Assembly: GCF_000689395.1 (NCBI RefSeq)
Contig: NZ_HG966617.1
Coordinates: forward strand, 138,075-202,074
Direction of reading: 5' to 3'
Origin: Candidatus Phaeomarinobacter ectocarpi
GTDB taxonomy: Bacteria > Pseudomonadota > Alphaproteobacteria > CGMCC-115125
DNA length: 64,000 bases
Part shown: positions 1 through 64,000 of the stretch, one piece after another
Position numbering within the stretch: the first letter of the stretch is position 1
Layout: every line of letters starts with the position of its first letter
Program-made: the position numbers and the translations under genes
The notes under the pieces: model-generated
The model's database searches: none
The model's input: only the letters and a program-made list of their open reading frames with translations
What the model was told of the DNA's origin: nothing

Positions 1-101
1 CGCTAGCTTCAGGTGCTAGTGTCCGAAAGGACGTGGAAGTTCGAGTTTTCTCCTGGGCACCACTCTTCACGACAGTAAAAAACCGGTGCATTGTCCGGCC
101 C

Positions 102-713
102 ATGACAACAACACTCCACAAGGGCGATCTGCCTGACGGTCTGGACCTCGGCGCGGTCGTCGCGGTCGACACCGAAACCATGGGTCTCAACCCGCATCGT
201 GATGAACTGTGCGTGGTGCAGCTTTCCTCAGGCGACGGCACCGCCCATGTGGTGCAGATGGACCGGGCGACCTATGACTGCCCGAACCTCAAAAAAATGT
301 TTGCTGACCCGGCCTGCGTGAAGCTCTTTCACTTCGCGCGCTTTGACGTTGGCATGGTGCGCAAATACCTGGGCGTCGAATGTGCCCCTGTCTATTGCAC
401 CAAGATCGCATCCAAGCTGGTGCGCACCTACACGGACCGCCACGGGCTCAAGGATCTGAGCCGCGAATTGCTGGGCATTGATATGTCGAAGCAGCAGCAA
501 AGCTCGGACTGGGGTGCCGATACCCTGAGCGAGGCACAGCTGGCCTATGCTGCCTCAGACGTGCTGCATCTCCACAAGCTCAAAGAGCGCCTCGATATGA
601 TGCTGGCGCGCGAGGGGCGCACAGAGCTGGCTCAGGCCTGTTTTGACTTCCTGCCCACCCGCGCGAGCCTTGATCTCGCCGGTTGGCCGGACGTGGATAT
701 TTTTTCACACTAG
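102..713 (+). CDS. Short RNase D-like 3'-5' exonuclease
   Basis: DEDD-family 3'-5' exoribonuclease, expected to trim RNA 3' ends in the cytoplasm. The DTET motif near residue 23 supplies the first Asp/Glu pair, an FHFARFD motif lies in the middle, and YAASDVLHL near the C-terminus matches the Exo III motif. The protein is about 203 residues and lacks the HRDC domains of enterobacterial RNase D, which is the usual short form in alphaproteobacteria. The ATG at 102 is preferred over an upstream GTG at 33 because the exonuclease fold begins directly after it. It precedes the kdsD-lpt cluster, the common alphaproteobacterial order. Confidence 0.88.
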   Translation: MTTTLHKGDLPDGLDLGAVVAVDTETMGLNPHRDELCVVQLSSGDGTAHVVQMDRATYDCPNLKKMFADPACVKLFHFARFDVGMVRKYLGVECAPVYCTKIASKLVRTYTDRHGLKDLSRELLGIDMSKQQQSSDWGADTLSEAQLAYAASDVLHLHKLKERLDMMLAREGRTELAQACFDFLPTRASLDLAGWPDVDIFSH

Positions 714-770
714 GACCCGCAATTTCGGCAGCTGCACGCCTCCAAAACGCCTGATTTATGGGCATTCTGG

Positions 771-800
771 TTGACCCTACAGGGCCTGCGGAGACATACT
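771..800 (+). promoter_or_regulatory. Candidate sigma-70 promoter for the kdsD-lptC-lptA genes
   Basis: TTGACC at 771-776 and CATACT at 795-800 are separated by 18 bp, about 110 bp before kdsD and after the end of the exonuclease gene. The match is only moderate (5/6 and 4/6), so this is a tentative call based on position and spacing. Confidence 0.3.
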
Positions 801-912
801 CCGGCGCAAGCTCTTGCTTCTGGCAAGGTTTTTGCTTAAACGCGCCTTTTCGGCGCGGCATGGGCGTCTGGATTGGCGTCTGGATTTCTCCGGGAAAGCG
901 GCACTTCATTCT

Positions 913-1953
913 ATGGCCAAGACACAGATACCAGCTTCGGCGACAGAGTCTGCTGACCCGGACTCCGCTTCCGAGCCAGGACCTGAGGACCGCGAAGCTG
1001 CTGGCCGTGTGCTGACCCTTGCCTCAGATGCACTGGCAAAGCTGCGCGACACCCTGGATGGTCGATTTTCCCAGGCTGTGGACGCCATGCAGGCCACGCA
1101 GGGCCGCGTGATTGTGTCCGGCATGGGCAAGAGCGGCCACGTGGCACGCAAGATTGCCGCGACCCTGGCCTCAACAGGGACGCCCGCCCATTACGTGCAT
1201 CCCGGTGAGGCCAGCCATGGCGACCTGGGCATGGTCACCCGGGGAGACTGCCTGTTGGTGCTGTCCAACTCCGGTGAGAACCAGGAGCTTGGCGACATCA
1301 TTGCCCATGGCAAACGCATCAACACACCGCTGATTGCCATTACCAGCAAAGCGGACTCGACTCTGGCGCGGGCGGCCACGGTGCTGCTGCATCTGCCCGA
1401 GGCGGAAGAAGCTTGCCCCATGGGCATGGCTCCGACCACATCCTCCACAATGATGATTGCACTCGGAGACGCGCTTGCAGTGGCGCTCATGGAGCGGCGC
1501 GGCTTCACCAAGGACAAATATCGCGAACTGCATCCCGGTGGCCGCTTGGGCCAGATGCTGGTGCGCGTGTCAGACATCATGCATCCCGTCGAGCGTGTGC
1601 CGATGGTCAAGCGGGATACGAAGGTGCCTCAGGCGGTTGCGCAGATTACCGCAAGCGGATTTGGCTGCACGGGTGTTGGCGATATTGCGGGACGGTTGAT
1701 CGGCGTCATCACCGATGGCGATCTGCGTCGGCATCTGGGCGCAGACCTGGTGAGCAGAGACGCGACAGAGGTCATGACGCCTTCGCCGCGCACCATTGCC
1801 AAGGATGCCTTGGCCGGTGAAGCCATTGCCCAGATGAATGAAGTTGACCCACCGGTGATGGTTCTGTTCGTCGTGGACACAGCATCCAACGACCCTCAGG
1901 CGCCTGTGGGCATCCTGCATATGCACGACTTGCTGCGGGCAGGCTTTGCATGA
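913..1953 (+). CDS. kdsD: Arabinose-5-phosphate isomerase (KdsD/KpsF family)
   Basis: Converts D-ribulose 5-phosphate to D-arabinose 5-phosphate, the first step of Kdo synthesis for lipopolysaccharide. An N-terminal SIS sugar-isomerase domain (about residues 60-190) contains VSGMGKSGH and the serine-rich LSNSGENQE loop. Two CBS domains follow from about residue 225 to the end. The 346-residue length is slightly above the usual 320-330 because of a low-complexity N-terminal stretch. The ATG at 913 is chosen over an upstream in-frame ATG at 814. Its stop overlaps the lptC start in an ATGA, so the two are translationally coupled and the sugar and LPS export steps are co-expressed. Confidence 0.93.
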   Translation: MAKTQIPASATESADPDSASEPGPEDREAAGRVLTLASDALAKLRDTLDGRFSQAVDAMQATQGRVIVSGMGKSGHVARKIAATLASTGTPAHYVHPGEASHGDLGMVTRGDCLLVLSNSGENQELGDIIAHGKRINTPLIAITSKADSTLARAATVLLHLPEAEEACPMGMAPTTSSTMMIALGDALAVALMERRGFTKDKYRELHPGGRLGQMLVRVSDIMHPVERVPMVKRDTKVPQAVAQITASGFGCTGVGDIAGRLIGVITDGDLRRHLGADLVSRDATEVMTPSPRTIAKDALAGEAIAQMNEVDPPVMVLFVVDTASNDPQAPVGILHMHDLLRAGFA

Positions 1954-2654
1954 GCCTCAGCGGAACATCCAGCACATTGCAACGGCGCACGACCCCGACG
2001 GGGCAGCGCAAGCAGGCCAATGCTGCAAGCGCCAGAGCTTACAGCCGGTTCGTATCGGCCATGAAACTTGGATTGGCGCTGACGGCGGCCGCACTCATTG
2101 TGGCACTGCTTTTTCTGTCCGGCACCTTTGACGGCCCGGACGAACTGGACATTACATTTTCGGAAGTGACATCGCGTACGGATGATCTGCGCATGGTCAG
2201 CCCGCGCATCTCTGACATTGACGACGAAGGGCAGCCATACACCATCACGGCAACAAGTGCCGTTCAGGATGCGGACGATCCAGCTCTCATTCATCTTGAC
2301 AATGTTCAAGGTGACCTTGTGAGCGCCACTCAATCCTCTTGGACATCTGTCACGTCATTGAACGGATTGCTGAACACGGACGAAGAATGGATCGATCTTG
2401 AAAAGGACGTGATGCTGTTCACCGATGGCGGCTTCCAGTTTCAGGGTGACCTTGTACGGGTTGATCTGGCGTCCGGCGATATTTCCAGCGACACGCCTGT
2501 GTTTGCGCAGGGGCCTGATGGAACAGCGGAAGGTGGTGGCCTGCGCGTGACGGACTCCGGCAACACGATCACGCTGATCAATGGTTCCAAGGTCGTGATA
2601 TTTGATGCGGGCGGCGGTGGGTCGTCCAGCATTTTTGGAATCGCAGACGAATAA
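1950..2654 (+). CDS. lptC: LPS export ABC transporter periplasmic protein LptC
   Basis: Bitopic inner-membrane protein that passes lipopolysaccharide from the LptBFG transporter to LptA. A basic N-terminal segment of about 35 residues precedes a transmembrane helix (about residues 38-57). The periplasmic part has the beta-jellyroll composition of the LptC/YrbK family. The N-terminal cytoplasmic tail is longer than in Escherichia coli, as is usual in this class. It overlaps kdsD by four bases and is followed by lptA, so identity rests on weak family resemblance plus a very strong conserved neighbourhood. Confidence 0.88.
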   Translation: MSLSGTSSTLQRRTTPTGQRKQANAASARAYSRFVSAMKLGLALTAAALIVALLFLSGTFDGPDELDITFSEVTSRTDDLRMVSPRISDIDDEGQPYTITATSAVQDADDPALIHLDNVQGDLVSATQSSWTSVTSLNGLLNTDEEWIDLEKDVMLFTDGGFQFQGDLVRVDLASGDISSDTPVFAQGPDGTAEGGGLRVTDSGNTITLINGSKVVIFDAGGGGSSSIFGIADE

Positions 2655-2722
2655 CCAGACGAGCGGCCGGGGCTGGCTGCATACGAACGTCGGGGCATGA
2701 CGCAGGAAAGCGATTGAATACG

Positions 2723-3388
2723 ATGAAGAAGATACAAGACCTAAGCCGGCTTCTGCCCGCAGCATGTTTTTCCCTTGTGGTGGCAGTTGGCAGTGCTGCT
2801 CTCATCCCGTCGGCTATGGCCCAGGAAGAAGCGCAGGAAACCGGCGATGGATTTACGGATGATCCCGGCGAGCCCATCGAAGTTGTGTCGGACACAGCCG
2901 AGTGGAAGCGTGCAGAAAACCTCGCCATCTTCACGGGCAGGGTGGACGCTGTGCAGGGCACCATGCGACTGCGCGCCGACAAGGTCTTTGTGCACTATGT
3001 GCAAAAAGACAAGGCCGAAGGCGAGGCTGAGGCTGAACTGGTGAAGGAAGATGTGCCCGAAGGGTTTGAGGGCGATCCTGAGCCCGGTCCGGCGCCCGGC
3101 CAGAGCATCACCAAAATTGATGCCAAGGGAAACGTCATCATCACCGACATTGACGGTCAGACCGCAGTGGGTGACTGGGCGCTCTACGACATGAAGAAGC
3201 GCGAAATCTACATGGGCGACACCGTCGTGCTCACCCAGGGTGAAAACGTCATTCGCGGCCAGAAGCTGGTTATGAATCTGGATACCGGCCAGACGGTCGT
3301 AGATGCAGGTGCAGCTGGCGCTGAAGGCAGCCAGGGCGGGCGTGTTCGCTCCGTATTCGTCCCGGCCGACGAAGAAGAAGGCGGCTGA
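2723..3388 (+). CDS. lptA: LPS transport periplasmic protein LptA
   Basis: Periplasmic bridge protein of the Lpt machine that carries lipopolysaccharide to the outer membrane. A signal peptide (basic start, hydrophobic core, AMA-QEE cleavage site near residue 34) is followed by an OstA/LptA beta-jellyroll with the usual repeats such as AEWKRAENLAIFTGRV and DAKGNVIITD. An acidic Glu/Pro-rich insert lies near the middle. A TTG three codons upstream (2714) sits closer to the AGGAAAG ribosome site, so the true start could be either. It follows lptC by about 70 bp. Confidence 0.9.
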   Translation: MKKIQDLSRLLPAACFSLVVAVGSAALIPSAMAQEEAQETGDGFTDDPGEPIEVVSDTAEWKRAENLAIFTGRVDAVQGTMRLRADKVFVHYVQKDKAEGEAEAELVKEDVPEGFEGDPEPGPAPGQSITKIDAKGNVIITDIDGQTAVGDWALYDMKKREIYMGDTVVLTQGENVIRGQKLVMNLDTGQTVVDAGAAGAEGSQGGRVRSVFVPADEEEGG

Positions 3389-3432
3389 TAGACAGCCGTT
3401 GGGGGCATATTTTTCCGATGATCCGACACAGG

Positions 3433-3455
3433 AAGGCAAAAATCGTGCCTTTTTT
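3433..3455 (+). terminator. Weak terminator or attenuator between lptA and lptB
   Basis: AAGGCA and TGCCTT form a perfect 6-bp stem around a 7-base loop, followed directly by TTTT. The stem is short, so it may only partly reduce read-through from lptA into lptB-rpoN. Confidence 0.4.
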
Positions 3456-3504
3456 GCCGTCAGACCATCATGGTTCACAGATTTTTAAGCGCGCAGGCTA
3501 ACTA

Positions 3505-4308
3505 ATGACCGGTATGAACGGGGAAACCACAGGACAGACAGCGAATGCCACGGAGCAATCCGGCGGCCCGCGTCTTGTTGCGGCATCGTCCGGGTTGATC
3601 ATTGAAGGCATCGGCAAGAGCTTCAATAAGCGCCCTGTTGTGCGTGGCGTGTCCATGAATGTGGAGCGTGGCGAGGCCGTGGGCCTGCTGGGACCAAACG
3701 GCGCCGGCAAGACAACCTGCTTTTACATGATCGCCGGACTTATCGAGGCGGACTATGGCTCAGTCGAATTGGACGGCGTCGACATCTCCAAGCTGCCCAT
3801 GTATCGCCGCGCCCGTATGGGCATCGGTTACCTGCCACAGGAAGCATCCATCTTCCGTGGGCTGACAGTTGAAGAGAACATTCGTGCCGTCATCGAGCTT
3901 GTGGAGAGCGACCACGGCCGCCGCGAGAACATGCTGGATGAATTGCTGGCAGAATTCTCGATCACCCATCTGCGCCGCACGCCATCAGTTGCCCTGTCAG
4001 GCGGTGAACGGCGTCGTGTGGAAATTGCCCGCGCCATGGCCGCGCAGCCAAACTACATGCTGCTTGATGAGCCCTTTGCCGGTATTGATCCAATCGCGAC
4101 CGGTGACATCCACGAGCTTGTGAGCCACCTCAAGGACCGTGGCATCGGTGTGTTGATCACCGACCATAATGTGCGTGAGACGCTTGAGCTGATCGACCGC
4201 GCATACATCATCCATGATGGGCGCCTTCTGCTTGAAGGCCTGCCCTCCGAGATTGTTGGCAACGAAGATGTTCGTCGCCTGTATCTCGGCGAGCGCTTTT
4301 CGCTGTAG
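3505..4308 (+). CDS. lptB: LPS export ABC transporter ATP-binding protein LptB
   Basis: Cytoplasmic ATPase that drives lipopolysaccharide extraction from the inner membrane with LptF and LptG, which are not in this window. Walker A GPNGAGKT is at about residues 63-70, the LSGGE signature at 164-168, Walker B MLLDEP at 185-190 and the switch histidine in ITDHNVRETL. It carries about 25 extra N-terminal residues compared with E. coli LptB; an internal start is possible but none has a better ribosome site. It is separated by 18 bp from rpoN, the classic arrangement. Confidence 0.95.
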   Translation: MTGMNGETTGQTANATEQSGGPRLVAASSGLIIEGIGKSFNKRPVVRGVSMNVERGEAVGLLGPNGAGKTTCFYMIAGLIEADYGSVELDGVDISKLPMYRRARMGIGYLPQEASIFRGLTVEENIRAVIELVESDHGRRENMLDELLAEFSITHLRRTPSVALSGGERRRVEIARAMAAQPNYMLLDEPFAGIDPIATGDIHELVSHLKDRGIGVLITDHNVRETLELIDRAYIIHDGRLLLEGLPSEIVGNEDVRRLYLGERFSL

Positions 4309-4326
4309 GCGGGGAAGCGGGGCGCG

Positions 4327-5964
4327 ATGGCATTAGCACCACGTCTGGAGATGCGCCAGGGCCAGTCCCTGGTCATGACGCCCCAGCTGCAGCAGGCCAT
4401 CAAACTCCTGCAGCTTTCAAATATCGAACTTGCGTCTTTTGTTGAGCAGGAGCTGGAGAAAAACCCGCTTCTGGACCGCGATGAGCGCGCAGAGATACCT
4501 GACCTTGCCGGCGAAAGCGCCGAACGCGAGCGCGCTGACAGCGCCAATACCGACACAAATGCGGATATGGGTGGGGACAGCAGCAGCGCCGACACGACTG
4601 CGAGCGCTTCAGGTGACGCCATGGCCGAGCCAGACCCGGCGCCGGTGTCGCTTGATGATGCGTCACCCGCAACCGAAATTGATTCCGGCTTTGAAGACAT
4701 GTACCCGGAAGATACAGGCTCTGATCGGTCGGGTACGGAAGCTGATGCGACGCCTGCGGCGCTTGGCGGCTCCGACTGGTCATCTTCCGCCGGCGGATCA
4801 GGCGGTGGCGTTGGCGGCGACAGCGAGCTTGATCTCGAAAGCCGGCTCACCCGCGACCTGACATTGCATGAGCACCTGACCGAGCAACTGGACGTGGCGA
4901 TATTTGACCCGGCCAAACGCATGATCGGACGATTCCTGATCGATTGCGTTGATGATGCGGGCTATCTGCGCTTTGACGATCTTGAAGATGGTGTTGACGG
5001 TCTTAATGACATTGCCTCACGCCTTGGCTCGCCACGCAAGGACGTGGACGAAGTCCTGACGGTGATGCGCGGCTTTGAACCCACAGGCGTCATGGCCCGC
5101 TCGCTCAAGGAGTGCATGGCGCTCCAGCTTGCAGAGATGGATCATCTTGATCCCGCCATGCAGTGCTTCCTGGACAATCTCGAGCTTGTGGCACGCCGGG
5201 ATCTCAACCAGCTGTGCAAGGTCTGTGGCGTTGATGAAGAAGACATCCGCGATATGATCGAAGAAGTGCGGTCTTTGGATCCGCGCCCGGGTCTGACCTT
5301 TGGTGGCGAGGCGGCAGCCCCCGTGGTGCCGGATGTATTTGTCCGCTCCGCTCAGGGTGGCGGCTGGACCGTCGAACTCAACACCGAGACATTGCCGCGC
5401 GTGCTTGTGAACCAGCAGTATTACGCAACGGTCTCAGGCGCGACGCAGAAGAAGGACGACAAGCTGTACCTGTCGGACTGCCTGCAGAGCGCCAACTGGC
5501 TGGTCAAAAGCCTCGACCAGCGCGCGCGCACGATTTTGAAGGTCAGCCGCGAGATCGTCCGCCAGCAGGACGGCTTCTTTGCCCATGGCATATCGCACCT
5601 GCGGCCTCTCAATTTGAAGACCATCGCTGACGCCATCGAGATGCATGAGTCGACGGTGAGTCGCGTGACCTCGAACAAGTTCATGGCAACGTCGCGCGGT
5701 GTGTTCGAGCTGAAATATTTCTTCACTTCAGCGATTTCAGCCACCGATGGCGGGGATGCCCACTCGGCTGAGGCGGTGCGCCATCGGATTCGCGAACTGG
5801 TGGATGCAGAAAGCCCGGCAAAAATCCTGTCTGATGACAAGATTGTTGAGATTCTCAAGCTCAGCGGCATTGATATTGCGCGGCGTACCGTGGCGAAATA
5901 CCGCGAAGCCATGCACATTCCATCATCGGTTGAACGTCGCCGGGCAAAACGTCTAAGTGCTTGA
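4327..5964 (+). CDS. rpoN: RNA polymerase sigma-54 factor
   Basis: Alternative sigma factor that directs RNA polymerase to -24/-12 promoters and needs AAA+ activators. Region I (residues 1-50) is the Gln/Leu-rich MTPQLQQAIKLLQLSN type with the following EKNPLL motif. A long acidic, Ser/Ala-rich region II covers about residues 55-165. The core-binding and HTH region III follows, and the RpoN box ARRTVAKYRE lies about 20 residues before the C-terminus. Its 545 residues include a longer acidic linker than in enterobacteria. It lies between lptB and hpf/ptsN as in most proteobacteria. Confidence 0.96.
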   Translation: MALAPRLEMRQGQSLVMTPQLQQAIKLLQLSNIELASFVEQELEKNPLLDRDERAEIPDLAGESAERERADSANTDTNADMGGDSSSADTTASASGDAMAEPDPAPVSLDDASPATEIDSGFEDMYPEDTGSDRSGTEADATPAALGGSDWSSSAGGSGGGVGGDSELDLESRLTRDLTLHEHLTEQLDVAIFDPAKRMIGRFLIDCVDDAGYLRFDDLEDGVDGLNDIASRLGSPRKDVDEVLTVMRGFEPTGVMARSLKECMALQLAEMDHLDPAMQCFLDNLELVARRDLNQLCKVCGVDEEDIRDMIEEVRSLDPRPGLTFGGEAAAPVVPDVFVRSAQGGGWTVELNTETLPRVLVNQQYYATVSGATQKKDDKLYLSDCLQSANWLVKSLDQRARTILKVSREIVRQQDGFFAHGISHLRPLNLKTIADAIEMHESTVSRVTSNKFMATSRGVFELKYFFTSAISATDGGDAHSAEAVRHRIRELVDAESPAKILSDDKIVEILKLSGIDIARRTVAKYREAMHIPSSVERRRAKRLSA

Positions 5965-6020
5965 CAAATAAGGTTTGTTTGGCCCGGCTTTACCGTGATC
6001 CAAGGGTGTAAAACCGCGAG

Positions 6021-6049
6021 TTGACACCCCCAAGCGACCTCACTAGGGT
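6021..6049 (+). promoter_or_regulatory. Sigma-70 promoter of hpf
   Basis: A perfect -35 TTGACA (6021-6026) and a -10 TAGGGT (6044-6049) are spaced exactly 17 bp, downstream of rpoN. It predicts a 5' leader of about 125 bases before the hpf ATG at 6181, containing a small GGCGG-GGAA-CCGCC hairpin near 6100-6113. Confidence 0.6.
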
Positions 6050-6180
6050 CCGGCGCTCGTACGCGAATGTTGGCCTTTGAGAGGCGATTTTCGAGGAGAG
6101 GCGGGGAACCGCCGACGCGCTGCCAGCGCACATGTTTGGTAGCCGCGCTTCACAACACGACTTTTGATATTTGAGGCTCC

Positions 6181-6759
6181 ATGCAGGTTCAGGTTACCGG
6201 CAAGCATATTGATGTGGGGGACGCATTGCGGACCCATGTGACGGATCGTCTTGAGGCAGCCGCTGAGAAGTATCTCGGCCGCGCCACCGACGCCCATGTG
6301 GTGTTTTCAAAAGAAGGTCACGAGTTTCAGGCCGATTGCACCTTGCGGCTTGGTCACGGCGTCGTGCTGCAGACCAAGGATCGCGCGGGCGACATCTATG
6401 CGTCTTTTGATGGCGCCGCTGAAAAGATGGAAAAGCGTCTGCGTCGTCACAAGCGCCGGCTGAAAGATCATCACGCAGAAGGCCGCCAGGCACCTGAAGA
6501 AATTGACCTTCCCGCACGCGTGCTTGCTGCGGAAGCTGAAGAACATGATGCGGCGGACAGTGCCGATGATCAGCCCATCATCATTGCTGAAACCACGACC
6601 AAACTACAGCGCCTGTCAGTTGGTGAAGCTGTCATGCGCATGGACTTGGCCGACGCGCCCTTCCTGCTGTTCAAGGCGGGCGAGGCGGGTGACGTGAATA
6701 TGGTGTATCGCCGCGACGACGGGAACATCGGTTGGGTGGAACTCGGCAGCAAGGGCTGA
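6181..6759 (+). CDS. hpf: Long-form ribosome hibernation promoting factor
   Basis: Binds the ribosome decoding region and promotes inactive 100S dimers in stationary phase. The N-terminal domain (about 1-105) has the beta-alpha-beta fold starting MQVQVTGKHIDVGDALR and a basic helix rich in Lys/Arg. A linker follows, and a C-terminal dimerisation domain (about 130-192) contains the SVGEAVMRMDL and NMVYRRDDGNIGW motifs, so this is the long HPF type. It sits between rpoN and ptsN, its usual location, with its own strong promoter. Confidence 0.94.
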   Translation: MQVQVTGKHIDVGDALRTHVTDRLEAAAEKYLGRATDAHVVFSKEGHEFQADCTLRLGHGVVLQTKDRAGDIYASFDGAAEKMEKRLRRHKRRLKDHHAEGRQAPEEIDLPARVLAAEAEEHDAADSADDQPIIIAETTTKLQRLSVGEAVMRMDLADAPFLLFKAGEAGDVNMVYRRDDGNIGWVELGSKG

Positions 6760-6821
6760 CCGGCACCTGTAACGCGCGCGGGTTCGACGTAATCGACCGT
6801 GCAGGATTTTGATTTTTTGCA

Positions 6822-6830
6822 TGCTATAAT
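6822..6830 (+). promoter_or_regulatory. Extended -10 promoter of ptsN
   Basis: TGcTATAAT is a perfect extended -10 element in the hpf-ptsN gap, 39 bp before the ptsN start. No good -35 box is visible, which is normal for extended -10 promoters. Confidence 0.5.
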
Positions 6831-6868
6831 GCCGGTTCGGCTGAGGGCATGCCATTCAGGGACGTGAC

Positions 6869-7333
6869 ATGGATCTTTCAGATCTTTTGGCGGCCGACCG
6901 CGTATTTGCAAGCCTCCATGCAGGCAGCAAAAAGCAGGTTCTTCAGGACCTGGCCGCCCGGGCCAGTGAAGCCAGCGGTATTGATGCGCGCGTCATTTTC
7001 GACGCGTTGATTGAGCGCGAGCGCCTGGGCTCAACCGGTGTTGGCCATGGCATTGCCATTCCTCATGCCCGTCTTTCAGAGATGACCCAGCTTGAGGGGT
7101 TCTTTGCACGCCTCGAGACATCCATAGAGTTTGATGCTGTGGACGATGAGCCGGTGGACCTAGTGTTCCTGCTGCTGGTGCCAGAAGAATCCGGTGCCGA
7201 CCATCTCAAGGCACTGGCGCGCATCTCGCGCCTGCTGCGCAACGAAGGCGTCACCAATACGCTGCGCAACGCAAGTTCGGCGGACGAGATCTACCAGACC
7301 CTGACACGCCCTGCTGAAAGCCACGCGGCCTAG
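6869..7333 (+). CDS. ptsN: PTS IIA-like nitrogen regulatory protein PtsN
   Basis: Phosphoacceptor of the nitrogen phosphotransferase chain; it takes phosphate from PtsO and regulates potassium, nitrogen and envelope functions rather than sugar uptake. The active-site histidine lies at about residue 66 in GVGHGIAIPHARL, and the PTS EIIA type-2 fold covers the whole 154 residues. It is the last gene of the conserved rpoN block; ptsO and ptsP are not in this window. Confidence 0.95.
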   Translation: MDLSDLLAADRVFASLHAGSKKQVLQDLAARASEASGIDARVIFDALIERERLGSTGVGHGIAIPHARLSEMTQLEGFFARLETSIEFDAVDDEPVDLVFLLLVPEESGADHLKALARISRLLRNEGVTNTLRNASSADEIYQTLTRPAESHAA

Positions 7334-7378
7334 GCATTCTCACTCGGGTCAACAATACAGTGAGCGTCGGCTCAGCCT

Positions 7379-8335
7379 TCAGGCGGCCAATCGGTTGCGG
7401 ATAGCGCCAACGCACGCATCAGCATTCTCTATCTGCACGAAGTGGCTGGCTCCCTGGATTCGATCAAGCGTCGCGCCAGGTACCTGCGACGACCATTCCA
7501 CTGCCCAATCCCACGGATAGGTCCAGTCATCGTCGCCAAAGACGAAATGAACCGGACAGTGGTCCCACTTTTTCAATGCCTGAAACACGTCCTCACACAG
7601 ATTGCGCAGCGGACTGCGGTCGTCATCATAGGGTATGAGAAACGGAAACTGCATGATGCTCGCCTTGGACTTTACGTCCGGCCATGGCGCATCAAATGCA
7701 GTCTTCATCTCGTCTTTCTCAGCAGTATTGACGCGCAACGACATGGAAACGATATCGCCGACCGGCATGTCGGTGGCGTATTTGGCAGGGTCCCGCGTTG
7801 TTTCTTTCCAGACCTGCAAACCCTCCGCGAAATGAAAGCCATGATGGGCGATCGCTGTGTTGAAAATGAAAAGCCGATCGAAAAGATTGGGACGAGTTAG
7901 AATGTTACTCAGTCCGATAATGCCGCCCCAGTCCTGAACGACAAGATTCACAGACGTGAGATTCAATGCCGAGATCAAGTGGCTGACTGAATCGATGTGC
8001 TTTCGGACTGAATACCAGTTGCGGTTGGTCGGCTTGTCGGAGCGACCATGGCCAATGAGGTCGAGCGCGATGCAGCGATACCCATCCTGAACAAGCTGAG
8101 GGATCCAGTCGTGATAGAGATACGACCAGCCTGGGTTGCCATGGACCATCAAGAAAGTTCCCTTCTGTGAACCGTCCTTGGGACCTTCATCGGTGTAGTG
8201 CATCTTGAGACCGCGCCACTCAATATAGTTGGGCGCAAAGTCATAGCGTAGGAGATCCGCAAAGCGTTCCTCTGGCGTTACGTAGACTTCCCCCGGGTCT
8301 TCATCGAAGTGAGCTTGCTCATAAATGTCAGCCAT
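7379..8335 (-). CDS. Haloalkane dehalogenase-like alpha/beta hydrolase (subfamily I type)
   Basis: Cytoplasmic alpha/beta hydrolase close to haloalkane dehalogenases, which hydrolyse carbon-halogen bonds. The oxyanion motif HGNPGWSY is near residue 65, the nucleophile Asp135 sits in QDWGG followed by a halide-binding Trp, the acid Asp lies after strand 7 in FGDDDW (about 268-270) and the catalytic His298 in ASHFVQIE. The acid position after strand 7 points to subfamily I. The start at 8335 gives 318 residues; an upstream start at 8386 would add a non-family extension. It is divergent from a PaaX-type regulator. The natural substrate cannot be told. Confidence 0.8.
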   Translation of the reverse strand: MADIYEQAHFDEDPGEVYVTPEERFADLLRYDFAPNYIEWRGLKMHYTDEGPKDGSQKGTFLMVHGNPGWSYLYHDWIPQLVQDGYRCIALDLIGHGRSDKPTNRNWYSVRKHIDSVSHLISALNLTSVNLVVQDWGGIIGLSNILTRPNLFDRLFIFNTAIAHHGFHFAEGLQVWKETTRDPAKYATDMPVGDIVSMSLRVNTAEKDEMKTAFDAPWPDVKSKASIMQFPFLIPYDDDRSPLRNLCEDVFQALKKWDHCPVHFVFGDDDWTYPWDWAVEWSSQVPGATLDRIQGASHFVQIENADACVGAIRNRLAA

Positions 8336-8419
8336 GGCGTGTCCTTCACAACCCAAGTACGTTTCCTGAATTCGCATATGTAACATGAAAAACCGGCAAA
8401 AGAAAAATAAAGTTATAAA

Positions 8420-9211
8420 ATGGAACCCTCGGCGATAAAACCCAAACAGCTGGTTTTAACCATGCTTGGTGCCAATCCGGATGGCCGACTTACGGTCAAC
8501 AGGTTGATTGAGGCTGGTCGCTTGTTCGGGATAGAACCTGCGGCATTGCGGGTGTCATTGGGCCGGTTGGTAAAGCAAGGACTGCTCGTGTCGCCAACCC
8601 GCGGCACTTATGAGGCAGCGGCACAAGTGCACGCTCTCAACAAGCGACTAAGATCGTGGCGCACAGTTGAGGATGCGCTGACGGATTGGACGGGTGCGTG
8701 GCTGATTGCCCATGTAAGCCACCTGGGAAGAGCCGACAAAACACAACTGGCCCGCCGCGAGCGCGCCTTGCGATTGTTCGGCTTTCGCGAAGACGTGTCT
8801 GGTGTCTGGATCAGACCAGCCAATCTGGTAGATCCGCTGCAAAAGACGGCCGCAAGATTGCAGGACATTGGCCTGGAAGCTGAAGGCCTGCTCATCAGCG
8901 CGACGGACGTCAGCGGGCCGGACGACTTCAATCCGGCCAGGCTATGGGACCGGGCCAAAATAGAAGCCGGGTACCAAGACCTCATTGGCGCAATGGATGA
9001 TGTAAGTCGGCACGCCAAGGACACCGCGATAGAAGACCTTGCCCGCAAAACCCTTTTGCTTGGTGATCAGGTGATCAAGCACATCAACCTGGACCCCTTA
9101 TTGCCAAAGGAGTTGGTTGATACGCGTCTGCGCCGCAAGCTGATTGAACGAAGGATCAAGTTTGACGAGCTTGGGATGAAGACGTGGGTGGACTTTCCGC
9201 CGCGCCGTTAA
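8420..9211 (+). CDS. PaaX-family transcriptional regulator
   Basis: DNA-binding repressor of the PaaX family, whose known members sense aryl-CoA thioesters. A winged helix covers residues 5-65 (LVLTMLGANPDGRLTVNRL and the FGIEPAALRVSLGRLVKQGLL helix pair), followed by the PaaX central and C-terminal regions. At 263 residues it is close to the family length. The ATG has no clear Shine-Dalgarno sequence and follows an AT-rich stretch. It is transcribed divergently from the hydrolase at 8335 with 84 bp between, which suggests local control of that gene. It overlaps the convergent DUF1150 stop by four bases. Confidence 0.75.
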   Translation: MEPSAIKPKQLVLTMLGANPDGRLTVNRLIEAGRLFGIEPAALRVSLGRLVKQGLLVSPTRGTYEAAAQVHALNKRLRSWRTVEDALTDWTGAWLIAHVSHLGRADKTQLARRERALRLFGFREDVSGVWIRPANLVDPLQKTAARLQDIGLEAEGLLISATDVSGPDDFNPARLWDRAKIEAGYQDLIGAMDDVSRHAKDTAIEDLARKTLLLGDQVIKHINLDPLLPKELVDTRLRRKLIERRIKFDELGMKTWVDFPPRR

Positions 9212-9477
9212 TGGACGCTGACCGGCTCGAGATCATACTGACGCGCGCCGGCAAAAGCCGCATCGCGATCATCGACGATGGCCATGCGGGTACCATCAGC
9301 GGCGTGTACCGCAAAGAACCGGGCATCCGTCGGGATGTCTGTTTCATCACCCACAACATCGCGCACAGCGTCTGGTCCAACTTCGCGGACATAGACGGTC
9401 TTGGGCGCGCCAAAGGCGGCGAAGTCCTTGCTGCTCATCGGCGCCAGCAAGTCTACGAACTGTGTTTCATTATTCAT
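9208..9477 (-). CDS. DUF1150 family protein
   Basis: Small cytoplasmic protein of unknown function, 89 residues, of the alphaproteobacterial DUF1150 family. The family appearance lies in the YVREVGPDAV segment and the FAVHAADGTRMAIVDDRDAAF segment. It follows hsp20 by 30 bp on the same strand, a pairing that is typical for this class, so it is probably made during heat stress. No catalytic motif is visible. Confidence 0.8.
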   Translation of the reverse strand: MNNETQFVDLLAPMSSKDFAAFGAPKTVYVREVGPDAVRDVVGDETDIPTDARFFAVHAADGTRMAIVDDRDAAFAGARQYDLEPVSVH

Positions 9478-9506
9478 CGTGTGTACTCCTTTACTCCTGC
9501 CTCTAT

Positions 9507-10013
9507 CTAGACGGCAGTCTTTGTGGGCACAGGTATTTCTTCTGCGTCGATCTCTTTTGCGTCGCGAGCCCTGTCGCCGGTGGCCGATGAACCAATCTCA
9601 ATCCGTCGCGCCGTCTGGCTGGGTTCTGGCTTGACGAGGTCGATGCTCAGCAATCCGTTTTCCAGATCGGCAGTCTCAACATCCAGGCCGTCTGCAAGAA
9701 CAAACACCCGCACAAACTGCCGCGCAGCAATGCCGCGATGCAGGAAGGCGCGATCTTCGTCCTCGGTCTGCTTGCCCTTGATGATGAGCTCATTGCCCTC
9801 AACCGTCACAGACAGCTCGTCGCGGGTGAACCCGGCGACAGCCAGCGTGATGCGGAAGTGATGCACACCACTTTCGCCCTCTACCGGAGAGGTCTGTTCG
9901 ATGTTGAATGGCGGATAGCCTTCATTTGAAAGCCGTCCGACCCGGTCCAAAAGCTGTTCAAGCCCGTCAAAGCCCAACAACAGCGGATGGGTAAAAGGGG
10001 TAACCCGTGTCAT
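9507..10013 (-). CDS. Small heat shock protein Hsp20 (IbpA family)
   Basis: ATP-independent holdase chaperone that binds unfolding proteins in the cytoplasm. The alpha-crystallin domain runs from about residue 35 to 130 and includes YPPFNIEQT at its start, the GFTRDELSVTVEGNELIIKG core and AFLHRGIAARQFVRVF. The short C-terminal tail is Glu/Thr rich. It is the first gene of the hsp20-DUF1150 pair. The leader may fold into a hairpin close to the ribosome site. Confidence 0.92.
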   Translation of the reverse strand: MTRVTPFTHPLLLGFDGLEQLLDRVGRLSNEGYPPFNIEQTSPVEGESGVHHFRITLAVAGFTRDELSVTVEGNELIIKGKQTEDEDRAFLHRGIAARQFVRVFVLADGLDVETADLENGLLSIDLVKPEPSQTARRIEIGSSATGDRARDAKEIDAEEIPVPTKTAV

Positions 10014-10018
10014 AGCCC

Positions 10019-10043
10019 AAAGCCCTCACAAAAAAGCGGCTTT
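10019..10043 (-). promoter_or_regulatory. Hairpin in the hsp20 leader
   Basis: AAAGCC and GGCTTT form an inverted repeat with a 13-base loop just upstream of the hsp20 ATG, partly covering the G-rich ribosome-binding area. This could act as an RNA thermometer, but the stem is short and no ROSE signature was recognised. The remaining 10044-10242 stretch holds no other clear signal. Confidence 0.3.
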
Positions 10044-10242
10044 TCTCTAGGGTTGGTGCGGTTTTTGGCCACAAATCAACCCATCCAGCCCCATTATGGG
10101 CACCGGACACTTAATAAATGGGACTCTCCGGCCAGAAGATCAAGATGTCGCTGCCTGTACCTGGAGTGCTGTTTTCCTTTGGAGAAACGCATCAACCGCC
10201 ATAGGGTTTTAAAAACAAACGGACTCTCGGGAGGCTAGGCAG

Positions 10243-12546
10243 ATGGCAGACGCAGCAAAAGGCGAGTGGCTGAGCACGGCGTGTAACCTGTGTTACGCCA
10301 ATTGCGGCATTCAGGTGCAGGTGGGCGGCGAAGGCGACCGTCACATCACCCGCGTGAAGGGCGATAAGAACCACCCGGCGTCGCGCGGCTACACCTGCAA
10401 CAAGGCCCTGCAGATCGACTACTACGTCAACGGCAAGGACCGGCTGACATCGCCCTTGCGCCGCCGCGATGACGGCACCTTTGAGGAAATTGACTGGGAC
10501 ACCGCCATCACGGAGGTCGCTACCAAGATGGCAGCGATCCGTGACGAGCATGGCGGTGACAAGATTTTCCGCTATGGCGGCGGCGGCCAGGGCAATCATC
10601 TGGGCGGGGCCTATTTCTCAAGCGTGCGCGCAGCGCTCGGCATGAAATATCAGACCAACGCTTTGGCGCAGGAAAAAACCGGCATGGCCTGGGTCATGGG
10701 CCGCATGTTCGGTGCCAATGTCCATGGTGAAGTGCATGACGCGCAGGCCGTCGTCATCATCGGCAAGAACCCGTGGCAGTCCAACGGCTATCAGCGGGCG
10801 CGTGTCATGATCCGCCAGATCGCCAAGGACGAAAACCGCTCCTTGATCGTCATTGATCCACGCCGTTCTGAATCAGCTGAATTTGCGGACTATCACCTGG
10901 CCGTGAAACCCGGTCGAGACAGCTGGTGCCTCTCCGCCATGATTGCGCACATCATCCAGTCGGACCTCGTCCCCGAAGATTGGCATGCAGAGCATACCAG
11001 TGGTCTTGAGGCCGTTCGCAAGCGCTTCGCCGATATTGATGTTGATGCGTATGCAGAATATGCCGGCATCGAGCCTGCCCTCCTGAAAGAGGCCGCCGAA
11101 GCGGTCGGGAAGGCGGAGACGGCTGCAAGCTATGAGGACATTGGTCTTCAGATGGCACCGCACTCAACGCTCAATTCCTACCTCAACAATCTGCTGATGA
11201 TGGTCACGGGCAATTTCGGCAAGCTCCACACCATGGCGCCGTTGACCCAGCTTGTCGGGCCGTTCTTTGGCTTTGATGATGTAGGTGAGGAGGACGAAGA
11301 CGGGTATGAGCAGGACTACCGCAAGTCCCCCGTGACCGGCGCACGCATTGTATCGGGTCTAGTGCCTTGCAATACGGTGCCTGACGAGATTCTCACCGAC
11401 CATCCCAATCGGTATCGCGCCATGTGGATCGAGAGTGGCAACCCGGCGCACTCCATGGCGGACAGCACCAAGTGGCGCGAAGCCTTGCGCGCGCTTGATC
11501 TGGTCGTGGTGATGGACGTGGCCATGACGGAAACAGCCCGTGAAGCACACTATGTGCTGCCGTCGCCGAGCCAGTATGAAAAATGGGAAGCGACATTTTT
11601 CAATTTCGAGTTCCCCAAGAACGTGCATCACCTGCGTCCGCCGGTCCTGAAACCGGTCGGCAACGTCCTGCCGGAACCGGAAATTCACGCCCGTATCATG
11701 GACGCATTGGGCGTTATTGACCCGGCCGAGCTTGCCCCCCTGAAAAAGGCTGCCAAGAATGGCCTTAAGGCCTATTCCGCAGCAGCAATGGAGTATCTGG
11801 GCGCCAATCCCGGGAGCTTCAAATATCTCAGCTACATTCTGTACCGCACCATGGGGGCAGCCTTGCCCGAAGGCGCAGAAGCTGCGGCGCTCTATTGGGG
11901 CGCGACCCAGCGATACGCCATGGCACATGAAAAATCTTTGCGCCAAGCAGGCTTTGAGGGCGATGGACCAGAGCTCGCGCTCAATCTCTTCAAGGCAATT
12001 CTTGAAGGTCACTCCGGCGTGGTGTTTGCGGAAGACAACATCGAGGACTCGTTTGAAAAGCTGCGGCACGCAGACAACCGCATCCATCTCAACGTCGCTG
12101 AAATGCTGGACGAAGTGGATGGCCTGTCAGACATGCAGGACCTGGTGGAGGCCCAAGACGATTATGACTTTGTGCTGGCGGCAGGTGAGCGCCGCTCTTA
12201 CACAGCCAACACGATCATTCGTGACCCGGAATGGCGCAAGAGCAACGACGCAATTTCCATGGCTGTGCATCCAGACGACGCCATTGGAGCCGGCATCAAG
12301 GACGGCGGCAAGGCAAAGGTCGTCACGAAAGCCGGCGAGGCCGAGGTGCTGGTGGCCTATGACGACCGCATGCGTCAGGGAACTCTGTCGCTGCCGAACG
12401 GACTTGGGCTACTTTATCCTAATGCTCAGGGTAAGGACGAGTTGCAAGGTGTGTCAGTCAATGAGCTGACGTCACTTGCGAACAAAGACAAGTTCTTCGG
12501 CACGCCACACCACAAGTTCGTTCCGGCGCGGCTGGAGGCAATGTAA
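10243..12546 (+). CDS. Molybdopterin-dependent oxidoreductase without Cys/Ser metal ligand
   Basis: DMSO-reductase-family catalytic subunit, 767 residues. The N-terminal [4Fe-4S] site uses Cys14, Cys17, Cys21 and Cys52. The two molybdopterin guanine dinucleotide binding parts are visible as IIGKNPWQSNGY and VIDPRRSESAEFADYHL, and a C-terminal MoCo domain starts near residue 635. At the position where relatives carry a Cys, SeCys or Ser molybdenum ligand the sequence reads ALAQEKTG, so Glu or Gln would have to serve. No Tat signal is present, so the enzyme is cytoplasmic. No partner subunit is next to it and the substrate is unknown. Confidence 0.82.
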   Translation: MADAAKGEWLSTACNLCYANCGIQVQVGGEGDRHITRVKGDKNHPASRGYTCNKALQIDYYVNGKDRLTSPLRRRDDGTFEEIDWDTAITEVATKMAAIRDEHGGDKIFRYGGGGQGNHLGGAYFSSVRAALGMKYQTNALAQEKTGMAWVMGRMFGANVHGEVHDAQAVVIIGKNPWQSNGYQRARVMIRQIAKDENRSLIVIDPRRSESAEFADYHLAVKPGRDSWCLSAMIAHIIQSDLVPEDWHAEHTSGLEAVRKRFADIDVDAYAEYAGIEPALLKEAAEAVGKAETAASYEDIGLQMAPHSTLNSYLNNLLMMVTGNFGKLHTMAPLTQLVGPFFGFDDVGEEDEDGYEQDYRKSPVTGARIVSGLVPCNTVPDEILTDHPNRYRAMWIESGNPAHSMADSTKWREALRALDLVVVMDVAMTETAREAHYVLPSPSQYEKWEATFFNFEFPKNVHHLRPPVLKPVGNVLPEPEIHARIMDALGVIDPAELAPLKKAAKNGLKAYSAAAMEYLGANPGSFKYLSYILYRTMGAALPEGAEAAALYWGATQRYAMAHEKSLRQAGFEGDGPELALNLFKAILEGHSGVVFAEDNIEDSFEKLRHADNRIHLNVAEMLDEVDGLSDMQDLVEAQDDYDFVLAAGERRSYTANTIIRDPEWRKSNDAISMAVHPDDAIGAGIKDGGKAKVVTKAGEAEVLVAYDDRMRQGTLSLPNGLGLLYPNAQGKDELQGVSVNELTSLANKDKFFGTPHHKFVPARLEAM

Positions 12547-12626
12547 CTTCCGGGTACATGAAGTTTGCTATCATTGAGTGTGTATGGTGGTATGAAAATT
12601 GCCCCTGCCACTCAATGGATTGCCCA

Positions 12627-13415
12627 ATGATGTACTCGTTCTCCCGATTTGCTTGTATCCTTATATGCGCATGCGCCTGGCATGCGGGAGCTGTGGCCTC
12701 TGAAATCGAACCATGGGGAAGCGATGACGAAGGCAGCGGTAAACATCGTCTGTCAGCAGATGAGTTCACACCCTCCAAATGGGGGTGTCAGGAAACGGAC
12801 ACGTTCCATGCCCATTTATCCACGCCGGAGTCCGTGCGCGCCCGGAATGTGGGGGACTCTTTTGATGTCCTGCTTGACCTTGCAATCCCGTCAAACGATC
12901 TCGATTTCGCGCACGTTCGGTCGCCCAAGAACCATCCAGCCACCCAACCAGGGTGCGCCGAAGACCCGTTTGTGACGGCGTCTGTCTCGGTAAATTTGCG
13001 CGACCAATCCGGCTACACCGCAGTTCTCACGACCTCTTCACCAGCGGCATATCAAGGACGCCTTGATCAGGCGATGGAGCTTCGCCGTAAGGATGACGAC
13101 TGCCGGCGCATTGGTGATTTCCTGAGATGCCAGGGAATCCATGACAACGGCATGTTCGGGACTTTTCCAGCATCCTTTTACATCTACAGCCCTGAATACG
13201 GTCGGCAAAAGGATGAAGACTTCTTCTATACGCAATGCGCCACCAGCTGGGACGATTGCATCGTCACGATGCCCTACTACGAGGACGCGTGGTTGCTGAT
13301 GCGCCATCCTGAGGACGTTGATGACTATGCGCAACTGAAGGCGACCTATCAGGCGCTTCGGCTGCAAATAGACAGCTACCGCCAGAGTGCCCCGGCCGAC
13401 AGTCCAATCGAGTAG
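12627..13415 (+). CDS. Hypothetical secreted protein
   Basis: Unrecognised protein of about 262 residues. A signal peptide is clear: MMYSFSRFACILICACAW followed by an AVAS-E cleavage site. The mature part is acidic, contains at least six cysteines that could form disulfides, and is rich in aromatic residues near the end. The ORF is open further upstream (to 12558), but the two adjacent ATGs at 12627 and 12630 place the signal peptide at the N-terminus. It follows the molybdenum enzyme by 80 bp, without evidence that they work together. Confidence 0.6.
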   Translation: MMYSFSRFACILICACAWHAGAVASEIEPWGSDDEGSGKHRLSADEFTPSKWGCQETDTFHAHLSTPESVRARNVGDSFDVLLDLAIPSNDLDFAHVRSPKNHPATQPGCAEDPFVTASVSVNLRDQSGYTAVLTTSSPAAYQGRLDQAMELRRKDDDCRRIGDFLRCQGIHDNGMFGTFPASFYIYSPEYGRQKDEDFFYTQCATSWDDCIVTMPYYEDAWLLMRHPEDVDDYAQLKATYQALRLQIDSYRQSAPADSPIE

Positions 13416-13442
13416 AGCGCGTGGTGCACGTCGTCCAAACGT

Positions 13443-14516
13443 CTAGCTACCTGCTACTACAATATGCCCATCTTTCGGCGACACACCCTTGAGCAAGGAC
13501 GCATAGGTGTCGCTCATGTCGGCAAAGGCGTGCGTCTGGATATCAATCCAGTTCTTGGCAGCGCCGTAAAACGCAGACGAGCCTTCAACGATGCGCGCAT
13601 CGTGTCCTGCCAGGCCGTCGCGCTCGCGATGCTCGACCATATGCGTCGGCACAAAGAAGAAGTCCGGCGTCGGGCCGGGCAGTTCCGCGGCGTCGTCGCG
13701 CGGTGCGTCCCAGTGCGTTGCGCCAACGCCGGTGCTGTTTTTGAGAGCATCGCCCAGATGGGTATGAATGCGCGTCAGGACATCCCGATTGCCGGACATG
13801 TCCACATACACACTCGCTTCGTTCTGGCTGAGCTTCTCCACCTCGTCATAGGCAAGAACCGTGTCATAGATGCCAAGACCCTCCACAAAGGCCTTGTTGG
13901 AAGAAGACGTGAGACCAACAACCTTGATGCCCGGCCGTTTGCTGGCGAGATAGGCAAGCCCGTAACCTGTCTTGCTCGAGGCACTGCCGATGATCAGCGT
14001 GGAGGCACCAAAGAAGTCATTGGCTGCAAAGTGATCGTCCATATGCATTGAAGTGACAAACAGGATGCGCAGGATGCACTGCAGATCATCCGTCTTGCCG
14101 TCAAAGCCATTGGCCGGTGTCACCGCCAGATATTCCTGATAGATCGCCGGCAGCTGTGCCCGATGCGCCGCTCCATCGCTGAACCCGCGCGCCGATACAT
14201 CCACAGGCGTCATCAGCACCTCGTTGGACATGGGCACATAGCCAAAGAACTTGTCGCCAACTTTGACGTCCGCATGAGCACTCTTGGTAACCCGCGCGAT
14301 GCCCCAGGCGGGAATGCGGCCAAGGCCCTCGTCAGCGGGAAAAAAGCTCCAATAGCCCAGCATATCCCCGGCCATGCCGTAGGATATGTTGTTGGCTGTC
14401 AGGGCAAAACGTTCGATCTCGAGCACGACCTCACCTGCTGCTGGTTCAAGCGGTGTGGCGGAAGCAAGTTTTGCGTCGCGCAAATCAGCGCGGCTGACGA
14501 CGAAGTTCTGGCTCAT
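13443..14516 (-). CDS. DUF2855 family protein (MDR-like)
   Basis: Member of DUF2855, distantly related to medium-chain dehydrogenases. The first half resembles a GroES-like domain (LEIERFALTANNISYGM, WGIARV) and the second half a Rossmann-like fold with STLIIGSASSKTGYGLAY. Usual zinc ligands are not evident. Length 357 matches the family. It is the third gene of a minus-strand set after a GST and an unknown protein, with gaps of 29 and 47 bp, so the three are probably one operon. Enzyme activity is unproven. Confidence 0.72.
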   Translation of the reverse strand: MSQNFVVSRADLRDAKLASATPLEPAAGEVVLEIERFALTANNISYGMAGDMLGYWSFFPADEGLGRIPAWGIARVTKSAHADVKVGDKFFGYVPMSNEVLMTPVDVSARGFSDGAAHRAQLPAIYQEYLAVTPANGFDGKTDDLQCILRILFVTSMHMDDHFAANDFFGASTLIIGSASSKTGYGLAYLASKRPGIKVVGLTSSSNKAFVEGLGIYDTVLAYDEVEKLSQNEASVYVDMSGNRDVLTRIHTHLGDALKNSTGVGATHWDAPRDDAAELPGPTPDFFFVPTHMVEHRERDGLAGHDARIVEGSSAFYGAAKNWIDIQTHAFADMSDTYASLLKGVSPKDGHIVVAGS

Positions 14517-14563
14517 TGGGTTTCCTTGCGAATGGGGGGTGCAGGGTTACGGGGTATCTGAGA

Positions 14564-15601
14564 TCACACGATGTCTCGAATGGTCCACAACAGGCTATCG
14601 CCGTCGCGGGTGACATCAACTTCTTTGCGAATGCGATAGGAGCTGAGCGCGCCGCGCCACAGCTCAATCCATGGCGCTAGCAAAGCATCGCGCGCCGTGT
14701 CATCAAGACCGCGAACAATGCGCAGCCCACTCTGTCGGAGCGTGGCCGCGGACCGCGGCGACATTGTCTCTGTCACGCAGGTATCGCCCATGCCGGTGAA
14801 CATGGTTGAGAGAAACTGCGCAGCATCGGCCGCGTCGCCATCGCGTCCGCCCACCATGCCGGCCAGGTGCTGATAGGTCTGCAGGCCGATAAGTCTGGCC
14901 GCGCGTGTGGCCAGTGCACCTGCTTCCTCTGCGCCAATCACCGACACCAATGCCTGCATGCCGTTGCGAATATACTCCATGGCATAGTTGCGGTTGGCCT
15001 TTGCAAGGCGTTCTTCTGACCATTGAGAGTCCGGCGGGACTGGCTGATCCTCGGCCTTGTACGGCGGTGGCGTTTCGTCCGGCGCGAACTGAAGCCGCTC
15101 ATCTTCTGTCAGGTCGTGATCGAACTCACGGAAATATCCGCACAGCCCGAATTGACCGGTCATGTCTTCAGACACGCACACAAATCCAAGACGCGGATTT
15201 CCAAGCGATACGCCGTTTTGTGCATACCAGCCGCGCAGGAAGCCACGGCTTGCTTGCACGGGAATGCCGCAGATGGTCGCACCATCATACATCCAGCGCG
15301 GATAGCGGAAGCGCACCCAGGCCTTGGTATCACTCTCAGCCATATACTCCACACTGACCCCACCCATGGCGTTGGACAGCACGTGGTATTTCGCGCTGGC
15401 GACGGCGGGGGGGAGGTCGGACAGACCCAGCTTCTCAAAGCTGGAGAGAAACTTTTCCTCATGCTGTCGGCGAAACAGACGGAACATCCAGTCGCCAACA
15501 ATGTCCGGCCCCTTGGTGGAGGCGACCATGAGCTGCAGCCCCAGAAAATACTGGTGGTGCATCACGGCCTGAGCCTCGATGGCGTTGTTTGGATCAGCCA
15601 T
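14564..15601 (-). CDS. Hypothetical protein in GST-DUF2855 operon
   Basis: Unrecognised 345-residue soluble protein. There is no signal peptide or membrane helix. The middle (about 75-190) has many aromatic and Gly residues and several Cys; a Pro/Glu-rich linker near 185-205 separates it from a mostly helical C-terminal half containing YLHL-like and GAEEAGALATRAARLIGLQ segments. It lies between a GST gene and a DUF2855 gene on the same strand, so it may join a detoxification or lipid-related pathway. No function is assigned. Confidence 0.65.
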   Translation of the reverse strand: MADPNNAIEAQAVMHHQYFLGLQLMVASTKGPDIVGDWMFRLFRRQHEEKFLSSFEKLGLSDLPPAVASAKYHVLSNAMGGVSVEYMAESDTKAWVRFRYPRWMYDGATICGIPVQASRGFLRGWYAQNGVSLGNPRLGFVCVSEDMTGQFGLCGYFREFDHDLTEDERLQFAPDETPPPYKAEDQPVPPDSQWSEERLAKANRNYAMEYIRNGMQALVSVIGAEEAGALATRAARLIGLQTYQHLAGMVGGRDGDAADAAQFLSTMFTGMGDTCVTETMSPRSAATLRQSGLRIVRGLDDTARDALLAPWIELWRGALSSYRIRKEVDVTRDGDSLLWTIRDIV

Positions 15602-15630
15602 GCGCTTCCTCGTGTGGCGAACGCCGCCGG

Positions 15631-16242
15631 CTATTGCTCATTAATGGCTTTGTCGAAGGCCGGTCGTGCGGCAATGCGGGCCACATAGGCTTTGAGGTTG
15701 GGCATGTCGTCGGTAATGCAGCCCATGCGGTTGGCCATGAAGATGGAGTGGCCCAGCATGATGTCAGCGCCGGAGAAATCTCCAATCAGATAGTCACGGC
15801 CCTCAAGGGCGTCTTCTATCGGCCCCATGGCTTTTGTCAACAGACGCTGCGCCTGCCCCAGCACGGTCGCATCCCGGCGGTCTTCCGGCAGCAGCAGCGT
15901 GTGCACAACGATGGTGTTGATCGGGGGCATCACCATGCCTTCGCAATAGTGGAACCACTGGAGATATTCCGGGTACATCGCATCCGCGACGGCAGGCTTC
16001 AGGCCGCCATTCTTGTGGCGCTCCAGGATGTACTCAACGATGGCGCCGGATTCGTAGATCGAGACGTCACCATCATCGAGAACCGGGATGCGGCCAAGTG
16101 GGTGGCGGGCGCGGTGCTCATCCGACTTCAGATCCTTGGGATGAAACGCCATCTTGTTGAGCTCGTAAGGCAGCTCGAGTTCTTCCAGTAGCCACATGAT
16201 GCGGCCGGCGCGTGAGTTTGGCGCGAAATGCAGTTTTAGCAT
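15631..16242 (-). CDS. Glutathione S-transferase family protein
   Basis: Cytoplasmic transferase or isomerase that uses glutathione. The N-terminal thioredoxin fold (residues 1-78) holds the FAPNSRAGRIMWLLEEL start, the cis-proline in GRIPVL and the glutathione-binding ESGAI motif. The helical C-terminal domain (about 85-203) has the conserved DYLIGDFSGADIMLG N-capping motif. The length is normal. It leads the presumed GST-unknown-DUF2855 operon and is divergent from an SDR gene. The substrate is unknown. Confidence 0.88.
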   Translation of the reverse strand: MLKLHFAPNSRAGRIMWLLEELELPYELNKMAFHPKDLKSDEHRARHPLGRIPVLDDGDVSIYESGAIVEYILERHKNGGLKPAVADAMYPEYLQWFHYCEGMVMPPINTIVVHTLLLPEDRRDATVLGQAQRLLTKAMGPIEDALEGRDYLIGDFSGADIMLGHSIFMANRMGCITDDMPNLKAYVARIAARPAFDKAINEQ

Positions 16243-16318
16243 GGATGATCTCCCCGTGATCGGTCTGGTATCGGCACATGTCTGTTTGTTTTTCTAACCC
16301 GTGTTTTATCAGCTAGAG

Positions 16319-16332
16319 TGTTTTGGAAAACA
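16319..16332. promoter_or_regulatory. 14-bp palindrome between divergent GST and SDR genes
   Basis: TGTTTT-GG-AAAACA is an inverted repeat with 6-bp arms, 55 bp before the SDR ATG and 77 bp before the GST ATG. It may be an operator, but no regulator gene is adjacent; the nearest is the LysR gene at 17997. Confidence 0.35.
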
Positions 16333-16386
16333 AAAAATGACATAGCGACTGCCATTTTTTGGTCGCGCAGGTATCGGGATGAAACA

Positions 16387-17169
16387 ATGGAACCTTACAA
16401 GCCCCTCGACCGCTCAATTGCCGGACGCACAGCCATTATCACCGGCGCGGCCAGCGGCATGGGTCGCGCGACAGCCCATCTGTTCGCCCGCGAAGGAGCC
16501 AACGTCGCCGTCACGGATCTCGAGCAGGGGGCGTGCGACGCCGTCGTGGCTGAGATTGAAGCTGCAGGCTTCAAGACCGCCAAGGCCTGGGTGCTGGATG
16601 TGGGGGACCCCGAGGCCATCAAGCAAGTGGCGGCTGCAACCGCTGAAACCTTCGGCGGCATCGACATCGTGGTGAACAATGCAGGCCTCGCGCGCCCGGT
16701 ACCTCTGGGCGAAGACGGATATGAAGACAGCTGGGACCTGAGCCTGAACGTGATGCTGACGTCGCATCAACGCATGGTGCAGGCAGCGCTGCCGCATCTG
16801 CGCAAGTCCGACGCAGCGCGCATCGTCAATGTGGCCTCGACCGAAGGTCTGGGGGCAACGTCGATGAACTCAGCCTATGTCGCCGCCAAGACCGGCGTCA
16901 TTGGCCTGACCCGCGCCATGGCGGTGGAATTCGGCAAGGAAGGCATCACGGCCAATTGCATTTGCCCCGGTCCGATCATCACCGGCATTACGGCGGGCAT
17001 CTCGGACGAGCACAAAGAGATTTTCTCCAAGCGCCGCACGGCCTTGCGCCGCTACGGCATTCCCGAAGAAGTCGCCAACATCACTTTGTCTGTCGTGCTG
17101 CCAGCCGCAAGCTACCTGACGGGCGTTGTCATCCCGGTCGACGGTGGTCTGACCATCCGAAACGCTTAG
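16387..17169 (+). CDS. SDR family NAD(P)-dependent oxidoreductase
   Basis: Classical short-chain dehydrogenase of 260 residues. The cofactor motif TGAASGMG is near residue 20, NNAG near 97, the catalytic Ser lies in VNVASTEG and Tyr/Lys in SAYVAAK. The C-terminal LTGVVIPVDGG motif is typical. The ATG at 16387 is preferred over an upstream start at 16318. It is divergent from the GST operon and overlaps the stop of the convergent enoyl-CoA isomerase gene by four bases. The substrate is unknown, and fatty or alicyclic hydroxyl compounds are possible. Confidence 0.88.
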   Translation: MEPYKPLDRSIAGRTAIITGAASGMGRATAHLFAREGANVAVTDLEQGACDAVVAEIEAAGFKTAKAWVLDVGDPEAIKQVAAATAETFGGIDIVVNNAGLARPVPLGEDGYEDSWDLSLNVMLTSHQRMVQAALPHLRKSDAARIVNVASTEGLGATSMNSAYVAAKTGVIGLTRAMAVEFGKEGITANCICPGPIITGITAGISDEHKEIFSKRRTALRRYGIPEEVANITLSVVLPAASYLTGVVIPVDGGLTIRNA

Positions 17170-17885
17170 CCGAACTGGTCCGCATTCTTCAGCATGTGGG
17201 CGGCGCCGTGGGGCAGGTTGAGGACGGAGTTCTCACCAAACAGTCGTTGCTTCTGGTCACCGAACAATTCCCGATTGGCGGCCAGCGGGGCGGACTGTTC
17301 CGCAATCTGTTGCGCCAGTTCAGGAATGACTTCCATGGAGGCAACATGCTGGACAACACCGGCCGCCAATGCGTCCGGGCCGCCCCAGCGGCGTGAAAAC
17401 TGCACGGTTTCATAAAACGCGCTACCCGAAAGCTTGTGGCGGAACAGCGCCAGCTCGGCGGAGGGGATGCGGAAACCGATGGCCATTTCATTGGCGCACA
17501 GGAAACCGCGATCCTCGCGCATGATGCGGATGTCGTGGCACAGAGCCACCATGAAGCCAGCGCCAAAGGCATGACCATTGATGGCGCAGATCGTGGGAAC
17601 CGGCAGCGTGATGAAGCGGCCCATGAGGGCCATGAACTCTGCCCCGAACGCGTCCGCGTCGCCGCCTTCCGGATGGGCTGAGGGGTCCTGGCGCCACTCA
17701 AGATCAAGCCCGTTGGAAAAGAACTTTGTGTCGGTCGACCGCGTCACAAGTGCGGCCGGGCCGGAGGACGCCTCCACCTCGTCGAGTGCCTTGTCGATGT
17801 CACGCACAAAAGTGGTGTTCCAGCGGTTTTCGCCCGCATCCATGGTGAGGGTGAAAACGTCATTCTCGCGGGTAAGGGAAATCAT
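17166..17885 (-). CDS. Enoyl-CoA hydratase/isomerase family protein
   Basis: Crotonase-fold enzyme, 239 residues. FFSNGLDLEW near residue 53 and the GHAFGAGFMVALCHDIR segment form the CoA-binding oxyanion hole, and NEMAIGFRIP carries the Glu expected for delta3-delta2-enoyl-CoA isomerase activity. The resemblance is closest to ECI-type isomerases, so it probably moves double bonds during unsaturated fatty acid beta-oxidation. It is followed on the same strand and upstream by a LysR regulator gene. Confidence 0.82.
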   Translation of the reverse strand: MISLTRENDVFTLTMDAGENRWNTTFVRDIDKALDEVEASSGPAALVTRSTDTKFFSNGLDLEWRQDPSAHPEGGDADAFGAEFMALMGRFITLPVPTICAINGHAFGAGFMVALCHDIRIMREDRGFLCANEMAIGFRIPSAELALFRHKLSGSAFYETVQFSRRWGGPDALAAGVVQHVASMEVIPELAQQIAEQSAPLAANRELFGDQKQRLFGENSVLNLPHGAAHMLKNADQFG

Positions 17886-17996
17886 GGGCTAGGGCTCCAT
17901 CAAAAGGCTGATGGGTCAGTTCTAAAGCAACACGGACCTGCCGCCCACTTGCAATTGCTGCAACAGGTGCCGCGCTGCTGCCGCGAAGCAGAAGCG

Positions 17997-18935
17997 TCAG
18001 ACGCCGCGCGGCAACAATCCGCCGTCGGTGCCCCTCAGCTCGGCAAACACCGTCTGTATTTCCCCGCGCAGCCATGTATGCGCCGGGTCGTCATCATTGT
18101 CCTCGTGCCAGACGAGGTACCAGTGATGTACAGGGCGCTCGAGCGGCAGGCTGAATATCTTGAGACCCATCCGATCCACAAATGACTCCGCCATCCGCCG
18201 CGGCAGGGCGCCGGCAAGGTCGGTCGTAGCGACGATATAGGGGATGGACCACAGGCGCGACATGATGGCGATGAAGCGGCGCTTCACATTGCGGGCCTGC
18301 AATTCGTGCTCAAGATGTGTCATGGCACGTATCTGCGGTGCGATGGTGACCAGCCCCACCTTCTCCATATCATCGAGCGTGAACGTATCGCGATCGCCAT
18401 AGACCGGATGGTCGGCACGCACGACAATGCAGGCCTCATCGTCAATCAGATAGGCCGTCTTGAGTTTTTCCCCGTGCTGGGCAAACACCGAGAAGCCCAT
18501 GTCGACAGTCTTGTTGAGCAACTCCTGGTCAAAGTCGATGCCCCACAGGGGTTTCACGTCGTAGGTGATGCTGGGGCTTTGATCCATCGTCTGCTGCAGC
18601 AGCTTGTTGAGGATCAGGGGCTCCACGGCATCCGGCGCGATCATCGAAAAACAGCGGCTGCTTTTTGACGGATCAAACGGCTCCACAGCCGCGATGCCCT
18701 TGTCGATGGACTGCAGCGCCTCGTGAACGATCGGGGCCAGCCGGTCGGCTTCCGCCGTCGGTACGAAGGTGTTGCCGACCCGCTCGAAAAGCGGGTCATT
18801 GAGATGCTCGCGCAGACGCTTGAGCGCGTTGCTGACCGCGGGCTGGGTCAGCCCCAGCTTCTTGGCGGCGGGTGTGATGCCACCGGCGCTATACACCGCG
18901 TCAAACACCTGCAGCAGATTGAGATCCAGCTTCAT
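17997..18935 (-). CDS. LysR family transcriptional regulator
   Basis: DNA-binding activator or repressor. The winged HTH (MKLDLNLLQVFDAVYSAGG to LRERLNDPLFER type, residues 1-65) is followed by a periplasmic-binding-like effector domain. The start at 18935 directly precedes the conserved LDLNLL segment; an extra ATG at 18959 is less likely. A run of eight C/G bases lies just before the start and could serve as a G-rich ribosome site. A 23-bp inverted repeat is 15 bp upstream. Likely targets are itself, the enoyl-CoA isomerase or the surface protein at 19101. Confidence 0.88.
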   Translation of the reverse strand: MKLDLNLLQVFDAVYSAGGITPAAKKLGLTQPAVSNALKRLREHLNDPLFERVGNTFVPTAEADRLAPIVHEALQSIDKGIAAVEPFDPSKSSRCFSMIAPDAVEPLILNKLLQQTMDQSPSITYDVKPLWGIDFDQELLNKTVDMGFSVFAQHGEKLKTAYLIDDEACIVVRADHPVYGDRDTFTLDDMEKVGLVTIAPQIRAMTHLEHELQARNVKRRFIAIMSRLWSIPYIVATTDLAGALPRRMAESFVDRMGLKIFSLPLERPVHHWYLVWHEDNDDDPAHTWLRGEIQTVFAELRGTDGGLLPRGV

Positions 18936-18949
18936 CGTTGCCCCCCCCA

Positions 18950-18972
18950 AGTCATTCATTTTCTGAATGACT
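18950..18972. promoter_or_regulatory. Perfect inverted repeat, likely LysR operator
   Basis: AGTCATTCA and its exact complement TGAATGACT flank a 5-base centre. The core fits the T-N11-A rule for LysR sites, and the element lies directly in front of the lysR start, facing the surface protein gene 129 bp away. Confidence 0.55.
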
Positions 18973-19100
18973 CATATCGCAATTTTGAATTTCCCACCAT
19001 CCAGCACAGCCGCTTATGTACCTCTTAACAAGAGGTTGAGGCACATTTGGCGAATTTGTGTCGGTCAAAGCGTTGAGAGTGGCTTGGGGGTATCACCGTG

Positions 19101-21815
19101 ATGAATGCGCGTCATTCGTCTGGGAAATGGGTTGGCAGAGTTTGCGGGGTGGCAGCACGGGGATTTGCGGCCGCTCTGCCAGCCCTTTTGCTGGTGATCG
19201 TCGCCGTGGGCGCAACCACGTTGCCCGCAACGACCACCCATGCGCAAACAATAAACTGCACCGGTGGGCCAGCCACGGTTGTCCATCCGTCCTCAGTACA
19301 GGTGTTCGTGGATGTGTCTGCTGGCACATGCGCCATCAACGGGCCAGCAGTGCTTAATCCGGCTGACCTGGGCGATGTAACCGTCGAGATTCAACAGGAT
19401 TTCGGTGTCGGCCGGGTTGCTGGCACCCGACACTTTGCTGGCGGCGCCGGCTTCTTTAGCCGCTTCCAGAAATGCGATTTCGGTGATGGCGACGGCGACA
19501 AAGGCATCGGCAGTTGTTCCTCAAACAACCCGCCGCTCAACACCAACCTGACCGGTACATTCGAGTGGGACTCCACGAGCATAGGCGCCCCATTCGTTAC
19601 CGACCGCCGTTTGACAATGAACTACTCCGTCGCGGCGAACGGCGGCACCATTACGTCTGCCCAAGTCACAATCCTGACGCCTGAAATCAACGTGACCGGC
19701 AACGGCCAGTCAATCGTTAGCGGCGATGCCACGCCGGATGCCGCGGATCACACGTCGTTTGGTGCTACAGCCATTGCCGGAGGAACGGTCTCGCGCACAT
19801 TCACCGTTGAAAACAGTGGTGATGGCGACCTCGAACTGGGCTTTTTCTCCGTCTCCCTTGCAGGCGCGCATGCGGGTGACTTCAGCGTAACAGCGCAACC
19901 CCCCACTGGTATATCGCCGGGGTCACCCCGCACATTCACCGTCACCTTTGACCCCAGTGCTGTCGGCAACCGTCAGGCGACCGTGAGCATCGCCAACAAT
20001 GATGCGGACGAAGCGCCCTATACGTTTGCCATTGAGGGCACAGGCCAAGTGCTGACGCCTGAAATCGCTGTGCGCGGAAACGGCGTTGAGATCGCGTCTG
20101 GTGATGCAACACCTGCCGCCGTGGACGCAACTGATTTTGGCAGTACCGACATTGCCACAGGTGCGCAGGCCACCGTGTTCACCATCGCCAACACCGGCAC
20201 CGGCCTGCTCACCCTTGGCGCAAATGCCGTCTCGCTCGCAGGCGCCAATGCCGCAGACTTTACCGTCACAGCGCAACCTGCGGTCAACGTGGCGGCAGCA
20301 GGGTCAACGGCCTTCACTCTGACCTTTGATCCCGCCGCTGCGGGCGCGCGCGTTGCGACAGTGACCATCAACAATGATGATGCGGATGAATCGCCTTATA
20401 CCTTCGCCATACAGGGGACCGGGCAGGTCGGCGGGACCATCACGCTGGTCCAGACAGTGACCGGCCCGGACGTGACGACGGAGTTTTCCTCATCGACCGC
20501 CGCCCTGAACACGACCCTCACGTCTGTGGGCGGGGTGGCAACGCTCACCATCACTGCCGTTCCCGTCGGCACGCACTCGGTCACCGCAGCCAATCTTGCG
20601 GCGCTGGGCTATGGCATCACTGCGATCAGTTGCAACGACAGCGATTCTTCCGCCGATGTGCCCAGCGCATCCGCCACCATCGTGCTGGCCGGGGGCGAGA
20701 CCGTGGTCTGTACATTCGTCCTTGTGGAGAGCCGCGCCGCAACCTCGCGCATGATCGCGGACTTCCTGGGCGCGCGCGGCACATTCCTGCTGTCCAACCA
20801 GCCTGGCTCCAGTCGTCGAACGGGACGCTTCAGCAACAATGCGGGCGGCAGCGGCACGACCGGGTCCTTGTCCGCATTCGGCCTTTCGGGACCCATACCC
20901 GTGCCCTTGCAGGCGGCGTTTTCCGGCGAGACGCTGAACTTCGCGTCTTCCCATGGCTGGGGCGCGGCTGTGACGCGCACCTTACCGGGCGCAGAAAAGC
21001 GGCTTGGTGCGAACGACGATGCGCCGGATGGCAAACGGCCAGTGCTCGATCTCGACAAACGTACAGTCTGGATCGAGGGCACAATCGCAGGCTTTGATGA
21101 CCGCCAGTCCGAAGGCACCTTCGGTGTCGTTTATGCGGGCGCGGACCAGCTGGTGACACCAGAAATTCTGCTGGGTGCACTGGTACAATATGACTGGTTC
21201 CGCCAGGAGCAGGATACAGGCGGAGGCAAGGTGACCGGCCGCGGCTGGATGGCAGGGCCGTATGCCACATTCCGTCTGGATGAAAGCCTGTTCGCCGATA
21301 TCCGGTTCGCCTGGGGCAAGTCACGCAATGACATCACGCCCCTTGGTACCTATACCGACACGTTCGACACCACCCGCTGGCTCGGCAGCGGTGCTTTCAT
21401 TGGCGACTTCGCCTATGAGGACTGGTCCATCCAGCCGACCATCTCGCTGGCCTATCTGCGCGAAACCCAGAAACGCTATACGGACAGTCTGGGCATCGAC
21501 ATTCCCGGTCAGAGCGTGTCGCAGGGCGAGGTGACGGCTGGCCCGCGCATTGGGTATTCCTATCTGTTTGAGGCGGGCGACCGGCTGGACCCGTTTGTAA
21601 GCCTTGAAGGCGCCTATGTGTTTGGGGACGACGGGCTTTACTCCGATGGCTCCCTTGCCAAAGAAGTGAGTGGGTTGCGTGCGCGGCTTGGCTACGGGCT
21701 GGACTGGCGCAATGAGGCGGGGCAATCACTGTCAGTGTCCGGCTCATATGATGGCATCGGCACCGACGCAAAAATCCTCGGCGTTTCACTGAAATTTAGT
21801 GTCCCGCTCAACTGA
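19101..21815 (+). CDS. Autotransporter-domain protein with choice-of-anchor D repeats
   Basis: Predicted outer-membrane surface protein of about 904 residues. A long signal peptide ends at THAQ-T near residue 49. An all-beta passenger begins with a Cys-containing domain (50-190). Two tandem choice-of-anchor D (ASPM/SPD-2/Hydin-type) repeats of about 120 residues follow, each starting LTPEI and ending with a T-F-A-I-x-G-T-G-Q motif. A Thr-rich domain comes next, and the last 270 residues look like an autotransporter beta-barrel with alternating aromatic strands, ending LKFSVPLN. GTG at 19098 is an alternative start. Adhesion is a plausible but unproven role. Confidence 0.78.
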   Translation: MNARHSSGKWVGRVCGVAARGFAAALPALLLVIVAVGATTLPATTTHAQTINCTGGPATVVHPSSVQVFVDVSAGTCAINGPAVLNPADLGDVTVEIQQDFGVGRVAGTRHFAGGAGFFSRFQKCDFGDGDGDKGIGSCSSNNPPLNTNLTGTFEWDSTSIGAPFVTDRRLTMNYSVAANGGTITSAQVTILTPEINVTGNGQSIVSGDATPDAADHTSFGATAIAGGTVSRTFTVENSGDGDLELGFFSVSLAGAHAGDFSVTAQPPTGISPGSPRTFTVTFDPSAVGNRQATVSIANNDADEAPYTFAIEGTGQVLTPEIAVRGNGVEIASGDATPAAVDATDFGSTDIATGAQATVFTIANTGTGLLTLGANAVSLAGANAADFTVTAQPAVNVAAAGSTAFTLTFDPAAAGARVATVTINNDDADESPYTFAIQGTGQVGGTITLVQTVTGPDVTTEFSSSTAALNTTLTSVGGVATLTITAVPVGTHSVTAANLAALGYGITAISCNDSDSSADVPSASATIVLAGGETVVCTFVLVESRAATSRMIADFLGARGTFLLSNQPGSSRRTGRFSNNAGGSGTTGSLSAFGLSGPIPVPLQAAFSGETLNFASSHGWGAAVTRTLPGAEKRLGANDDAPDGKRPVLDLDKRTVWIEGTIAGFDDRQSEGTFGVVYAGADQLVTPEILLGALVQYDWFRQEQDTGGGKVTGRGWMAGPYATFRLDESLFADIRFAWGKSRNDITPLGTYTDTFDTTRWLGSGAFIGDFAYEDWSIQPTISLAYLRETQKRYTDSLGIDIPGQSVSQGEVTAGPRIGYSYLFEAGDRLDPFVSLEGAYVFGDDGLYSDGSLAKEVSGLRARLGYGLDWRNEAGQSLSVSGSYDGIGTDAKILGVSLKFSVPLN

Positions 21816-21904
21816 GCAGGCGCAGCATCCGGGTAAGGGTTTCGCCGACCCGCGCCCCTTGCTAGGTTTTGCGCCACCTGTGGCAACAAACCGGACAAAT
21901 AAAA

Positions 21905-23371
21905 ATGAAAAATGTGCTCCTTGGCGTGGTCGCCGTGCTTATCGTGCTGGTGGCTGTGGTTCTCATCCGAACCTTTATGTACACCCCGCCCGCCCTGGAG
22001 CAACGCGAGCTTGTCACCCACAGCCCGGACCCGGATGTGCTGGCGCAACGCCTCTCCCAGGCCATGCAGTTCAGGACTATCTCACGGCAGGACCCGCAGC
22101 CCGGCGACCGTCAGGCATTTGATGCGTTTATCGCCTGGTTTGAACAGACCTACCCGGCCGTCCATGCGGCAATGGACCGGACGCTCATTGCAGAGCAGAC
22201 CATCTTGATGAAATGGGAAGGTAAGGACACCGGCGTCAAACCGGTGTTGCTCACAGCGCACTATGATGTGGTGCCCGTTATTCCCGGTACGGAGGATTTG
22301 TGGAAGCAGGACCCGTTCGCCGGCGTTATTGAAGACGGCTATGTATGGGGACGCGGCGCACTGGACAACAAGGGTGCCATCATCGCCATGATGGAAGCCG
22401 CAACCTTGTTGCTGGAGCGCGGCTTTCAGCCCGAACGCACTGTCTATTTCAGCTTCGGCCACGACGAAGAAATCGGTGGCGGCACGGGGGCGGCCGGCGT
22501 GGTTGACTATCTGCAGGCAGAAGGTGTGCGGCTTGCATGGTCTGTGGATGAAGGCTCCTTCGTGCTGGATGGCATCATCCCCGGGCTTGATCAGAAGGTT
22601 GCCATGATCAACGTGGCGGAGAAGGGCTATGTCACCCTTGACCTCGTCGCTACGGCGCAAGGTGGCCACTCCTCCATGCCGCCGCAGGACTCAGCGGTGA
22701 CCCTTCTGGCTGATGCGATCGTCAAGCTGAAGAACGCGCCGGTGCCCGGTGGCCTGGAAGGCATCAGCGGTGAAGCCTACGGCACGCTGGCGCGCCACAT
22801 GCCGTTTACCCAGCGTATGGCTTTTGCCAATCAGTGGCTCTTTGGCGGCATGATTGAAGACATGCTGACGGGTCTGCCTGCGGGCAACGCCATGTTGCGG
22901 ACGACGACAGCCCCCACCATGCTGTCCGCCAGCATCAAGGAGAACGTGCTGCCCATCAACGCAATCGCGACGGTGAACTTTCGCCTGCATCCGCGCGATA
23001 CAGTCGAGTCGGTGGTGGCCCATGTAGAGCAGGCAGTGGGGCCAGACATTGAAGTGCGTACCCGACCGCGTGGCGGCAATGCATCGCCGGTCGCAAGCAC
23101 GTCAGCAGAGGGGTTTGCTTCCCTTGCCAGCGCCTCGCGTGATGTTCTCGGCGACGTTATAATTGCCCCTGGCCTGACCGTCGCCGGTACGGACAGCAAG
23201 CACTACGCGAAGGTGGCCGACGATGCCTACCGCTTCAATCCCTTCATTGTCGGGTCGGAAGATATTGTTACCATTCATGGCACCAATGAACGCATCTCCA
23301 TCGACAATCTGGTGCTGGGCACGGACTATTTCACCCAGTTGCTCATAACGACAAAAGCGCCCGGCGAGTAA
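21905..23371 (+). CDS. M20 family metallopeptidase, membrane-anchored
   Basis: Zinc-dependent peptidase or amidohydrolase of the M20 family, similar in layout to PM20D1-type carboxypeptidases. An N-terminal hydrophobic anchor (about residues 3-24) places it in the periplasm. Zinc ligands appear in LTAHYDVVPV, RGALDNKGA and FGHDEEIGGG, and a lid/dimerisation domain with AQGGHSSMPPQ sits in the middle. The start at 21905 removes an upstream non-family stretch. Its stop codon lies in the loop of a terminator hairpin. PM20D1 relatives act on N-acyl amino acids; that substrate is only a suggestion here. Confidence 0.85.
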   Translation: MKNVLLGVVAVLIVLVAVVLIRTFMYTPPALEQRELVTHSPDPDVLAQRLSQAMQFRTISRQDPQPGDRQAFDAFIAWFEQTYPAVHAAMDRTLIAEQTILMKWEGKDTGVKPVLLTAHYDVVPVIPGTEDLWKQDPFAGVIEDGYVWGRGALDNKGAIIAMMEAATLLLERGFQPERTVYFSFGHDEEIGGGTGAAGVVDYLQAEGVRLAWSVDEGSFVLDGIIPGLDQKVAMINVAEKGYVTLDLVATAQGGHSSMPPQDSAVTLLADAIVKLKNAPVPGGLEGISGEAYGTLARHMPFTQRMAFANQWLFGGMIEDMLTGLPAGNAMLRTTTAPTMLSASIKENVLPINAIATVNFRLHPRDTVESVVAHVEQAVGPDIEVRTRPRGGNASPVASTSAEGFASLASASRDVLGDVIIAPGLTVAGTDSKHYAKVADDAYRFNPFIVGSEDIVTIHGTNERISIDNLVLGTDYFTQLLITTKAPGE

Positions 23372-23384
23372 GCCGGACGCTTTT
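23353..23384. terminator. Bidirectional intrinsic terminator
   Basis: AAAAGCG-C-CCGGC pairs with GCCGG-A-CGCTTTT around a 6-base loop that contains the TAA stop of the M20 peptidase gene. A-tract and T-tract on both sides allow termination from either strand between these convergent genes. Confidence 0.75.
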
Positions 23385-23410
23385 GCGGTGAACATCGATT
23401 GCGGTGACGG

Positions 23411-23647
23411 CTATGCCGTCTCGCCGCGCTGGTAGCGATCCAGTTCGTCGGGATCAAACCCCTCATCGTTGTCGATGAGCGGGTCCCGCATGAAGTCATC
23501 CTCCGGCGCAACTGTTGTTGCGCGCACAATGAGCGCGCGGCACAGCCTGTCGATGAAGGTCTGATTGCGTGAACTGCGTGCCGCCATCCAGACCATCAAA
23601 CGCGCACTGCGTTCCTTCTTGCGGATGTCCTTGTCGCTAACGCTCAT
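23411..23647 (-). CDS. Small hypothetical protein coupled to molybdenum enzyme
   Basis: Unrecognised 78-residue protein. The N-terminal two-thirds is basic and helical (KDIRKKERSARLMVWMAARSS), and the C-terminal third is acidic. It overlaps the molybdopterin oxidoreductase gene by four bases (ATGA), so the two are translationally coupled. This suggests an accessory or dedicated chaperone role for that enzyme, as an inference from the arrangement only. Confidence 0.65.
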   Translation of the reverse strand: MSVSDKDIRKKERSARLMVWMAARSSRNQTFIDRLCRALIVRATTVAPEDDFMRDPLIDNDEGFDPDELDRYQRGETA

Positions 23648-25935
23648 TCTGCGGGCTCCATGACTGGCTGTGAGGCTTCAGCTGGTTTCGACGCAGGCGC
23701 CTCAGCCACAAGCGGGACTACCCGACATGGGATGCCTTTGATATGCGGGATGCCCTGTTCGCGGTCGAGGTAGTCCGCATCATCACGACACAGTTGAGAG
23801 TCGCCATAGTCCAGGGCCCCACTCAAGTGGCCTGTGCCCTGCTGCATTTCCGGTTTCCACCATCCATGGGGCACACGCACAAGGTCGTCCGGCATGGCAT
23901 CCTTGATCGCCAACTTGGCCTTGATTTGCCCCAGCTGGTTTTCAACGGTCACCCATTCGCCTTCGGTGACGCCAGCCGCTTTGGCTGTCTTTTCATTGAG
24001 AAAGATTTCCGGCTCGGGATGGCGCGCGCGCATTTCCGGGATGTGCCGGTGGCCGGTCTGGAAGAATCCATCCTCGCGCACACCGGTGAACATCTTCAGC
24101 GGATAGTCTTTGTCATGCGGCGGATCCTCTCGGAAGTAGGGCAGGGGATCAAAGCCGAGGTCTTCCAGAATGGATGACTTCAGCTCCACCTTGCCACTTG
24201 GAGTCGCAAAGCCAGTCTTTTCATAGGTGCGGAAGGCGGGCTTCTTGAAGTGCACTTCCGTTTTTACAAGCTCATCCCATGTATTGCCGGTGCGTGCGAC
24301 GCGGTAGTCGTAGAAATCTTCCAGCGTGTCCCAGGGCACAAGCTCGGGACGGTCGAGCGAACCAGCAATGCCTTTCCAGAACTCAAACGTGCTGCGGCAT
24401 TCACCGGGAGGGTCCATGGCCTTTTCAGAGAAACGCACCGTGGACATCCAGCCGAACATGTCGTGCAGCCACGGGCGCTCGAGCCAGCTGTCCGCCGGCA
24501 ACACATAGTCGGCCAGTTGAGCAGAAGGCGTCATGAACTGCTCGTGGGCGACGACGAGATCCTGGTTCATCATCGCTTTTTCAATCAGCGGCATGTTGGC
24601 GTAACTCAGCAAGGGGTTGTTCCCCAGGAAGAAGAACGCCTTCACCGGATAGTCGCCTTCGCCCGCCATTGCCTTGAACGTCTCGGACGGTGTGGCCATG
24701 TGGCAGCCCATCACGAGGTTGGCGTATTCCTGTCCATAGACGCGCTTGGTCGGTTCGCGGAACGGGAGCTGGCCGCGATACGTGAAGGCCGGGTGATCCC
24801 TGGACCCCAGCTGCTTCATCTTCTGTTCGTCCGAAAGCACGTGGTGCATTTCAATTTCGGATTCGTTGATGATGTCCGGGTTGAAGCCCTGCAGCAGTTC
24901 ACCGCCGGGCACATCCACATTGCCGCAGATCGACCGCAGGATGGTCTGCAGACGGATGCCGGACGTGCTGTTGCGCTGCATGTCGGTGATCGGCGTCCAG
25001 GGAATGACCGCGGGGCCGCTAGTAGCATAAACCCGGGCCGCTTCCGCAATCATTTCAGGATCACAGCCCGTCAGCTTCGCAACGCGTTCCAGCGGAAATT
25101 CGTCGACGCGCTTCTTCAGGTCTTCAAAGCCGATGGTCCAGTTCTTGACGAACTCCTTGTCGTACAGCTCTTCGTCAATGATGACCTTGAGCCAGCCGAA
25201 CATCATGGCCGCGTCACTGCCCACTTTGAGCGGCAGCCAGATGTCTGCGCGCTCCGCACTGGAGCTGCGGCGCGGATCCATAACGATGAGCTTCGCGCCT
25301 TTTGCCTGTGCGCCACGGATGGAGTTGTAGAGCGGCGTCCAGCTATGCCGGCGCGGGTTATGGCCCATCAGCACAATGCACTTGGTGTTGGCAAAGTCGC
25401 CAAACGGGAACCACCCATAGGTAAAGCGATTGATAGCGGCCGTGTTGCCCGCACACAGCGCCACGCCGCTGATCCAGTTGGGTGACCCCACATGGTTCAT
25501 GATGCGGCGGCCAAGACCGTGGTCTGTCGATGTGTTCCACTGGCTGGTGGAGACGGCCCACGCTTCCGGTCCGTGATCGGCAATGACCTTCTTGAGGCGC
25601 GTCCCAATATCACTGAGCGCGTCTTCCCAACTCACCCGCTCGAACTTGCCCGAGCCACGCTCGCCGACGCGCTTCATGGGGTGGAGAACGCGGTTGGGGT
25701 GGGCCAGGCCCTTGGGCGCAATGATGCCCTTCATGCAGATGTTGTCGCGGAAGATGGGATTGTCAGACGACCGCACTTTGGTGACCCGGCCCTTCTGCAC
25801 TTCACCAACCACCGTGCAGGCGATGTCACAGGCCGCGCAGATCAGCTTCTTGGTCGTGACACCCTCTTTGACGGGCCGTTCGGTGTATTTGGCGTTTGCA
25901 ATGTCTTCCGGGTTGAAGGGCGCAGCTGCGGGCAT
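23644..25935 (-). CDS. Molybdopterin-dependent oxidoreductase (Cys-ligated)
   Basis: DMSO-reductase-family catalytic subunit, 763 residues. Cys33, Cys36, Cys40 and Cys67 bind a [4Fe-4S] cluster, and Cys161 in GVALCAGNTAA is the expected molybdenum ligand. Cofactor-binding segments LMGHNPRRHSW and VMDPRRSSSAERADIWLPL and a C-terminal MoCo domain (from about 640) are present. There is no Tat signal, so it is cytoplasmic. It is divergent from an HxlR regulator with a perfect palindrome between them and is coupled to a 78-residue protein. Two SDRs lie beyond the regulator. The substrate is unknown. Confidence 0.87.
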   Translation of the reverse strand: MPAAAPFNPEDIANAKYTERPVKEGVTTKKLICAACDIACTVVGEVQKGRVTKVRSSDNPIFRDNICMKGIIAPKGLAHPNRVLHPMKRVGERGSGKFERVSWEDALSDIGTRLKKVIADHGPEAWAVSTSQWNTSTDHGLGRRIMNHVGSPNWISGVALCAGNTAAINRFTYGWFPFGDFANTKCIVLMGHNPRRHSWTPLYNSIRGAQAKGAKLIVMDPRRSSSAERADIWLPLKVGSDAAMMFGWLKVIIDEELYDKEFVKNWTIGFEDLKKRVDEFPLERVAKLTGCDPEMIAEAARVYATSGPAVIPWTPITDMQRNSTSGIRLQTILRSICGNVDVPGGELLQGFNPDIINESEIEMHHVLSDEQKMKQLGSRDHPAFTYRGQLPFREPTKRVYGQEYANLVMGCHMATPSETFKAMAGEGDYPVKAFFFLGNNPLLSYANMPLIEKAMMNQDLVVAHEQFMTPSAQLADYVLPADSWLERPWLHDMFGWMSTVRFSEKAMDPPGECRSTFEFWKGIAGSLDRPELVPWDTLEDFYDYRVARTGNTWDELVKTEVHFKKPAFRTYEKTGFATPSGKVELKSSILEDLGFDPLPYFREDPPHDKDYPLKMFTGVREDGFFQTGHRHIPEMRARHPEPEIFLNEKTAKAAGVTEGEWVTVENQLGQIKAKLAIKDAMPDDLVRVPHGWWKPEMQQGTGHLSGALDYGDSQLCRDDADYLDREQGIPHIKGIPCRVVPLVAEAPASKPAEASQPVMEPAE

Positions 25936-25980
25936 GATGACGGTCCTGTCCGGTTGTCGGGATCCACTAGTCGAAGCATG

Positions 25981-26001
25981 TTAGTCCAATATCTGGACTA
26001 A
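25981..26001. promoter_or_regulatory. Perfect 21-bp palindrome, likely HxlR operator
   Basis: TTAGTCCA and TGGACTAA are exact complements around ATATC. The element overlaps the probable -35 of the hxlR promoter (TGGACT 25994-25999, 17 bp, TATAAG 26017-26022) and lies 46 bp from the start of the divergent molybdenum enzyme gene, so it could control both. Confidence 0.65.
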
Positions 26002-26074
26002 GTCGAGTCACTGCGCTATAAGGAGCGTCAAAAATCAACAGGGCGGTGGGCGACCCGCGGCCAGGAGACCGAAA

Positions 26075-26569
26075 ATGAGATGGGAAGACCTCCCCGAGCA
26101 GCAATGTTCCATGGCCCGCACATCCGTCGTTCTGGGAGACCGGTGGACCCTCGTCATTCTCAGTGACGTGTTTCTCGGTGTGCGTCGGTTTGACGACTTT
26201 CAAAAGCGCTTGGGCATTTCGCGCACCACGCTCGCCAACCGCCTGAAACTGCTTGAGGAGCACGGCGTGCTCACCCAGCGCCAGTATCAGGACAAGCCGC
26301 CGCGCTCTGAATATCGCCTCACTGAAAAGGGCCTTGGCCTCTATCCGGCCATCATTGCTCTGCTGGACTGGGGCGATGAGCATTATTCAGATGCCGCCGG
26401 CGCGCCCATTCTGCGTCGTCACAAGACCTGCGGTCATGACTTCCATGCTGTTATCCACTGCAGCGAGTGCGGCGAGGCGGTGCATCCGCGTGATGTGGAA
26501 GCGCGCAAGCGCAAGCCGGATGACCGCTTCCCCGAGGTAAGACGCGGTCCGATGACCTACAGGTCCTAA
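26075..26569 (+). CDS. HxlR family transcriptional regulator
   Basis: Winged-helix regulator of the HxlR family (164 residues). The core, about residues 10-105, includes LGDRWTLVILSDVFLGVRRFDDFQKRLGIS as recognition region in shorter pieces and the LTEKGLGLYP wing. A C-terminal extension carries CSECGEAVHP with paired Cys residues that could sense redox state or bind metal. It is divergent from the molybdenum enzyme gene and precedes two SDR genes on its own strand, 124 bp away. Confidence 0.88.
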   Translation: MRWEDLPEQQCSMARTSVVLGDRWTLVILSDVFLGVRRFDDFQKRLGISRTTLANRLKLLEEHGVLTQRQYQDKPPRSEYRLTEKGLGLYPAIIALLDWGDEHYSDAAGAPILRRHKTCGHDFHAVIHCSECGEAVHPRDVEARKRKPDDRFPEVRRGPMTYRS

Positions 26570-26692
26570 GCCACCCTGAAGTAACCACTGTTTTATCGCG
26601 GAGTCCCCTGCGTCAGGCCTGACAGGTTTGGCCAGCACGCATCTGCGTGCCAATCTTCCCGGCAAAACAGCGATGGGGAGGCAGGCATACTT

Positions 26693-27529
26693 ATGACAAA
26701 TCATGTGGAGAATAAGGTCATTGTGGTGACCGGCGCCGGCGGCGGCTTTGGTCGCTTGGTGGCGCTGAAGGCATCAGCGCGCGGTGCCAAAATGGTGTGT
26801 GCCGATATTGATGAAGCTGCACTGGCGGACACGGTGAAGCAGGTGACAGATGCCGGAGCAACCGCAACTGGCATCGCCGCGAATGTCGCTGACCTTGATC
26901 AGATGCGGGCGCTGGCGAAGCAGGCCGTTGATACCTACGGCGCCATCGATGTGATGATCAACAATGCGGGCACCATGCCGCTGGCCTTCTTCGCTGACCA
27001 TGAAGTCGCTGCCGACCAGTGGTCACGCTGTATTGACGTCAATATCAAGGGCGTCCTCAACGGCATCTCGGCGGTCTATGACCAGATGATGGCGCAGGGC
27101 CGCGGCCACGTCATCAACCTATCGTCGATCTACGGCAATTTTCCGGTGCTTGGCTCCGGCGTGTATCAAGCCACCAAGACAGCTGTGAACTACCTCTCCG
27201 AGTCCCTGCGCGTCGAGGCACAGGGCAAGATCAAGGTCACCATCATCAAGCCGACAGGCGTGCCGGGCACAGCCCTTGGCACAGGCGTCGTCAATCCCGA
27301 CGCGGTCGTTGGTATCCTCGGCCAGAATGCGCTGAGCTATGGCGAGACCATGGGCAAATATGCCGAAGGTCAGTTGTCCGCAGAGCAGGCGGACCCGCAA
27401 AGCGCGGAATATGCTGTGCTTGATCCTGGCTACATCGCAGATGCCATCGTCATGGCCATTGATCAGCCTTGGGGCGTGTCATTGGGTGACATCACCATCC
27501 GCGCAACCGGCGACGGCTACATACTCTAA
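26693..27529 (+). CDS. SDR family oxidoreductase
   Basis: Classical short-chain dehydrogenase of 278 residues. TGAGGGFG (cofactor binding) near residue 15, NNAG near 92, Ser in NLSSIYG and the YQATK catalytic pair are all present. The C-terminal 80 residues are longer than in minimal SDRs and may form a substrate lid. It is followed after 26 bp by a second SDR, so the two are likely co-transcribed; both lie downstream of the HxlR gene. The substrate is unknown. Confidence 0.88.
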   Translation: MTNHVENKVIVVTGAGGGFGRLVALKASARGAKMVCADIDEAALADTVKQVTDAGATATGIAANVADLDQMRALAKQAVDTYGAIDVMINNAGTMPLAFFADHEVAADQWSRCIDVNIKGVLNGISAVYDQMMAQGRGHVINLSSIYGNFPVLGSGVYQATKTAVNYLSESLRVEAQGKIKVTIIKPTGVPGTALGTGVVNPDAVVGILGQNALSYGETMGKYAEGQLSAEQADPQSAEYAVLDPGYIADAIVMAIDQPWGVSLGDITIRATGDGYIL

Positions 27530-27555
27530 AAAAACTCCGTACAGGGAACGAAAAC

Positions 27556-28341
27556 ATGCAGATAGACAGCAATACAGCTGCCGTGGTCACCGGCGGCGCA
27601 TCGGGACTTGGCAAAGCCAGCGCGCAGGCGTTGGGGGATGCAGGCGTCAAGGTAGCGATCTTTGATCTCAACGAAGAAGCAGGCGAAGCGATGGCCAAAT
27701 CCATCGGCGGCATCTTCTGCAAGGTTGATGTGACCGACGAAGACAGCGTCATTGCGGGGTTTGAAAAAGTCCGCGCCGCCCATGGTCAGGAACGCATCTG
27801 CGTCCACTGCGCCATGACATCCAAGGGCGGCAAGAAAACCGTCGGCCGCAACCGGGAAACCGGTGAGTTCATGCGCTTTCCGACGGAGGACTATGCCTAC
27901 TCCATCAACGGCATTCTCGTGGCCAGCTACCGGGTGGCCTCCCTGTCTGCCTTGGGCATGGCGTCTCTTGAGCCCAACGAAGATGGCGAGCGCGGCGTCA
28001 TCACGCTGACGGCGTCCGTCGCTGCACAGGACGCGCAAATGGGTCAGGTCGGCTACGGCTCCGGCAAGGCCGGTGTGAATGGTCTGGTGCTGCCCATGGC
28101 CCGCGACATGATGGATCTGGGCATTCGCGTGAATTCCATCATGCCCGGTATTTTTGCAACGCCGCCCATGCAGGCCGCGCCGCCGAAAGTGCTGCAAGGT
28201 CTGTCCGCCTCGGTGCCGTTCCCAAAACGTCTGGGCAACCCGCCTGAGTTTGCCAGCTTCGTAATGGAGCTGGTCCGCAACACCTACTTCAATGGACAGG
28301 CCATCCGTCTCGACGGCGGCATCCGCATGCCGCCGCGTTAA
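27556..28341 (+). CDS. SDR family oxidoreductase, HSD10-like
   Basis: Short-chain dehydrogenase of 261 residues. It has TGGASGLG near residue 13 and the Tyr-Gly-Ser-Gly-Lys catalytic pair after a TLTASVAAQDAQMGQ stretch, and ends with GQAIRLDGGIRMPPR. This layout, with MPGIFATPPM after the active site, resembles 3-hydroxyacyl-CoA dehydrogenases of the HSD10 type, suggesting a beta-oxidation-like step; that is inference. The expected NNAG is replaced by a HCAMTSKGG segment, a deviation in the adenine-site region. Its stop overlaps the convergent MOSC gene. Confidence 0.84.
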   Translation: MQIDSNTAAVVTGGASGLGKASAQALGDAGVKVAIFDLNEEAGEAMAKSIGGIFCKVDVTDEDSVIAGFEKVRAAHGQERICVHCAMTSKGGKKTVGRNRETGEFMRFPTEDYAYSINGILVASYRVASLSALGMASLEPNEDGERGVITLTASVAAQDAQMGQVGYGSGKAGVNGLVLPMARDMMDLGIRVNSIMPGIFATPPMQAAPPKVLQGLSASVPFPKRLGNPPEFASFVMELVRNTYFNGQAIRLDGGIRMPPR

Positions 28342-28910
28342 ACCCGGTCAAGCGGCACATGCGGCGCGGGAGGCAGCGAGACGTCGATGCTGTCTCCCGG
28401 ACGGACACTGCCGCCCAGCATCACAACACCCATCACGCCTGCTTTTCGGATCAGATGCCCGTCTGCATCCTTGTAAGCCACGCGTTTGAGCAGTCCCGGC
28501 CGGAACGCTTCGATCTGCTGGCAGGGATTGCGAAGACCGGTGAGGCTCACGAGGGTTGATGCGCCGATCTTCAGCGTCGTACCGGTCGGCAAGGACAGAA
28601 TGTCGATGCCGCGCGTGGTGATGTTTTCGCCAAGGTCGCCACCGATGATGTCGAAGTCAGGCTGAAGCTCGTCGAAAAGCTCCGCATGCATGAGATGCAC
28701 CTGCCTGAGATTGGGCTGGGTCGGGTCGGCTGCGACACGGGAGCGATGCCTGACCTGCGCGCCCTTGTGGCAGTCGCCTGCCACTCCGAGCCCGGCCACG
28801 AGCGTGATCTCGTCAACCGGCTGCTTTGAGAAAGCGTGGTCCGTACTGGTGTAAACACCGCAGACGCTGGCTGGTGCGGGCATCGTCATGATGGCGATTT
28901 GATCGCACAT
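28338..28910 (-). CDS. MOSC domain-containing protein
   Basis: MOSC (molybdenum cofactor sulfurase C-terminal) domain protein, 190 residues. MOSC proteins bind sulfurated molybdenum or pterin cofactors and transfer sulfur or support detoxification. Family features are GDCHKGAQVRHRSR, the GGDLGENITTRGIDI segment and the conserved Cys in GLRNPCQQIE. Two molybdenum enzymes are coded within 18 kb, but this gene is not in an operon with them. The start could also be the internal ATG codons at 28889 or 28883. Confidence 0.86.
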   Translation of the reverse strand: MCDQIAIMTMPAPASVCGVYTSTDHAFSKQPVDEITLVAGLGVAGDCHKGAQVRHRSRVAADPTQPNLRQVHLMHAELFDELQPDFDIIGGDLGENITTRGIDILSLPTGTTLKIGASTLVSLTGLRNPCQQIEAFRPGLLKRVAYKDADGHLIRKAGVMGVVMLGGSVRPGDSIDVSLPPAPHVPLDRV

Positions 28911-28985
28911 GGCGTGACGCGTCGCAAATCAGACCAGCCATGCGCAACACCGAAAGATCAGACTGTCGTGCTGCGCATGGTTTTT

Positions 28986-30401
28986 CTAAGAAGAGCTATC
29001 GCGGGTCAGCGGGGGAGGCGTCCAGTCGCCGCCCAGCACATCGTCACCCGGCCAGTAGATGCGCAGCAGGGTCTTGAAGTTGCCTTTAGGCGTCGGCACC
29101 CAGTTGGCGCCGTCCTCCGGTGCTGCGCGTGACAGGACGATATCGACACTGCCGTCTTCGTTGGTCATAGGTTTGTGCTGGCTGCCCAGGGAATACCGGT
29201 TGTGCGCGTTGGCCTCCAGATATCCCTCTTCGTCATACAAAGTGACAGACCAGAAGGCGGATGTGGGCGGCAGATCATCAGCTTCAAAGTGAAGCCGATA
29301 GATATTGTTGCCATTCAATGGTTCACCGTCTGCATCTAGCTGCGACACGGCATAGACCGCATCTTCCACAAGATTGGCCCCCAGGCCCCACATGGCCCAG
29401 TAGGCACGACGTCCATAGTCCGTACCCCAGGTTCCCATGCGCTCCACATTGAAGATCCATGAACCGTCCTGCTTGGTGCCTTCGTAGAACGCTTTGACAT
29501 AGACCGCCTGCTTGGCGGCGGCACCGCTGGCCAGGGTTTCCTGTATTTGCGGGTCCAGATCTTCAAAAGCGATGGCGGCCTCTGGTGTCATGCCGATGGA
29601 CGCAAGGAGGGCAACCATGTCTGCATCGTCAGCGGGCGAAGCGTTGTCGGCCCAGACATCCAGAAAACCATTGAAGTAGGCGTTCGCAGGCATCCGCAGG
29701 GAATAGGGGATGGGCTTGCCGACTTTGGTTGCTTCATAGGCGGGCACATAGTCAGCAAACGGATCATCGCCACCTTGAGCCTGTGCATATGTCATCAGCA
29801 CATAGGCATCCTGAAGCTTGCCGACGGCTGCTGCATCCTGCGGTGAGTCCGCCTGAATGCGGCCCGTGATCCAGACCATGTTGGTCGGGCTGACAACTTT
29901 CTCATATCCCTCCGGCACGTCACCGGTCCAGGCTCTGTTCACCAGAAAATACTTCTGAGCATCCTGACCTGTGGTGCGCGAGCCAATGCTCTTGAACGTA
30001 TTGGTCCAAGCGTCGATGAGCGGCATCACATAGTAGCGATCACCCATGTCTGGAATTTCAAACACAACCGGGCCCTTGCTGAGGTCAACCCAGCCAACGC
30101 TGTAGAGCGTATTGCGGTTGCCCAGAACCACAGCACGGTTCTGAGGCTGGGCAAGGCGTTTGAAATGGATGAAGTGATTGGGAACGGACCGCTCACGGAA
30201 CGGGACCGTGAACATGACGTCCTGGCTCTTCTTCATCACCACCAAAGGGTAGGCGTAGTCAAAGATGGTCTCAGCCTGCGCCTGGGTCAAAGGCTGGGGT
30301 GTGGCAGGAGGCTCGGTTGCCTGCGCGGCGGGAGCTGCCAGAAAACTGACCAGAAGCAGACGGGTGGCGTGGCCGGCTAGGCGTTGGCGAAAAGTGCGCA
30401 T
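28986..30401 (-). CDS. DUF1254/DUF1214 domain exported protein
   Basis: Exported protein of 471 residues. A signal peptide ends near PAAQA-TEP (residue 29). The N-terminal DUF1254 domain contains FDYAYPLVVMKKS and NTLYSVGWVDLSKGP; the C-terminal DUF1214 domain contains FWSVTLYDEEGYLEANAHNRYSLG in shorter pieces and ends with LLRIYWPGDDVL. Biochemical function is not established for the family. It is 3 bp behind a fatty acid hydroxylase gene on the same strand, so they form an operon and may act on lipids. Confidence 0.87.
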   Translation of the reverse strand: MRTFRQRLAGHATRLLLVSFLAAPAAQATEPPATPQPLTQAQAETIFDYAYPLVVMKKSQDVMFTVPFRERSVPNHFIHFKRLAQPQNRAVVLGNRNTLYSVGWVDLSKGPVVFEIPDMGDRYYVMPLIDAWTNTFKSIGSRTTGQDAQKYFLVNRAWTGDVPEGYEKVVSPTNMVWITGRIQADSPQDAAAVGKLQDAYVLMTYAQAQGGDDPFADYVPAYEATKVGKPIPYSLRMPANAYFNGFLDVWADNASPADDADMVALLASIGMTPEAAIAFEDLDPQIQETLASGAAAKQAVYVKAFYEGTKQDGSWIFNVERMGTWGTDYGRRAYWAMWGLGANLVEDAVYAVSQLDADGEPLNGNNIYRLHFEADDLPPTSAFWSVTLYDEEGYLEANAHNRYSLGSQHKPMTNEDGSVDIVLSRAAPEDGANWVPTPKGNFKTLLRIYWPGDDVLGGDWTPPPLTRDSSS

Positions 30402-30404
30402 GGT

Positions 30405-31244
30405 CTAATTCTCCACTGCGGGTGTTGATGTCACCGGCACCGGTGACGGCGTGGTGCTGATGATGGGCCACAGAAGCTGTTCTGCGATGCTTGTGTCCGG
30501 CAGGTTTTCGACGCCGATTTCTTCTGGGTACTGACGGGTGATCTTGGCGGTGCCGAACAGCACGTCCCAGAAGAACAGCAGGTTGCCGAAATTGCCCTTG
30601 TAGTTTGTGACACCATCCGCTGCGTGTTTGCCGTGGTGCGCACTATGCGTGGCGGGTGTGGAGATGGTCCGCTCGACCACCCACATGACCGGGGACAGCC
30701 AGTTGATCTTGTAGAGCGGGGCATCCCAGCGAACGTCTGAGTGCGCGCCATAGATGACCGTCATCTTGATGACGATGTACACCGCATAGACCCAGCCGCC
30801 GCCCATGAAGATGAGCGCGCCGGAGAGCCACAGACCTGGCATCAGCAGGTAGTAGAAGAGATTGTTCCGGTACACGATGCGGATCGACATGTAGGGTGCA
30901 TTGTGGTGCGGCCGGTGCAGCTTGTAGAGCGCAGGCACCGAGTGCGACAACCGGTGCCACCAGTACTGGGTCATGTCGTCGAAAATCAGGAATAGCGCGA
31001 AGACCGCCAGGAACGGCCAATCCTTGAGAATGCCTGCGGCGTCGGGTGCAATGAAGGCAGCGACCACGGCCCCGCCCGCCAGAACAAATGGCTGGGTAAA
31101 GGCAGACAGAACGCCCGTGGATACGATTTCCACGATCGCGTCTCCGCGGTTCTGGCCGGGCTTTTTGAAAAAACCCGTGAAGAGGATTTCAAGAAGCACA
31201 AATCCGAGAAGGATGGCGACAATTGCGATGATTTCCGGCTGCAT
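30405..31244 (-). CDS. Sterol desaturase / fatty acid hydroxylase family protein
   Basis: Integral membrane di-iron enzyme, 279 residues. Hydrophobic helices occur near residues 5-25, 45-70, 80-100 and 135-160. The histidine clusters expected for the di-iron centre are visible: HRLSH, HRPHHN and HSAHHGKHA. Such enzymes hydroxylate or desaturate lipids or sterols using oxygen. It is followed by DUF1254 after 3 bp and is divergent from a Crp-type regulator that has a palindrome in front of it. Confidence 0.88.
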   Translation of the reverse strand: MQPEIIAIVAILLGFVLLEILFTGFFKKPGQNRGDAIVEIVSTGVLSAFTQPFVLAGGAVVAAFIAPDAAGILKDWPFLAVFALFLIFDDMTQYWWHRLSHSVPALYKLHRPHHNAPYMSIRIVYRNNLFYYLLMPGLWLSGALIFMGGGWVYAVYIVIKMTVIYGAHSDVRWDAPLYKINWLSPVMWVVERTISTPATHSAHHGKHAADGVTNYKGNFGNLLFFWDVLFGTAKITRQYPEEIGVENLPDTSIAEQLLWPIISTTPSPVPVTSTPAVEN

Positions 31245-31308
31245 GGCGGGTCTCCCTAGCCTGGTTCTTATGACCTTGAGCCAATGGGTAGCATCGGAGA
31301 TTGCCCTT

Positions 31309-31330
31309 AAATGTTAAGTAATTTACATTT
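31309..31330. promoter_or_regulatory. Inverted repeat upstream of Crp-family gene
   Basis: AAATGT, ten bases and ACATTT form an inverted repeat 9 bp before the crp-type ATG, in the gap shared with the divergent hydroxylase. It differs from the E. coli CRP and FNR consensus but fits an autoregulatory site. Confidence 0.4.
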
Positions 31331-31338
31331 TAATCATC

Positions 31339-32028
31339 ATGCGAGACCTCCTTCAGTTCAACACTCGCCCGTTCATGGAAATGCTGGCGCCAGACATTGC
31401 TGATCGTGTGCGGAACGAGGCCACAGTTTCCAGGTTCACCAACGGACAATTGATCCAGAGCCGAGGCGACACGCGGTCTGGCCTGTCCATCATCAAGTCC
31501 GGGGCAGGACAGATGGGCGTCTTTGGCGAAGACGGCACCTTCGTGATGATGTCGGTGCTGGGTCCGGGCCAGACTTTCGGTGAAGTCACCCTGTTCACGG
31601 ATATTCCCCGCACCCAGGATTTTGTTGCCATCGGCCCGACAGAAATCTACCAGCTGTCCGCTGCCCGTTTTCGGGCCCTGTGTGAGGATGAGCCGGGTCT
31701 GCTCGAAACCCTGCTGTCCATCACCCTCGCCCGCTCGCACTTTCTGCTCGACGTGCTGGATTCAATCCGCCGCCTGCCCCTGCGCGAGCGGGTGGCAAAG
31801 ACCCTGTACTCAATGGACCTGACGGCAGGCCAGCACGGACACGTCCAGTGCCGGCAGGAAGATCTCGCGGACATGATCGGCATCTCCCGAGTCTCCCTCA
31901 GCAAGGCGCTGAAAGATCTCACGGCGCTCGGCCTCATCAAGCTGGGTTATGGAAGCATCTCGTTTCCCGACGTGGCAAAATTCCGCGACTGGGTGTCCCG
32001 CAACTGCAACGTGGCGATCGTCTCGTAG
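31339..32028 (+). CDS. Crp/Fnr family transcriptional regulator
   Basis: Cyclic-nucleotide-binding-domain regulator, 229 residues. The cNMP-like beta-roll covers about residues 10-120 (GQLIQSRGD, LGPGQTFGEVTLFTDIPRTQDF), and the C-terminal helix-turn-helix (about 165-215) has DLADMIGISRVSLSKALKDL. No Cys cluster for iron-sulfur is present, so it is not an FNR-type oxygen sensor. It is divergent from the hydroxylase-DUF1254 operon, which is its likely target. Confidence 0.9.
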   Translation: MRDLLQFNTRPFMEMLAPDIADRVRNEATVSRFTNGQLIQSRGDTRSGLSIIKSGAGQMGVFGEDGTFVMMSVLGPGQTFGEVTLFTDIPRTQDFVAIGPTEIYQLSAARFRALCEDEPGLLETLLSITLARSHFLLDVLDSIRRLPLRERVAKTLYSMDLTAGQHGHVQCRQEDLADMIGISRVSLSKALKDLTALGLIKLGYGSISFPDVAKFRDWVSRNCNVAIVS

Positions 32029-32067
32029 CATCGATGAAGCCTCTCATATGGATGCCGACTGTGGTCC

Positions 32068-32745
32068 CTAGCCAGAGATCCAGCCCATCAGGCCGAAGAA
32101 GAGCGGTGCGGGGGCCACAGCCAAGGCGACACTGACAAGAAACCCTCGAAACGGCATCAGCCGGCCAAGGCCGACGGTCAGCGCAATCCCGCCACCTCCA
32201 CCGAGTACGACATTGCCGGGGGTATTGATCAGGACCGCAAGGGTCAGACCGCGAAAAGCAATGGCCCGGGAGACCCAGTGGGACAGTCCAGTCCGCCACC
32301 GGACACAGCTGCGGCGTCCGCTCGCCTGAGGGTCACTGCCATAGGCAACAAGCGCCTCAGCGGCGTGGGCAAGGCCCATTCTCCGCAGAAATGCTCCTGC
32401 GGCCGCGTCCGGTATCTGCCGCCCGACAAGGAAAGACAGGCACAAGGCCGCGACAGTTGCCAGGTACACGGGAGCAGCCAGATCAGCGCCGAAAAAGACC
32501 AGCAACATCAGTCCGACTTCGGCACCGGGCACGAAGGGGCAGGCCAGCAGTGCCACGTAAATCAAAAGGATCGCGAGGAGAAGCGGCAACGCAAGTCCAT
32601 CGCGTGTGAGACCTGGAAGATCCAAGGCAGATGCCACGTGGCCCGCGAGGCCTTGCCCGCCAACGGCCAGGGCAAGGCACACCGCACCGGCGAGCAGGGC
32701 AATCCTGACGTTTCCAGCCGTCAGCGTCTCGGTCAGCCTGCTCAT
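32068..32745 (-). CDS. TVP38/VTT-like membrane protein
   Basis: Integral membrane protein of about 225 residues with 5-6 hydrophobic segments. Features such as PGAEVGLMLLVFFGADLAAP and INTPGNVVLGGGGGIA fit TVP38/TMEM64 (VTT/DedA-like) proteins, where re-entrant loops act in lipid or solute movement. The start at 32745 overlaps the DUF2306 stop in an ATGA and removes 88 upstream residues that look non-coding. It is co-transcribed with the DUF2306 gene. Confidence 0.7.
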   Translation of the reverse strand: MSRLTETLTAGNVRIALLAGAVCLALAVGGQGLAGHVASALDLPGLTRDGLALPLLLAILLIYVALLACPFVPGAEVGLMLLVFFGADLAAPVYLATVAALCLSFLVGRQIPDAAAGAFLRRMGLAHAAEALVAYGSDPQASGRRSCVRWRTGLSHWVSRAIAFRGLTLAVLINTPGNVVLGGGGGIALTVGLGRLMPFRGFLVSVALAVAPAPLFFGLMGWISG

Positions 32746-33392
32746 GCCTGTACCGGCCGGGATGCGCGTGTCGTGCGGATCAGGAGTTCTGCAAGCAGCA
32801 GATTCAACGCCCACGCGAGGACCATCATCACATCCCGCGCGGGTCCCAGAAGTTCTGCCCCCATCACTATGGCCCAGCCGATGCCAAGAACAGTCTGCGT
32901 AGAAGCGCCCTGACCGATCGCATAGGCACGAAGCATGGCGGCGCTGTGTCCGCGGACATTGCGTGACCTGACCGCGATGACAGCCCATACGATCAGACCG
33001 ACCATCCACACACTGAGAAAAATCCGGGTCCAGTAGAGCAGCAGTCCCTGAAGCTCAGCGGGGAACATGAAGGCATGGGTCATCCAAAGACCGGTCGCGG
33101 CGCTGATACATCCAGCCGCCGCAACCACCCGGCCTACCGCGCGATGTACATCTGGATGGTGCCGCCGCACGCTTGGCAGGAATTGCAGCGCGCCTGCGAG
33201 GCAGAACAGAAAACTGCTCAATATGTGCAGCACCACGGGCAGGGGGGCAGCGAGGGCGCGCGGGTTGTCCGGCATGATGGTCACAACGCCTGCCAGATCA
33301 GCGATGCGCACCAGACCGCCAAATGTCGGCACAAAGGAATAGACAAGAATGAACCCAAGCAGGGTCCATTCGCGTGTGGTGATGGTCTTCAT
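32742..33392 (-). CDS. DUF2306 family membrane protein
   Basis: Polytopic membrane protein of 216 residues with about six helices. HILSSFLFCLAGALQFLP, HRAVGRV and the RSRNVRGHSAAMLRAYAIGQG segment are typical of DUF2306/YoaI-like proteins, which carry conserved His residues possibly binding heme. It is divergent from a LysR gene with 102 bp between and overlaps the VTT-like gene, so the two form an operon probably under that regulator. Confidence 0.74.
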   Translation of the reverse strand: MKTITTREWTLLGFILVYSFVPTFGGLVRIADLAGVVTIMPDNPRALAAPLPVVLHILSSFLFCLAGALQFLPSVRRHHPDVHRAVGRVVAAAGCISAATGLWMTHAFMFPAELQGLLLYWTRIFLSVWMVGLIVWAVIAVRSRNVRGHSAAMLRAYAIGQGASTQTVLGIGWAIVMGAELLGPARDVMMVLAWALNLLLAELLIRTTRASRPVQA

Positions 33393-33494
33393 GGCACTCT
33401 CGGGTCACGACGCGTTTACAGGTAGAGAGCGGTATATCCATGCGTCAGCGAATGTTGCATTGCCGAAATTCGTCCATCTGCTATACGCCTATAT

Positions 33495-34397
33495 ATGAAC
33501 TGGCAGGCAATATCCTTTGATTGGAACCAGATACGGGCTTTTCTGGCGACCGCCGAAGAGGGCTCCTTCAGTGGTGCAGCACGGGTGTTGAAAACAACGC
33601 AGCCAACCATCGGTCGGCAGATATCCGCCCTTGAAGACACGCTGGGGGTCACGCTCGTCGAGCGCAGCGTGCGGGGATTGACCCTCACGGAGGCGGGCCG
33701 CGACCTAATGGACCATGTCAGGGCCATGGGCGAGGCCGCGACGCTGATCTCGATGTCTGCTGATCGCCAGTCGCAGGACATCTCAGGTGATGTGACCATC
33801 ACGGCAACCGATCTTTTTGGCGTCACCATCATGCCGGAGATACTTCTGCGGCTGCGCGAAACCGCTCCGGGCATCCGCATCCGTATCGTCGCGTCAAGCG
33901 AGATTCAGAATCTGATGCAGCGCGATGCGGATATCGCCGTGCGTCATGTTCGGCCGGACCAGCCCGAGCTGATTGCACGCCATGTCGGTGACTTTCGCGC
34001 AAGCCTCCATGCAGCGACGGCCTATCTCGACCGCGCCGGTCGCCCAAGCACGCCACGTGATCTCACGGAGCACGCGTTCATCAGTGACCTTGATACCGGG
34101 ACCATGCTCGCCACGCTGCATAATCACGGACTGCCCTTCCAGGCGGAAAACTGTTTCTTCGCCAGCGACAGCGGCGCCGTGGTCTGGGAGATGTTCAAGG
34201 CGGGTTACGGTATGGCGCTGGTGCCCGGTGCCATGTGCGACATCACGCCGGGAATCGAAAAAGTATTCCCGGACCTGCCGTCCATCGACTTTCCTGTATG
34301 GCTGGTGACGCACCGGGAGCTTCGGACCAACCGGCGTATCAGGGTGGTGTTCGATCTGCTCGCCCGGGAATTGAAGGACAAGTTGCAGGTGTCTTGA
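33495..34397 (+). CDS. LysR family transcriptional regulator
   Basis: LysR-type regulator of 300 residues. The HTH spans residues 8-67 (WNQIRAFLATAEEGSFSGAARVLKTTQPTIGRQISALE in family order), and a substrate-binding-like effector domain follows to the end. It is divergent from the DUF2306/VTT operon, which is the natural target. The ATG at 33495 directly precedes the usual N-terminus. Confidence 0.9.
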   Translation: MNWQAISFDWNQIRAFLATAEEGSFSGAARVLKTTQPTIGRQISALEDTLGVTLVERSVRGLTLTEAGRDLMDHVRAMGEAATLISMSADRQSQDISGDVTITATDLFGVTIMPEILLRLRETAPGIRIRIVASSEIQNLMQRDADIAVRHVRPDQPELIARHVGDFRASLHAATAYLDRAGRPSTPRDLTEHAFISDLDTGTMLATLHNHGLPFQAENCFFASDSGAVVWEMFKAGYGMALVPGAMCDITPGIEKVFPDLPSIDFPVWLVTHRELRTNRRIRVVFDLLARELKDKLQVS

Positions 34398-34552
34398 GGT
34401 CCCGGTTACCCGTCACGTAAGGCAACTGTGGCGCGGGCTTGGCCAGGTCGTCCGCATTCGACAGTTGAACAACTCTGCAATCACCTGCACGGTCTGCTAG
34501 GTCTTCTCCATGCGCCTTTTGTGTTTGGGATCAGGAACAAGGCATCGACCCT

Positions 34553-35179
34553 GTGAGTGAAGCGGCAAAAAAATCTGACCGGAAACGGCTGCAGCCTGAA
34601 GAGCGCAAGGACATGCTGCTGGAATCTGCCGTTGCCTATCTGCGGGATCACGGCATTGCCACACTGACCATGGATCGCCTGGCGCAGAACGCAGGCGTCA
34701 GCAAACCGTTGATGTACAATTACTTCCCCAATCGCATGGCTCTGCTGAAAGCGGTGCTGGTGCGTGAGGTGAATATGCGTCGCGCGCGGGACGCACAAAT
34801 TGCCAAGGAAGCCGAAACGCTGGAAGACCTGATCCGCATGGCGTCCCGCCATACGCTCGAGCACATTCAGGCGCGCGGCAACATTATCCAGCAATTGTTG
34901 CAGGAACCCGAAATCGCCCAGGTGATGACGGATATGCGCTCAGAGGCCCGCGGGGGATATGTTGACTACATCACCAAGAAGGCATGTGCGACCTATGATC
35001 TGCCACCGGACATTGCGAGGGTCGTGGTGCAGTTGCTCATGAACATGGGCACCAATGCCGGGGCACTGTTTGATCGCGAGAAGGGCGACATCGACCAGGC
35101 GCACGACATCCTTCTCACGCTGACAACCGGCGCCATTGAGGCTGCGGTCCGCAAATACGCAAAAAAGCCGCGCGCCTGA
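34553..35179 (+). CDS. TetR family transcriptional regulator
   Basis: TetR-type regulator of 208 residues with a GTG start, because no ATG lies before the DNA-binding domain. The HTH (about residues 20-65) reads MDRLAQNAGVSKPLMYNYFPNR, followed by a helical ligand-binding domain. Its coding strand continues into an amidohydrolase gene 227 bp downstream, with an inverted repeat between them, so it probably regulates that gene. Confidence 0.88.
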   Translation: MSEAAKKSDRKRLQPEERKDMLLESAVAYLRDHGIATLTMDRLAQNAGVSKPLMYNYFPNRMALLKAVLVREVNMRRARDAQIAKEAETLEDLIRMASRHTLEHIQARGNIIQQLLQEPEIAQVMTDMRSEARGGYVDYITKKACATYDLPPDIARVVVQLLMNMGTNAGALFDREKGDIDQAHDILLTLTTGAIEAAVRKYAKKPRA

Positions 35180-35277
35180 TTAGGCCTGATTTTATGCATT
35201 CCAACGCTGTGCCCTGCACATGGCGCGCACGCCCTTGGCGCTGCGCGTTGGCTGACGGCTGAGTCGTTTTCCTTATT

Positions 35278-35302
35278 GACTATAATTATAATAACGATAG
35301 TC
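35278..35302. promoter_or_regulatory. Inverted repeat upstream of amidohydrolase gene
   Basis: GACTAT and ATAGTC are exact complements around a 13-base AT-rich centre, in an otherwise GC-rich region. It overlaps TTGACT and TATAAT-like promoter boxes 105-130 bp before the amidohydrolase ATG. It is a likely operator for the TetR protein coded just upstream. Confidence 0.5.
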
Positions 35303-35406
35303 TCGCTGCGACGGATATCAAAAAGCCGCTGAAGAAAATCAATTGTCGCCGCATCTGTCCAAGCGCTGAAGGCGCGGACAGGCGGCCGATCTGGAGGAAA
35401 ACACCT

Positions 35407-36576
35407 ATGGATGAACGTCCGATTTCAGCAGACAGCCATGTCATTGAGGGCCCCGGCGTCTTTGCCGGTCTGGCGGACCGTTTTGGTGACGATGCGCCAC
35501 GTATCGTCAGTGAAAAGGGCAAGGGAGATACCATCTTCATTCCCGCCAGGGGTGATGCGGGCGTCAACGTGGCGCGTATGGGCCTGGCGGCAACACGCCT
35601 TGATCGCAAGGAGCCGATCGGCCGCAAGCATGGCCACAAGCCCGACACCGGGACGATTGAAGACCCGGAAATCCAGGCCTACTTCACCGGCGGATACGCT
35701 GCGATGCGCCCCGGCCTGGTGGACGGCGCCAAGCGCGGTGATGATCAGGACATCGATGGTCTGGCGATAGAAATTCTCTATCCCGGCTACTTCTCCATGT
35801 TTGCCTATCGCAACACGGACCTGCTGATTGCACACCAGAAGAACTACAATGACTGGCTGTTTGATCACTGTGCCGCATCGAACGGACGACTGCATGGTCT
35901 TGCCGCTCTGCCGGTGCAGGACCCCGAGGCTGCTGTGGCTGAACTCGATCGGGTGATTGCCAAAGGCTACAAGGGCGTCGTCATTCCCAGCAACGCACCC
36001 AAAGGCACGCGCTACTGCGATGAAATCTACGATCCTATCTGGGCGCGCGCCGCAGAGGCAGGAATCCCGGTCTCCGTCCATGTGGGCTGCTTTTCGCACA
36101 TCCCCAATTCCGTCAAGGAAGCCGCCGCACGCGACATGATCGCGGTCTATGCGGGCACAGCCTCCTTGATCCATGAAACCCTGATTGAATTCATGTGCCG
36201 AGGGGTTTGCCAGCGACACCCAACGCTGCAGATTGTGGTTGCCGAGTTCAATGCAGGCTGGGTCGGATACTGGCTGGATCGTGTGGACCAGGGCTGGCAG
36301 CGCGAAGCGGCGCAGAACCCGTCAGAATCGACCTATGAACCTGCCGCTGACATCTGGAAGCGACAGTTCTACGCCACCATCGAGGACGATCAGGCTGCAA
36401 TCCTGACACGTGAGATGATTGGTGATGATCGACTGATGTGGGGATCAGATTATCCGCATACGGATTCGACCTGGCCACACTCCGCCGATGTGCTCAACGA
36501 GATGTTTGCCAATCACCCCGTCGATGCGCGCAACAAGATCACACGTGACAACGTCAAGGCGCTCTACAATCTGTAG
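35407..36576 (+). CDS. Amidohydrolase family 2 protein
   Basis: TIM-barrel metal-dependent hydrolase or decarboxylase of the ACMSD-like amidohydrolase-2 family, 389 residues. The first metal motif appears as DSHVIEGP near residue 9, a second His in SVHVGCFSH and the C-terminal Asp in WGSDYPHTDS. Members act on aromatic acids and related rings. An upstream inverted repeat and TetR gene suggest substrate induction, and a nitroreductase gene follows after 109 bp. Confidence 0.86.
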   Translation: MDERPISADSHVIEGPGVFAGLADRFGDDAPRIVSEKGKGDTIFIPARGDAGVNVARMGLAATRLDRKEPIGRKHGHKPDTGTIEDPEIQAYFTGGYAAMRPGLVDGAKRGDDQDIDGLAIEILYPGYFSMFAYRNTDLLIAHQKNYNDWLFDHCAASNGRLHGLAALPVQDPEAAVAELDRVIAKGYKGVVIPSNAPKGTRYCDEIYDPIWARAAEAGIPVSVHVGCFSHIPNSVKEAAARDMIAVYAGTASLIHETLIEFMCRGVCQRHPTLQIVVAEFNAGWVGYWLDRVDQGWQREAAQNPSESTYEPAADIWKRQFYATIEDDQAAILTREMIGDDRLMWGSDYPHTDSTWPHSADVLNEMFANHPVDARNKITRDNVKALYNL

Positions 36577-36617
36577 GGCAGTTGCCACTGACGGATAAGA
36601 ACCTGAAACAGCACACC

Positions 36618-36651
36618 ACACCGGTCCGTCTCGAAGCAGGCGGGCCGGTGT
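36618..36651. terminator. GC-rich hairpin after amidohydrolase gene
   Basis: ACACCGG-T-CCG and CGG-G-CCGGTGT can pair across a 14-base loop, in the gap before the nitroreductase gene. No T-run follows, so it is a weak terminator candidate only. Confidence 0.3.
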
Positions 36652-36685
36652 CGCCGCTCTTAGTCTTTTACCGGGGAACCTGAAT

Positions 36686-37306
36686 GTGAGTGATCCGTTT
36701 GCGGTGCCCGACTGTAGTGACCAGCCCAGAGCAACACGCCCCTCGGTCGAGACGCTTGATCTTCTTGCAAACCGCAGATCAACACTGGCCCGGCATCTGA
36801 CAGCGCCTGGGCCCGGCAAGAGCGAGCTTGATGATCTCTTGCGCCTTGCCGCCCGCGTGCCGGACCATGGCAGGCTTGGCCCCTGGCGCTTCATCGTCTT
36901 CACCGGTGACGCGCGCGTACGATTTGGGGAGGAACTCGCCCGAATTGTCCAGAAGCAGGTGCCTGCAGCAGAGGAGAAACGGCTCGGCCTTGAAAGAGGC
37001 CGCCTGACCCGCGCGCCGGTTGTGGTGTGTGTCGTATCCAACGTCACCTATGGCCACAAGATACCGGTATGGGAACAGGAGCTATCGGCAGGTGCTGTCT
37101 GCCAGAATATGCTCATTGCTGCCCACGCCATGGGCTATGCAGGCCAATGGGTGACTGAATGGTGCAGCGCCAACCCGCTGGTGGACGCAGTTCTGGGGCT
37201 TGGTCGCAATGAGCGCATTGCCGGTTTCATCTATCTGGGAACTGCATCGGTCGAGCCGACCGAACGCCCCCGCCCTGACTGGCGTGATCGCACCAGCCAC
37301 TTCTAG
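36686..37306 (+). CDS. Nitroreductase family protein
   Basis: FMN-dependent NAD(P)H oxidoreductase of 206 residues. LLANRRSTLARHL near residue 26, the AARVPDHGRLGPWRFIV segment and GYAGQWVTEWCS near residue 150 are typical of the YdjA-like nitroreductase group. A GTG start is used, with GGGGAA eight bases before it. It lies downstream of the amidohydrolase, perhaps in the same pathway. It ends 10 bp from the convergent CmcJ-like gene. Confidence 0.87.
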   Translation: MSDPFAVPDCSDQPRATRPSVETLDLLANRRSTLARHLTAPGPGKSELDDLLRLAARVPDHGRLGPWRFIVFTGDARVRFGEELARIVQKQVPAAEEKRLGLERGRLTRAPVVVCVVSNVTYGHKIPVWEQELSAGAVCQNMLIAAHAMGYAGQWVTEWCSANPLVDAVLGLGRNERIAGFIYLGTASVEPTERPRPDWRDRTSHF

Positions 37307-37316
37307 GGTACCGGGT

Positions 37317-38306
37317 TCAGTCGTAGATCACGATGCAGCGCACTTCGATGCTCCAGCGGTCCGGCGCGTCTTCGGCGGTATCATCATCATGAAACGCCGT
37401 GTGAAAACTGAACGTGCACGGGGCGTCCGGATCGGTGCCATCACCGGACCGGCCTTTGGTCTGGGCCAGCGGCCCGGCTGAATCCCATTGCTTGATGAGC
37501 AGCGCTTCGTCACGGGTCATCTGCGGGAAGTAATACATGCGGTGAGCGTCAGAGGCCTTGGCAAAATAGTTTTCGCCGATGCGGTCCTCGTAGTGGATTT
37601 CAAACACCACCAGATCATCCGGTGCCACCGTCTGGCTGTCGCACAGGGCCAGCGGGTGCGTGGCCACGGGCTCAGCCAGTATATTGCGCCAGACATTGAT
37701 GATGGCAAACCGGCCACCCGGCGCGAGCGCCTTTTCAATGTCGGCGTCAGACAGCAGCGTTTCGCCGGAAGCAAGCACATCGCGCAGTGTGTCATTGATG
37801 CCAGGCGCCTGACCCAGCTGCCTCAGTCGATCTGGTGCCGATGTCAGAGTGTAGTCGCCATGAATGATGTGTGCCGGTTCCTGCACATTCTGACCACCGG
37901 ACACAGCCTTGCCACTTTTATGTCCGCCGGCAGACCGCACATTATGATCAAAGGCCAGAGCCCGCGCGCCCGTCGCAGAGCGAACGATCTCCTCGCACTC
38001 CGCGTAGTAGCGGCTGAGCACATCGCGATGATCCATGAAATCCAGATCATGCGTGGCCAAGGGACGGTCCAGCAGCTCGAAGCCGTTGCGCTTGCAGGTG
38101 AACGCACCGGGATCGGCAAAGCGGGCGTTGTGAACAGTGAGCATGTGCTTGTCCACATCAACGCCCGTTGACCCTGCTGTGTTGCCATCGGTGGCACGCT
38201 GCATGAGCACCTTGCCATTGCGGTAAAGCGATGACTCAGCGGTGGGCTTCAGATAGTTGAACCGGCCACGCGTGGTGGGCGTGGGTTCATATGCGTGCTG
38301 GCTCAT
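37317..38306 (-). CDS. CmcJ/NvfI family oxidoreductase
   Basis: Putative Fe(II)/2-oxoglutarate-type oxygenase of the CmcJ/NvfI family, 329 residues. Characteristic parts are ALAFDHNVR, an H-x-D pair (about His149 and Asp151) in IHGDYT, NVWRNI, MYYFPQMTRDEALLIKQWDS, FSFHTAF and the C-terminal RWSIEVRCIVIY. Family members are best known from fungal and actinobacterial natural-product pathways. It is the last gene of a three-gene minus-strand operon with a DsbA-like isomerase and an SDR, under a divergent HxlR regulator. Confidence 0.86.
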   Translation of the reverse strand: MSQHAYEPTPTTRGRFNYLKPTAESSLYRNGKVLMQRATDGNTAGSTGVDVDKHMLTVHNARFADPGAFTCKRNGFELLDRPLATHDLDFMDHRDVLSRYYAECEEIVRSATGARALAFDHNVRSAGGHKSGKAVSGGQNVQEPAHIIHGDYTLTSAPDRLRQLGQAPGINDTLRDVLASGETLLSDADIEKALAPGGRFAIINVWRNILAEPVATHPLALCDSQTVAPDDLVVFEIHYEDRIGENYFAKASDAHRMYYFPQMTRDEALLIKQWDSAGPLAQTKGRSGDGTDPDAPCTFSFHTAFHDDDTAEDAPDRWSIEVRCIVIYD

Positions 38307-38351
38307 CTGCTGTGCTCCTTTTCATTGGCCTAACGTCAGGGGGCCCGAAAG

Positions 38352-38957
38352 TCAGGACGCCATGATTTCCTCTTCCATCTGGCCGAGGCGTTCCTTGCCG
38401 AAGAACATCTCCTTGCCGACATAAAAGGTGGGAATGCCGAAGGCTCCACGTTCGACCGCCGCAGACGTATTGTCCACAAGCTTCTGCTTCACGGCCGGGT
38501 CCTGTGTGCGAGCCAACAGGTCTGCGCCATCAAAACCCGCCTTGGTCATCGCCGCTGCATAAACCTCCGGGTCATCCATCTTGAGGCCCTCTTCCCACAT
38601 ATGGGCAACGCCCGCATCGACATATTCCATGAGCCGACCGTCCATCTCAGCTGCGATGGCGCCGCGCATCATCAAAAGTGTGATGACCGGGAAGTGCGGG
38701 TTCATGGCGAATTTGGAGAGGTTGTGCTTCTTGATAAAGCGCTGCATCTCCAGCCCGTCATAATCCAGTTTTCCCTTGATGCCGTTGAACGCCATCATCG
38801 GAGCCTGGTTGCCGGTCGCCTTGAAGATGCCGCCGAGCAGGCAGGGGATGTAGTTGAACGTTGCGCCGGTGCGCGCGGCGATCTCAGGCAGCACCTTGTG
38901 GCACATATAGGCATTCGGGCTGGCGAAATCGAAAATGAAATCTACGGTCTTGGTCAT
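38352..38957 (-). CDS. DsbA-fold 2-hydroxychromene-2-carboxylate isomerase-like protein
   Basis: Kappa-class GST-like isomerase, 201 residues. A thioredoxin fold with the FDFASPNAYM active-site segment (Ser in place of the DsbA CxxC) and the LGGIFKATGNQAPM region match HCCA isomerases, which use glutathione in aromatic ring degradation. The C-terminal YVGKEMFFGKERL is also conserved. The start at 38957 is preferred over 39005. It is the middle gene of the SDR-isomerase-CmcJ operon, spaced 10 bp and 45 bp from its neighbours. Confidence 0.85.
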   Translation of the reverse strand: MTKTVDFIFDFASPNAYMCHKVLPEIAARTGATFNYIPCLLGGIFKATGNQAPMMAFNGIKGKLDYDGLEMQRFIKKHNLSKFAMNPHFPVITLLMMRGAIAAEMDGRLMEYVDAGVAHMWEEGLKMDDPEVYAAAMTKAGFDGADLLARTQDPAVKQKLVDNTSAAVERGAFGIPTFYVGKEMFFGKERLGQMEEEIMAS

Positions 38958-38967
38958 TGGTTTGTCC

Positions 38968-39702
38968 TTACCAGGTTTCTTTCCATGGGCGCATATCAAG
39001 CTCATGGGTCCATGCGGTGCGCGGCTGCTTGTGCAGCATCACATAATTCTGGGCGATGTGGTCTGGATTGAGGATCGCGTCTTCGTCACGCATCTGATCC
39101 ACATTCGGGTACATCTCACGAATGAAATTAGAATCGATGGCTCCATCAATGATGGTGTGAGCCACATGAATGTTTTTTGGTCCCAGTTCGCGCGCCATGC
39201 TTTGCGCCAGAGCCCGAAGCGCATGTTTGGCACCTGAAAAGGCTGACAGTGTTTCGCGTCCGCGGACGCTGGCTGTGGCGCCCGTGAAAATGATCGTTCC
39301 GCGCTCGCGTTCCATCATGCGTTTGGCCACTTCGCGCCCCATCAGGAAACCGGCGAAACACGCCATTTCCCAGACCTTGCGGTACACCCGCGCGGTGGTG
39401 TCAGCAATCGGGAAACTGACATTGGCGCCGATGTTGAAGACGGCGACCTCTAGCGGTCCTATTTCTTTTTCAATCCGGTCAACCAGAGCAACCATCTCAT
39501 CTTCGTCGCGGGCGTCTGCAGGCATGGCAACCGCTTCATGCCCTTCATCGCGAATGCTCTGCGCCAGCTCCTCAAGCGCTGCTGCATGGCGGTCACGGCG
39601 AACCACGCAGGAGACCATGCCCTCTCGCGCAAACGCGCGGGCAATGGCGCTACCAGTGTCGTCCCCGGCGCCAATGATGAGGCAGGATTTCTTGTCAGCC
39701 AT
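38968..39702 (-). CDS. SDR family protein with Tyr-to-Phe change in active site
   Basis: Short-chain dehydrogenase fold, 244 residues. The N-terminal IIGAGDDTG and NIGAN replace the usual glycine motif and NNAG. A Ser is in FTGATAS, but the catalytic YxxxK motif reads FSGAK, so the tyrosine is replaced by phenylalanine while Lys is kept. This may alter or remove redox catalysis. The start at 39702 removes 12 upstream residues. It is first in the operon with the isomerase and CmcJ-like genes and faces an HxlR regulator. Confidence 0.83.
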   Translation of the reverse strand: MADKKSCLIIGAGDDTGSAIARAFAREGMVSCVVRRDRHAAALEELAQSIRDEGHEAVAMPADARDEDEMVALVDRIEKEIGPLEVAVFNIGANVSFPIADTTARVYRKVWEMACFAGFLMGREVAKRMMERERGTIIFTGATASVRGRETLSAFSGAKHALRALAQSMARELGPKNIHVAHTIIDGAIDSNFIREMYPNVDQMRDEDAILNPDHIAQNYVMLHKQPRTAWTHELDMRPWKETW

Positions 39703-39754
39703 TCTATGTCCTCCCACCCGCTGAGGGATGCGGGTCATTTGGTTGTTTTTCTAT

Positions 39755-39770
39755 ACTAAATATGCTTAGT
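39755..39770. promoter_or_regulatory. Short inverted repeat between SDR and HxlR genes
   Basis: ACTAA-ATATGC-TTAGT has 5-bp arms and sits in the 123-bp divergent gap. It shares the ACTAA/TTAGT element with the palindrome at 25981 in front of the other HxlR gene, which supports an operator role. Confidence 0.4.
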
Positions 39771-39825
39771 TGCAAATAACAACCTTTTTCTGCGAGACAA
39801 GTGTTTCCAAGATCAGGAAAGCCCG

Positions 39826-40320
39826 ATGACCCACAAGCACACCCACACCTGCGCCATTGCCGGCATGTTGAATATATTTGGGGACCACTGGACATGGCTC
39901 GTCGTGCGCGAAGCGTTTTACGGCGCCACGCGGTTCAAGGATTTTCAGCGCAACACCGGCATTTCAAGGAATCTTCTGGCAGACCGCCTGTCAGTGCTTG
40001 TGGATGAAGGTATTTTCAAGAAAACCGACATCGGCACACAGGGCACGCGCTTTGCCTATGAGCTGACTGATAAGGGCCGGTCGCTGCAACCTGTCCTGGC
40101 GGCCATGACCCTGTGGGGAAATGAGCACGTTTTTGGTGCGGGCAATGAGCCGGTGGTGATGGTGGATCAAAAGACAGGACAGCGGGTGGAAGCCCTGCAT
40201 CCGGTCAACGCCAAGGGACGAAAAGTCCTGCCGGAAAATGTTGTCGCGATGCCGGGGCCGGGGGCCAGCAAGGCGACGATCCGACGGCTTGAGGAAGCAG
40301 CCGCGCTGGATGTGAGCTGA
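39826..40320 (+). CDS. HxlR family transcriptional regulator
   Basis: Winged-helix HxlR regulator, 164 residues. CAIAGMLNIFGDHWTWLVVREAF at the N-terminus, in family order, is followed by FKDFQRNTGISRNLLADRL and the wing; a non-conserved tail follows. A single N-terminal Cys (residue 9) may sense electrophiles or oxidation, as in several HxlR proteins. It is divergent from the SDR-isomerase-CmcJ operon and most likely controls it. Confidence 0.88.
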   Translation: MTHKHTHTCAIAGMLNIFGDHWTWLVVREAFYGATRFKDFQRNTGISRNLLADRLSVLVDEGIFKKTDIGTQGTRFAYELTDKGRSLQPVLAAMTLWGNEHVFGAGNEPVVMVDQKTGQRVEALHPVNAKGRKVLPENVVAMPGPGASKATIRRLEEAAALDVS

Positions 40321-40332
40321 TCGTCAGTAATG

Positions 40333-40363
40333 TGTCGGCCCGGCGCAGGGCGCCGGACCGACA
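40333..40363. terminator. Strong hairpin between convergent genes
   Basis: TGTCGG-C-CCGGCG pairs with CGCCGG-A-CCGACA around a 5-base loop, giving 12 pairs with one mismatch. It lies between the HxlR stop and the VHL-domain gene stop. The T-tails are weak, so efficiency is uncertain. Confidence 0.5.
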
Positions 40364-40369
40364 GAGTGT

Positions 40370-40714
40370 TTAGCGGACGACGACGTCCAGATTGCTGTCG
40401 ACAACGAAAATCGCGTCGCAATATCCCAGATTGTTTTCCAGCACCCAGACATGGCCCTGATACGTCATCTGAACAAAACGGGCGCCTGCCGCGATCGTTT
40501 TGTAGAACTTCCGCTTGCCCTGCTGGTCAATCCAGTAGAGGTCTGTGGATCTGTTGGTTGGCGTGTTCACCACCACAAGCTGCCGCGCATTGCTGGAGCT
40601 TGAGGACTTGAGACCCGCTGTGTTGCAAAGGGGGGCAGCTGCTGCCGGCACGGTAATGGCTGCGGATGCAGCAAGGAGACCTGCGAGCACAAGCGCGCGT
40701 TTGAAAATAGCCAT
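40370..40714 (-). CDS. Secreted protein with VHL beta domain
   Basis: Small exported protein of 114 residues. A signal peptide ends near AAAA-PLC (residue 27). The mature part (about 42-97) resembles the beta domain of the von Hippel-Lindau protein: NRSTDLYWIDQQGKRKFYKT, then AAGARFVQMTYQGHVWVLEN. Residues matching the human hydroxyproline pocket are Tyr71 (Tyr98), Thr84 (Ser111), His88 (His115) and Trp90 (Trp117). Cys30 and Cys99 could form a disulfide. The start at 40714 is chosen because it begins the signal peptide. The role in bacteria is unknown. Confidence 0.8.
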   Translation of the reverse strand: MAIFKRALVLAGLLAASAAITVPAAAAPLCNTAGLKSSSSSNARQLVVVNTPTNRSTDLYWIDQQGKRKFYKTIAAGARFVQMTYQGHVWVLENNLGYCDAIFVVDSNLDVVVR

Positions 40715-40857
40715 TGAGTTTCTTTCTTTTTGATTCTGCCAAACCGGCAATTCGACACCAAACCACTTCGGCCACATCAGGTCACGCTGCAATTTGTAGG
40801 TATGCTGATAATTTTCTGCGACCAGCCGACAAGACCTGCTGCCGGTGCAGGTTCGAG

Positions 40858-41466
40858 CTAGTTTTGGGTGCCGCGTAGATGCTGTTTCAGCACGGTCAAC
40901 AGCACATCGGCATAGCTGAACAAAACGTCAGTATTCGGAGCAGTGCGTGCATAAGACCAAAGGCCCTGAACTGAAACTGTTGTGAAGCCGGCAAGAGCGG
41001 AGATTTCATCGTCACTGAGCAGGCCATGAGACGCGTTCTCATGGGTGAAGACCTTGGTAAAGCCGGCCGTCAGGCGCCTGTTGTGTGCTTCAAGCCTGTC
41101 CCGGGTCTCTGTGTCGTCGGGGTCAAGCTGCGCCAGGGTGTTTGCGACCAGACAGCCAAGGACCGGCTGATCAGACTCCGCCACCGAGCGCAACTGCCTC
41201 TCGATGTAATTTCGGATGTCTTCCAGCCTGGCACCATCCGCCTCGACCTGCCCGAAAGCGGGCGTGACATAGAGCTCCTGGTAGCGCTCAAGACAGGCAT
41301 GGAACAGCGCCTGCTTGCCGGAAAAATCACTGTAGATACTGCCGCGGCTGACCCCTGTCTCGCGCACGAGATCGCCCATGGAAATGACGTGATAACCGGC
41401 CTTCCAGAACTGGGTGAGGGCGCTGTCGACCAGGGTGGTGCGCGAATGGGACTTGGCTCGGGGCAT
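40858..41466 (-). CDS. TetR family transcriptional regulator
   Basis: TetR-type regulator, 202 residues. The HTH (about 12-58) contains MGDLVRETGVSRGSIYSDFSGKQALF, in family order, followed by a ligand-binding domain. The start at 41466 is chosen because the HTH begins soon after it. It is divergent from a haloalkane dehalogenase gene, with a large operator-like palindrome over the shared promoter region, so it probably responds to a substrate of that enzyme. Confidence 0.88.
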   Translation of the reverse strand: MPRAKSHSRTTLVDSALTQFWKAGYHVISMGDLVRETGVSRGSIYSDFSGKQALFHACLERYQELYVTPAFGQVEADGARLEDIRNYIERQLRSVAESDQPVLGCLVANTLAQLDPDDTETRDRLEAHNRRLTAGFTKVFTHENASHGLLSDDEISALAGFTTVSVQGLWSYARTAPNTDVLFSYADVLLTVLKQHLRGTQN

Positions 41467-41473
41467 GTTCTCT

Positions 41474-41503
41474 GTTGTAGTGGAACGATCATTCCAATAC
41501 AAC
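41474..41503. promoter_or_regulatory. 30-bp palindromic TetR operator over divergent promoters
   Basis: GTTGTA, TGGAA, TTCCA and TACAAC are symmetric about a GATC centre, with only three mismatched pairs in 30 bp. TTGTAG/TACAAC (17 bp apart) can read as a -35/-10 pair for the dehalogenase gene, and the mirror image gives one for tetR, so one bound repressor could block both. Confidence 0.68.
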
Positions 41504-41552
41504 CATCTCCCCAACAACACAGATTCAGTCACCGTTTCAAGGGACACGCATC

Positions 41553-42431
41553 ATGGCCGACAGCTTTCGCGACAAGAAGAAGTTTCAGACCGTTCACGGC
41601 AAGCAGATGGCCTATATCGAAGAAGGCGAGGGTGATCCCATCGTCTTCCTCCACGGCAATCCCACATCGTCCTATCTGTGGCGCAACATCATGCCGTATC
41701 TCGCGGGCAAGGGCCGCCTGATAGCGCCTGACCTCATCGGCATGGGGGACTCAGACAAACTCGATGACAGCGGCCCTGACCGCTACACATATGTGGAGCA
41801 CCGCAAATACCTGTTTGCCCTGCTGGAACAGCTGGGTGTCACAAGCAATGTCACCCTGGTAATCCACGACTGGGGCTCCGGTCTTGGATTTCACTGGGGG
41901 CATAAAAACCCGTCCGCTGTCAAAGGCATTGCCTTCATGGAGGCCATTGTCGCGCCGATTCCCAAATGGGATCAGTTTCCTGAAGGCGCGCGCGAGATTT
42001 TTCAGGGCTTCAGGTCGCCGGCCGGTGAAGACATGGTGCTGGAGCAAAACATGTTCGTGGAAGGCGTGCTCCCCACATCCATACTCCGTACCATGACAGA
42101 CGAAGAAATGGACGAATATCGCCGCCCCTTTGCTGAGGCCGGTGAGGGCCGCCGCCCAACACTCACATGGCCGCGCCAGATCCCCATCGAAGGCGAGCCC
42201 GCGGACGTTGTTGAGATCGTCAGTAGTTATGGCGCATGGCTGGCTGAAACACAGATTCCCAAACTGTTTGTGAATGCTGAGCCTGGCGCACTGATCGCCG
42301 GTCCCGTCCGCGATCTGGTTCGGACCTGGCCAAACCTCACCGAAGTCACCGTGGCCGGATCACATTTCATTCAGGAAGACTCCCCTGATGAGATCGGCAA
42401 GGCGGTCGCTGACTGGCACGCCAAGCTCTGA
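41553..42431 (+). CDS. Haloalkane dehalogenase, subfamily II
   Basis: Cytoplasmic haloalkane dehalogenase of the DhaA/LinB type, 292 residues, hydrolysing haloalkanes to alcohol plus halide. All expected active-site residues can be seen: Asn36 in HGNPTSS and Trp107 for halide stabilisation, nucleophile Asp106 in IHDWGSG, Glu130 in FMEAIV and His271 in AGSHFIQED. Length and layout equal characterised enzymes. The divergent TetR gene and shared palindrome suggest inducible expression. The natural substrate is unknown. Confidence 0.93.
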
Positions 42432-42601
42432 AAAGGCGGGGACTTGGGAACTCTCAAATTTTTCTGGGCGTGCCCATGGAACAATCAGCCGACCCTCGGG
42501 TTATGTCCCTTCTGAACATAAAACAGGCACTTTGAAGCCGGAGGGGTTTCCGTTCGGCGCTGCGACTTGACACGAGTACGCTGGCAGCGCACGACATCAA
42601 T

Positions 42602-44032
42602 ATGCATTCTTCAAACGAGCAGATTGCTTTTTTCAATGAGACGGGCGACGGCGCAGAAGTGCGCCCGCCTTACCGTGAATTGCTGTCGTGGATTGAAGCT
42701 CAGGGCCCCGACGCCCTGTCGCTGAAAAACCGTGAAGCGGAAACGCTGTTTCGCAAAATCGGCATCACCTTTGCCGTTTACGGCGAAGGCGGCAGCCCGG
42801 AACGGCTCATTCCATTTGATATTGTCCCCCGCATCTTTACAGCGTCTGAATGGGGACTCCTGAGCCAGGGTGTGAAGCAGCGCGCCCGCGCGCTCAACAT
42901 GTTCCTCAAGGACGTCTATCACCGCGGCGACATTATCCGCGCAGGGATTATTCCAGCCGACCTTGTGTATCTCAATGAGTCCTACGAGCCCGCCGTCGTC
43001 GGCATCACGCCGCCGCGCAGCGTCTATAGCCATATCGTAGGTACGGACATTGTCCGCGTCGGCGCCAATGAGTTCTACGTGCTGGAGGACAACTGCCGCA
43101 CGCCATCCGGTGTCTCCTATATGCTGGAGAACCGCGAAATCATGATGCGCATGTTCCCGGATCTGTTTTCCGGACGCCGCATCATGCCGGTGGATGATTA
43201 TCCCAACCTGCTGCACAAGACCCTGTCATCGGTGGCGCCCCACAAATGTGAGGGCGACCCGGTTGTGGTGGTCCTGTCGCCTGGCTCATTTAACAGTGCC
43301 TATTACGAGCACTCCTTTCTGGCCGACCAGATGGGCGTTGATATCGTTGAGGGCAAGGATTTGTACGTAGACGGAGAATTCGTCTACATGCGCACCACCC
43401 AGGGCCCGCGCCGTGTGGATGTCATCTACCGCCGCCTTGATGATCCTTACATTGATCCGTTGTGCTTTCGGCCGGACTCGCTTTTGGGTGTGCCCGGGCT
43501 GATGAATGTCTACCGCTCGGGCGGCGTTGCCATCTGCAGCGCGCCGGGCGCCGGTGTGGCCGACGATAAGGCCATTTACATCTACGTGCCTGAAATGATC
43601 CGCTTTTATCTGGGCGAGGAACCCATCCTCAAAAACGTGCCCACATGGAAGTGCGGTGACCCAAGCGAATGCGCGTATGTGCTGGAAAACATCAAGGACC
43701 TTGTCGTCAAGGAAGTGCACGGGTCCGGTGGCTACGGCATGTTGATCGGGCCGCGCGCGACGGCTGCGGAGATTGAAGCCTATATCGCCCGCATCAAGGC
43801 CAAACCAAGTAACTTCATCGCCCAGCCGACGCTGGCCCTTTCAACCTGCCCGACTTTCGTCCAGCAGGAAATTGCCCCCCGGCACGTGGATTTCAGACCG
43901 TTCTGTCTTGTCGGCAGCGGCATCCATCTGCCCGCTGGTGGCCTCACCCGCGTCGCCCTCAACAAGGGATCGCTGGTCGTCAATTCAAGCCAGGGCGGCG
44001 GTGTCAAAGACACCTGGGTCCTGGCAGATTAA
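42602..44032 (+). CDS. Circularly permuted ATP-grasp protein of Anbu cluster
   Basis: Predicted ATP-dependent ligase with a circularly permuted ATP-grasp fold, 476 residues. The N-terminal part has PYRELLSWIEAQGPDAL, FKDVYH-like motifs and LNESYEPAV; the ATP-binding part contains VVVLSPGSFNSAYYEHSFLA, DVIYRRLDDPYIDP and VVKEVHGSGGYGMLIGP. Families in this context are thought to make peptide-like bonds. Genes for alpha-E, transglutaminase and Anbu follow on the same strand with small gaps, a conserved gene set. Confidence 0.88.
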   Translation: MHSSNEQIAFFNETGDGAEVRPPYRELLSWIEAQGPDALSLKNREAETLFRKIGITFAVYGEGGSPERLIPFDIVPRIFTASEWGLLSQGVKQRARALNMFLKDVYHRGDIIRAGIIPADLVYLNESYEPAVVGITPPRSVYSHIVGTDIVRVGANEFYVLEDNCRTPSGVSYMLENREIMMRMFPDLFSGRRIMPVDDYPNLLHKTLSSVAPHKCEGDPVVVVLSPGSFNSAYYEHSFLADQMGVDIVEGKDLYVDGEFVYMRTTQGPRRVDVIYRRLDDPYIDPLCFRPDSLLGVPGLMNVYRSGGVAICSAPGAGVADDKAIYIYVPEMIRFYLGEEPILKNVPTWKCGDPSECAYVLENIKDLVVKEVHGSGGYGMLIGPRATAAEIEAYIARIKAKPSNFIAQPTLALSTCPTFVQQEIAPRHVDFRPFCLVGSGIHLPAGGLTRVALNKGSLVVNSSQGGGVKDTWVLAD

Positions 44033-44043
44033 TCGGTGATGAC

Positions 44044-44994
44044 ATGTTAAGCCGCACGGCTGAGAACATATTCTGGATTGCCCGTCTGACGGAGCGTGCC
44101 GAAAACATGGCGCGTATGCTGGAGATGGGATATCGCATGGCGATGATGCCGGCGTCCGGTGCCGGGCACCGCAACGAGTGGCGGTCGATCATCGCCGCTG
44201 CGGGACGCAAGGCGGATTTTGACGCCAACTATGACGCAACCAACCAGCGCATGGTGTGCGACTACCTGATTTTCGACGAGGACAATCCCTCAAGCATCGT
44301 CAATTGCGTACGTACAGCGCGGGAAAACGCGCGTGCCGTGCGCACAGCTTTGACGACCGAAATGTGGGTCGCCCTCAACGAAACCTGGATTGAGCTGCGC
44401 GATATGAGCCCGGCTCAGATGGCGGCTGGTGGCCTGCCCACCTTCCTGGACTGGGTGAAGGGTCGCACCGGTCAGTTCCGAGGCGCCACGGATTCATCCA
44501 TGCTGCGCAGCGATGGTTATGACTTCCTGAGGACAGGGTCGTTCGTGGAGCGCGCCGACAATACGGCACGCCTGCTGGACGTGAAATATTACGTGTTGCT
44601 GCCTGAGTCGGAGAGCGTGGGCGGCGGCATCGACAATTACCAGTGGACAACAGTGCTGCGTGCGCTGTCGTCCCACCGGGCATTCCACCATACCTACCGG
44701 TCTGACTATACGCCCTGGAGCATCGCGGATTTCTTGATCCTCAACCGACAGTGCCCCCGGTCGCTGCTGTATTGCTACAGCCAGGTGGGCGAGCATCTCA
44801 CCCAGCTCTCCCGACGGTATGGCACGCGCTCGAAGAGCCTGAGCCTCACCAACAACGTGATCGCCAGACTTGCAGACAATGTAGCGGACGACATTTTTGA
44901 AGTCGGCCTGCACGAATTTCTGACCGACTTTATTCGTCAAAATGCGGAATTGTCTGAAACCATGACTGAAGACTTTCATTTCGGGTGGAGCTAG
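44044..44994 (+). CDS. Alpha-E domain-containing protein
   Basis: Helical protein of 316 residues, of the alpha-E family that occurs with ATP-grasp and transglutaminase genes. Features are MLSRTAENIFWIARLTERAENMARML at the start (in family order), FVERADNTARLLDVKYY in the middle and RAFHHTYRS. No catalytic residues are established, and it is thought to act with the ATP-grasp protein. It starts 12 bp after that gene and ends 3 bp before the transglutaminase gene. Confidence 0.88.
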   Translation: MLSRTAENIFWIARLTERAENMARMLEMGYRMAMMPASGAGHRNEWRSIIAAAGRKADFDANYDATNQRMVCDYLIFDEDNPSSIVNCVRTARENARAVRTALTTEMWVALNETWIELRDMSPAQMAAGGLPTFLDWVKGRTGQFRGATDSSMLRSDGYDFLRTGSFVERADNTARLLDVKYYVLLPESESVGGGIDNYQWTTVLRALSSHRAFHHTYRSDYTPWSIADFLILNRQCPRSLLYCYSQVGEHLTQLSRRYGTRSKSLSLTNNVIARLADNVADDIFEVGLHEFLTDFIRQNAELSETMTEDFHFGWS

Positions 44995-44997
44995 TCG

Positions 44998-45834
44998 ATG
45001 CGTCTGAAAATCGAACACCGCACCCGCTATGCCTTTTCAGAGCCCGTGCGCTTTGTCGTCCAGAGCCTGAAGCTGACACCAAGCCGCCACGAAGGCCAGA
45101 AGCCGGTCAACTGGTCTGTCACCGCAGAAGGCTGCCAGATCACAGCCGGGTTCACCGACGGGTACGGGGACGAGATTTTGACACTCACCTGCCCGGAGCC
45201 GCGCACGGAAGTCGACGTGCTGGTCAGCGGTGAAGTCATTACAAAAGACACCTCCGGCGTTCTGCGCGGCCACGCCGAGCAGATCAAGCCGCGCGCCTTT
45301 TTGCGCGCAACAGACCTGACCGAGCCTGACAGCAACATTCGCGATCTGGCGATGAGCGTGGCCGCAAGTCAGGGCGCTGACGAAACCGGTCAGCCCGGCA
45401 CCCTCGACCTGGCCCATGCACTTGTGGCTGGTGTGGCGGATGCCATTGCCTACACCCCTGGTACCACCCACGCGCAAACCAGGGCGGCTGAAGCGTTGGA
45501 AGCCGGGCACGGGGTCTGCCAGGACCATGCCCATGTGATGATTTCAGCGGCCCGTGTGCTTGGCCTTCCGGCCCGCTACGTCAGTGGATATCTGTTCACC
45601 GACGCCAATGGGGAGACCCATGAGGCGGCCCATGGGTGGGCGGAGATCGCCCTCGATGGCCTGGGGTGGGTCGGTTTTGACGTCTCGAACCGCTGCTGTC
45701 CCACCGATGGATATATTCGGTTGGGATCAGGGCTGGACGCGCGCGACGCAGCTCCCCTAAAAGGTGTACATTCCGGCCTCGCGGATGAGGACATGGATGT
45801 GACCCTGTCCGTACAGGAAGCCCAGCAACAATAA
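44998..45834 (+). CDS. Transglutaminase-like cysteine peptidase family protein
   Basis: Transglutaminase-fold protein, 278 residues. The N-terminal beta domain starts MRLKIEHRTRYAFSEPV. The catalytic triad is visible: Cys in GHGVCQDHAHVM, His in HGWAEI and Asp in FDVSN. Such proteins act as peptidases or amide-bond hydrolases or ligases. It is third in the Anbu gene cluster, where it may cut or make the peptide tag produced by the ATP-grasp protein; that idea is an inference from context in many genomes. Confidence 0.9.
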   Translation: MRLKIEHRTRYAFSEPVRFVVQSLKLTPSRHEGQKPVNWSVTAEGCQITAGFTDGYGDEILTLTCPEPRTEVDVLVSGEVITKDTSGVLRGHAEQIKPRAFLRATDLTEPDSNIRDLAMSVAASQGADETGQPGTLDLAHALVAGVADAIAYTPGTTHAQTRAAEALEAGHGVCQDHAHVMISAARVLGLPARYVSGYLFTDANGETHEAAHGWAEIALDGLGWVGFDVSNRCCPTDGYIRLGSGLDARDAAPLKGVHSGLADEDMDVTLSVQEAQQQ

Positions 45835-45864
45835 AGTTCAGCGGGCTTTGGAGGATACCGAATC

Positions 45865-46614
45865 ATGACGTATTGCGTCGGCCTGATGGTAGATCAGGGC
45901 CTCGTATTTCTGTCTGACACCCGCACCAATGCGGGCATCGACAACATTGCCCGCTTCCGAAAGATGTTCACCTGGGAAGTCCCCGGCGAGCGGAGCCTGG
46001 TGCTGATGACGGCAGGCAACCTGGCCACCTCTCAGGCTGTGGTGAGCATGCTGGAGGAAGGCATAGAGGCAGGCACATCCGAAGAAGCAGCCGCAATGCT
46101 TGGGGACAATGCGCTCCCATCATTGCTGAAGGCCCCCAATATGTTCCGCAGCGCTGAGATTGTCGGTGAAGCGATGGTCGCTGTGCAAAAGCGTTTCCGC
46201 AAATCGCTTGACCAGATGAACGAAGCCGGTGGCTCGACGATGATCCTTGGTGGTCAGCGCAAGGGCGGCACACCGCGCCTGTTTTTGGTTTACCCCGAGG
46301 GAAACTGCATCGAGGCGACGGAAGACACGCCGTTCCTGCAAATCGGTGAGCACAAATACGGCAAGCCCATTCTGGACCGGGTCATCGCCAGGGACACACC
46401 CCTGGAAGAAGCCCGGAAGGCGGCTTTGCTGTCGATGGACTCAACTCTGCGCAGTAACCTGTCGGTCGGAATGCCGCTGGACCTTGCTGTCCTGCCAACG
46501 GATACCTGCACGCTCTCAGAGCGCCGCCGCATCGAAGCGGACGACGAGGATTTTCACACGCTCAGTGAGAACTGGTCAGCGGCCCTCAAGGACGCTTTCC
46601 ACGGCATTCTGTAG
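45865..46614 (+). CDS. Anbu, proteasome-related peptidase
   Basis: Bacterial proteasome-like protein of the Anbu family, 249 residues. The mature N-terminal nucleophile would be Thr2 after removal of Met in MTYCVGLMVDQGLVFLSDTR, and Asp18 and a Lys in the FRKMF region fit the proteasome active site. Anbu proteins form open helical rings and their substrate is not settled. It closes the cluster of ATP-grasp, alpha-E and transglutaminase genes. Its last 39 bases overlap the convergent flavin reductase gene. Confidence 0.9.
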   Translation: MTYCVGLMVDQGLVFLSDTRTNAGIDNIARFRKMFTWEVPGERSLVLMTAGNLATSQAVVSMLEEGIEAGTSEEAAAMLGDNALPSLLKAPNMFRSAEIVGEAMVAVQKRFRKSLDQMNEAGGSTMILGGQRKGGTPRLFLVYPEGNCIEATEDTPFLQIGEHKYGKPILDRVIARDTPLEEARKAALLSMDSTLRSNLSVGMPLDLAVLPTDTCTLSERRRIEADDEDFHTLSENWSAALKDAFHGIL

Positions 46615-47174
46615 GACGCCGCCAGTCATCGAGGATCGCACACCTTCCACCACCTGCCGCGCCAGCAGGTGAAGGTGATCATCCGTCTGTGCAAGGCGCG
46701 CCTCTGATTTGTCCGCACTGTTGAACGCCACGCCAAACGGCGTGGGTGATCCGCGCAACGCGTGGGTGATGTCGCGTAACATGCCAAGGGTCGTGACGGC
46801 GCCCTGCATGCCTGCACCCGCAGCAACCAGCCCGACAGATCGGCCATCGAAATAGGGGCGCGTGTCCTTGCTGAGGTCTTCCACATAGTCGAGCGCGTTT
46901 TTCAGCAGCCCCGAGACAGACCCATGATAGCCGGGCGAGCCGATGATAATGCCGTCTGCACGGCGCAGCGCCTCTACCAGAGCTACAGCCTGCGGTGTGC
47001 GGCCAGGATTCTCGGGGCATAGAACGGCATCTCAAGCGCCGGGCCCGCGAGCATCAATGTGTCAGCGCCCATGCGTGAAGCATGGGCAAGGGCGGCTTCA
47101 ACGGCTAGCTGCGTCGAAGACCCATGCCGCAAAGTGCCGCCAAGTCCGACAATCAGAGGAGCGCAATCAGCCAT
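46576..47174 (-). pseudogene. NADPH-dependent FMN reductase, frameshifted
   Basis: NADPH-dependent flavin reductase-like flavodoxin fold, expected to make reduced FMN. The first part, starting at 47174, reads MADCAPLIVGLGGTLRHGSS to MPFYAP. The frame then breaks in a GGGG run at 47014-47017 and continues in another frame as ENPGRTPQAVALVEALRR, GSPGYHGSVSGLLKNALDYV and SVGLVAAGAGMQG to 46576. One base appears missing in the run; adding it restores a normal 199-residue protein. It lies last in the P450 operon and could be a sequencing error. It overlaps the Anbu gene end by 39 bases. Confidence 0.75.
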
Positions 47175-47180
47175 CAGTCG

Positions 47181-47936
47181 TCAGACGGCGACATAGGCAC
47201 CGTCCAGCGGCAGGGCGGCACCATTCACATAGGCCGCTTTGTCGCTACACAGCCATGCACACAATTCGCCAACTTCGCTTGGCTCTGCCATGCGCTTGGC
47301 CGGAATATTGTCGATGAGCGGGGCAAGCACTTCCGGTGTTGTATCAAGGACGTTTTGAACGAGCTGTGTTTTGACAGCACCGGGACACACCGCATTGATG
47401 CGAATGCCCTGGGCCGCATACTCAGCTGCCGCGCTCTTGGTCATGCCGACAACACCATGCTTGGCGGCGGCATATTGTACGATCTGAGCACCGCCGATCA
47501 GCCCCATGATGGACGCAATATTGATGATGACGCCGCTGCCCGATGATTCCATATGCGCCAGCTGATGCTTCATGCACAAAAAGACACCACGCAGATTGAC
47601 GGAAATGACCTCGTCAAAATCCTCCGTCTTTGTTTCGGAGAAGGAGCAAAGCGCGCCTTCAATGCCCGCATTGTTGATGGCGAAATCAACGCTGCCAAAG
47701 CGGCCAACTGCATCGTCGAAGGCTTGCGACACGCTTTTTTCGTCGCGGACATCGCCCTGTGTGCAGGCGACACTGCGGCCTTCCGCGGTGAGATCTTTTT
47801 CGATCTGGTCAGCCGCATCACCATTGAGATCAAACCCCGTGACGTTTGCGCCATAGCCCGCAAACACGCGTGCCGTTGCCGCGCCGATGCCAGAGCCGAT
47901 GCCAGTGATGAAGACTGTTTTTCTACTGAGGTCCAT
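47181..47936 (-). CDS. SDR family oxidoreductase (P450 operon)
   Basis: Classical short-chain dehydrogenase, 251 residues. TGIGSGIG near residue 11, NNAG near 88, Ser in NIASIMG and YAAAK for catalysis are present, and the end has VNGAALPLDGAY. The start at 47936 is used; 47987 gives a non-family extension. It lies between the P450 gene and the flavin reductase pseudogene in the same direction, so it probably oxidises the alcohol produced by a monooxygenase. Confidence 0.88.
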   Translation of the reverse strand: MDLSRKTVFITGIGSGIGAATARVFAGYGANVTGFDLNGDAADQIEKDLTAEGRSVACTQGDVRDEKSVSQAFDDAVGRFGSVDFAINNAGIEGALCSFSETKTEDFDEVISVNLRGVFLCMKHQLAHMESSGSGVIINIASIMGLIGGAQIVQYAAAKHGVVGMTKSAAAEYAAQGIRINAVCPGAVKTQLVQNVLDTTPEVLAPLIDNIPAKRMAEPSEVGELCAWLCSDKAAYVNGAALPLDGAYVAV

Positions 47937-47989
47937 GGTCCGTTCTTTCCAATGTCCGCGCCTTACCGACGTCTCGCTGGTGTGCATTG

Positions 47990-49210
47990 CTAGTGGAATT
48001 CAATTGGCATCTTGCCCAGCACGCGGAAGAAGGACTCCGACCAGGCGCAATCGTCATACTGAATTTCTGCCTTCGGCAAGCGAGACACAAAGGCATGAAA
48101 GGCCCGGCTGGCCTCCATGCGTGCGAGCTGGTTGCCAAGGCAGGTGTGGGCGCCGCCGCCAAATGAGGCGTGGCTGATGCCCTGCCGGGTGATGTCCATG
48201 GTGTCAGGATCATCATGAACGCGCGGGTCATGATTGGCAGCCCCGAGCATCATCCAGAGAACCGCATTTTCCGGCAGCGTCTTGCCGCCAACTTCATAGG
48301 GCTCCGTCAGAACACGCCAGTTGAACAGTACCGGCGTGTCATATCGCAGGCATTCCTCAACCGTGTTCTTTGCAAGGTCCGGGTTCTGTTTCAGCAGCTC
48401 TGCCTGGTCCGGATTCTCGATCAGTGCCTTGGTGCCGTTACCAATCAGGCCGATGGTCGTTTCAAACCCGGCAATCAGCAGCCCGATGGCCTGAATGGCC
48501 AGCTCAACGTCACCCAGCCGGTCGCCTTTTTCCTCAGACTGAATCAGATTTGTCAGCAGGTCCTCACGCGGGTTGGCGCGGCGCAGTTTGATCTGCGCCT
48601 CGAAATAGTCCGCCATCTGCTCGCCCGCCTGCCGCGTATGTTCAACCACATCTTCCGGCAGGAAGCGGGCAAAGAACGCGTTGGTGCGTGCCGCCGTCCA
48701 CACAGTGAACTGATCAATATCCTCTTCCGGCAGCCCCATGATCCGGCAGATCATGCGGGAAGGAATGCGCAGGGCAAAATCCTCAACCACTTCCATGCCG
48801 CCCTGCTTGAGGGCCGTATGCATGGCCTCGTCCACAACCCGGTCAATCTCACCTTCGATGTGCTTGAGAGCCTTTGGGGTGAAAGCCCCCAGAACCAGAC
48901 GGCGCAGGCGCGCATGCTCGGGACCATCCATGTTGAGCATAAAGTCACGGAAGCTGCCGCGACGGTCCTGGTCGTCCATATTCGGGGAGGACCCATCTGC
49001 CAGCGTCTGGCTCGTGGGTGCATTGCGGAACACGTCCACCACATCCGCGTGGCGCGAGATGCGCCAGGGACCAACAGGTGTTTCGTTGACGGGATCTTTT
49101 TCCCGCAACTGGTTCATGGCTGGATACGGATCATCCCGGAAGCTGGGCGCAAAGGGGTTTGCCCCGGCCCATCCATCATCTTCGACCTCGGGTGTTGGGG
49201 CGCCGGTCAT
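47990..49210 (-). CDS. Cytochrome P450
   Basis: Soluble heme monooxygenase of 406 residues. The I-helix oxygen-binding motif is LLIAGFETTIG, the K-helix ExxR is ECLRYDT, and the heme Cys357 lies in FGGGAHTCLGNQLAR. No membrane anchor is present, as in bacterial class I P450s; ferredoxin and ferredoxin reductase partners are not in the operon. It overlaps the DUF3237 gene by four bases (ATGA), and an SDR and flavin reductase follow. The substrate is probably a hydrophobic molecule. Confidence 0.92.
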   Translation of the reverse strand: MTGAPTPEVEDDGWAGANPFAPSFRDDPYPAMNQLREKDPVNETPVGPWRISRHADVVDVFRNAPTSQTLADGSSPNMDDQDRRGSFRDFMLNMDGPEHARLRRLVLGAFTPKALKHIEGEIDRVVDEAMHTALKQGGMEVVEDFALRIPSRMICRIMGLPEEDIDQFTVWTAARTNAFFARFLPEDVVEHTRQAGEQMADYFEAQIKLRRANPREDLLTNLIQSEEKGDRLGDVELAIQAIGLLIAGFETTIGLIGNGTKALIENPDQAELLKQNPDLAKNTVEECLRYDTPVLFNWRVLTEPYEVGGKTLPENAVLWMMLGAANHDPRVHDDPDTMDITRQGISHASFGGGAHTCLGNQLARMEASRAFHAFVSRLPKAEIQYDDCAWSESFFRVLGKMPIEFH

Positions 49211-49704
49211 TTTGCACCTCCCGCGACTTTAAAGACGTCATAGATGACTTTGCCCGAGCCAAACTCGCGCATGCAGCCAATAAACACATGGCGGCCAAGC
49301 CATGCGTGCTTTTCAGAGTCGGTTTGAAAATAGGGCGTCGAGTAGAAGTACATGGCGTCGCCGGGAATTGTGCCGCCGGCCTGAATCGTCTCGATCTGCT
49401 CCGGCGTCATGTCGCCGATGCCGTTGTAGTGGCAATAGGCGTGTGAGCCGTCGTCCAGTAGGACAGAGAAACGAACATCCAAGTACCAGACACCATTTGG
49501 CATGATGGTGATCCAGTCCCCCGCAGGGGAAACGCTGGACCCCTTGATATCTGGCCCGTGCATATCGATGCTGGTCACGTTCCAGACCATCTGGGTGCCC
49601 ACATTGTGCACCGGGGTCGCAACAGCATCCCATGTAAACGCGTATTCAAGTTTTGGCGCTACGGCCCCTACAGGCGCACCTGATCCATCGGCTCCCATAT
49701 CCAC
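49207..49704 (-). CDS. DUF3237 domain-containing protein
   Basis: Small beta-barrel-like protein of 165 residues with DUF3237 features: PKLEYAFTW at the start, SSVSPAGDWITIMPNGVWYLDVRF in the middle and YFYSTPYFQTDSEKHAWLGRHVFIG towards the end. Its function is unknown; it may bind or protect a small hydrophobic molecule. It is the first gene of the P450 operon and is translationally coupled to it. A CCTACC-N6-GGTGGG motif lies 60 bp upstream. Confidence 0.8.
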   Translation of the reverse strand: MDMGADGSGAPVGAVAPKLEYAFTWDAVATPVHNVGTQMVWNVTSIDMHGPDIKGSSVSPAGDWITIMPNGVWYLDVRFSVLLDDGSHAYCHYNGIGDMTPEQIETIQAGGTIPGDAMYFYSTPYFQTDSEKHAWLGRHVFIGCMREFGSGKVIYDVFKVAGGAK

Positions 49705-49764
49705 TCCCCTTGAGCTTTGTGTGGTCTTGTTGAGGGGAGTGTCGGAGATTTACCGGTCGGCAAA

Positions 49765-49782
49765 CCTACCCATTTGGGTGGG
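49765..49782. promoter_or_regulatory. 18-bp motif A, likely LuxR-family operator
   Basis: CCTACC-CATTTG-GGTGGG is a near-palindrome (one mismatch between arms) upstream of the DUF3237-P450 operon. It matches motif B at 52579 at 13 of 18 positions, so both probably bind the MalT-type regulator coded between them. Confidence 0.55.
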
Positions 49783-49784
49783 CT

Positions 49785-52496
49785 TTAGGGGGAGAGGTCA
49801 AAAAACTGGGCTGCTTTGGCAGCAGCTGTGCGGTTTTTGACGTTCAGCTTGGCAAAAAGATTCTTCAGGTGCCACGCAACCGTGTTGGGGGTAATGCCGT
49901 TCTCGGCGGCGATCTGTTTGTTGGTCTTGCCGGCCGCAAGCGCTGCCAGAAGCGTCCGCTCCCGGCGTGTCAGGTCCTCCACCGGTTCAATCGCCTCCTG
50001 CGCATGAGCAAACTCAAGCTTCACCGAGAAGAGCGCGGCGAGCTCGCCCAGATAGCCATCATCGATGGGCGGCAGATTGCCCGCCCGTCCTTGCGCGATG
50101 CGTCTTAGCGTATCGCGCATGAGGGTTTCGCAGCCCCATAGCTGATCCAGGAAGAGGCGCAGATAGCGGCCTGGTGCGGCACGGGAAATCGCCTTTGCCA
50201 GCTGGCGTGTGGCCCGATCATCCTTACCGGCCTGGTGCAGCGCGCGCACATCCAGCAGCAGGAACCGGATCAGGGCACCGGTTCGCCCGGAGGCTTCCGC
50301 CTCCACCAGAAACGGCGTGAGCAGACTTCGGGCCTGTTCAATGTCGCCTTCCAGCGTCAGCAACAGCGCCTTCGCACGTACAAAGTGACTGCGGGAGCGC
50401 GGCCAGATGCGATGGGAAATGGGTGTGTCGTTGGCCGTGATGCGATCGAGGTCCTCAACCACGTCTGCGGCCTGCGCCAGCCGCCCCATGGATGCCAGAC
50501 AGTTCACCCGTTCCGCCAGCGCATGAACCAGCAAACGCCGGTGACCTTCCTGATGGCCGACAATTTCCGCCTGCGCCAGGACACCCAAAGCTGCGATGGC
50601 GCCATCGCGTGCCCGTGCATGACGTGCCTTGGTCAGGTAGTAGGCGATCAGGGCGTCAATCACCGAAGAGCCGGTCTCAACGCCTTCGGCCTGTTCAAGG
50701 CTTGCCTCGGCCTGTGGCAGTTCATTGCGCTCATACTCTATCTCCGCAATGAAGGCATGCGGCATCGGGAAATCCGATTTGAAATGCATGGCTGCGAGAA
50801 GCGAGATCGACATGAACGTGGCGCGCGCCGCATCGAGGTCGCCGGAAATGTTCTCGCCGACCCCCTTGAGGACTGCGGCATAGATGGCACCCAGATAGTT
50901 CTGCGACTGGGTTTGCAGTTCCGATGCAAACTCCGCAAGCCGTGACGCGCGATCAAGACTGCCGGAGAAAATCTGCGCATAGATCACAACGTCCAGCAGG
51001 ATGCCCTGATGGAACGGCGACAGATGCTCAAGACCGGAAAGATCAATATCGCTGAGATAGGCAATGGCCTCTGCATCATCGGCCACATAAAGGATCGCGC
51101 ATTCCAGCAGGAACGCCTCCAGCTCAAACGGGTCCTTGGGCAGCAGGAGCGGCGCGCTGGACCGGATGTCCGGCACCTCGATTGTCGCCAGAACCTCGTT
51201 TGCTTTACCGACCTGTCGCCGCAGCAGCAATGTCCAGCCCAGCGCAATGCGCAACTCGGCACGCCCGGCCAGAGTGTCCGCCGGAAGCATGTTGATCCAG
51301 GCGCCAAGCTGACCTACCCGATAAAAACTCAGGAATGCCCGCCATATGTTTTCAAGGGCATCCGCCGTTTCTTCCCACATCTCCGCTTGAATGCCGTGGC
51401 GCACCGCGTGTTCGTGGAGGTCATGTGCCAGAAACCACCGGTGGGCCCGCTCATGGCGGTGCTTGGCGGTCTGCGGGTCCGTCTTGAAGTGCTGCTTCAG
51501 AAAATCGCTGAACAGATGGTGATAGCGGTACCAGCCCGCCTCTTCATCAACCGGCTGCAGGAACAGGTTAAGCCGTACAAGTTCTTCCAGCTTCGCTTTG
51601 CTGCCCGTGCTTTCAGTCACCTGGTCGCACAATTCAGGCACCAGCAGATCCAGGTCCGCAGTATCACGCAGGAAATCTCGCGCGCTCTGCGAGAGATCGC
51701 CGATCACATCATGGGCCAGAAACTCCATGACGTCGGTGTTGCCCGCCTTGAAGTTTTCAATGAACTGATCAGCGGAGCCCGATTTCGACGTGACAATGGC
51801 GGCCACTTGCAGGCCAATGGCCCAGCCATCTGTATACCGATGAATGGTGTTGAGTTGCTCCTCATCCAGTGTCAGCCCATAGCCTGCTTTGAGAAAGTCG
51901 CGCGCTTCATCAATGCTGAAGCGCAGGTCGCCGGTGCGCACCTCAATCACCTGGTCCCGCACCTTGAGGGAGGCAATGTTGAGATTGGGAACCGTCCGGC
52001 TTGCCACGACCAGGCAGAAGTTGGGCGGGGCGCCGTGCAACAACTGCTCGAGTATTTCGTTGGTCTCGGCTGTTTCTGCGCGATGAAAATCATCCAGAAA
52101 AAGCGTGATCTCGCCTTCCAGTTGACGAATGTCGTGCAGCAGACCGCTCACCATCATGTCCTGCGAGGTACTGGCAAGCTGGTTAAGGCTTTCCGGGGAC
52201 AGGCTGTCCGCACCCGCTTTGGCCGCGGCGATGCCGGTGGCAAGGGAACTGAGAAAAACCTGCGCCGTCTGGTCGTTTTCCTCCAGCGACACCCAGGCAA
52301 CTGTCTCATCCTGGGCGGCCAGTTCCCGGCACCGGTGCGCCAGCAGATTGGTCTTGCCATAGCCTGCGGGGGCCAGCGTGAGGGTCAAAAGATGCCGCTG
52401 GCGGCCTTCGATTGCTTTTGTGAGGTCCGGGCGCGGCACAACATAGCCACGCGGAAGCGGCGGCTGAAAACGCGCAGAATTCAAGAACAATGACAC
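49785..52496 (-). CDS. MalT-like LuxR family regulator with STAND ATPase
   Basis: Large signal-transduction ATPase (about 903 residues) of the MalT/LAL type. A Walker A motif APAGYGKTN is near residue 45, Walker B as FLDDFHRAE near 140, a long TPR-like helical sensor region follows, and the C-terminal LuxR HTH reads LTRRERTLLAALAAGKTNKQ and TPNTVAWHLKNLFAKL. Such proteins are activated by ligand binding plus ATP. The GTG at 52496, with GGGGAG eight bases before it, is preferred to a TTG at 52535. It lies between the P450 operon and the divergent LLM gene. Confidence 0.88.
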   Translation of the reverse strand: MSLFLNSARFQPPLPRGYVVPRPDLTKAIEGRQRHLLTLTLAPAGYGKTNLLAHRCRELAAQDETVAWVSLEENDQTAQVFLSSLATGIAAAKAGADSLSPESLNQLASTSQDMMVSGLLHDIRQLEGEITLFLDDFHRAETAETNEILEQLLHGAPPNFCLVVASRTVPNLNIASLKVRDQVIEVRTGDLRFSIDEARDFLKAGYGLTLDEEQLNTIHRYTDGWAIGLQVAAIVTSKSGSADQFIENFKAGNTDVMEFLAHDVIGDLSQSARDFLRDTADLDLLVPELCDQVTESTGSKAKLEELVRLNLFLQPVDEEAGWYRYHHLFSDFLKQHFKTDPQTAKHRHERAHRWFLAHDLHEHAVRHGIQAEMWEETADALENIWRAFLSFYRVGQLGAWINMLPADTLAGRAELRIALGWTLLLRRQVGKANEVLATIEVPDIRSSAPLLLPKDPFELEAFLLECAILYVADDAEAIAYLSDIDLSGLEHLSPFHQGILLDVVIYAQIFSGSLDRASRLAEFASELQTQSQNYLGAIYAAVLKGVGENISGDLDAARATFMSISLLAAMHFKSDFPMPHAFIAEIEYERNELPQAEASLEQAEGVETGSSVIDALIAYYLTKARHARARDGAIAALGVLAQAEIVGHQEGHRRLLVHALAERVNCLASMGRLAQAADVVEDLDRITANDTPISHRIWPRSRSHFVRAKALLLTLEGDIEQARSLLTPFLVEAEASGRTGALIRFLLLDVRALHQAGKDDRATRQLAKAISRAAPGRYLRLFLDQLWGCETLMRDTLRRIAQGRAGNLPPIDDGYLGELAALFSVKLEFAHAQEAIEPVEDLTRRERTLLAALAAGKTNKQIAAENGITPNTVAWHLKNLFAKLNVKNRTAAAKAAQFFDLSP

Positions 52497-52578
52497 CCAA
52501 GGCTCCCCAAGCGACCCTGATCGCAGACCCCCCAATCATGTGGGGTTTTTCAAGCCTAGCGACATCGATTTTGCACAC

Positions 52579-52596
52579 CCCACCAGTTTTGGTGGC
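52579..52596. promoter_or_regulatory. 18-bp motif B, likely LuxR-family operator
   Basis: CCCACC-AGTTTT-GGTGGC contains a perfect CCACC/GGTGG inverted repeat. It lies in the gap shared by the regulator and the LLM monooxygenase, 83 bp from each start, and matches motif A at 49765 in 13 of 18 positions. Confidence 0.55.
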
Positions 52597-52678
52597 TTGG
52601 AGCCAGCCCGGATCAGCCACCTTGTGACCAGAACGACCGATTTCCGGTCGTAAAAAGCAGCAAAACGGGGAGATTCCG

Positions 52679-53764
52679 ATGCGTGTTGGGCTTCAGATGG
52701 TTTTTCAGAACTACGAAAAGCGCGTGCCGGACGCGCAGGTGTTCCGCGAGGAAGCGGCTAACGCCATTTTGGCCGACGAGCTCGGCTTCGATGAGATCTG
52801 GCCGGTTGAACATCACTTTGCAAATTACGCGTTCTGCCCGGACAACATGCAGTTTCTGAGCTACATCGCGCCGCAGACAAAAAACATCAAGCTGGGCACC
52901 GGCGCCGTCATCCTGCCGTGGAATGATCCTTACCGCGTCGTCGAAAAGATGATCATGCTCGACATCCTGTCCGATGGCCGCGCGATGTTCGGCATGGGCC
53001 GCGGCCTGTCGAAAGACGAGTACGAACCCATGGGCATCTCCATGGATGAAGCACGCGGCCGCTTCGACGAAGCTGCGGAGATCATTCTGGAAGGTCTTGA
53101 GACCGGCAAGCTGTCCGCTGACGGAGAATTCTGGAAGCGCGGCGAGACAATGGTGCGTCCGGCGCCCATCGGCTCCTTCAAGGGGCGGTCCATGTCCGTG
53201 GCCATGTCACCGGATTCAGCACTGCAGGCTGCCAAGCTTGGTGTGGGCGTGATGATGTTCACCCAAAAACCTGCCGAGGCGCTGCTGCCTGACCTTGATC
53301 GGTATCGTGATGCCTTCAAGGAGCATCACGGCACGCCATCGCCTGCTCCGCGCTTTGCAGACTTTGTGTACTGCTCAAGCGATGCCGCGGAAGCCGAGGA
53401 AAAAGGCTTCTCCAACATTGCGGCATACTACTCCCAGGTGATGCAGCACTACGACCTGATGGGTGAGCACTTCTCTAAAATGAAGGGCTATGAGTCTTAC
53501 GGTGAGGCTGCCGAGATGCTGAAGGACATCGGCCTTGAAGATCAGGTGCGCGGCTATGTGGATCAGCAGGCCTATGGCACGCCGGACCAGATCCTCACCA
53601 AGCTCGAAAATCGCCGCAAGGTGCTTGGCCCATTCTCGTTGAATGCCTGCTTCCGCTATTCAAACCTGACGAATGAGGACGCCCAGGCGAGCATGAAGCT
53701 CTTTGCCAAGGAAGTACTTCCCGTGGTGCGCGAATGGGACAAGGAACACGATCAGGCTGCGTAA
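52679..53764 (+). CDS. LLM class flavin-dependent oxidoreductase
   Basis: Luciferase-like flavin-dependent monooxygenase, 361 residues, of the bacterial luciferase alpha-like group. It has the TIM-barrel start MRVGLQMVFQNYE, the WPVEHHFANYAFCPDN segment and LGTGAVILPWNDPYRVVEK near residue 65. These enzymes use reduced FMN and oxygen, usually supplied by a separate reductase; a candidate reductase gene sits 5 kb away in the P450 operon. It is divergent from the LuxR-type regulator and followed by a strong terminator. Confidence 0.9.
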   Translation: MRVGLQMVFQNYEKRVPDAQVFREEAANAILADELGFDEIWPVEHHFANYAFCPDNMQFLSYIAPQTKNIKLGTGAVILPWNDPYRVVEKMIMLDILSDGRAMFGMGRGLSKDEYEPMGISMDEARGRFDEAAEIILEGLETGKLSADGEFWKRGETMVRPAPIGSFKGRSMSVAMSPDSALQAAKLGVGVMMFTQKPAEALLPDLDRYRDAFKEHHGTPSPAPRFADFVYCSSDAAEAEEKGFSNIAAYYSQVMQHYDLMGEHFSKMKGYESYGEAAEMLKDIGLEDQVRGYVDQQAYGTPDQILTKLENRRKVLGPFSLNACFRYSNLTNEDAQASMKLFAKEVLPVVREWDKEHDQAA

Positions 53765-53789
53765 CCGCTAGACCGGCGTCTGGAAAACC

Positions 53790-53828
53790 AACGCCCCTTC
53801 GGCACATGCCGGAGGGGCGTTGTCTTTT
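53790..53828 (+). terminator. Intrinsic terminator after LLM gene
   Basis: AACGCCCC-T-TCGGCA pairs with TGCCGG-A-GGGGCGTT around a 2-base centre, with one imperfect pair, followed by GTCTTTT. It ends the monooxygenase transcript. Confidence 0.8.
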
Positions 53829-53900
53829 GTGCGCTGGGGAGCGCCAGGGGTGCGCGACATGTCGAGTGCCAATGGGTGGCATCCGGCGGGTGCTTGCCGG

Positions 53901-54644
53901 TTACTCCGGAGCAGGGACCAGGTGGCGCCAGAGGATCGTGTTGTCGATCTTGATGTCTTCCGTCCAGATGAGAGAGGCAGTGGGGTCCCAGTCGATGTCG
54001 TTGTAGCCAAACCGGGCACCGATCTCATCGACGGTGTATTCGGTGGCATCGACCCAGCCGGTATCGTCATAGTTCTGTGCTTTCCAGCCATCAGGAGCGT
54101 CGACCGAATAGAATTCACAGTCGGTGAGAGGTTGGGTGGATTTTTCACAGTCTGGATTGAGGGGCGCCCTGTGCAGAACCAGGCCACGCCAGTCCTTGGA
54201 TGTGGTGGCAACCAGTCTGCCGCTGTCGGTCTCTGTCACCTGGGCGATGAATCCGCCGTCGCCGATCTGCTGGAAGAACGTGAAGCTGGCGCTTACAGGG
54301 AACAGGCCAAAGAACGAGCCGATATACTCAAGCCCGCTGTCATTCTCGATATAGTCGCGTGTCACCACCGAAAGGGTCAGCGGGTAGGCCGCACGAAAAG
54401 TGAAGGTGTCCGAGTTGAACGAGCGGATTTCCGTTACAGGCGTGGAATCTTCGCCGACAAGCTCGCCGTTCACGTAGAACTCAAACCAGTTGTCCGCCCA
54501 CACGGACACGGTGAAGTCGCGCTCACCGCCGTTTGGCGTGCGTGCTTCTTCAGATTGACCGGTGCTTGCGGTTGCGGAAAATCCAATGAAAGCCGACAGC
54601 ACCAGCAGGGATCGACGAATAAGCAATGTAGTTCTCGCATGCAT
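53901..54644 (-). CDS. Hypothetical secreted protein near sulfatase
   Basis: Unrecognised exported protein of about 247 residues. A signal peptide (basic start, hydrophobic core, ATA-ST cleavage) is clear. The mature part is beta-rich, and the segment DFTVSVWADNWFEFYVNGEL resembles a carbohydrate- or ligand-binding jelly-roll domain, with a second similar half near WDPTASLIWTEDIKIDNTI. The start at 54644 begins the signal peptide. It is on the same strand as the sulfatase, 101 bp behind it, so the two may act on the same polymer. Confidence 0.62.
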   Translation of the reverse strand: MHARTTLLIRRSLLVLSAFIGFSATASTGQSEEARTPNGGERDFTVSVWADNWFEFYVNGELVGEDSTPVTEIRSFNSDTFTFRAAYPLTLSVVTRDYIENDSGLEYIGSFFGLFPVSASFTFFQQIGDGGFIAQVTETDSGRLVATTSKDWRGLVLHRAPLNPDCEKSTQPLTDCEFYSVDAPDGWKAQNYDDTGWVDATEYTVDEIGARFGYNDIDWDPTASLIWTEDIKIDNTILWRHLVPAPE

Positions 54645-54745
54645 GATGTGATGCCTCTTGAATCGACTTTCAGTTTTGAAGTGCAGTGGCTGAACGCTTG
54701 TCACCGCCGGACAGGTTTGTGTCTCAAGGATATGTGGAAAATGCG

Positions 54746-56362
54746 CTAGTCAGTAAACACAGCCTCAGCCCACGGCGTACGGTCTTCCTCACCGCCGAAG
54801 AAATCAGGATCATCAACGACATCCTGCAATGGCAGCGCGACATTCTCACCGCGCGGAAACGCCTGCAATGTGGCCTGCAGCGAAGCCGCTAGCTCCGGCT
54901 GGTCGTCCGAAAGGTCATTTGTTTCAAGCGGGTCGGCCTCTACATTGAACAGCAGCGTATCGCCGTTCGCATACTCAATCAGTTTCCATGGATAGCGGTA
55001 TATCGCTGCGCTGAGTGGCTTGGGCCCTGAGGGAACAATGACGTCATTTGCAGGCAGCACTGCGCCACCGGCAAGGGCGGGCCAAACCGAGCGCCCGTCC
55101 AGCTCTCCCGTGCTCACCGGTGTGCTGGATATCGCCAGAACGGTCGGCAGGACATCCTGAACAGCGATCATCTGCTCTGACTTGCAGGGGGCCAGAACGC
55201 CCGGCCAGTGGACAAGGGAAGGAACCCGCATCCCGCCTTCCCACAGTGACCCCTTGCCGCCCTGAAGCGGCAAATTGCTTGACCCGGACTGGGTGAGGTT
55301 GACCCGCATGAATTCCAGCATCCGTTCGGATGGATCCACGTCGTAGCGCAACCCAAGTCCGATGCCGAGTACCCAGTCCGGCAACCAGTTTACGATGTCC
55401 ACATTCACCAGGCCGCCATTGTCACTCATGAACCAGATCATGGTGTTGGTGAGCATGCCCTCGTCCTCAAGTGTGGAAACGAGTTTGCCGATCGCAGCAT
55501 CCAGCTCTGTAACCATGGCGGCGTGAGTCCGCCGTTTGTCATCCTTAATGGAGGTGTAGGCATCAATCGCTGCTTCAGGCGCTTCGTTGGGAAGATGCGG
55601 CGCGTTGAAGGAGGCAAAAAGAAACAGTGGTTGATCTGGATCACGCCGCTGAATGACATCAACGGCCTCGTCCGCCAGCAGGTGCGTCAGATAGCCGTCG
55701 TCGCGCGTCGTCTTGCCATTGCGCTGCAGGTCGTATCCACCGCCATGCACCTTGTCCCAGAAGCCGACGCCGCCGGTGGTATGGCCATAAAAGTGATCAA
55801 ATCCGCGCGCATTGGGGAGGTAGTCGCGATGGCGCGCGCCCAGATGCCATTTGCCCACAAGTGCCGTTTGATAGCCGCGTGCCTTGAGACGTTCTGCAAG
55901 GGTTGTCTCTTCGATCGGCAGGCCGGTGGGATTGTTCTTGGAGAGAGGTGCAGCGATGCCCAGACGCAGGGGAGACTTGCCGGTCATCAGCGCGGCGCGT
56001 GTTGGGCTGCAGGTGGGCTGAACATAAAACCGGTCCAGCACGACGCCATCCGCAGCCAATTTGTCCAAATTGGGCGTGCGGATCTCGCTGCCATGATACC
56101 CGACATCATTCCATCCTAAGTCGTCAGCCATGATGATGACGATGTTCGGCGTGCTCTCGATTGGTATAGGGACAAAGTCCGTACGGACATCGTTGGTGGG
56201 GGCGGGCACAGTGTTGGGGGTATCGACCGCACCAGCGAAGCCTTCACCACTGTCATCACAGCTGGCAAGTGCAACGGACACCGCCAGAATTGCACAGACA
56301 TGGCGGGCTCTCCCTTTCTGCGGGCGGTCCTCGACCATCGGTGCGTCAGTGCATGGTGTCAT
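54746..56362 (-). CDS. Lipoprotein sulfatase (arylsulfatase B-like)
   Basis: Type I sulfatase of 538 residues that hydrolyses sulfate esters. The active-site Cys118 in PTCSPTRAALMTGK is the expected formylglycine precursor (C-x-P-x-R), metal ligands include the Asp pair in MADDLGWNDVG, and LVGKWHLGARHR and a DNGGLVNVD segment follow. The N-terminus has a lipobox LASC (Cys35), so it is probably tethered in the periplasm. A good ribosome site supports the ATG at 56362. A tandem operator is about 95 bp upstream. No maturase gene is seen here. Confidence 0.9.
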   Translation of the reverse strand: MTPCTDAPMVEDRPQKGRARHVCAILAVSVALASCDDSGEGFAGAVDTPNTVPAPTNDVRTDFVPIPIESTPNIVIIMADDLGWNDVGYHGSEIRTPNLDKLAADGVVLDRFYVQPTCSPTRAALMTGKSPLRLGIAAPLSKNNPTGLPIEETTLAERLKARGYQTALVGKWHLGARHRDYLPNARGFDHFYGHTTGGVGFWDKVHGGGYDLQRNGKTTRDDGYLTHLLADEAVDVIQRRDPDQPLFLFASFNAPHLPNEAPEAAIDAYTSIKDDKRRTHAAMVTELDAAIGKLVSTLEDEGMLTNTMIWFMSDNGGLVNVDIVNWLPDWVLGIGLGLRYDVDPSERMLEFMRVNLTQSGSSNLPLQGGKGSLWEGGMRVPSLVHWPGVLAPCKSEQMIAVQDVLPTVLAISSTPVSTGELDGRSVWPALAGGAVLPANDVIVPSGPKPLSAAIYRYPWKLIEYANGDTLLFNVEADPLETNDLSDDQPELAASLQATLQAFPRGENVALPLQDVVDDPDFFGGEEDRTPWAEAVFTD

Positions 56363-56454
56363 CTTGCTGCCTTCCCCGAGAGCTCTGCCCGAACCGGTCC
56401 GATCTCATGGCACTGAGACGTCGCAGGTCAGCCTGTCGTGCCCTTGGCCAAAAA

Positions 56455-56486
56455 TGAGAATACTCTCAATAATGAGAAAACTCTCA
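56455..56486 (-). promoter_or_regulatory. Tandem 14-bp palindromes upstream of sulfatase gene
   Basis: TGAGAATACTCTCA and TGAGAAAACTCTCA have identical TGAGA/TCTCA arms, lie 18 bp apart and are separated by ATAA. On the minus strand TTTACA-N17-TATTGA forms a -35/-10 pair that encloses one copy. It is a likely operator pair for the sulfatase gene; the rest of 56363-56622 shows nothing clear. Confidence 0.62.
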
Positions 56487-56622
56487 TTTGTAAACAGTCA
56501 GAGATGACCTGTCACCGGACATGCCGGATTGAAGGGGCAACGAATACGGGGGACGTGGCGAGGCGGTGTGCCGCAGCGTGAGTATCCCGGGGTGGGGGGA
56601 CCGAGGGCGCCGCGGAGGTGCT

Positions 56623-57039
56623 TTATCGCGCCTGCCGCATGGACCGGCGGGTCAGGGCGAAGTGAATTTCCGCCGACAGCAGGTCCTTGCGGATCGGCTT
56701 GTCCAGGATCCGCAAACCCTGCATCTCGTTGTGCTTGAGTGCATTGCGCCCATACCCGCTGATAACCACGCAATGGACGCCGTCAGCCTTGAGACGGCGA
56801 GCGATGTCGGCGGTGGTGTCGTCGCCGACGCTGTAGTCGAGAACAACAAAATCAAACACGCCGGCATCAAGGGCTTTGGCAGCCTCGTCCACCGTGGATG
56901 CAATCTGCACACTCGCGGGCGTGACGGACTGGATCATGTCGTCGATGTCGAGAGCGATGATGGCCATATCTTCCACAATCAGAACCCGCATAACGGGTTC
57001 TGCGAGAGCATGCTGTGTACTGGTCTCAACAATGGTCAT
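56623..57039 (-). CDS. Response regulator receiver protein
   Basis: Stand-alone receiver domain, 138 residues, without output domain. VLIVEDMAIIALD forms the acidic pocket, the phosphoacceptor Asp68 is in FVVLDYS, and Lys in ILDKPIRK is conserved. It starts at the ATG at 57039; a TTG three codons earlier is possible. A similar IIALDI pattern occurs in the PhyR receiver of this window. It lies near the general stress genes and may accept phosphate from the same HisKA_2-type kinases. Confidence 0.88.
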   Translation of the reverse strand: MTIVETSTQHALAEPVMRVLIVEDMAIIALDIDDMIQSVTPASVQIASTVDEAAKALDAGVFDFVVLDYSVGDDTTADIARRLKADGVHCVVISGYGRNALKHNEMQGLRILDKPIRKDLLSAEIHFALTRRSMRQAR

Positions 57040-57227
57040 CGTCGCCAATTACAACTCTACGTGGCTCGTGCACCTGATCGATACCCGATCCGGCACCGTA
57101 AGACCGAAACGAGATGGCGCGCTGCATCATTTGATATACGAGGAGATGTTCTCCTCGGCGTGTCGGATTTCCGGCCCTCAGCGCAAACCGCGCGTGATTG
57201 AAAGGGCCATGAATTGAGCGGTTGACC

Positions 57228-57252
57228 GGAACATCTCGCCAGCAGGCTGGTT
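57228..57252 (+). promoter_or_regulatory. EcfG-type promoter of PRC-barrel gene
   Basis: GGAAC, 16 bases and GGTT match the general-stress sigma pattern (GGAAC-N16/17-CGTT) except for the first -10 base, and the same GGAAC-N16-GGTT form occurs before phyR. It lies 52 bp before the PRC-barrel ATG. Confidence 0.5.
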
Positions 57253-57303
57253 CTGTCTCCACGCGGCACCGATGTGTGCCGCCTCACAGACAAGGAGATA
57301 GTT

Positions 57304-58176
57304 ATGCGTCGTATTATGGTGAGCGTATCCGCGATTGCCCTGATGACCGGTGTTGCCCATGCAGAGGTCGACACTGATGTGACCGAAGGCACAACACCGG
57401 AAATCACCGCAGAAGAAGCCGCTACTGCAGTTGAAAAGGCTGTTGATGAAACCGCAGATGCGACAGGTGACGCCCTCGAGGCCACCGGCGAAGCGATTTC
57501 CGATACAGCGGACGCAGTTTATGACGCTCTGTCTGAAGTGGAAGTTGCCGACACAACATACGTCTTTCCAAAGCCGGGCACGTTCAGTGCCAATGACATT
57601 CTTGGTGCCGCAATCTACGGCAGCGAAGGGGATGTTGCGGCGCGCGTGGATGATGTGTGGATTACGTCCAAGGGCGACGTGACAGCCTTCCTCGTCAACG
57701 AAGGCGGTTTCCTGGGCTTGGGTGAAGACGATGTTGCCCTGCGCTCCGGTGCTGTGACTTTCACCACGGATGAGAATGCAAATCTCTCAGGCTATGTGAG
57801 CCTGACTGAAGAGCAGTTGGAAACCGTTGCCGAGACGCGATACGACGCGACAGTCGAGTATCGGGATGACGCAACTGAGATTGAAGGTCTGAGCCTTGAA
57901 GATGACGTGCTTGGCAAGGCCGTCATGGACAGCAAGGGCGAGAAGATCGCAACCGTTCGTGACGTCCTGCTGTCACGCACCGGCGCCGTAACGCATCTGG
58001 TTCTTGCCCAGGGCGGCGTACTTGGCTTTGGCGGTGACCTGGTGGCCACCCGCTTCAACGGTCTGACATATGAGCAGGGCGACTCCGAAGGTGCCCTGGT
58101 CATGAAGACATCCGCCAAAGAGCTGATGGATATGCCCGAGTTTCGGTATCAGATGAGCGCATCTGTCGACCGCTAG
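57304..58176 (+). CDS. Exported protein with two PRC-barrel domains
   Basis: Exported protein of 290 residues. A signal peptide ends near AHA-EVDT (residue 20), followed by an acidic Thr/Glu/Ala-rich linker. Two PRC-barrel domains follow: about residues 100-165 (NDILGAAIYGSEGDVAARVDD) and 200-280 (DDVLGKAVMDSKGEKIATVRD). PRC-barrels often bind other proteins. The start at 57304 begins the signal peptide. An EcfG-type promoter upstream puts it in the general stress regulon; it is followed by a strong terminator. Confidence 0.86.
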   Translation: MRRIMVSVSAIALMTGVAHAEVDTDVTEGTTPEITAEEAATAVEKAVDETADATGDALEATGEAISDTADAVYDALSEVEVADTTYVFPKPGTFSANDILGAAIYGSEGDVAARVDDVWITSKGDVTAFLVNEGGFLGLGEDDVALRSGAVTFTTDENANLSGYVSLTEEQLETVAETRYDATVEYRDDATEIEGLSLEDDVLGKAVMDSKGEKIATVRDVLLSRTGAVTHLVLAQGGVLGFGGDLVATRFNGLTYEQGDSEGALVMKTSAKELMDMPEFRYQMSASVDR

Positions 58177-58201
58177 TTGGCTGGTCACACCTGGAAACGA
58201 G

Positions 58202-58233
58202 AGAGGCGGGTTTCGCGGCCCGCCTCTTTTTTT
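58202..58233 (+). terminator. Intrinsic terminator after PRC-barrel gene
   Basis: AGAGGCGGG and CCCGCCTCT are perfect complements around an 8-base loop, followed by seven T bases. This is a textbook terminator. Confidence 0.9.
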
Positions 58234-58312
58234 GCGCGCCCTTCAGCGACCCATCAGCCGTCAAAGTACCGCAGTAGTGAGAGTATTGAGTGGAAGGCAG
58301 GATACCCAGCGC

Positions 58313-60022
58313 CTATGCGGCAGCATCGCGCGTGTAGGGCACATCCATAACCACCGACGTGAAATCATCCGCCACAGTGGCAGTGGCGCCAAGCTGTCGG
58401 GCGAAGGCCGAAATCAATGAACGGCTCAGGGTCAGCCGCTTGGTATTCGGGGTCTCAGAAGCGGTGGCGCCGACAGACGTCGCTAGGGTGAACGATGCGG
58501 TGCCCTCAGCTGAATGTCGGAAGGCAAGCCGAACCGTGATGGGCGCGTGGCGCCCCGCTGCCTGTCGAACCGCGGCCAGTGTCTCAAGAACAAGCTGCGC
58601 CAGCGGCACAACCTGATCCATGGAAAGGTCGATGTCGTCTGTTTCCACAGAGGCAATGGTCAGCTCCGCATCTTCCTCAAACACCCGCTTGGTGTGTTCA
58701 AGCAAGGTTGGAAGAAAATCGGCGGTGGAAATGAGCTGCATGTCTTCCGACTGATAGGCAGCGTGGTGCACAAGCGCCAGGCTTTCAACGCGCATCTGCA
58801 TGTCACGCAGATACGCTTTTTCCACGTCGTCATCCGTGTTGCGTGCGTTCAGGTTGAACAGACTGATGATGATCTGGAGATTGTTTTTAACCCGGTGATG
58901 GATCTCTTTAAGCAGCAGTTCGCGCTCGGCAACAGACTGGATCAGCGTCGCCTGACGGCGCTCCATGGCATCCGCCATGCTGTTGAATGTCTCTCCAAGC
59001 TCGCGATACTCGATCGGCGCCGTCTCGAAACCCCGCACCCGCGCATCTGAGGTCCCGCGCCGGTTTGCCTGGGCAACCGCCTGCAAATGACGCACCCACT
59101 TGATCGACATGCGTTCCGTGGCAAGCCAGACAATAAGGAGTGTGATGGCAAACAGAACGACCAGCGCAGCGACATCACCCACAAGCTCTGTGATGACGGG
59201 CATGTTGGCCGATATTGAGGGGCGGGAGAGAATGACATAGACATCACTGTCATCCAGGCGAACAGACGCGTACAGACGGGCACTGCCGTCCTGGCCGGCA
59301 CCCTCGACGACGGATGTGTCATCGCTCAGGAACGCCAGCAACGCTTCGTTCGTTGGAAGTTGCGAGATATCCTGAGCGGGCAGCAGTGACCGGCCGCGGC
59401 CGTCGATCAGATAAAGGTCGGTGTCATCCGCGATTGCATCAATCGCCAGGGAACTCCCGACATACTCGGTGCGTATGGAAAGGGCGATATATCCATTGTT
59501 GCCTGCGTTTTCCCCCGCCAGTGGTTCGGCAGCGACCAGAACATACTCACCGCCCGGCGCGCTTTCCAGCGGCCCGCCCAGTGCAAAGTCCCGACGCGCC
59601 TTCACGGTTTGAAACCATTTGTCATCAGCCACGCTAACAGAGCTGTCCGTCGCAAAGGCACTGCACAGGATGGCCCCGTCACTTGATACGATTGCGATAT
59701 TGGCAAACTGCGGTACACCAGCAAGTGCGCTTTGCAGAAAGTTTGTGCAGGCAGGTTGGGAGGTGTTGCGTACAGCGGATTGCTCGCTGGCAATGGAGAG
59801 TACCTGCCGTGTACTGACAAAAGTCGATCTCAGCTCGTTGGAGACGATTTTTGCCTTGTCGAACAAAGCCTGTTCGACGCTGGCGCTGCGTGCGTAAAAG
59901 TCACTGATCGCGCTGGCGACGCCAAATACGAGAACAGGAAGCATGGCGAGGGCCAATACCACGGAGAGCCGTGTACGGACTGATTCCAGTGCGTAGAATG
60001 GCTGTGTCGCCTTGCTGGTCAT
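58313..60022 (-). CDS. HisKA_2 sensor protein with degenerate ATPase domain
   Basis: Membrane sensor of 569 residues. A transmembrane helix (about 20-40) and a second one (about 282-302) flank a periplasmic cache-like sensor domain; a HAMP-like segment follows. The HisKA_2 dimerisation helix has the phospho-accepting motif KEIHHRVKNNLQ (His375/376). The C-terminal HATPase region lacks the usual N-box asparagine (reads LVLETLAAVRQA) and a DxGxG box, so ATP binding is doubtful. It lies next to EcfG, NepR and PhyR genes, where such kinases control the stress response. Confidence 0.85.
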   Translation of the reverse strand: MTSKATQPFYALESVRTRLSVVLALAMLPVLVFGVASAISDFYARSASVEQALFDKAKIVSNELRSTFVSTRQVLSIASEQSAVRNTSQPACTNFLQSALAGVPQFANIAIVSSDGAILCSAFATDSSVSVADDKWFQTVKARRDFALGGPLESAPGGEYVLVAAEPLAGENAGNNGYIALSIRTEYVGSSLAIDAIADDTDLYLIDGRGRSLLPAQDISQLPTNEALLAFLSDDTSVVEGAGQDGSARLYASVRLDDSDVYVILSRPSISANMPVITELVGDVAALVVLFAITLLIVWLATERMSIKWVRHLQAVAQANRRGTSDARVRGFETAPIEYRELGETFNSMADAMERRQATLIQSVAERELLLKEIHHRVKNNLQIIISLFNLNARNTDDDVEKAYLRDMQMRVESLALVHHAAYQSEDMQLISTADFLPTLLEHTKRVFEEDAELTIASVETDDIDLSMDQVVPLAQLVLETLAAVRQAAGRHAPITVRLAFRHSAEGTASFTLATSVGATASETPNTKRLTLSRSLISAFARQLGATATVADDFTSVVMDVPYTRDAAA

Positions 60023-60043
60023 ATCTCGTTGCAGCTCCGCGCG

Positions 60044-60592
60044 TTATCCGCGTGCCAGTAGCTGTCCGTCTGGGCCCGCAGATGACATGGCACCCGCAGC
60101 ACTTGGTCCGATGTCGGCACCGCCCAATTTATCTTCCAGTTCACGCCGAGCACGTGCAACGCGGCTTTTGATGGTGCCAACGGCGCAGCCGCAAATCTCA
60201 GCGGCCTCATCATAGGAAAACCCGTCAACGGATGTGAGGATCAACGCCTCTCGCTGGTCAGGTGGAAGCTTCGTCAGCTCTTTGACCAGGTCTTTCAAAT
60301 GGAGATTGTTGAGCTGGGATTCATGCACGGCGTTTTCAGGCACGGTCTCCTCGCTACTGGTCTCCCGGTAGCGTTTCTTCTTGCGCACTTCGTTGAAGAA
60401 GTAATTGCGCAGGATCGTGAAGACCCACGCCTTCAGGTTTGTGCCTTCCTGATATTTGTCGCGGTTGGCCCAGGCGCGCATGATGGCTTCCTGGACCAGA
60501 TCATCCGCCCATGTCGCATCGCCGCACAGCGAACGCGCAAACGCGCGCAGGTTGGGCAACAGCGCCATCAGGTCAGTCTTGAAAGTGGACAT
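60044..60592 (-). CDS. ecfG: General stress ECF sigma factor EcfG
   Basis: ECF15-type sigma factor, 182 residues, that directs transcription of general stress genes. Region 2 contains DDLVQEAIMRAWANRDKY and the AWVFTILRNYFFNEVRKKKR segment; region 4 has LPPDQREALILTSVDGFSYDEA and the recognition helix VGTIKSRVARARREL. Its neighbours nepR (anti-sigma) and phyR (anti-anti-sigma) define the locus. It shares the nepR promoter. A short Gly/Ala-rich tail of 25 residues follows region 4. Confidence 0.94.
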   Translation of the reverse strand: MSTFKTDLMALLPNLRAFARSLCGDATWADDLVQEAIMRAWANRDKYQEGTNLKAWVFTILRNYFFNEVRKKKRYRETSSEETVPENAVHESQLNNLHLKDLVKELTKLPPDQREALILTSVDGFSYDEAAEICGCAVGTIKSRVARARRELEDKLGGADIGPSAAGAMSSAGPDGQLLARG

Positions 60593-60593
60593 C

Positions 60594-60812
60594 CTACTGA
60601 TCAGCCCCGCTGCCCGAATTCACATCCGTATCGTCAAGTTTGTCCAGCAACGATGCCAGATCATCCGGCAACGGCTCCTCCGCATAGGTGGAGTAGAGAT
60701 CGCGCAGTTGATCACCAAGCCAGTCCTTCTTGGGCGTCGGAACTGACAGTTTGCCAGTTCCTGCCTCTGCGGCCGGCACGGGCCCGCTCTTTATCTCTTT
60801 CTCACCGGACAC
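60594..60812 (-). CDS. nepR: Anti-sigma factor NepR
   Basis: Small anti-sigma factor (72 residues) that holds EcfG inactive until phosphorylated PhyR binds it. The conserved helix pair is WLGDQLRDLYSTYAEEPLPDDLASLLDKLD split over residues 32-61, flanked by disordered Gly/Ser-rich tails. It precedes ecfG by one base on the same strand and has a perfect EcfG-type promoter, so EcfG boosts its own locus. Confidence 0.95.
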   Translation of the reverse strand: MSGEKEIKSGPVPAAEAGTGKLSVPTPKKDWLGDQLRDLYSTYAEEPLPDDLASLLDKLDDTDVNSGSGADQ

Positions 60813-60864
60813 TCGATTATCCTTCAGTCCAAATTTGGCAGAAACGCTGTTCGAACAGGGATAA

Positions 60865-60889
60865 AACGCCGTGGATGGAAAAAAGTTCC
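60865..60889 (-). promoter_or_regulatory. EcfG promoter of nepR-ecfG
   Basis: On the minus strand GGAAC, 16 bases and CGTT exactly match the general-stress sigma consensus, 53 bp upstream of the nepR start. It implies positive autoregulation. Confidence 0.75.
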
Positions 60890-60897
60890 CGATTGGC

Positions 60898-60922
60898 GGA
60901 ACTTTTTTTTCCAGTCGGGGTT
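60898..60922 (+). promoter_or_regulatory. EcfG promoter of phyR
   Basis: GGAAC, 16 bases and GGTT on the plus strand is one base off the consensus, 38 bp before phyR, and is divergent from the nepR promoter with only 8 bp between the two -35 elements. Confidence 0.6.
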
Positions 60923-60959
60923 GTTAAGAACCGTTAAACTTTTTCGAGGACATCTCCAC

Positions 60960-61757
60960 ATGAATTTGGCTCAAGAGGTTGGCCCCCAGCTACCGGGGCT
61001 GCGCCGCTATGCCCGAGCGCTTTCTGGCAATCAGGCCAGCGGCGACACCTATGTCCGCGTCATGCTGGAGGCGTTGGTCAGTGAGCCGGAGCTGTGGAAC
61101 GAAAACGATAGCGCGCGGGAAAATGCGTTTCGCATTTTCCATAATATTTGGCGCGCCGTTGGCCAGGATGTCCCGTCGGCAAGTCCGGACGGCGAAGGGC
61201 GTATGCAGATTGCAGACACCCGGCTCGCGGGCCTTGCCGCTCCCAGCAGACAGGCCCTTTTGCTCACGGCCATGGAGGGGTTCTCCCATCAGGATGCAGC
61301 AAAAGTCCTGGGCGTGAGCGATAGCGAACTGTCTGCGCTTGTCGCTGAGGCCGATGACGCCATCCGCGCGCTCACCAAATCCAATGTCATGATCATTGAG
61401 GATGAACCGATTATCGCCCTTGATATTCAGGGCCTGGTCGAAGATCTGGGCCACACCGTCACCGGCATCGCTTCCACCCGCACGGAGGCAGGCGAGCTTG
61501 TGGCAAAGAAACGTCCGGATCTCCTGCTGGCGGATATCCAGCTTGCGGATGGCAGCTCAGGCGTGGATGCCGCTGCTGACATTCTCGCGGACCTGGATAT
61601 CCCTGTGGTTTTTATCACAGCGTTTCCGGACAGACTGCTGACGGGGCGCCGGGTGGAGCCGACGTTTCTGATCACCAAGCCGTTTCAGCCATCGGCCGTC
61701 CGTGCCGCCATTTCACAGGCATTGTTTTTCCAGCAATCGGCAAAACGACTGTCCTAG
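60960..61757 (+). CDS. phyR: Anti-anti-sigma response regulator PhyR
   Basis: Response regulator with a sigma-like N-terminal domain (residues 1-140) and a C-terminal receiver (about 143-262), 265 residues in total. When Asp192 in LLLADIQLADG is phosphorylated, the sigma-like domain binds NepR and frees EcfG. The receiver start VMIIEDEPIIALDIQ and the Lys in LITKPFQP are typical. It is divergent from nepR-ecfG and is followed by the DUF883 gene. The start at 60960 is the first ATG after the promoter. Confidence 0.95.
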   Translation: MNLAQEVGPQLPGLRRYARALSGNQASGDTYVRVMLEALVSEPELWNENDSARENAFRIFHNIWRAVGQDVPSASPDGEGRMQIADTRLAGLAAPSRQALLLTAMEGFSHQDAAKVLGVSDSELSALVAEADDAIRALTKSNVMIIEDEPIIALDIQGLVEDLGHTVTGIASTRTEAGELVAKKRPDLLLADIQLADGSSGVDAAADILADLDIPVVFITAFPDRLLTGRRVEPTFLITKPFQPSAVRAAISQALFFQQSAKRLS

Positions 61758-61768
61758 TGAAACAAAAT

Positions 61769-61806
61769 CCTCCTTTGGATGTTGTGTAAGCAGCAATCAA
61801 AGGAGG
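61769..61806 (+). promoter_or_regulatory. Hairpin hiding the ribosome binding site of the DUF883 gene
   Basis: CCTCCTTTG and CAAAGGAGG are exact 9-bp complements around a 20-base loop. The second arm contains the strong AAAGGAGG ribosome binding site, five bases before the ATG. If formed, it would block translation, so it may be a thermosensor or other switch. Confidence 0.6.
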
Positions 61807-61811
61807 CTATC

Positions 61812-62120
61812 ATGGCTACAACCGACGCCACCAAGCAGGTGGATGCCATCAAATCCGATATCGACACCCTGCGCGAAGACCTGTCCGCGTTGATGCAGGA
61901 CATGTCTGCGCTGCGCAAGGTCGCGGCCGCAGACGCCAAAGCCCAGATCGGCGATCACATTTCTGATCTGAGCAACAAGGCCTCAACCGCCCGCGATGAA
62001 TTGGCGGATGCAAGCTCCAAGCAGGTCGAAACCGCGCGGCAGACCGTGCAAGAGAATCCAATCGCGTCCGTCGCGGTGGCATTCGGCCTCGGTCTGTTGA
62101 TTTCACGGCTGGTGAAATAG
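61812..62120 (+). CDS. DUF883 (ElaB/YqjD) family protein
   Basis: Small membrane-anchored protein, 102 residues, of the ElaB/YqjD/DUF883 type, known as stationary-phase inner-membrane proteins that can associate with ribosomes. The N-terminal 70 residues form a likely amphipathic coiled coil (IDTLREDLSALMQDMSALRK), and the C-terminus has NPIASVAVAFGLGLLISRLVK as a membrane helix. It follows phyR by 54 bp and may be stress-induced. Its ribosome site is inside a hairpin. Confidence 0.85.
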   Translation: MATTDATKQVDAIKSDIDTLREDLSALMQDMSALRKVAAADAKAQIGDHISDLSNKASTARDELADASSKQVETARQTVQENPIASVAVAFGLGLLISRLVK

Positions 62121-62131
62121 GCCGCCCGCCC

Positions 62132-62506
62132 ATGAGCATTCCAAAAATCGTATTCGGCCTGGTGGCTGCGTTTCTCGCAGCCGCCAGCGCCGTCAGTGTT
62201 GTATGGGGCGTCGCCGTTTGGTTGGCGACGATGTTGCCGCCTGTGCAGATGCCATTCGCGCTGGCAGCCATTCTCGCCCTCACAGCCGCGCTGTGCATCG
62301 TCGTGGCAAAGGCGTTGCGCCCCTCGCGTGCGTTGCCCATGCAGGTGGCCGGCGCTGTCGCGCGCCCCTTGAGCGGTGGATCGCCGACACCGGCTGAAGT
62401 TGAGGCGCTGGCCAGCGTATGCGCTCAGCGCCCGCTTACCGGCCTTGGCGCTTCTTTTGTTCTTGGCCTCGTTCAGGGTCTCGACAGTCCGCCTAGGCGG
62501 CGCTGA
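62132..62506 (+). CDS. Small hypothetical membrane protein
   Basis: Membrane protein of 124 residues with two transmembrane helices (about 7-35 and 40-62), then a soluble tail and a further weak hydrophobic segment near the C-terminus. It is not recognised by family, although position after a DUF883 gene resembles the place of holin-like DUF1469 proteins. It is probably co-transcribed with the DUF883 gene, 11 bp upstream. Confidence 0.62.
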   Translation: MSIPKIVFGLVAAFLAAASAVSVVWGVAVWLATMLPPVQMPFALAAILALTAALCIVVAKALRPSRALPMQVAGAVARPLSGGSPTPAEVEALASVCAQRPLTGLGASFVLGLVQGLDSPPRRR

Positions 62507-62521
62507 CAGACACGTCATTCG

Positions 62522-63280
62522 TTAAATCAAGGGGCGGAGCGTTCGCGGGTCCGCCCCTTCGTAATGCGTCATGTCCACCAGCTTGTCGCGGTCATTGATC
62601 ACGCACACGTTGTTTTCCCAGGAAATCAACCCGCTCTTGATGAGCGCGTTCAACGACCTGTTGGTATGGACAAGGGAGAGACCAAGGGTATCGGCCAGGT
62701 GTTGCTGCGTCAGTGGCATTGCCAGCTCGCCTTTGCGCGCTTTGCCGATGCGTTCCAGGCGGTCGTACAGATGCAGGATGATGTAACCAATACGTTCCTG
62801 AGCACTGCGCCGCCCCACATTCAGCAGGTGATCGTCCACCATGCGTTCTTCGCGCGCGGCGAGCCATGTGATGTCGAATGCCAGTTCTGAATGGTCCGTG
62901 TACAACTCAAAGAAGCGCTTCCGCTCAAAGACGCACAATGTCATGTCCGTGAGAGCTTCGACTGAGTGTTCCATCTTATGGAACATCGCGGATTGCAGTC
63001 CGACAAGATCACCTGGCAAGGCATAGTTGAGGATCTGCCGGCGGCCATCTTCCAATGCCTTGTGCCGAAAGCCCCACCCATCCATGATCGTGTAAAGATG
63101 CGGGCTGTCGTTGTCCTCCTCCAGCAGCACTGTTCCGGCTTCGATCTGGAACTCGCCGCTTTTGAATTCTTCAACAAAGGCGAGCTCTGTGTCATCAAGC
63201 TCGCGAAAGGCACCGCAATCACGCAGCGGGCAAGCACTACAGGGAATCCGGCGTCGGTTTCGTGGTTGGGCTACAGGCAT
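62522..63280 (-). CDS. FNR-type Crp family regulator
   Basis: Crp/Fnr regulator of 252 residues with signs of oxygen sensing. Cys14, Cys17 and Cys22 in PCSACPLRDCG plus Cys116 in DMTLCVFERK could hold a [4Fe-4S] cluster as in FNR, although spacing is C-x2-C-x4-C. A cNMP-like beta-roll (about 25-140) and an HTH with LTQQHLADTLGLSLVHTNRSL follow. The start at 63280 puts the Cys cluster at the N-terminus; an in-frame start at 63403 would add about 41 residues, including a short duplicated IHET stretch. It has an internal hairpin at its end. Confidence 0.85.
   Translation of the reverse strand: MPVAQPRNRRRIPCSACPLRDCGAFRELDDTELAFVEEFKSGEFQIEAGTVLLEEDNDSPHLYTIMDGWGFRHKALEDGRRQILNYALPGDLVGLQSAMFHKMEHSVEALTDMTLCVFERKRFFELYTDHSELAFDITWLAAREERMVDDHLLNVGRRSAQERIGYIILHLYDRLERIGKARKGELAMPLTQQHLADTLGLSLVHTNRSLNALIKSGLISWENNVCVINDRDKLVDMTHYEGADPRTLRPLI
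62529..62559. terminator. Perfect 10-bp hairpin at end of FNR-type gene
   Basis: AAGGGGCGGA and TCCGCCCCTT are exact complements around an 11-base loop, located within the last codons of the FNR-type gene and facing the convergent membrane protein gene. Only a short T-tail is present. Confidence 0.6.
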
Positions 63281-63297
63281 GAGATGTCGTGACCTTG

Positions 63298-63327
63298 TTT
63301 CGTGAATTTTGGTTTCGTGAATTTGAG
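63298..63327. repeat. Tandem 15-bp repeat before FNR-type gene
   Basis: TTTCGTGAATTTTGG is followed directly by TTTCGTGAATTTGAG, 13 of 15 bases the same. Its length is a multiple of three, and if the longer start is used it codes IHETK/IHETR. Confidence 0.6.
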
Positions 63328-63415
63328 TTTCTGGCGTTTGGTGGTCGGGTATTTGGCGGTGCGAAAACGTCGTGTTGACGATACAGGTCTGTGTCAAAAG
63401 CAACAGGGTGCCATG

Positions 63416-64000
63416 CTATTTGGCCGGGGGTGTCGGGCCCGCCACCACCAGCGAACGGTCAACGGGTCGCAGTCCGCCGGCGCGCAGCATGACTTCCGAG
63501 AGTGTCTGCCCGTCCTCAAGCAACAGGTTGCGCGCCGTGATGACGATCGCCACCAGAATGGGCACCGCCAGGAACGCACCAGCCAGGCCCAATATCCAGC
63601 TCCAGAGCAAGACGAATATGAAGATGGCCACCGGGTGCAATGTCAGCACCTTGCCCAGAACCATGGGCGTAACCAATTCAGATTCGATCAGGTTGATAAT
63701 CACATACGCCAACACCGGCATAAGCATCGCCGTCCATGTATCGAAGGTCACCATTGCCGCACAGCCGATCACAACAGCAACGATCAGCGGACCGATGTAG
63801 GGGATGAGACCCAGTACCGCAGCCAGCACCCCCCACAGGATGGGGGTTGGCATGCCAAGCGCGTACATGGCGGCTGCGGTCAGAATACCAACCGCAACGT
63901 TGACAGCAGCCAGCGCGCTCATATAGCGCGACATCTGCCACTCGATTTCATCCAGACTGGCCCGGACCCTTTGGCCACGCGGGCCAAACCTGTCTGTCAG
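63416..64000 (-). CDS. AI-2E family transporter (partial)
   Basis: C-terminal part (about 194 residues) of a polytopic inner-membrane protein of the AI-2E/PerM family; the reading frame stays open to the window edge, so the N-terminus lies outside. Helices include GVLAAVLGLIPYIGPLIVAVVIG and IFIFVLLWSWILGLAGAFLAVPILVAI in family order, with the hallmark PYIGP motif. The family moves small molecules or ions; the substrate is not known here. Confidence 0.85.
   Translation of the reverse strand: MTDRFGPRGQRVRASLDEIEWQMSRYMSALAAVNVAVGILTAAAMYALGMPTPILWGVLAAVLGLIPYIGPLIVAVVIGCAAMVTFDTWTAMLMPVLAYVIINLIESELVTPMVLGKVLTLHPVAIFIFVLLWSWILGLAGAFLAVPILVAIVITARNLLLEDGQTLSEVMLRAGGLRPVDRSLVVAGPTPPAK

Follow-up and report, generated by a model that had tools for sequence, protein, structure and literature searches.

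The window, the whole stretch of DNA that was analysed, comprises 64,000 nucleotides of the genome Ec32 of Candidatus Phaeomarinobacter ectocarpi, a bacterium associated with brown algae. A block at 46.6–53.8 kb encodes a regulator, a DUF3237 protein, a cytochrome P450, a short-chain dehydrogenase/reductase (SDR) and an NADPH-dependent FMN reductase, all on the minus strand with close spacing, and a luciferase-like flavin-dependent monooxygenase (LLM) that is divergent from these genes. Profile matches confirmed the regulator, DUF3237, P450, SDR and divergent LLM genes named in a preliminary description of this DNA. The disrupted reductase gene (46576..47174, minus strand) matches FMN_red with an E-value of 1e-18 in its C-terminal part only. 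Next, in order of rising coordinate, lie a classical SDR (47181..47939, minus strand; adh_short_C2, E 7e-63) and the P450 (47990..49210, minus strand; p450 model, E 9e-24), which carries the haem cysteine motif FGGGAHTCLG, the ExxR motif as ECLR and the I-helix motif AGFETT, all kept in module members. The DUF3237/UPF0311 beta-barrel gene (49207..49704, minus strand; Pfam PF11578, E 3e-24), with a possible start at ATG 49698, overlaps the start of the P450 gene by 4 bases. The regulator gene (49785..52496, minus strand) and the LLM gene (52679..53764, plus strand; Bac_luciferase, PF00296, E 3.7e-49) complete the block, and an intrinsic-terminator-like hairpin of 15 pairs lies 3′ of the LLM gene (53789..53822, plus strand). 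No ferredoxin or ferredoxin reductase was found among the genes of the block.

The LLM has RslO1 (7bip) as its closest solved relative by sequence (E 5e-35), with further matches to 8cbb and LuxA, and its predicted model has the luciferase-like TIM barrel, matching LuxA, RslO1 and 3,6-diketocamphane monooxygenase (DKCMO). The predicted model of the DUF3237 protein has the UPF0311 barrel fold and matches 3c5o (Z 19.1, rmsd 1.9 over 148 residues), 3g7g, 4pux and 6jjs, as well as PloI4.

The regulator, of about 903 amino acids, combines an N-terminal ATPase P-loop, a MalT-like TPR region (TPR_MalT, PF17874, E 1e-27) and a C-terminal GerE helix-turn-helix (HTH; PF00196, E 6e-18), the arrangement of a MalT/LAL-type STAND ATPase of the LuxR family. 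It matches the NCBIfam MalT model with an E-value of 5e-91, which is below the curated cut-off of that model. Its Walker A (APAGYGKT) and Walker B (LFLDDFH; LFLEDFH in FE80, a more distant relative) motifs are conserved in three species. The earlier start of the open reading frame, TTG at 52535, is probably too far upstream, since comparison with FE80 places the start near 52496. A reading of this STAND protein as part of a defence system was rejected, the matches being weak and confined to the HTH part.

Both promoter gaps of the block contain a dyad of the form CCACC-N6-GGTGG in all four species in which the core genes recur. The candidate operator between the regulator and the LLM gene (52579..52596; CCACC-AGTTTT-GGTGG) lies about 83 bp from each start; its core is identical in the sister species G003 and in PL25b_bin.27, and FE80 keeps the spacing. 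The candidate operator of the DUF3237-P450-SDR operon (49765..49782; CCCACC-N6-GGTAGG) is likewise kept in four species. A second dyad, CCCCAATCATGTGGGG (52530..52545), adjoins the regulator start on its upstream side and is a less regular and weaker candidate. Exact matches to the dyad number four in the whole Ec32 genome (two in the block and two inside genes), three in G003 (two of them in its block) and one in G001, where the block is absent. By our own estimate from these match counts, the chance of one site in each gap is in the order of 1e-7. The shared dyads connect the promoter of the LLM gene with that of the operon, so that co-regulation is well supported by the sequence, and they suggest that the regulator controls its target genes through these sites. 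From position only, we infer that it is the block's own regulator that would bind the dyad. If so, the operator and the MalT-type regulator together offer a handle on the inducer and hence on the substrate.

The core, with SDR, P450, DUF3237 and regulator genes on one strand and the LLM gene divergent, is shared by four species, in which it occupies different genomic positions. G003 has the same six genes in unchanged order (locus L028), PL25b_bin.27 has SDR-P450-DUF3237-regulator and LLM-regulator on two contigs, and FE80 has five genes with 63–84% identity. The five core genes are under strong purifying selection, with dN/dS values of 0.02–0.06 (LLM, 0.019; P450, 0.021; SDR, 0.055). Identities in G003, PL25b_bin.27 and FE80 are 98, 95 and 74% for the P450 and 88, 85 and 63% for the SDR, and the module P450s form one clade with a support of 1.0. 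Homology stops at the LLM stop codon; the gene flanking the Ec32 block is located about 370 kb away from the block in G003, and the corresponding site in G003 holds another gene. Because it is conserved in four species, the gene set is, as judged from these comparisons, real and beyond chance. The earlier proposal that the set forms a unit would have fallen had it occurred nowhere else, and instead it stands on the conserved order and the operator-like dyad. The other condition that would have counted against it, separate expression of operon and LLM gene, was approached through the shared dyads only. The five genes and their dyads are very probably one co-regulated unit. Carriage on a plasmid was rejected, since no plasmid record contains more than 4% of the block at the DNA level and the DUF3237 protein is on no plasmid at an E-value of 1e-12. 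Direct repeats of a mobile element at the block edges were also rejected, those present being weak and chance-like.

Elsewhere, versions that lack the regulator keep SDR-P450-DUF3237 together with an LLM and/or a FAD monooxygenase and a TetR regulator. In G349 the three genes are joined by an FMO-like FAD monooxygenase and its short contig holds no LLM, and in L087 an FMO-like FAD monooxygenase is divergent to the LLM operon. DUF3237, a barely characterised family that only 6 of 5.39 million searched papers name, is thereby placed in a definite oxidative setting in several lineages. When 398 genomes of the phylum were searched with the P450, the only match at an E-value of 1e-85 was the P450 itself, and a P450 search around the order of G349 added nothing. 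Relatives of the regulator outside the genus share about 30% identity; in the stretches compared none adjoins the P450 and one adjoins an LLM, at only 27% identity (L035), and the MalT-type regulator was therefore dropped as a marker outside the genus.

Our literature search found no description of this gene set, yet its parts are of known kinds and have parallels in camphor and progesterone breakdown. The camphor route of Pseudomonas putida ATCC 17453 proceeds from a P450 to a dehydrogenase (camD) and then to FMNH2-dependent LLM-type type II Baeyer-Villiger monooxygenases (BVMOs; camE25/camE36), with an unlinked reductase, Fred (PMC6352141). In contrast to camphor-type clusters, which include the redox partners of the P450, the Ec32 block lacks these and has a MalT-type regulator and a DUF3237 gene, and its LLM is about 18% identical to DKCMO. 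The pdc progesterone cluster of Caenibius tardaugens/Novosphingobium (BVMO, TetR, LuxR-type regulator and LLM) shares with the block an LLM and a LuxR-type regulator, and a linked flavin reductase is not needed there (PMC12239570). However, the two LLMs are 25% identical, the pNL2 regulator has 381 amino acids and matches in the HTH only, and P450, SDR and DUF3237 are not named in that cluster. With neither BVMO nor TetR in the block, membership in the pdc type was rejected. A MalT-type regulator of neighbouring oxidation genes is also known from alkane oxidation, which is activated by AlkS (LuxR/MalT; PMC3664771), although the enzymes there differ and the Ec32 block has its own CCACC-N6-GGTGG dyads. 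The DUF3237 protein belongs to the same Pfam family as PinX, which like its relatives PhcF and PhcG catalyses decarboxylation with ring opening (PMC12607616, PMC12997858). Their own setting is lignin-dimer pathways, where their partners are different, and a decarboxylase activity in the block is suggested by this literature only.

We consider the block to be a single regulon and also a single transferable cassette for catabolism (or detoxification), with a route from P450 to SDR, LLM and DUF3237, a chain that as a whole falls just short of an even chance. An inducer would be bound by the STAND/TPR part of the regulator, whose LuxR-type HTH would then act on the dyads to switch on both transcription units. 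The P450 would hydroxylate a hydrophobic substrate, giving an alcohol that the SDR would oxidize further to the ketone. The LLM, supplied with free reduced FMN by reductases located elsewhere in the cell, might insert oxygen beside the ketone in a type II Baeyer-Villiger-like reaction. The next step, catalysed without a cofactor by the DUF3237 barrel, might be a ring opening, a decarboxylation or a stereocontrolled rearrangement, among others. The Baeyer-Villiger step is proposed by analogy, because the identity between the LLM and a progesterone-type LLM is only 25% and DKCMO ranks 24th among its structural matches with 18% identity. More tentatively, the cassette may be mobile and encode an undescribed inducible route in which the P450, the SDR and either the LLM or a FAD monooxygenase add oxygen to a cyclic compound before ring opening or decarboxylation by DUF3237, all controlled by a MalT-type regulator that has a dyad operator of its own. 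The substrate would plausibly be a terpenoid, a sterol or a phenolic from algae. The cassette gives DUF3237 a testable role after the P450/SDR/monooxygenase sequence.

A doubtful but serious alternative keeps the regulon and changes the chemistry: the LLM would epoxidise or would hydroxylate aromatic rings, the kind of role proposed for RslO1 and MsnO8, and the compound opened by the cassette would be aromatic or a polyene (an algal phenolic, for instance), with no ketone oxygenation. RslO1, the closest solved relative by sequence, is a proposed epoxidase (PMC8093152); it is biosynthetic and has a presumed reductase, RslO2. The DUF3237-type decarboxylases of known substrate act on aromatic dimers, and the G003 block adjoins an aromatic-ring FAD hydroxylase, an FAA hydrolase and an extradiol-dioxygenase-like protein. 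These aromatic genes have no DNA match in Ec32 except for a 62-bp fragment and are not beside the block in FE80, and therefore are not necessarily part of the route. A ketone intermediate is the better fit to the SDR and to the FMO-like enzymes found with SDR-P450-DUF3237 in G349 and L087. Should it be confirmed that LLM and FAD monooxygenase replace one another around an unchanging P450-SDR-DUF3237 core, this would broaden the functional redundancy of LLM and FAD-BVMO known from progesterone catabolism (PMC12239570).

In Ec32, the earlier suggestion of a complete module is wrong, and a supply of the LLM by its linked reductase is not supported. The FMN_red sequence lies there in two frames, an N-terminal part (46983–47174) ending in a stop and a C-terminal part (46576–47028), and no continuous frame spans the PF03358 domain; the ortholog in G003 is intact, with 185 amino acids in one frame. 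With the linked reductase broken, the completeness claim is corrected for Ec32. It is unlikely, yet conceivable, that the reductase is functional and feeds the LLM, and that the frameshift is a sequencing error: the genome comes from the Ectocarpus project assembly rather than from an isolate (PMC4110880), and both parts are still close to the intact ortholog (80% and 70% at the protein level). However, the native 3′ end of the gene has also been replaced at the block edge, where the final codons overlap, in antisense, the 3′ end of a neighbouring protease gene. In addition, the reductase evolves much faster than the neighbouring genes (dN 0.15–0.23 versus 0.01–0.07), and the FE80 stretch lacks it while conserving the other five genes. 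Jointly with the rest of our preferred explanation, at slightly under even odds, we regard the linked reductase as an accessory part of the cassette that has decayed in Ec32; there is precedent for LLMs of this kind working with reductases from other loci (PMC6352141, PMC12239570).

A role in making or tailoring a secondary metabolite, rather than in degrading a compound, is improbable. Biosynthetic clusters do contain LLM, P450, SDR and DUF3237-fold proteins (RslO1; the 6jjs and PloI4 matches), but neither within the block nor beside it was a synthase or scaffold gene recognised in Ec32, G003 or FE80, and inducible regulation of the MalT type is a better fit to catabolism. That unrelated oxidoreductases became neighbours by chance in a region rich in catabolic genes, with only the operon as a unit, is scarcely credible: SDRs, hydrolases and oxidoreductases abound in the window and 44 of 80 LLM relatives have SDRs nearby, but conservation at different places in four species, the shared dyads and the break in homology at the LLM stop codon largely refute it.

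Six genes at 46576-53764 form a block that was previously proposed to be a unit, and this gene set proves to be real and conserved. In "Candidatus Phaeomarinobacter ectocarpi" Ec32, the Pfam and NCBIfam scans place the MalT-type LuxR regulator, DUF3237, P450 and short-chain dehydrogenase/reductase (SDR) genes on the minus strand, with the luciferase-like flavin-dependent monooxygenase (LLM) divergent on the plus strand at 52679-53764. Among the compared sequences (four genomes of the order, with several of the related loci on MAG contigs), the sister species G003 carries all six genes in identical order, and the Rhodobiaceae MAG FE80 has the five-gene core as SDR-P450-DUF3237-regulator//LLM at 63-84% identity, which bears out the expectation that gene set and order would recur in related genomes. 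In the MAG PL25b_bin.27, SDR-P450-DUF3237-regulator lies on one contig and the LLM with the regulator start on another. G001, a genome of the same genus, has no regulator, LLM or P450 ortholog. Strong purifying selection acts on all five core genes (dN/dS 0.019-0.057). Between Ec32 and G003, dS is low for the P450 (47990-49210; 0.46) and the LLM (0.71), compared with about 1.0-1.7 for the regulator, SDR and flanking genes, suggesting codon constraint or recent exchange.

More distant relatives lack the regulator and narrow the constant part further. In L087, a MAG labelled Candidatus Azophilus, LLM-SDR-P450-DUF3237 are co-directional, and genes for TetR and an FMO-like FAD monooxygenase run divergently from them. 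The 11-kb G349 contig has no LLM; there an FMO-like FAD monooxygenase comes after SDR-P450-DUF3237, and the TetR gene is divergent. All the P450s of these blocks group in a single clade of the tree (local support 1.0), and the next relatives there are at most 42% identical. From these variants and the P450 clade, the constant core is SDR-P450-DUF3237 as judged by sequence, while the regulator and oxygenase partner vary.

The preliminary description had also considered the module complete, which fails because the NADPH-FMN reductase is broken in Ec32 and lacking in a relative with the other five genes. Its N-terminal (46983-47174) and C-terminal (46576-47028) parts are in separate frames, only the latter matching the FMN_red profile, and the G003 ortholog is a single 185-aa frame. 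The frame break may be a sequencing error, yet this alone would not account for the altered 3′ end: the native end is gone, the final codons overlap the end of the adjoining protease gene in antisense, and resemblance to the G003 reductase tapers off before this overlap is reached. The reductase also diverges much faster than its neighbors (dN 0.15-0.23 versus 0.01-0.07), and was not found in the 21-kb FE80 stretch carrying the other five genes.

Alignment of both intergenic gaps from four species revealed a CCACC-N6-GGTGG dyad in each, a candidate operator located between regulator and LLM (52579-52596) and in front of DUF3237 (49765-49782); the second-gap dyad reads GGTAGG in the three Phaeomarinobacter genomes. 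The window holds two copies of CCACC-N6-GGTRGG, both in block gaps (0.09 expected), and the whole Ec32 genome four, the two outside the block both being inside genes. Of the three copies in G003, two are in its block; G001, without the block, has one. This conservation and these counts are good evidence that a single factor would control both LLM and operon, most simply the putative regulator encoded between them. AlkS, also of MalT type, controls alkane oxidation (PMC3664771). A terminator-like hairpin lies 3′ of the LLM. FE80 has a related dyad, CTACCCATTTAGGTAG (L074:434-449), about 120 bp ahead of an ORF (570-1640) of outer-membrane, autotransporter-like type; it is either a further regulon member or chance.

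Our literature search, in which DUF3237 occurred in six papers, turned up no published account of this gene set, which does not prove that none exists. Its component parts are already known, and the combination and the candidate operator are new. Camphor breakdown starts with three steps, by a P450, a dehydrogenase and an FMNH2-dependent LLM, with the reductase Fred encoded on the chromosome, outside the plasmid cluster (PMC6352141). Progesterone degradation has an LLM and an FAD-dependent Baeyer-Villiger monooxygenase that catalyze the same reaction, and a linked flavin reductase is not required (PMC12239570). The block family shows the same LLM/FAD monooxygenase exchange, here around a constant core, and by this analogy we favor oxygenation of a ketone by the LLM. 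The block LLM and the Novosphingobium counterpart of the progesterone enzyme share 25% identity; the nearest solved structure to the block LLM by sequence is RslO1, for which epoxidation has been proposed. With a mean pLDDT of 78, the predicted DUF3237 structure matches those of UPF0311 proteins and, more distantly, of cyclases and dirigent proteins; PinX, a DUF3237 protein, and the related PhcF and PhcG carry out decarboxylation with ring opening (PMC12607616, PMC12997858). Together these make it plausible that the DUF3237 protein would perform a cofactor-free step once oxidation is done.

The block occupies different genomic sites across genomes. In G003, about 370 kb separate the block from the protease gene that adjoins it in Ec32, and at the Ec32 site another gene, which reads as a glutathione S-transferase, lies between the protease and the counterpart of the 53901-56362 gene. 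On the LLM side, homologous DNA stops at the LLM stop codon, and almost nothing in Ec32 matches the genes adjoining the G003 block at the DNA level. The 53901-56362 gene, which adjoins a sulfatase, encodes a secreted-looking protein with no Pfam match and is retained in G003 at the site without the block. On the other side, 42602-46614 holds consecutive ATP-grasp-like, alpha-E-like, transglutaminase-like and proteasome-type protease genes, also present in G003 and G001, a row that we take to resemble the Anbu-type neighborhood. After the G003 block (L028:12856-19290) are NmrA, aromatic-ring FAD hydroxylase, TetR, second P450, FAA hydrolase and extradiol-dioxygenase-like genes.

The window covers 138075-202074 of the 3,415,905-base single-contig genome of Ec32, an alphaproteobacterium associated with the brown alga Ectocarpus whose sequence came out of the algal genome assembly (PMC4110880). 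As we read its ORFs, the window is crowded with genes resembling those for hydrolases, SDRs, GSTs, nitroreductases and isomerases (7379-8386, 13443-17885, 26693-28341, 35407-39738 and 41553-42431), which places the block in surroundings that look catabolic. Elsewhere in Ec32, four P450 genes form a tandem array (G000:C1:2921588-2926748); G003 has its counterpart at C1:1191124-1196284, and contig C507 of G002, another compared genome, carries a similar array.
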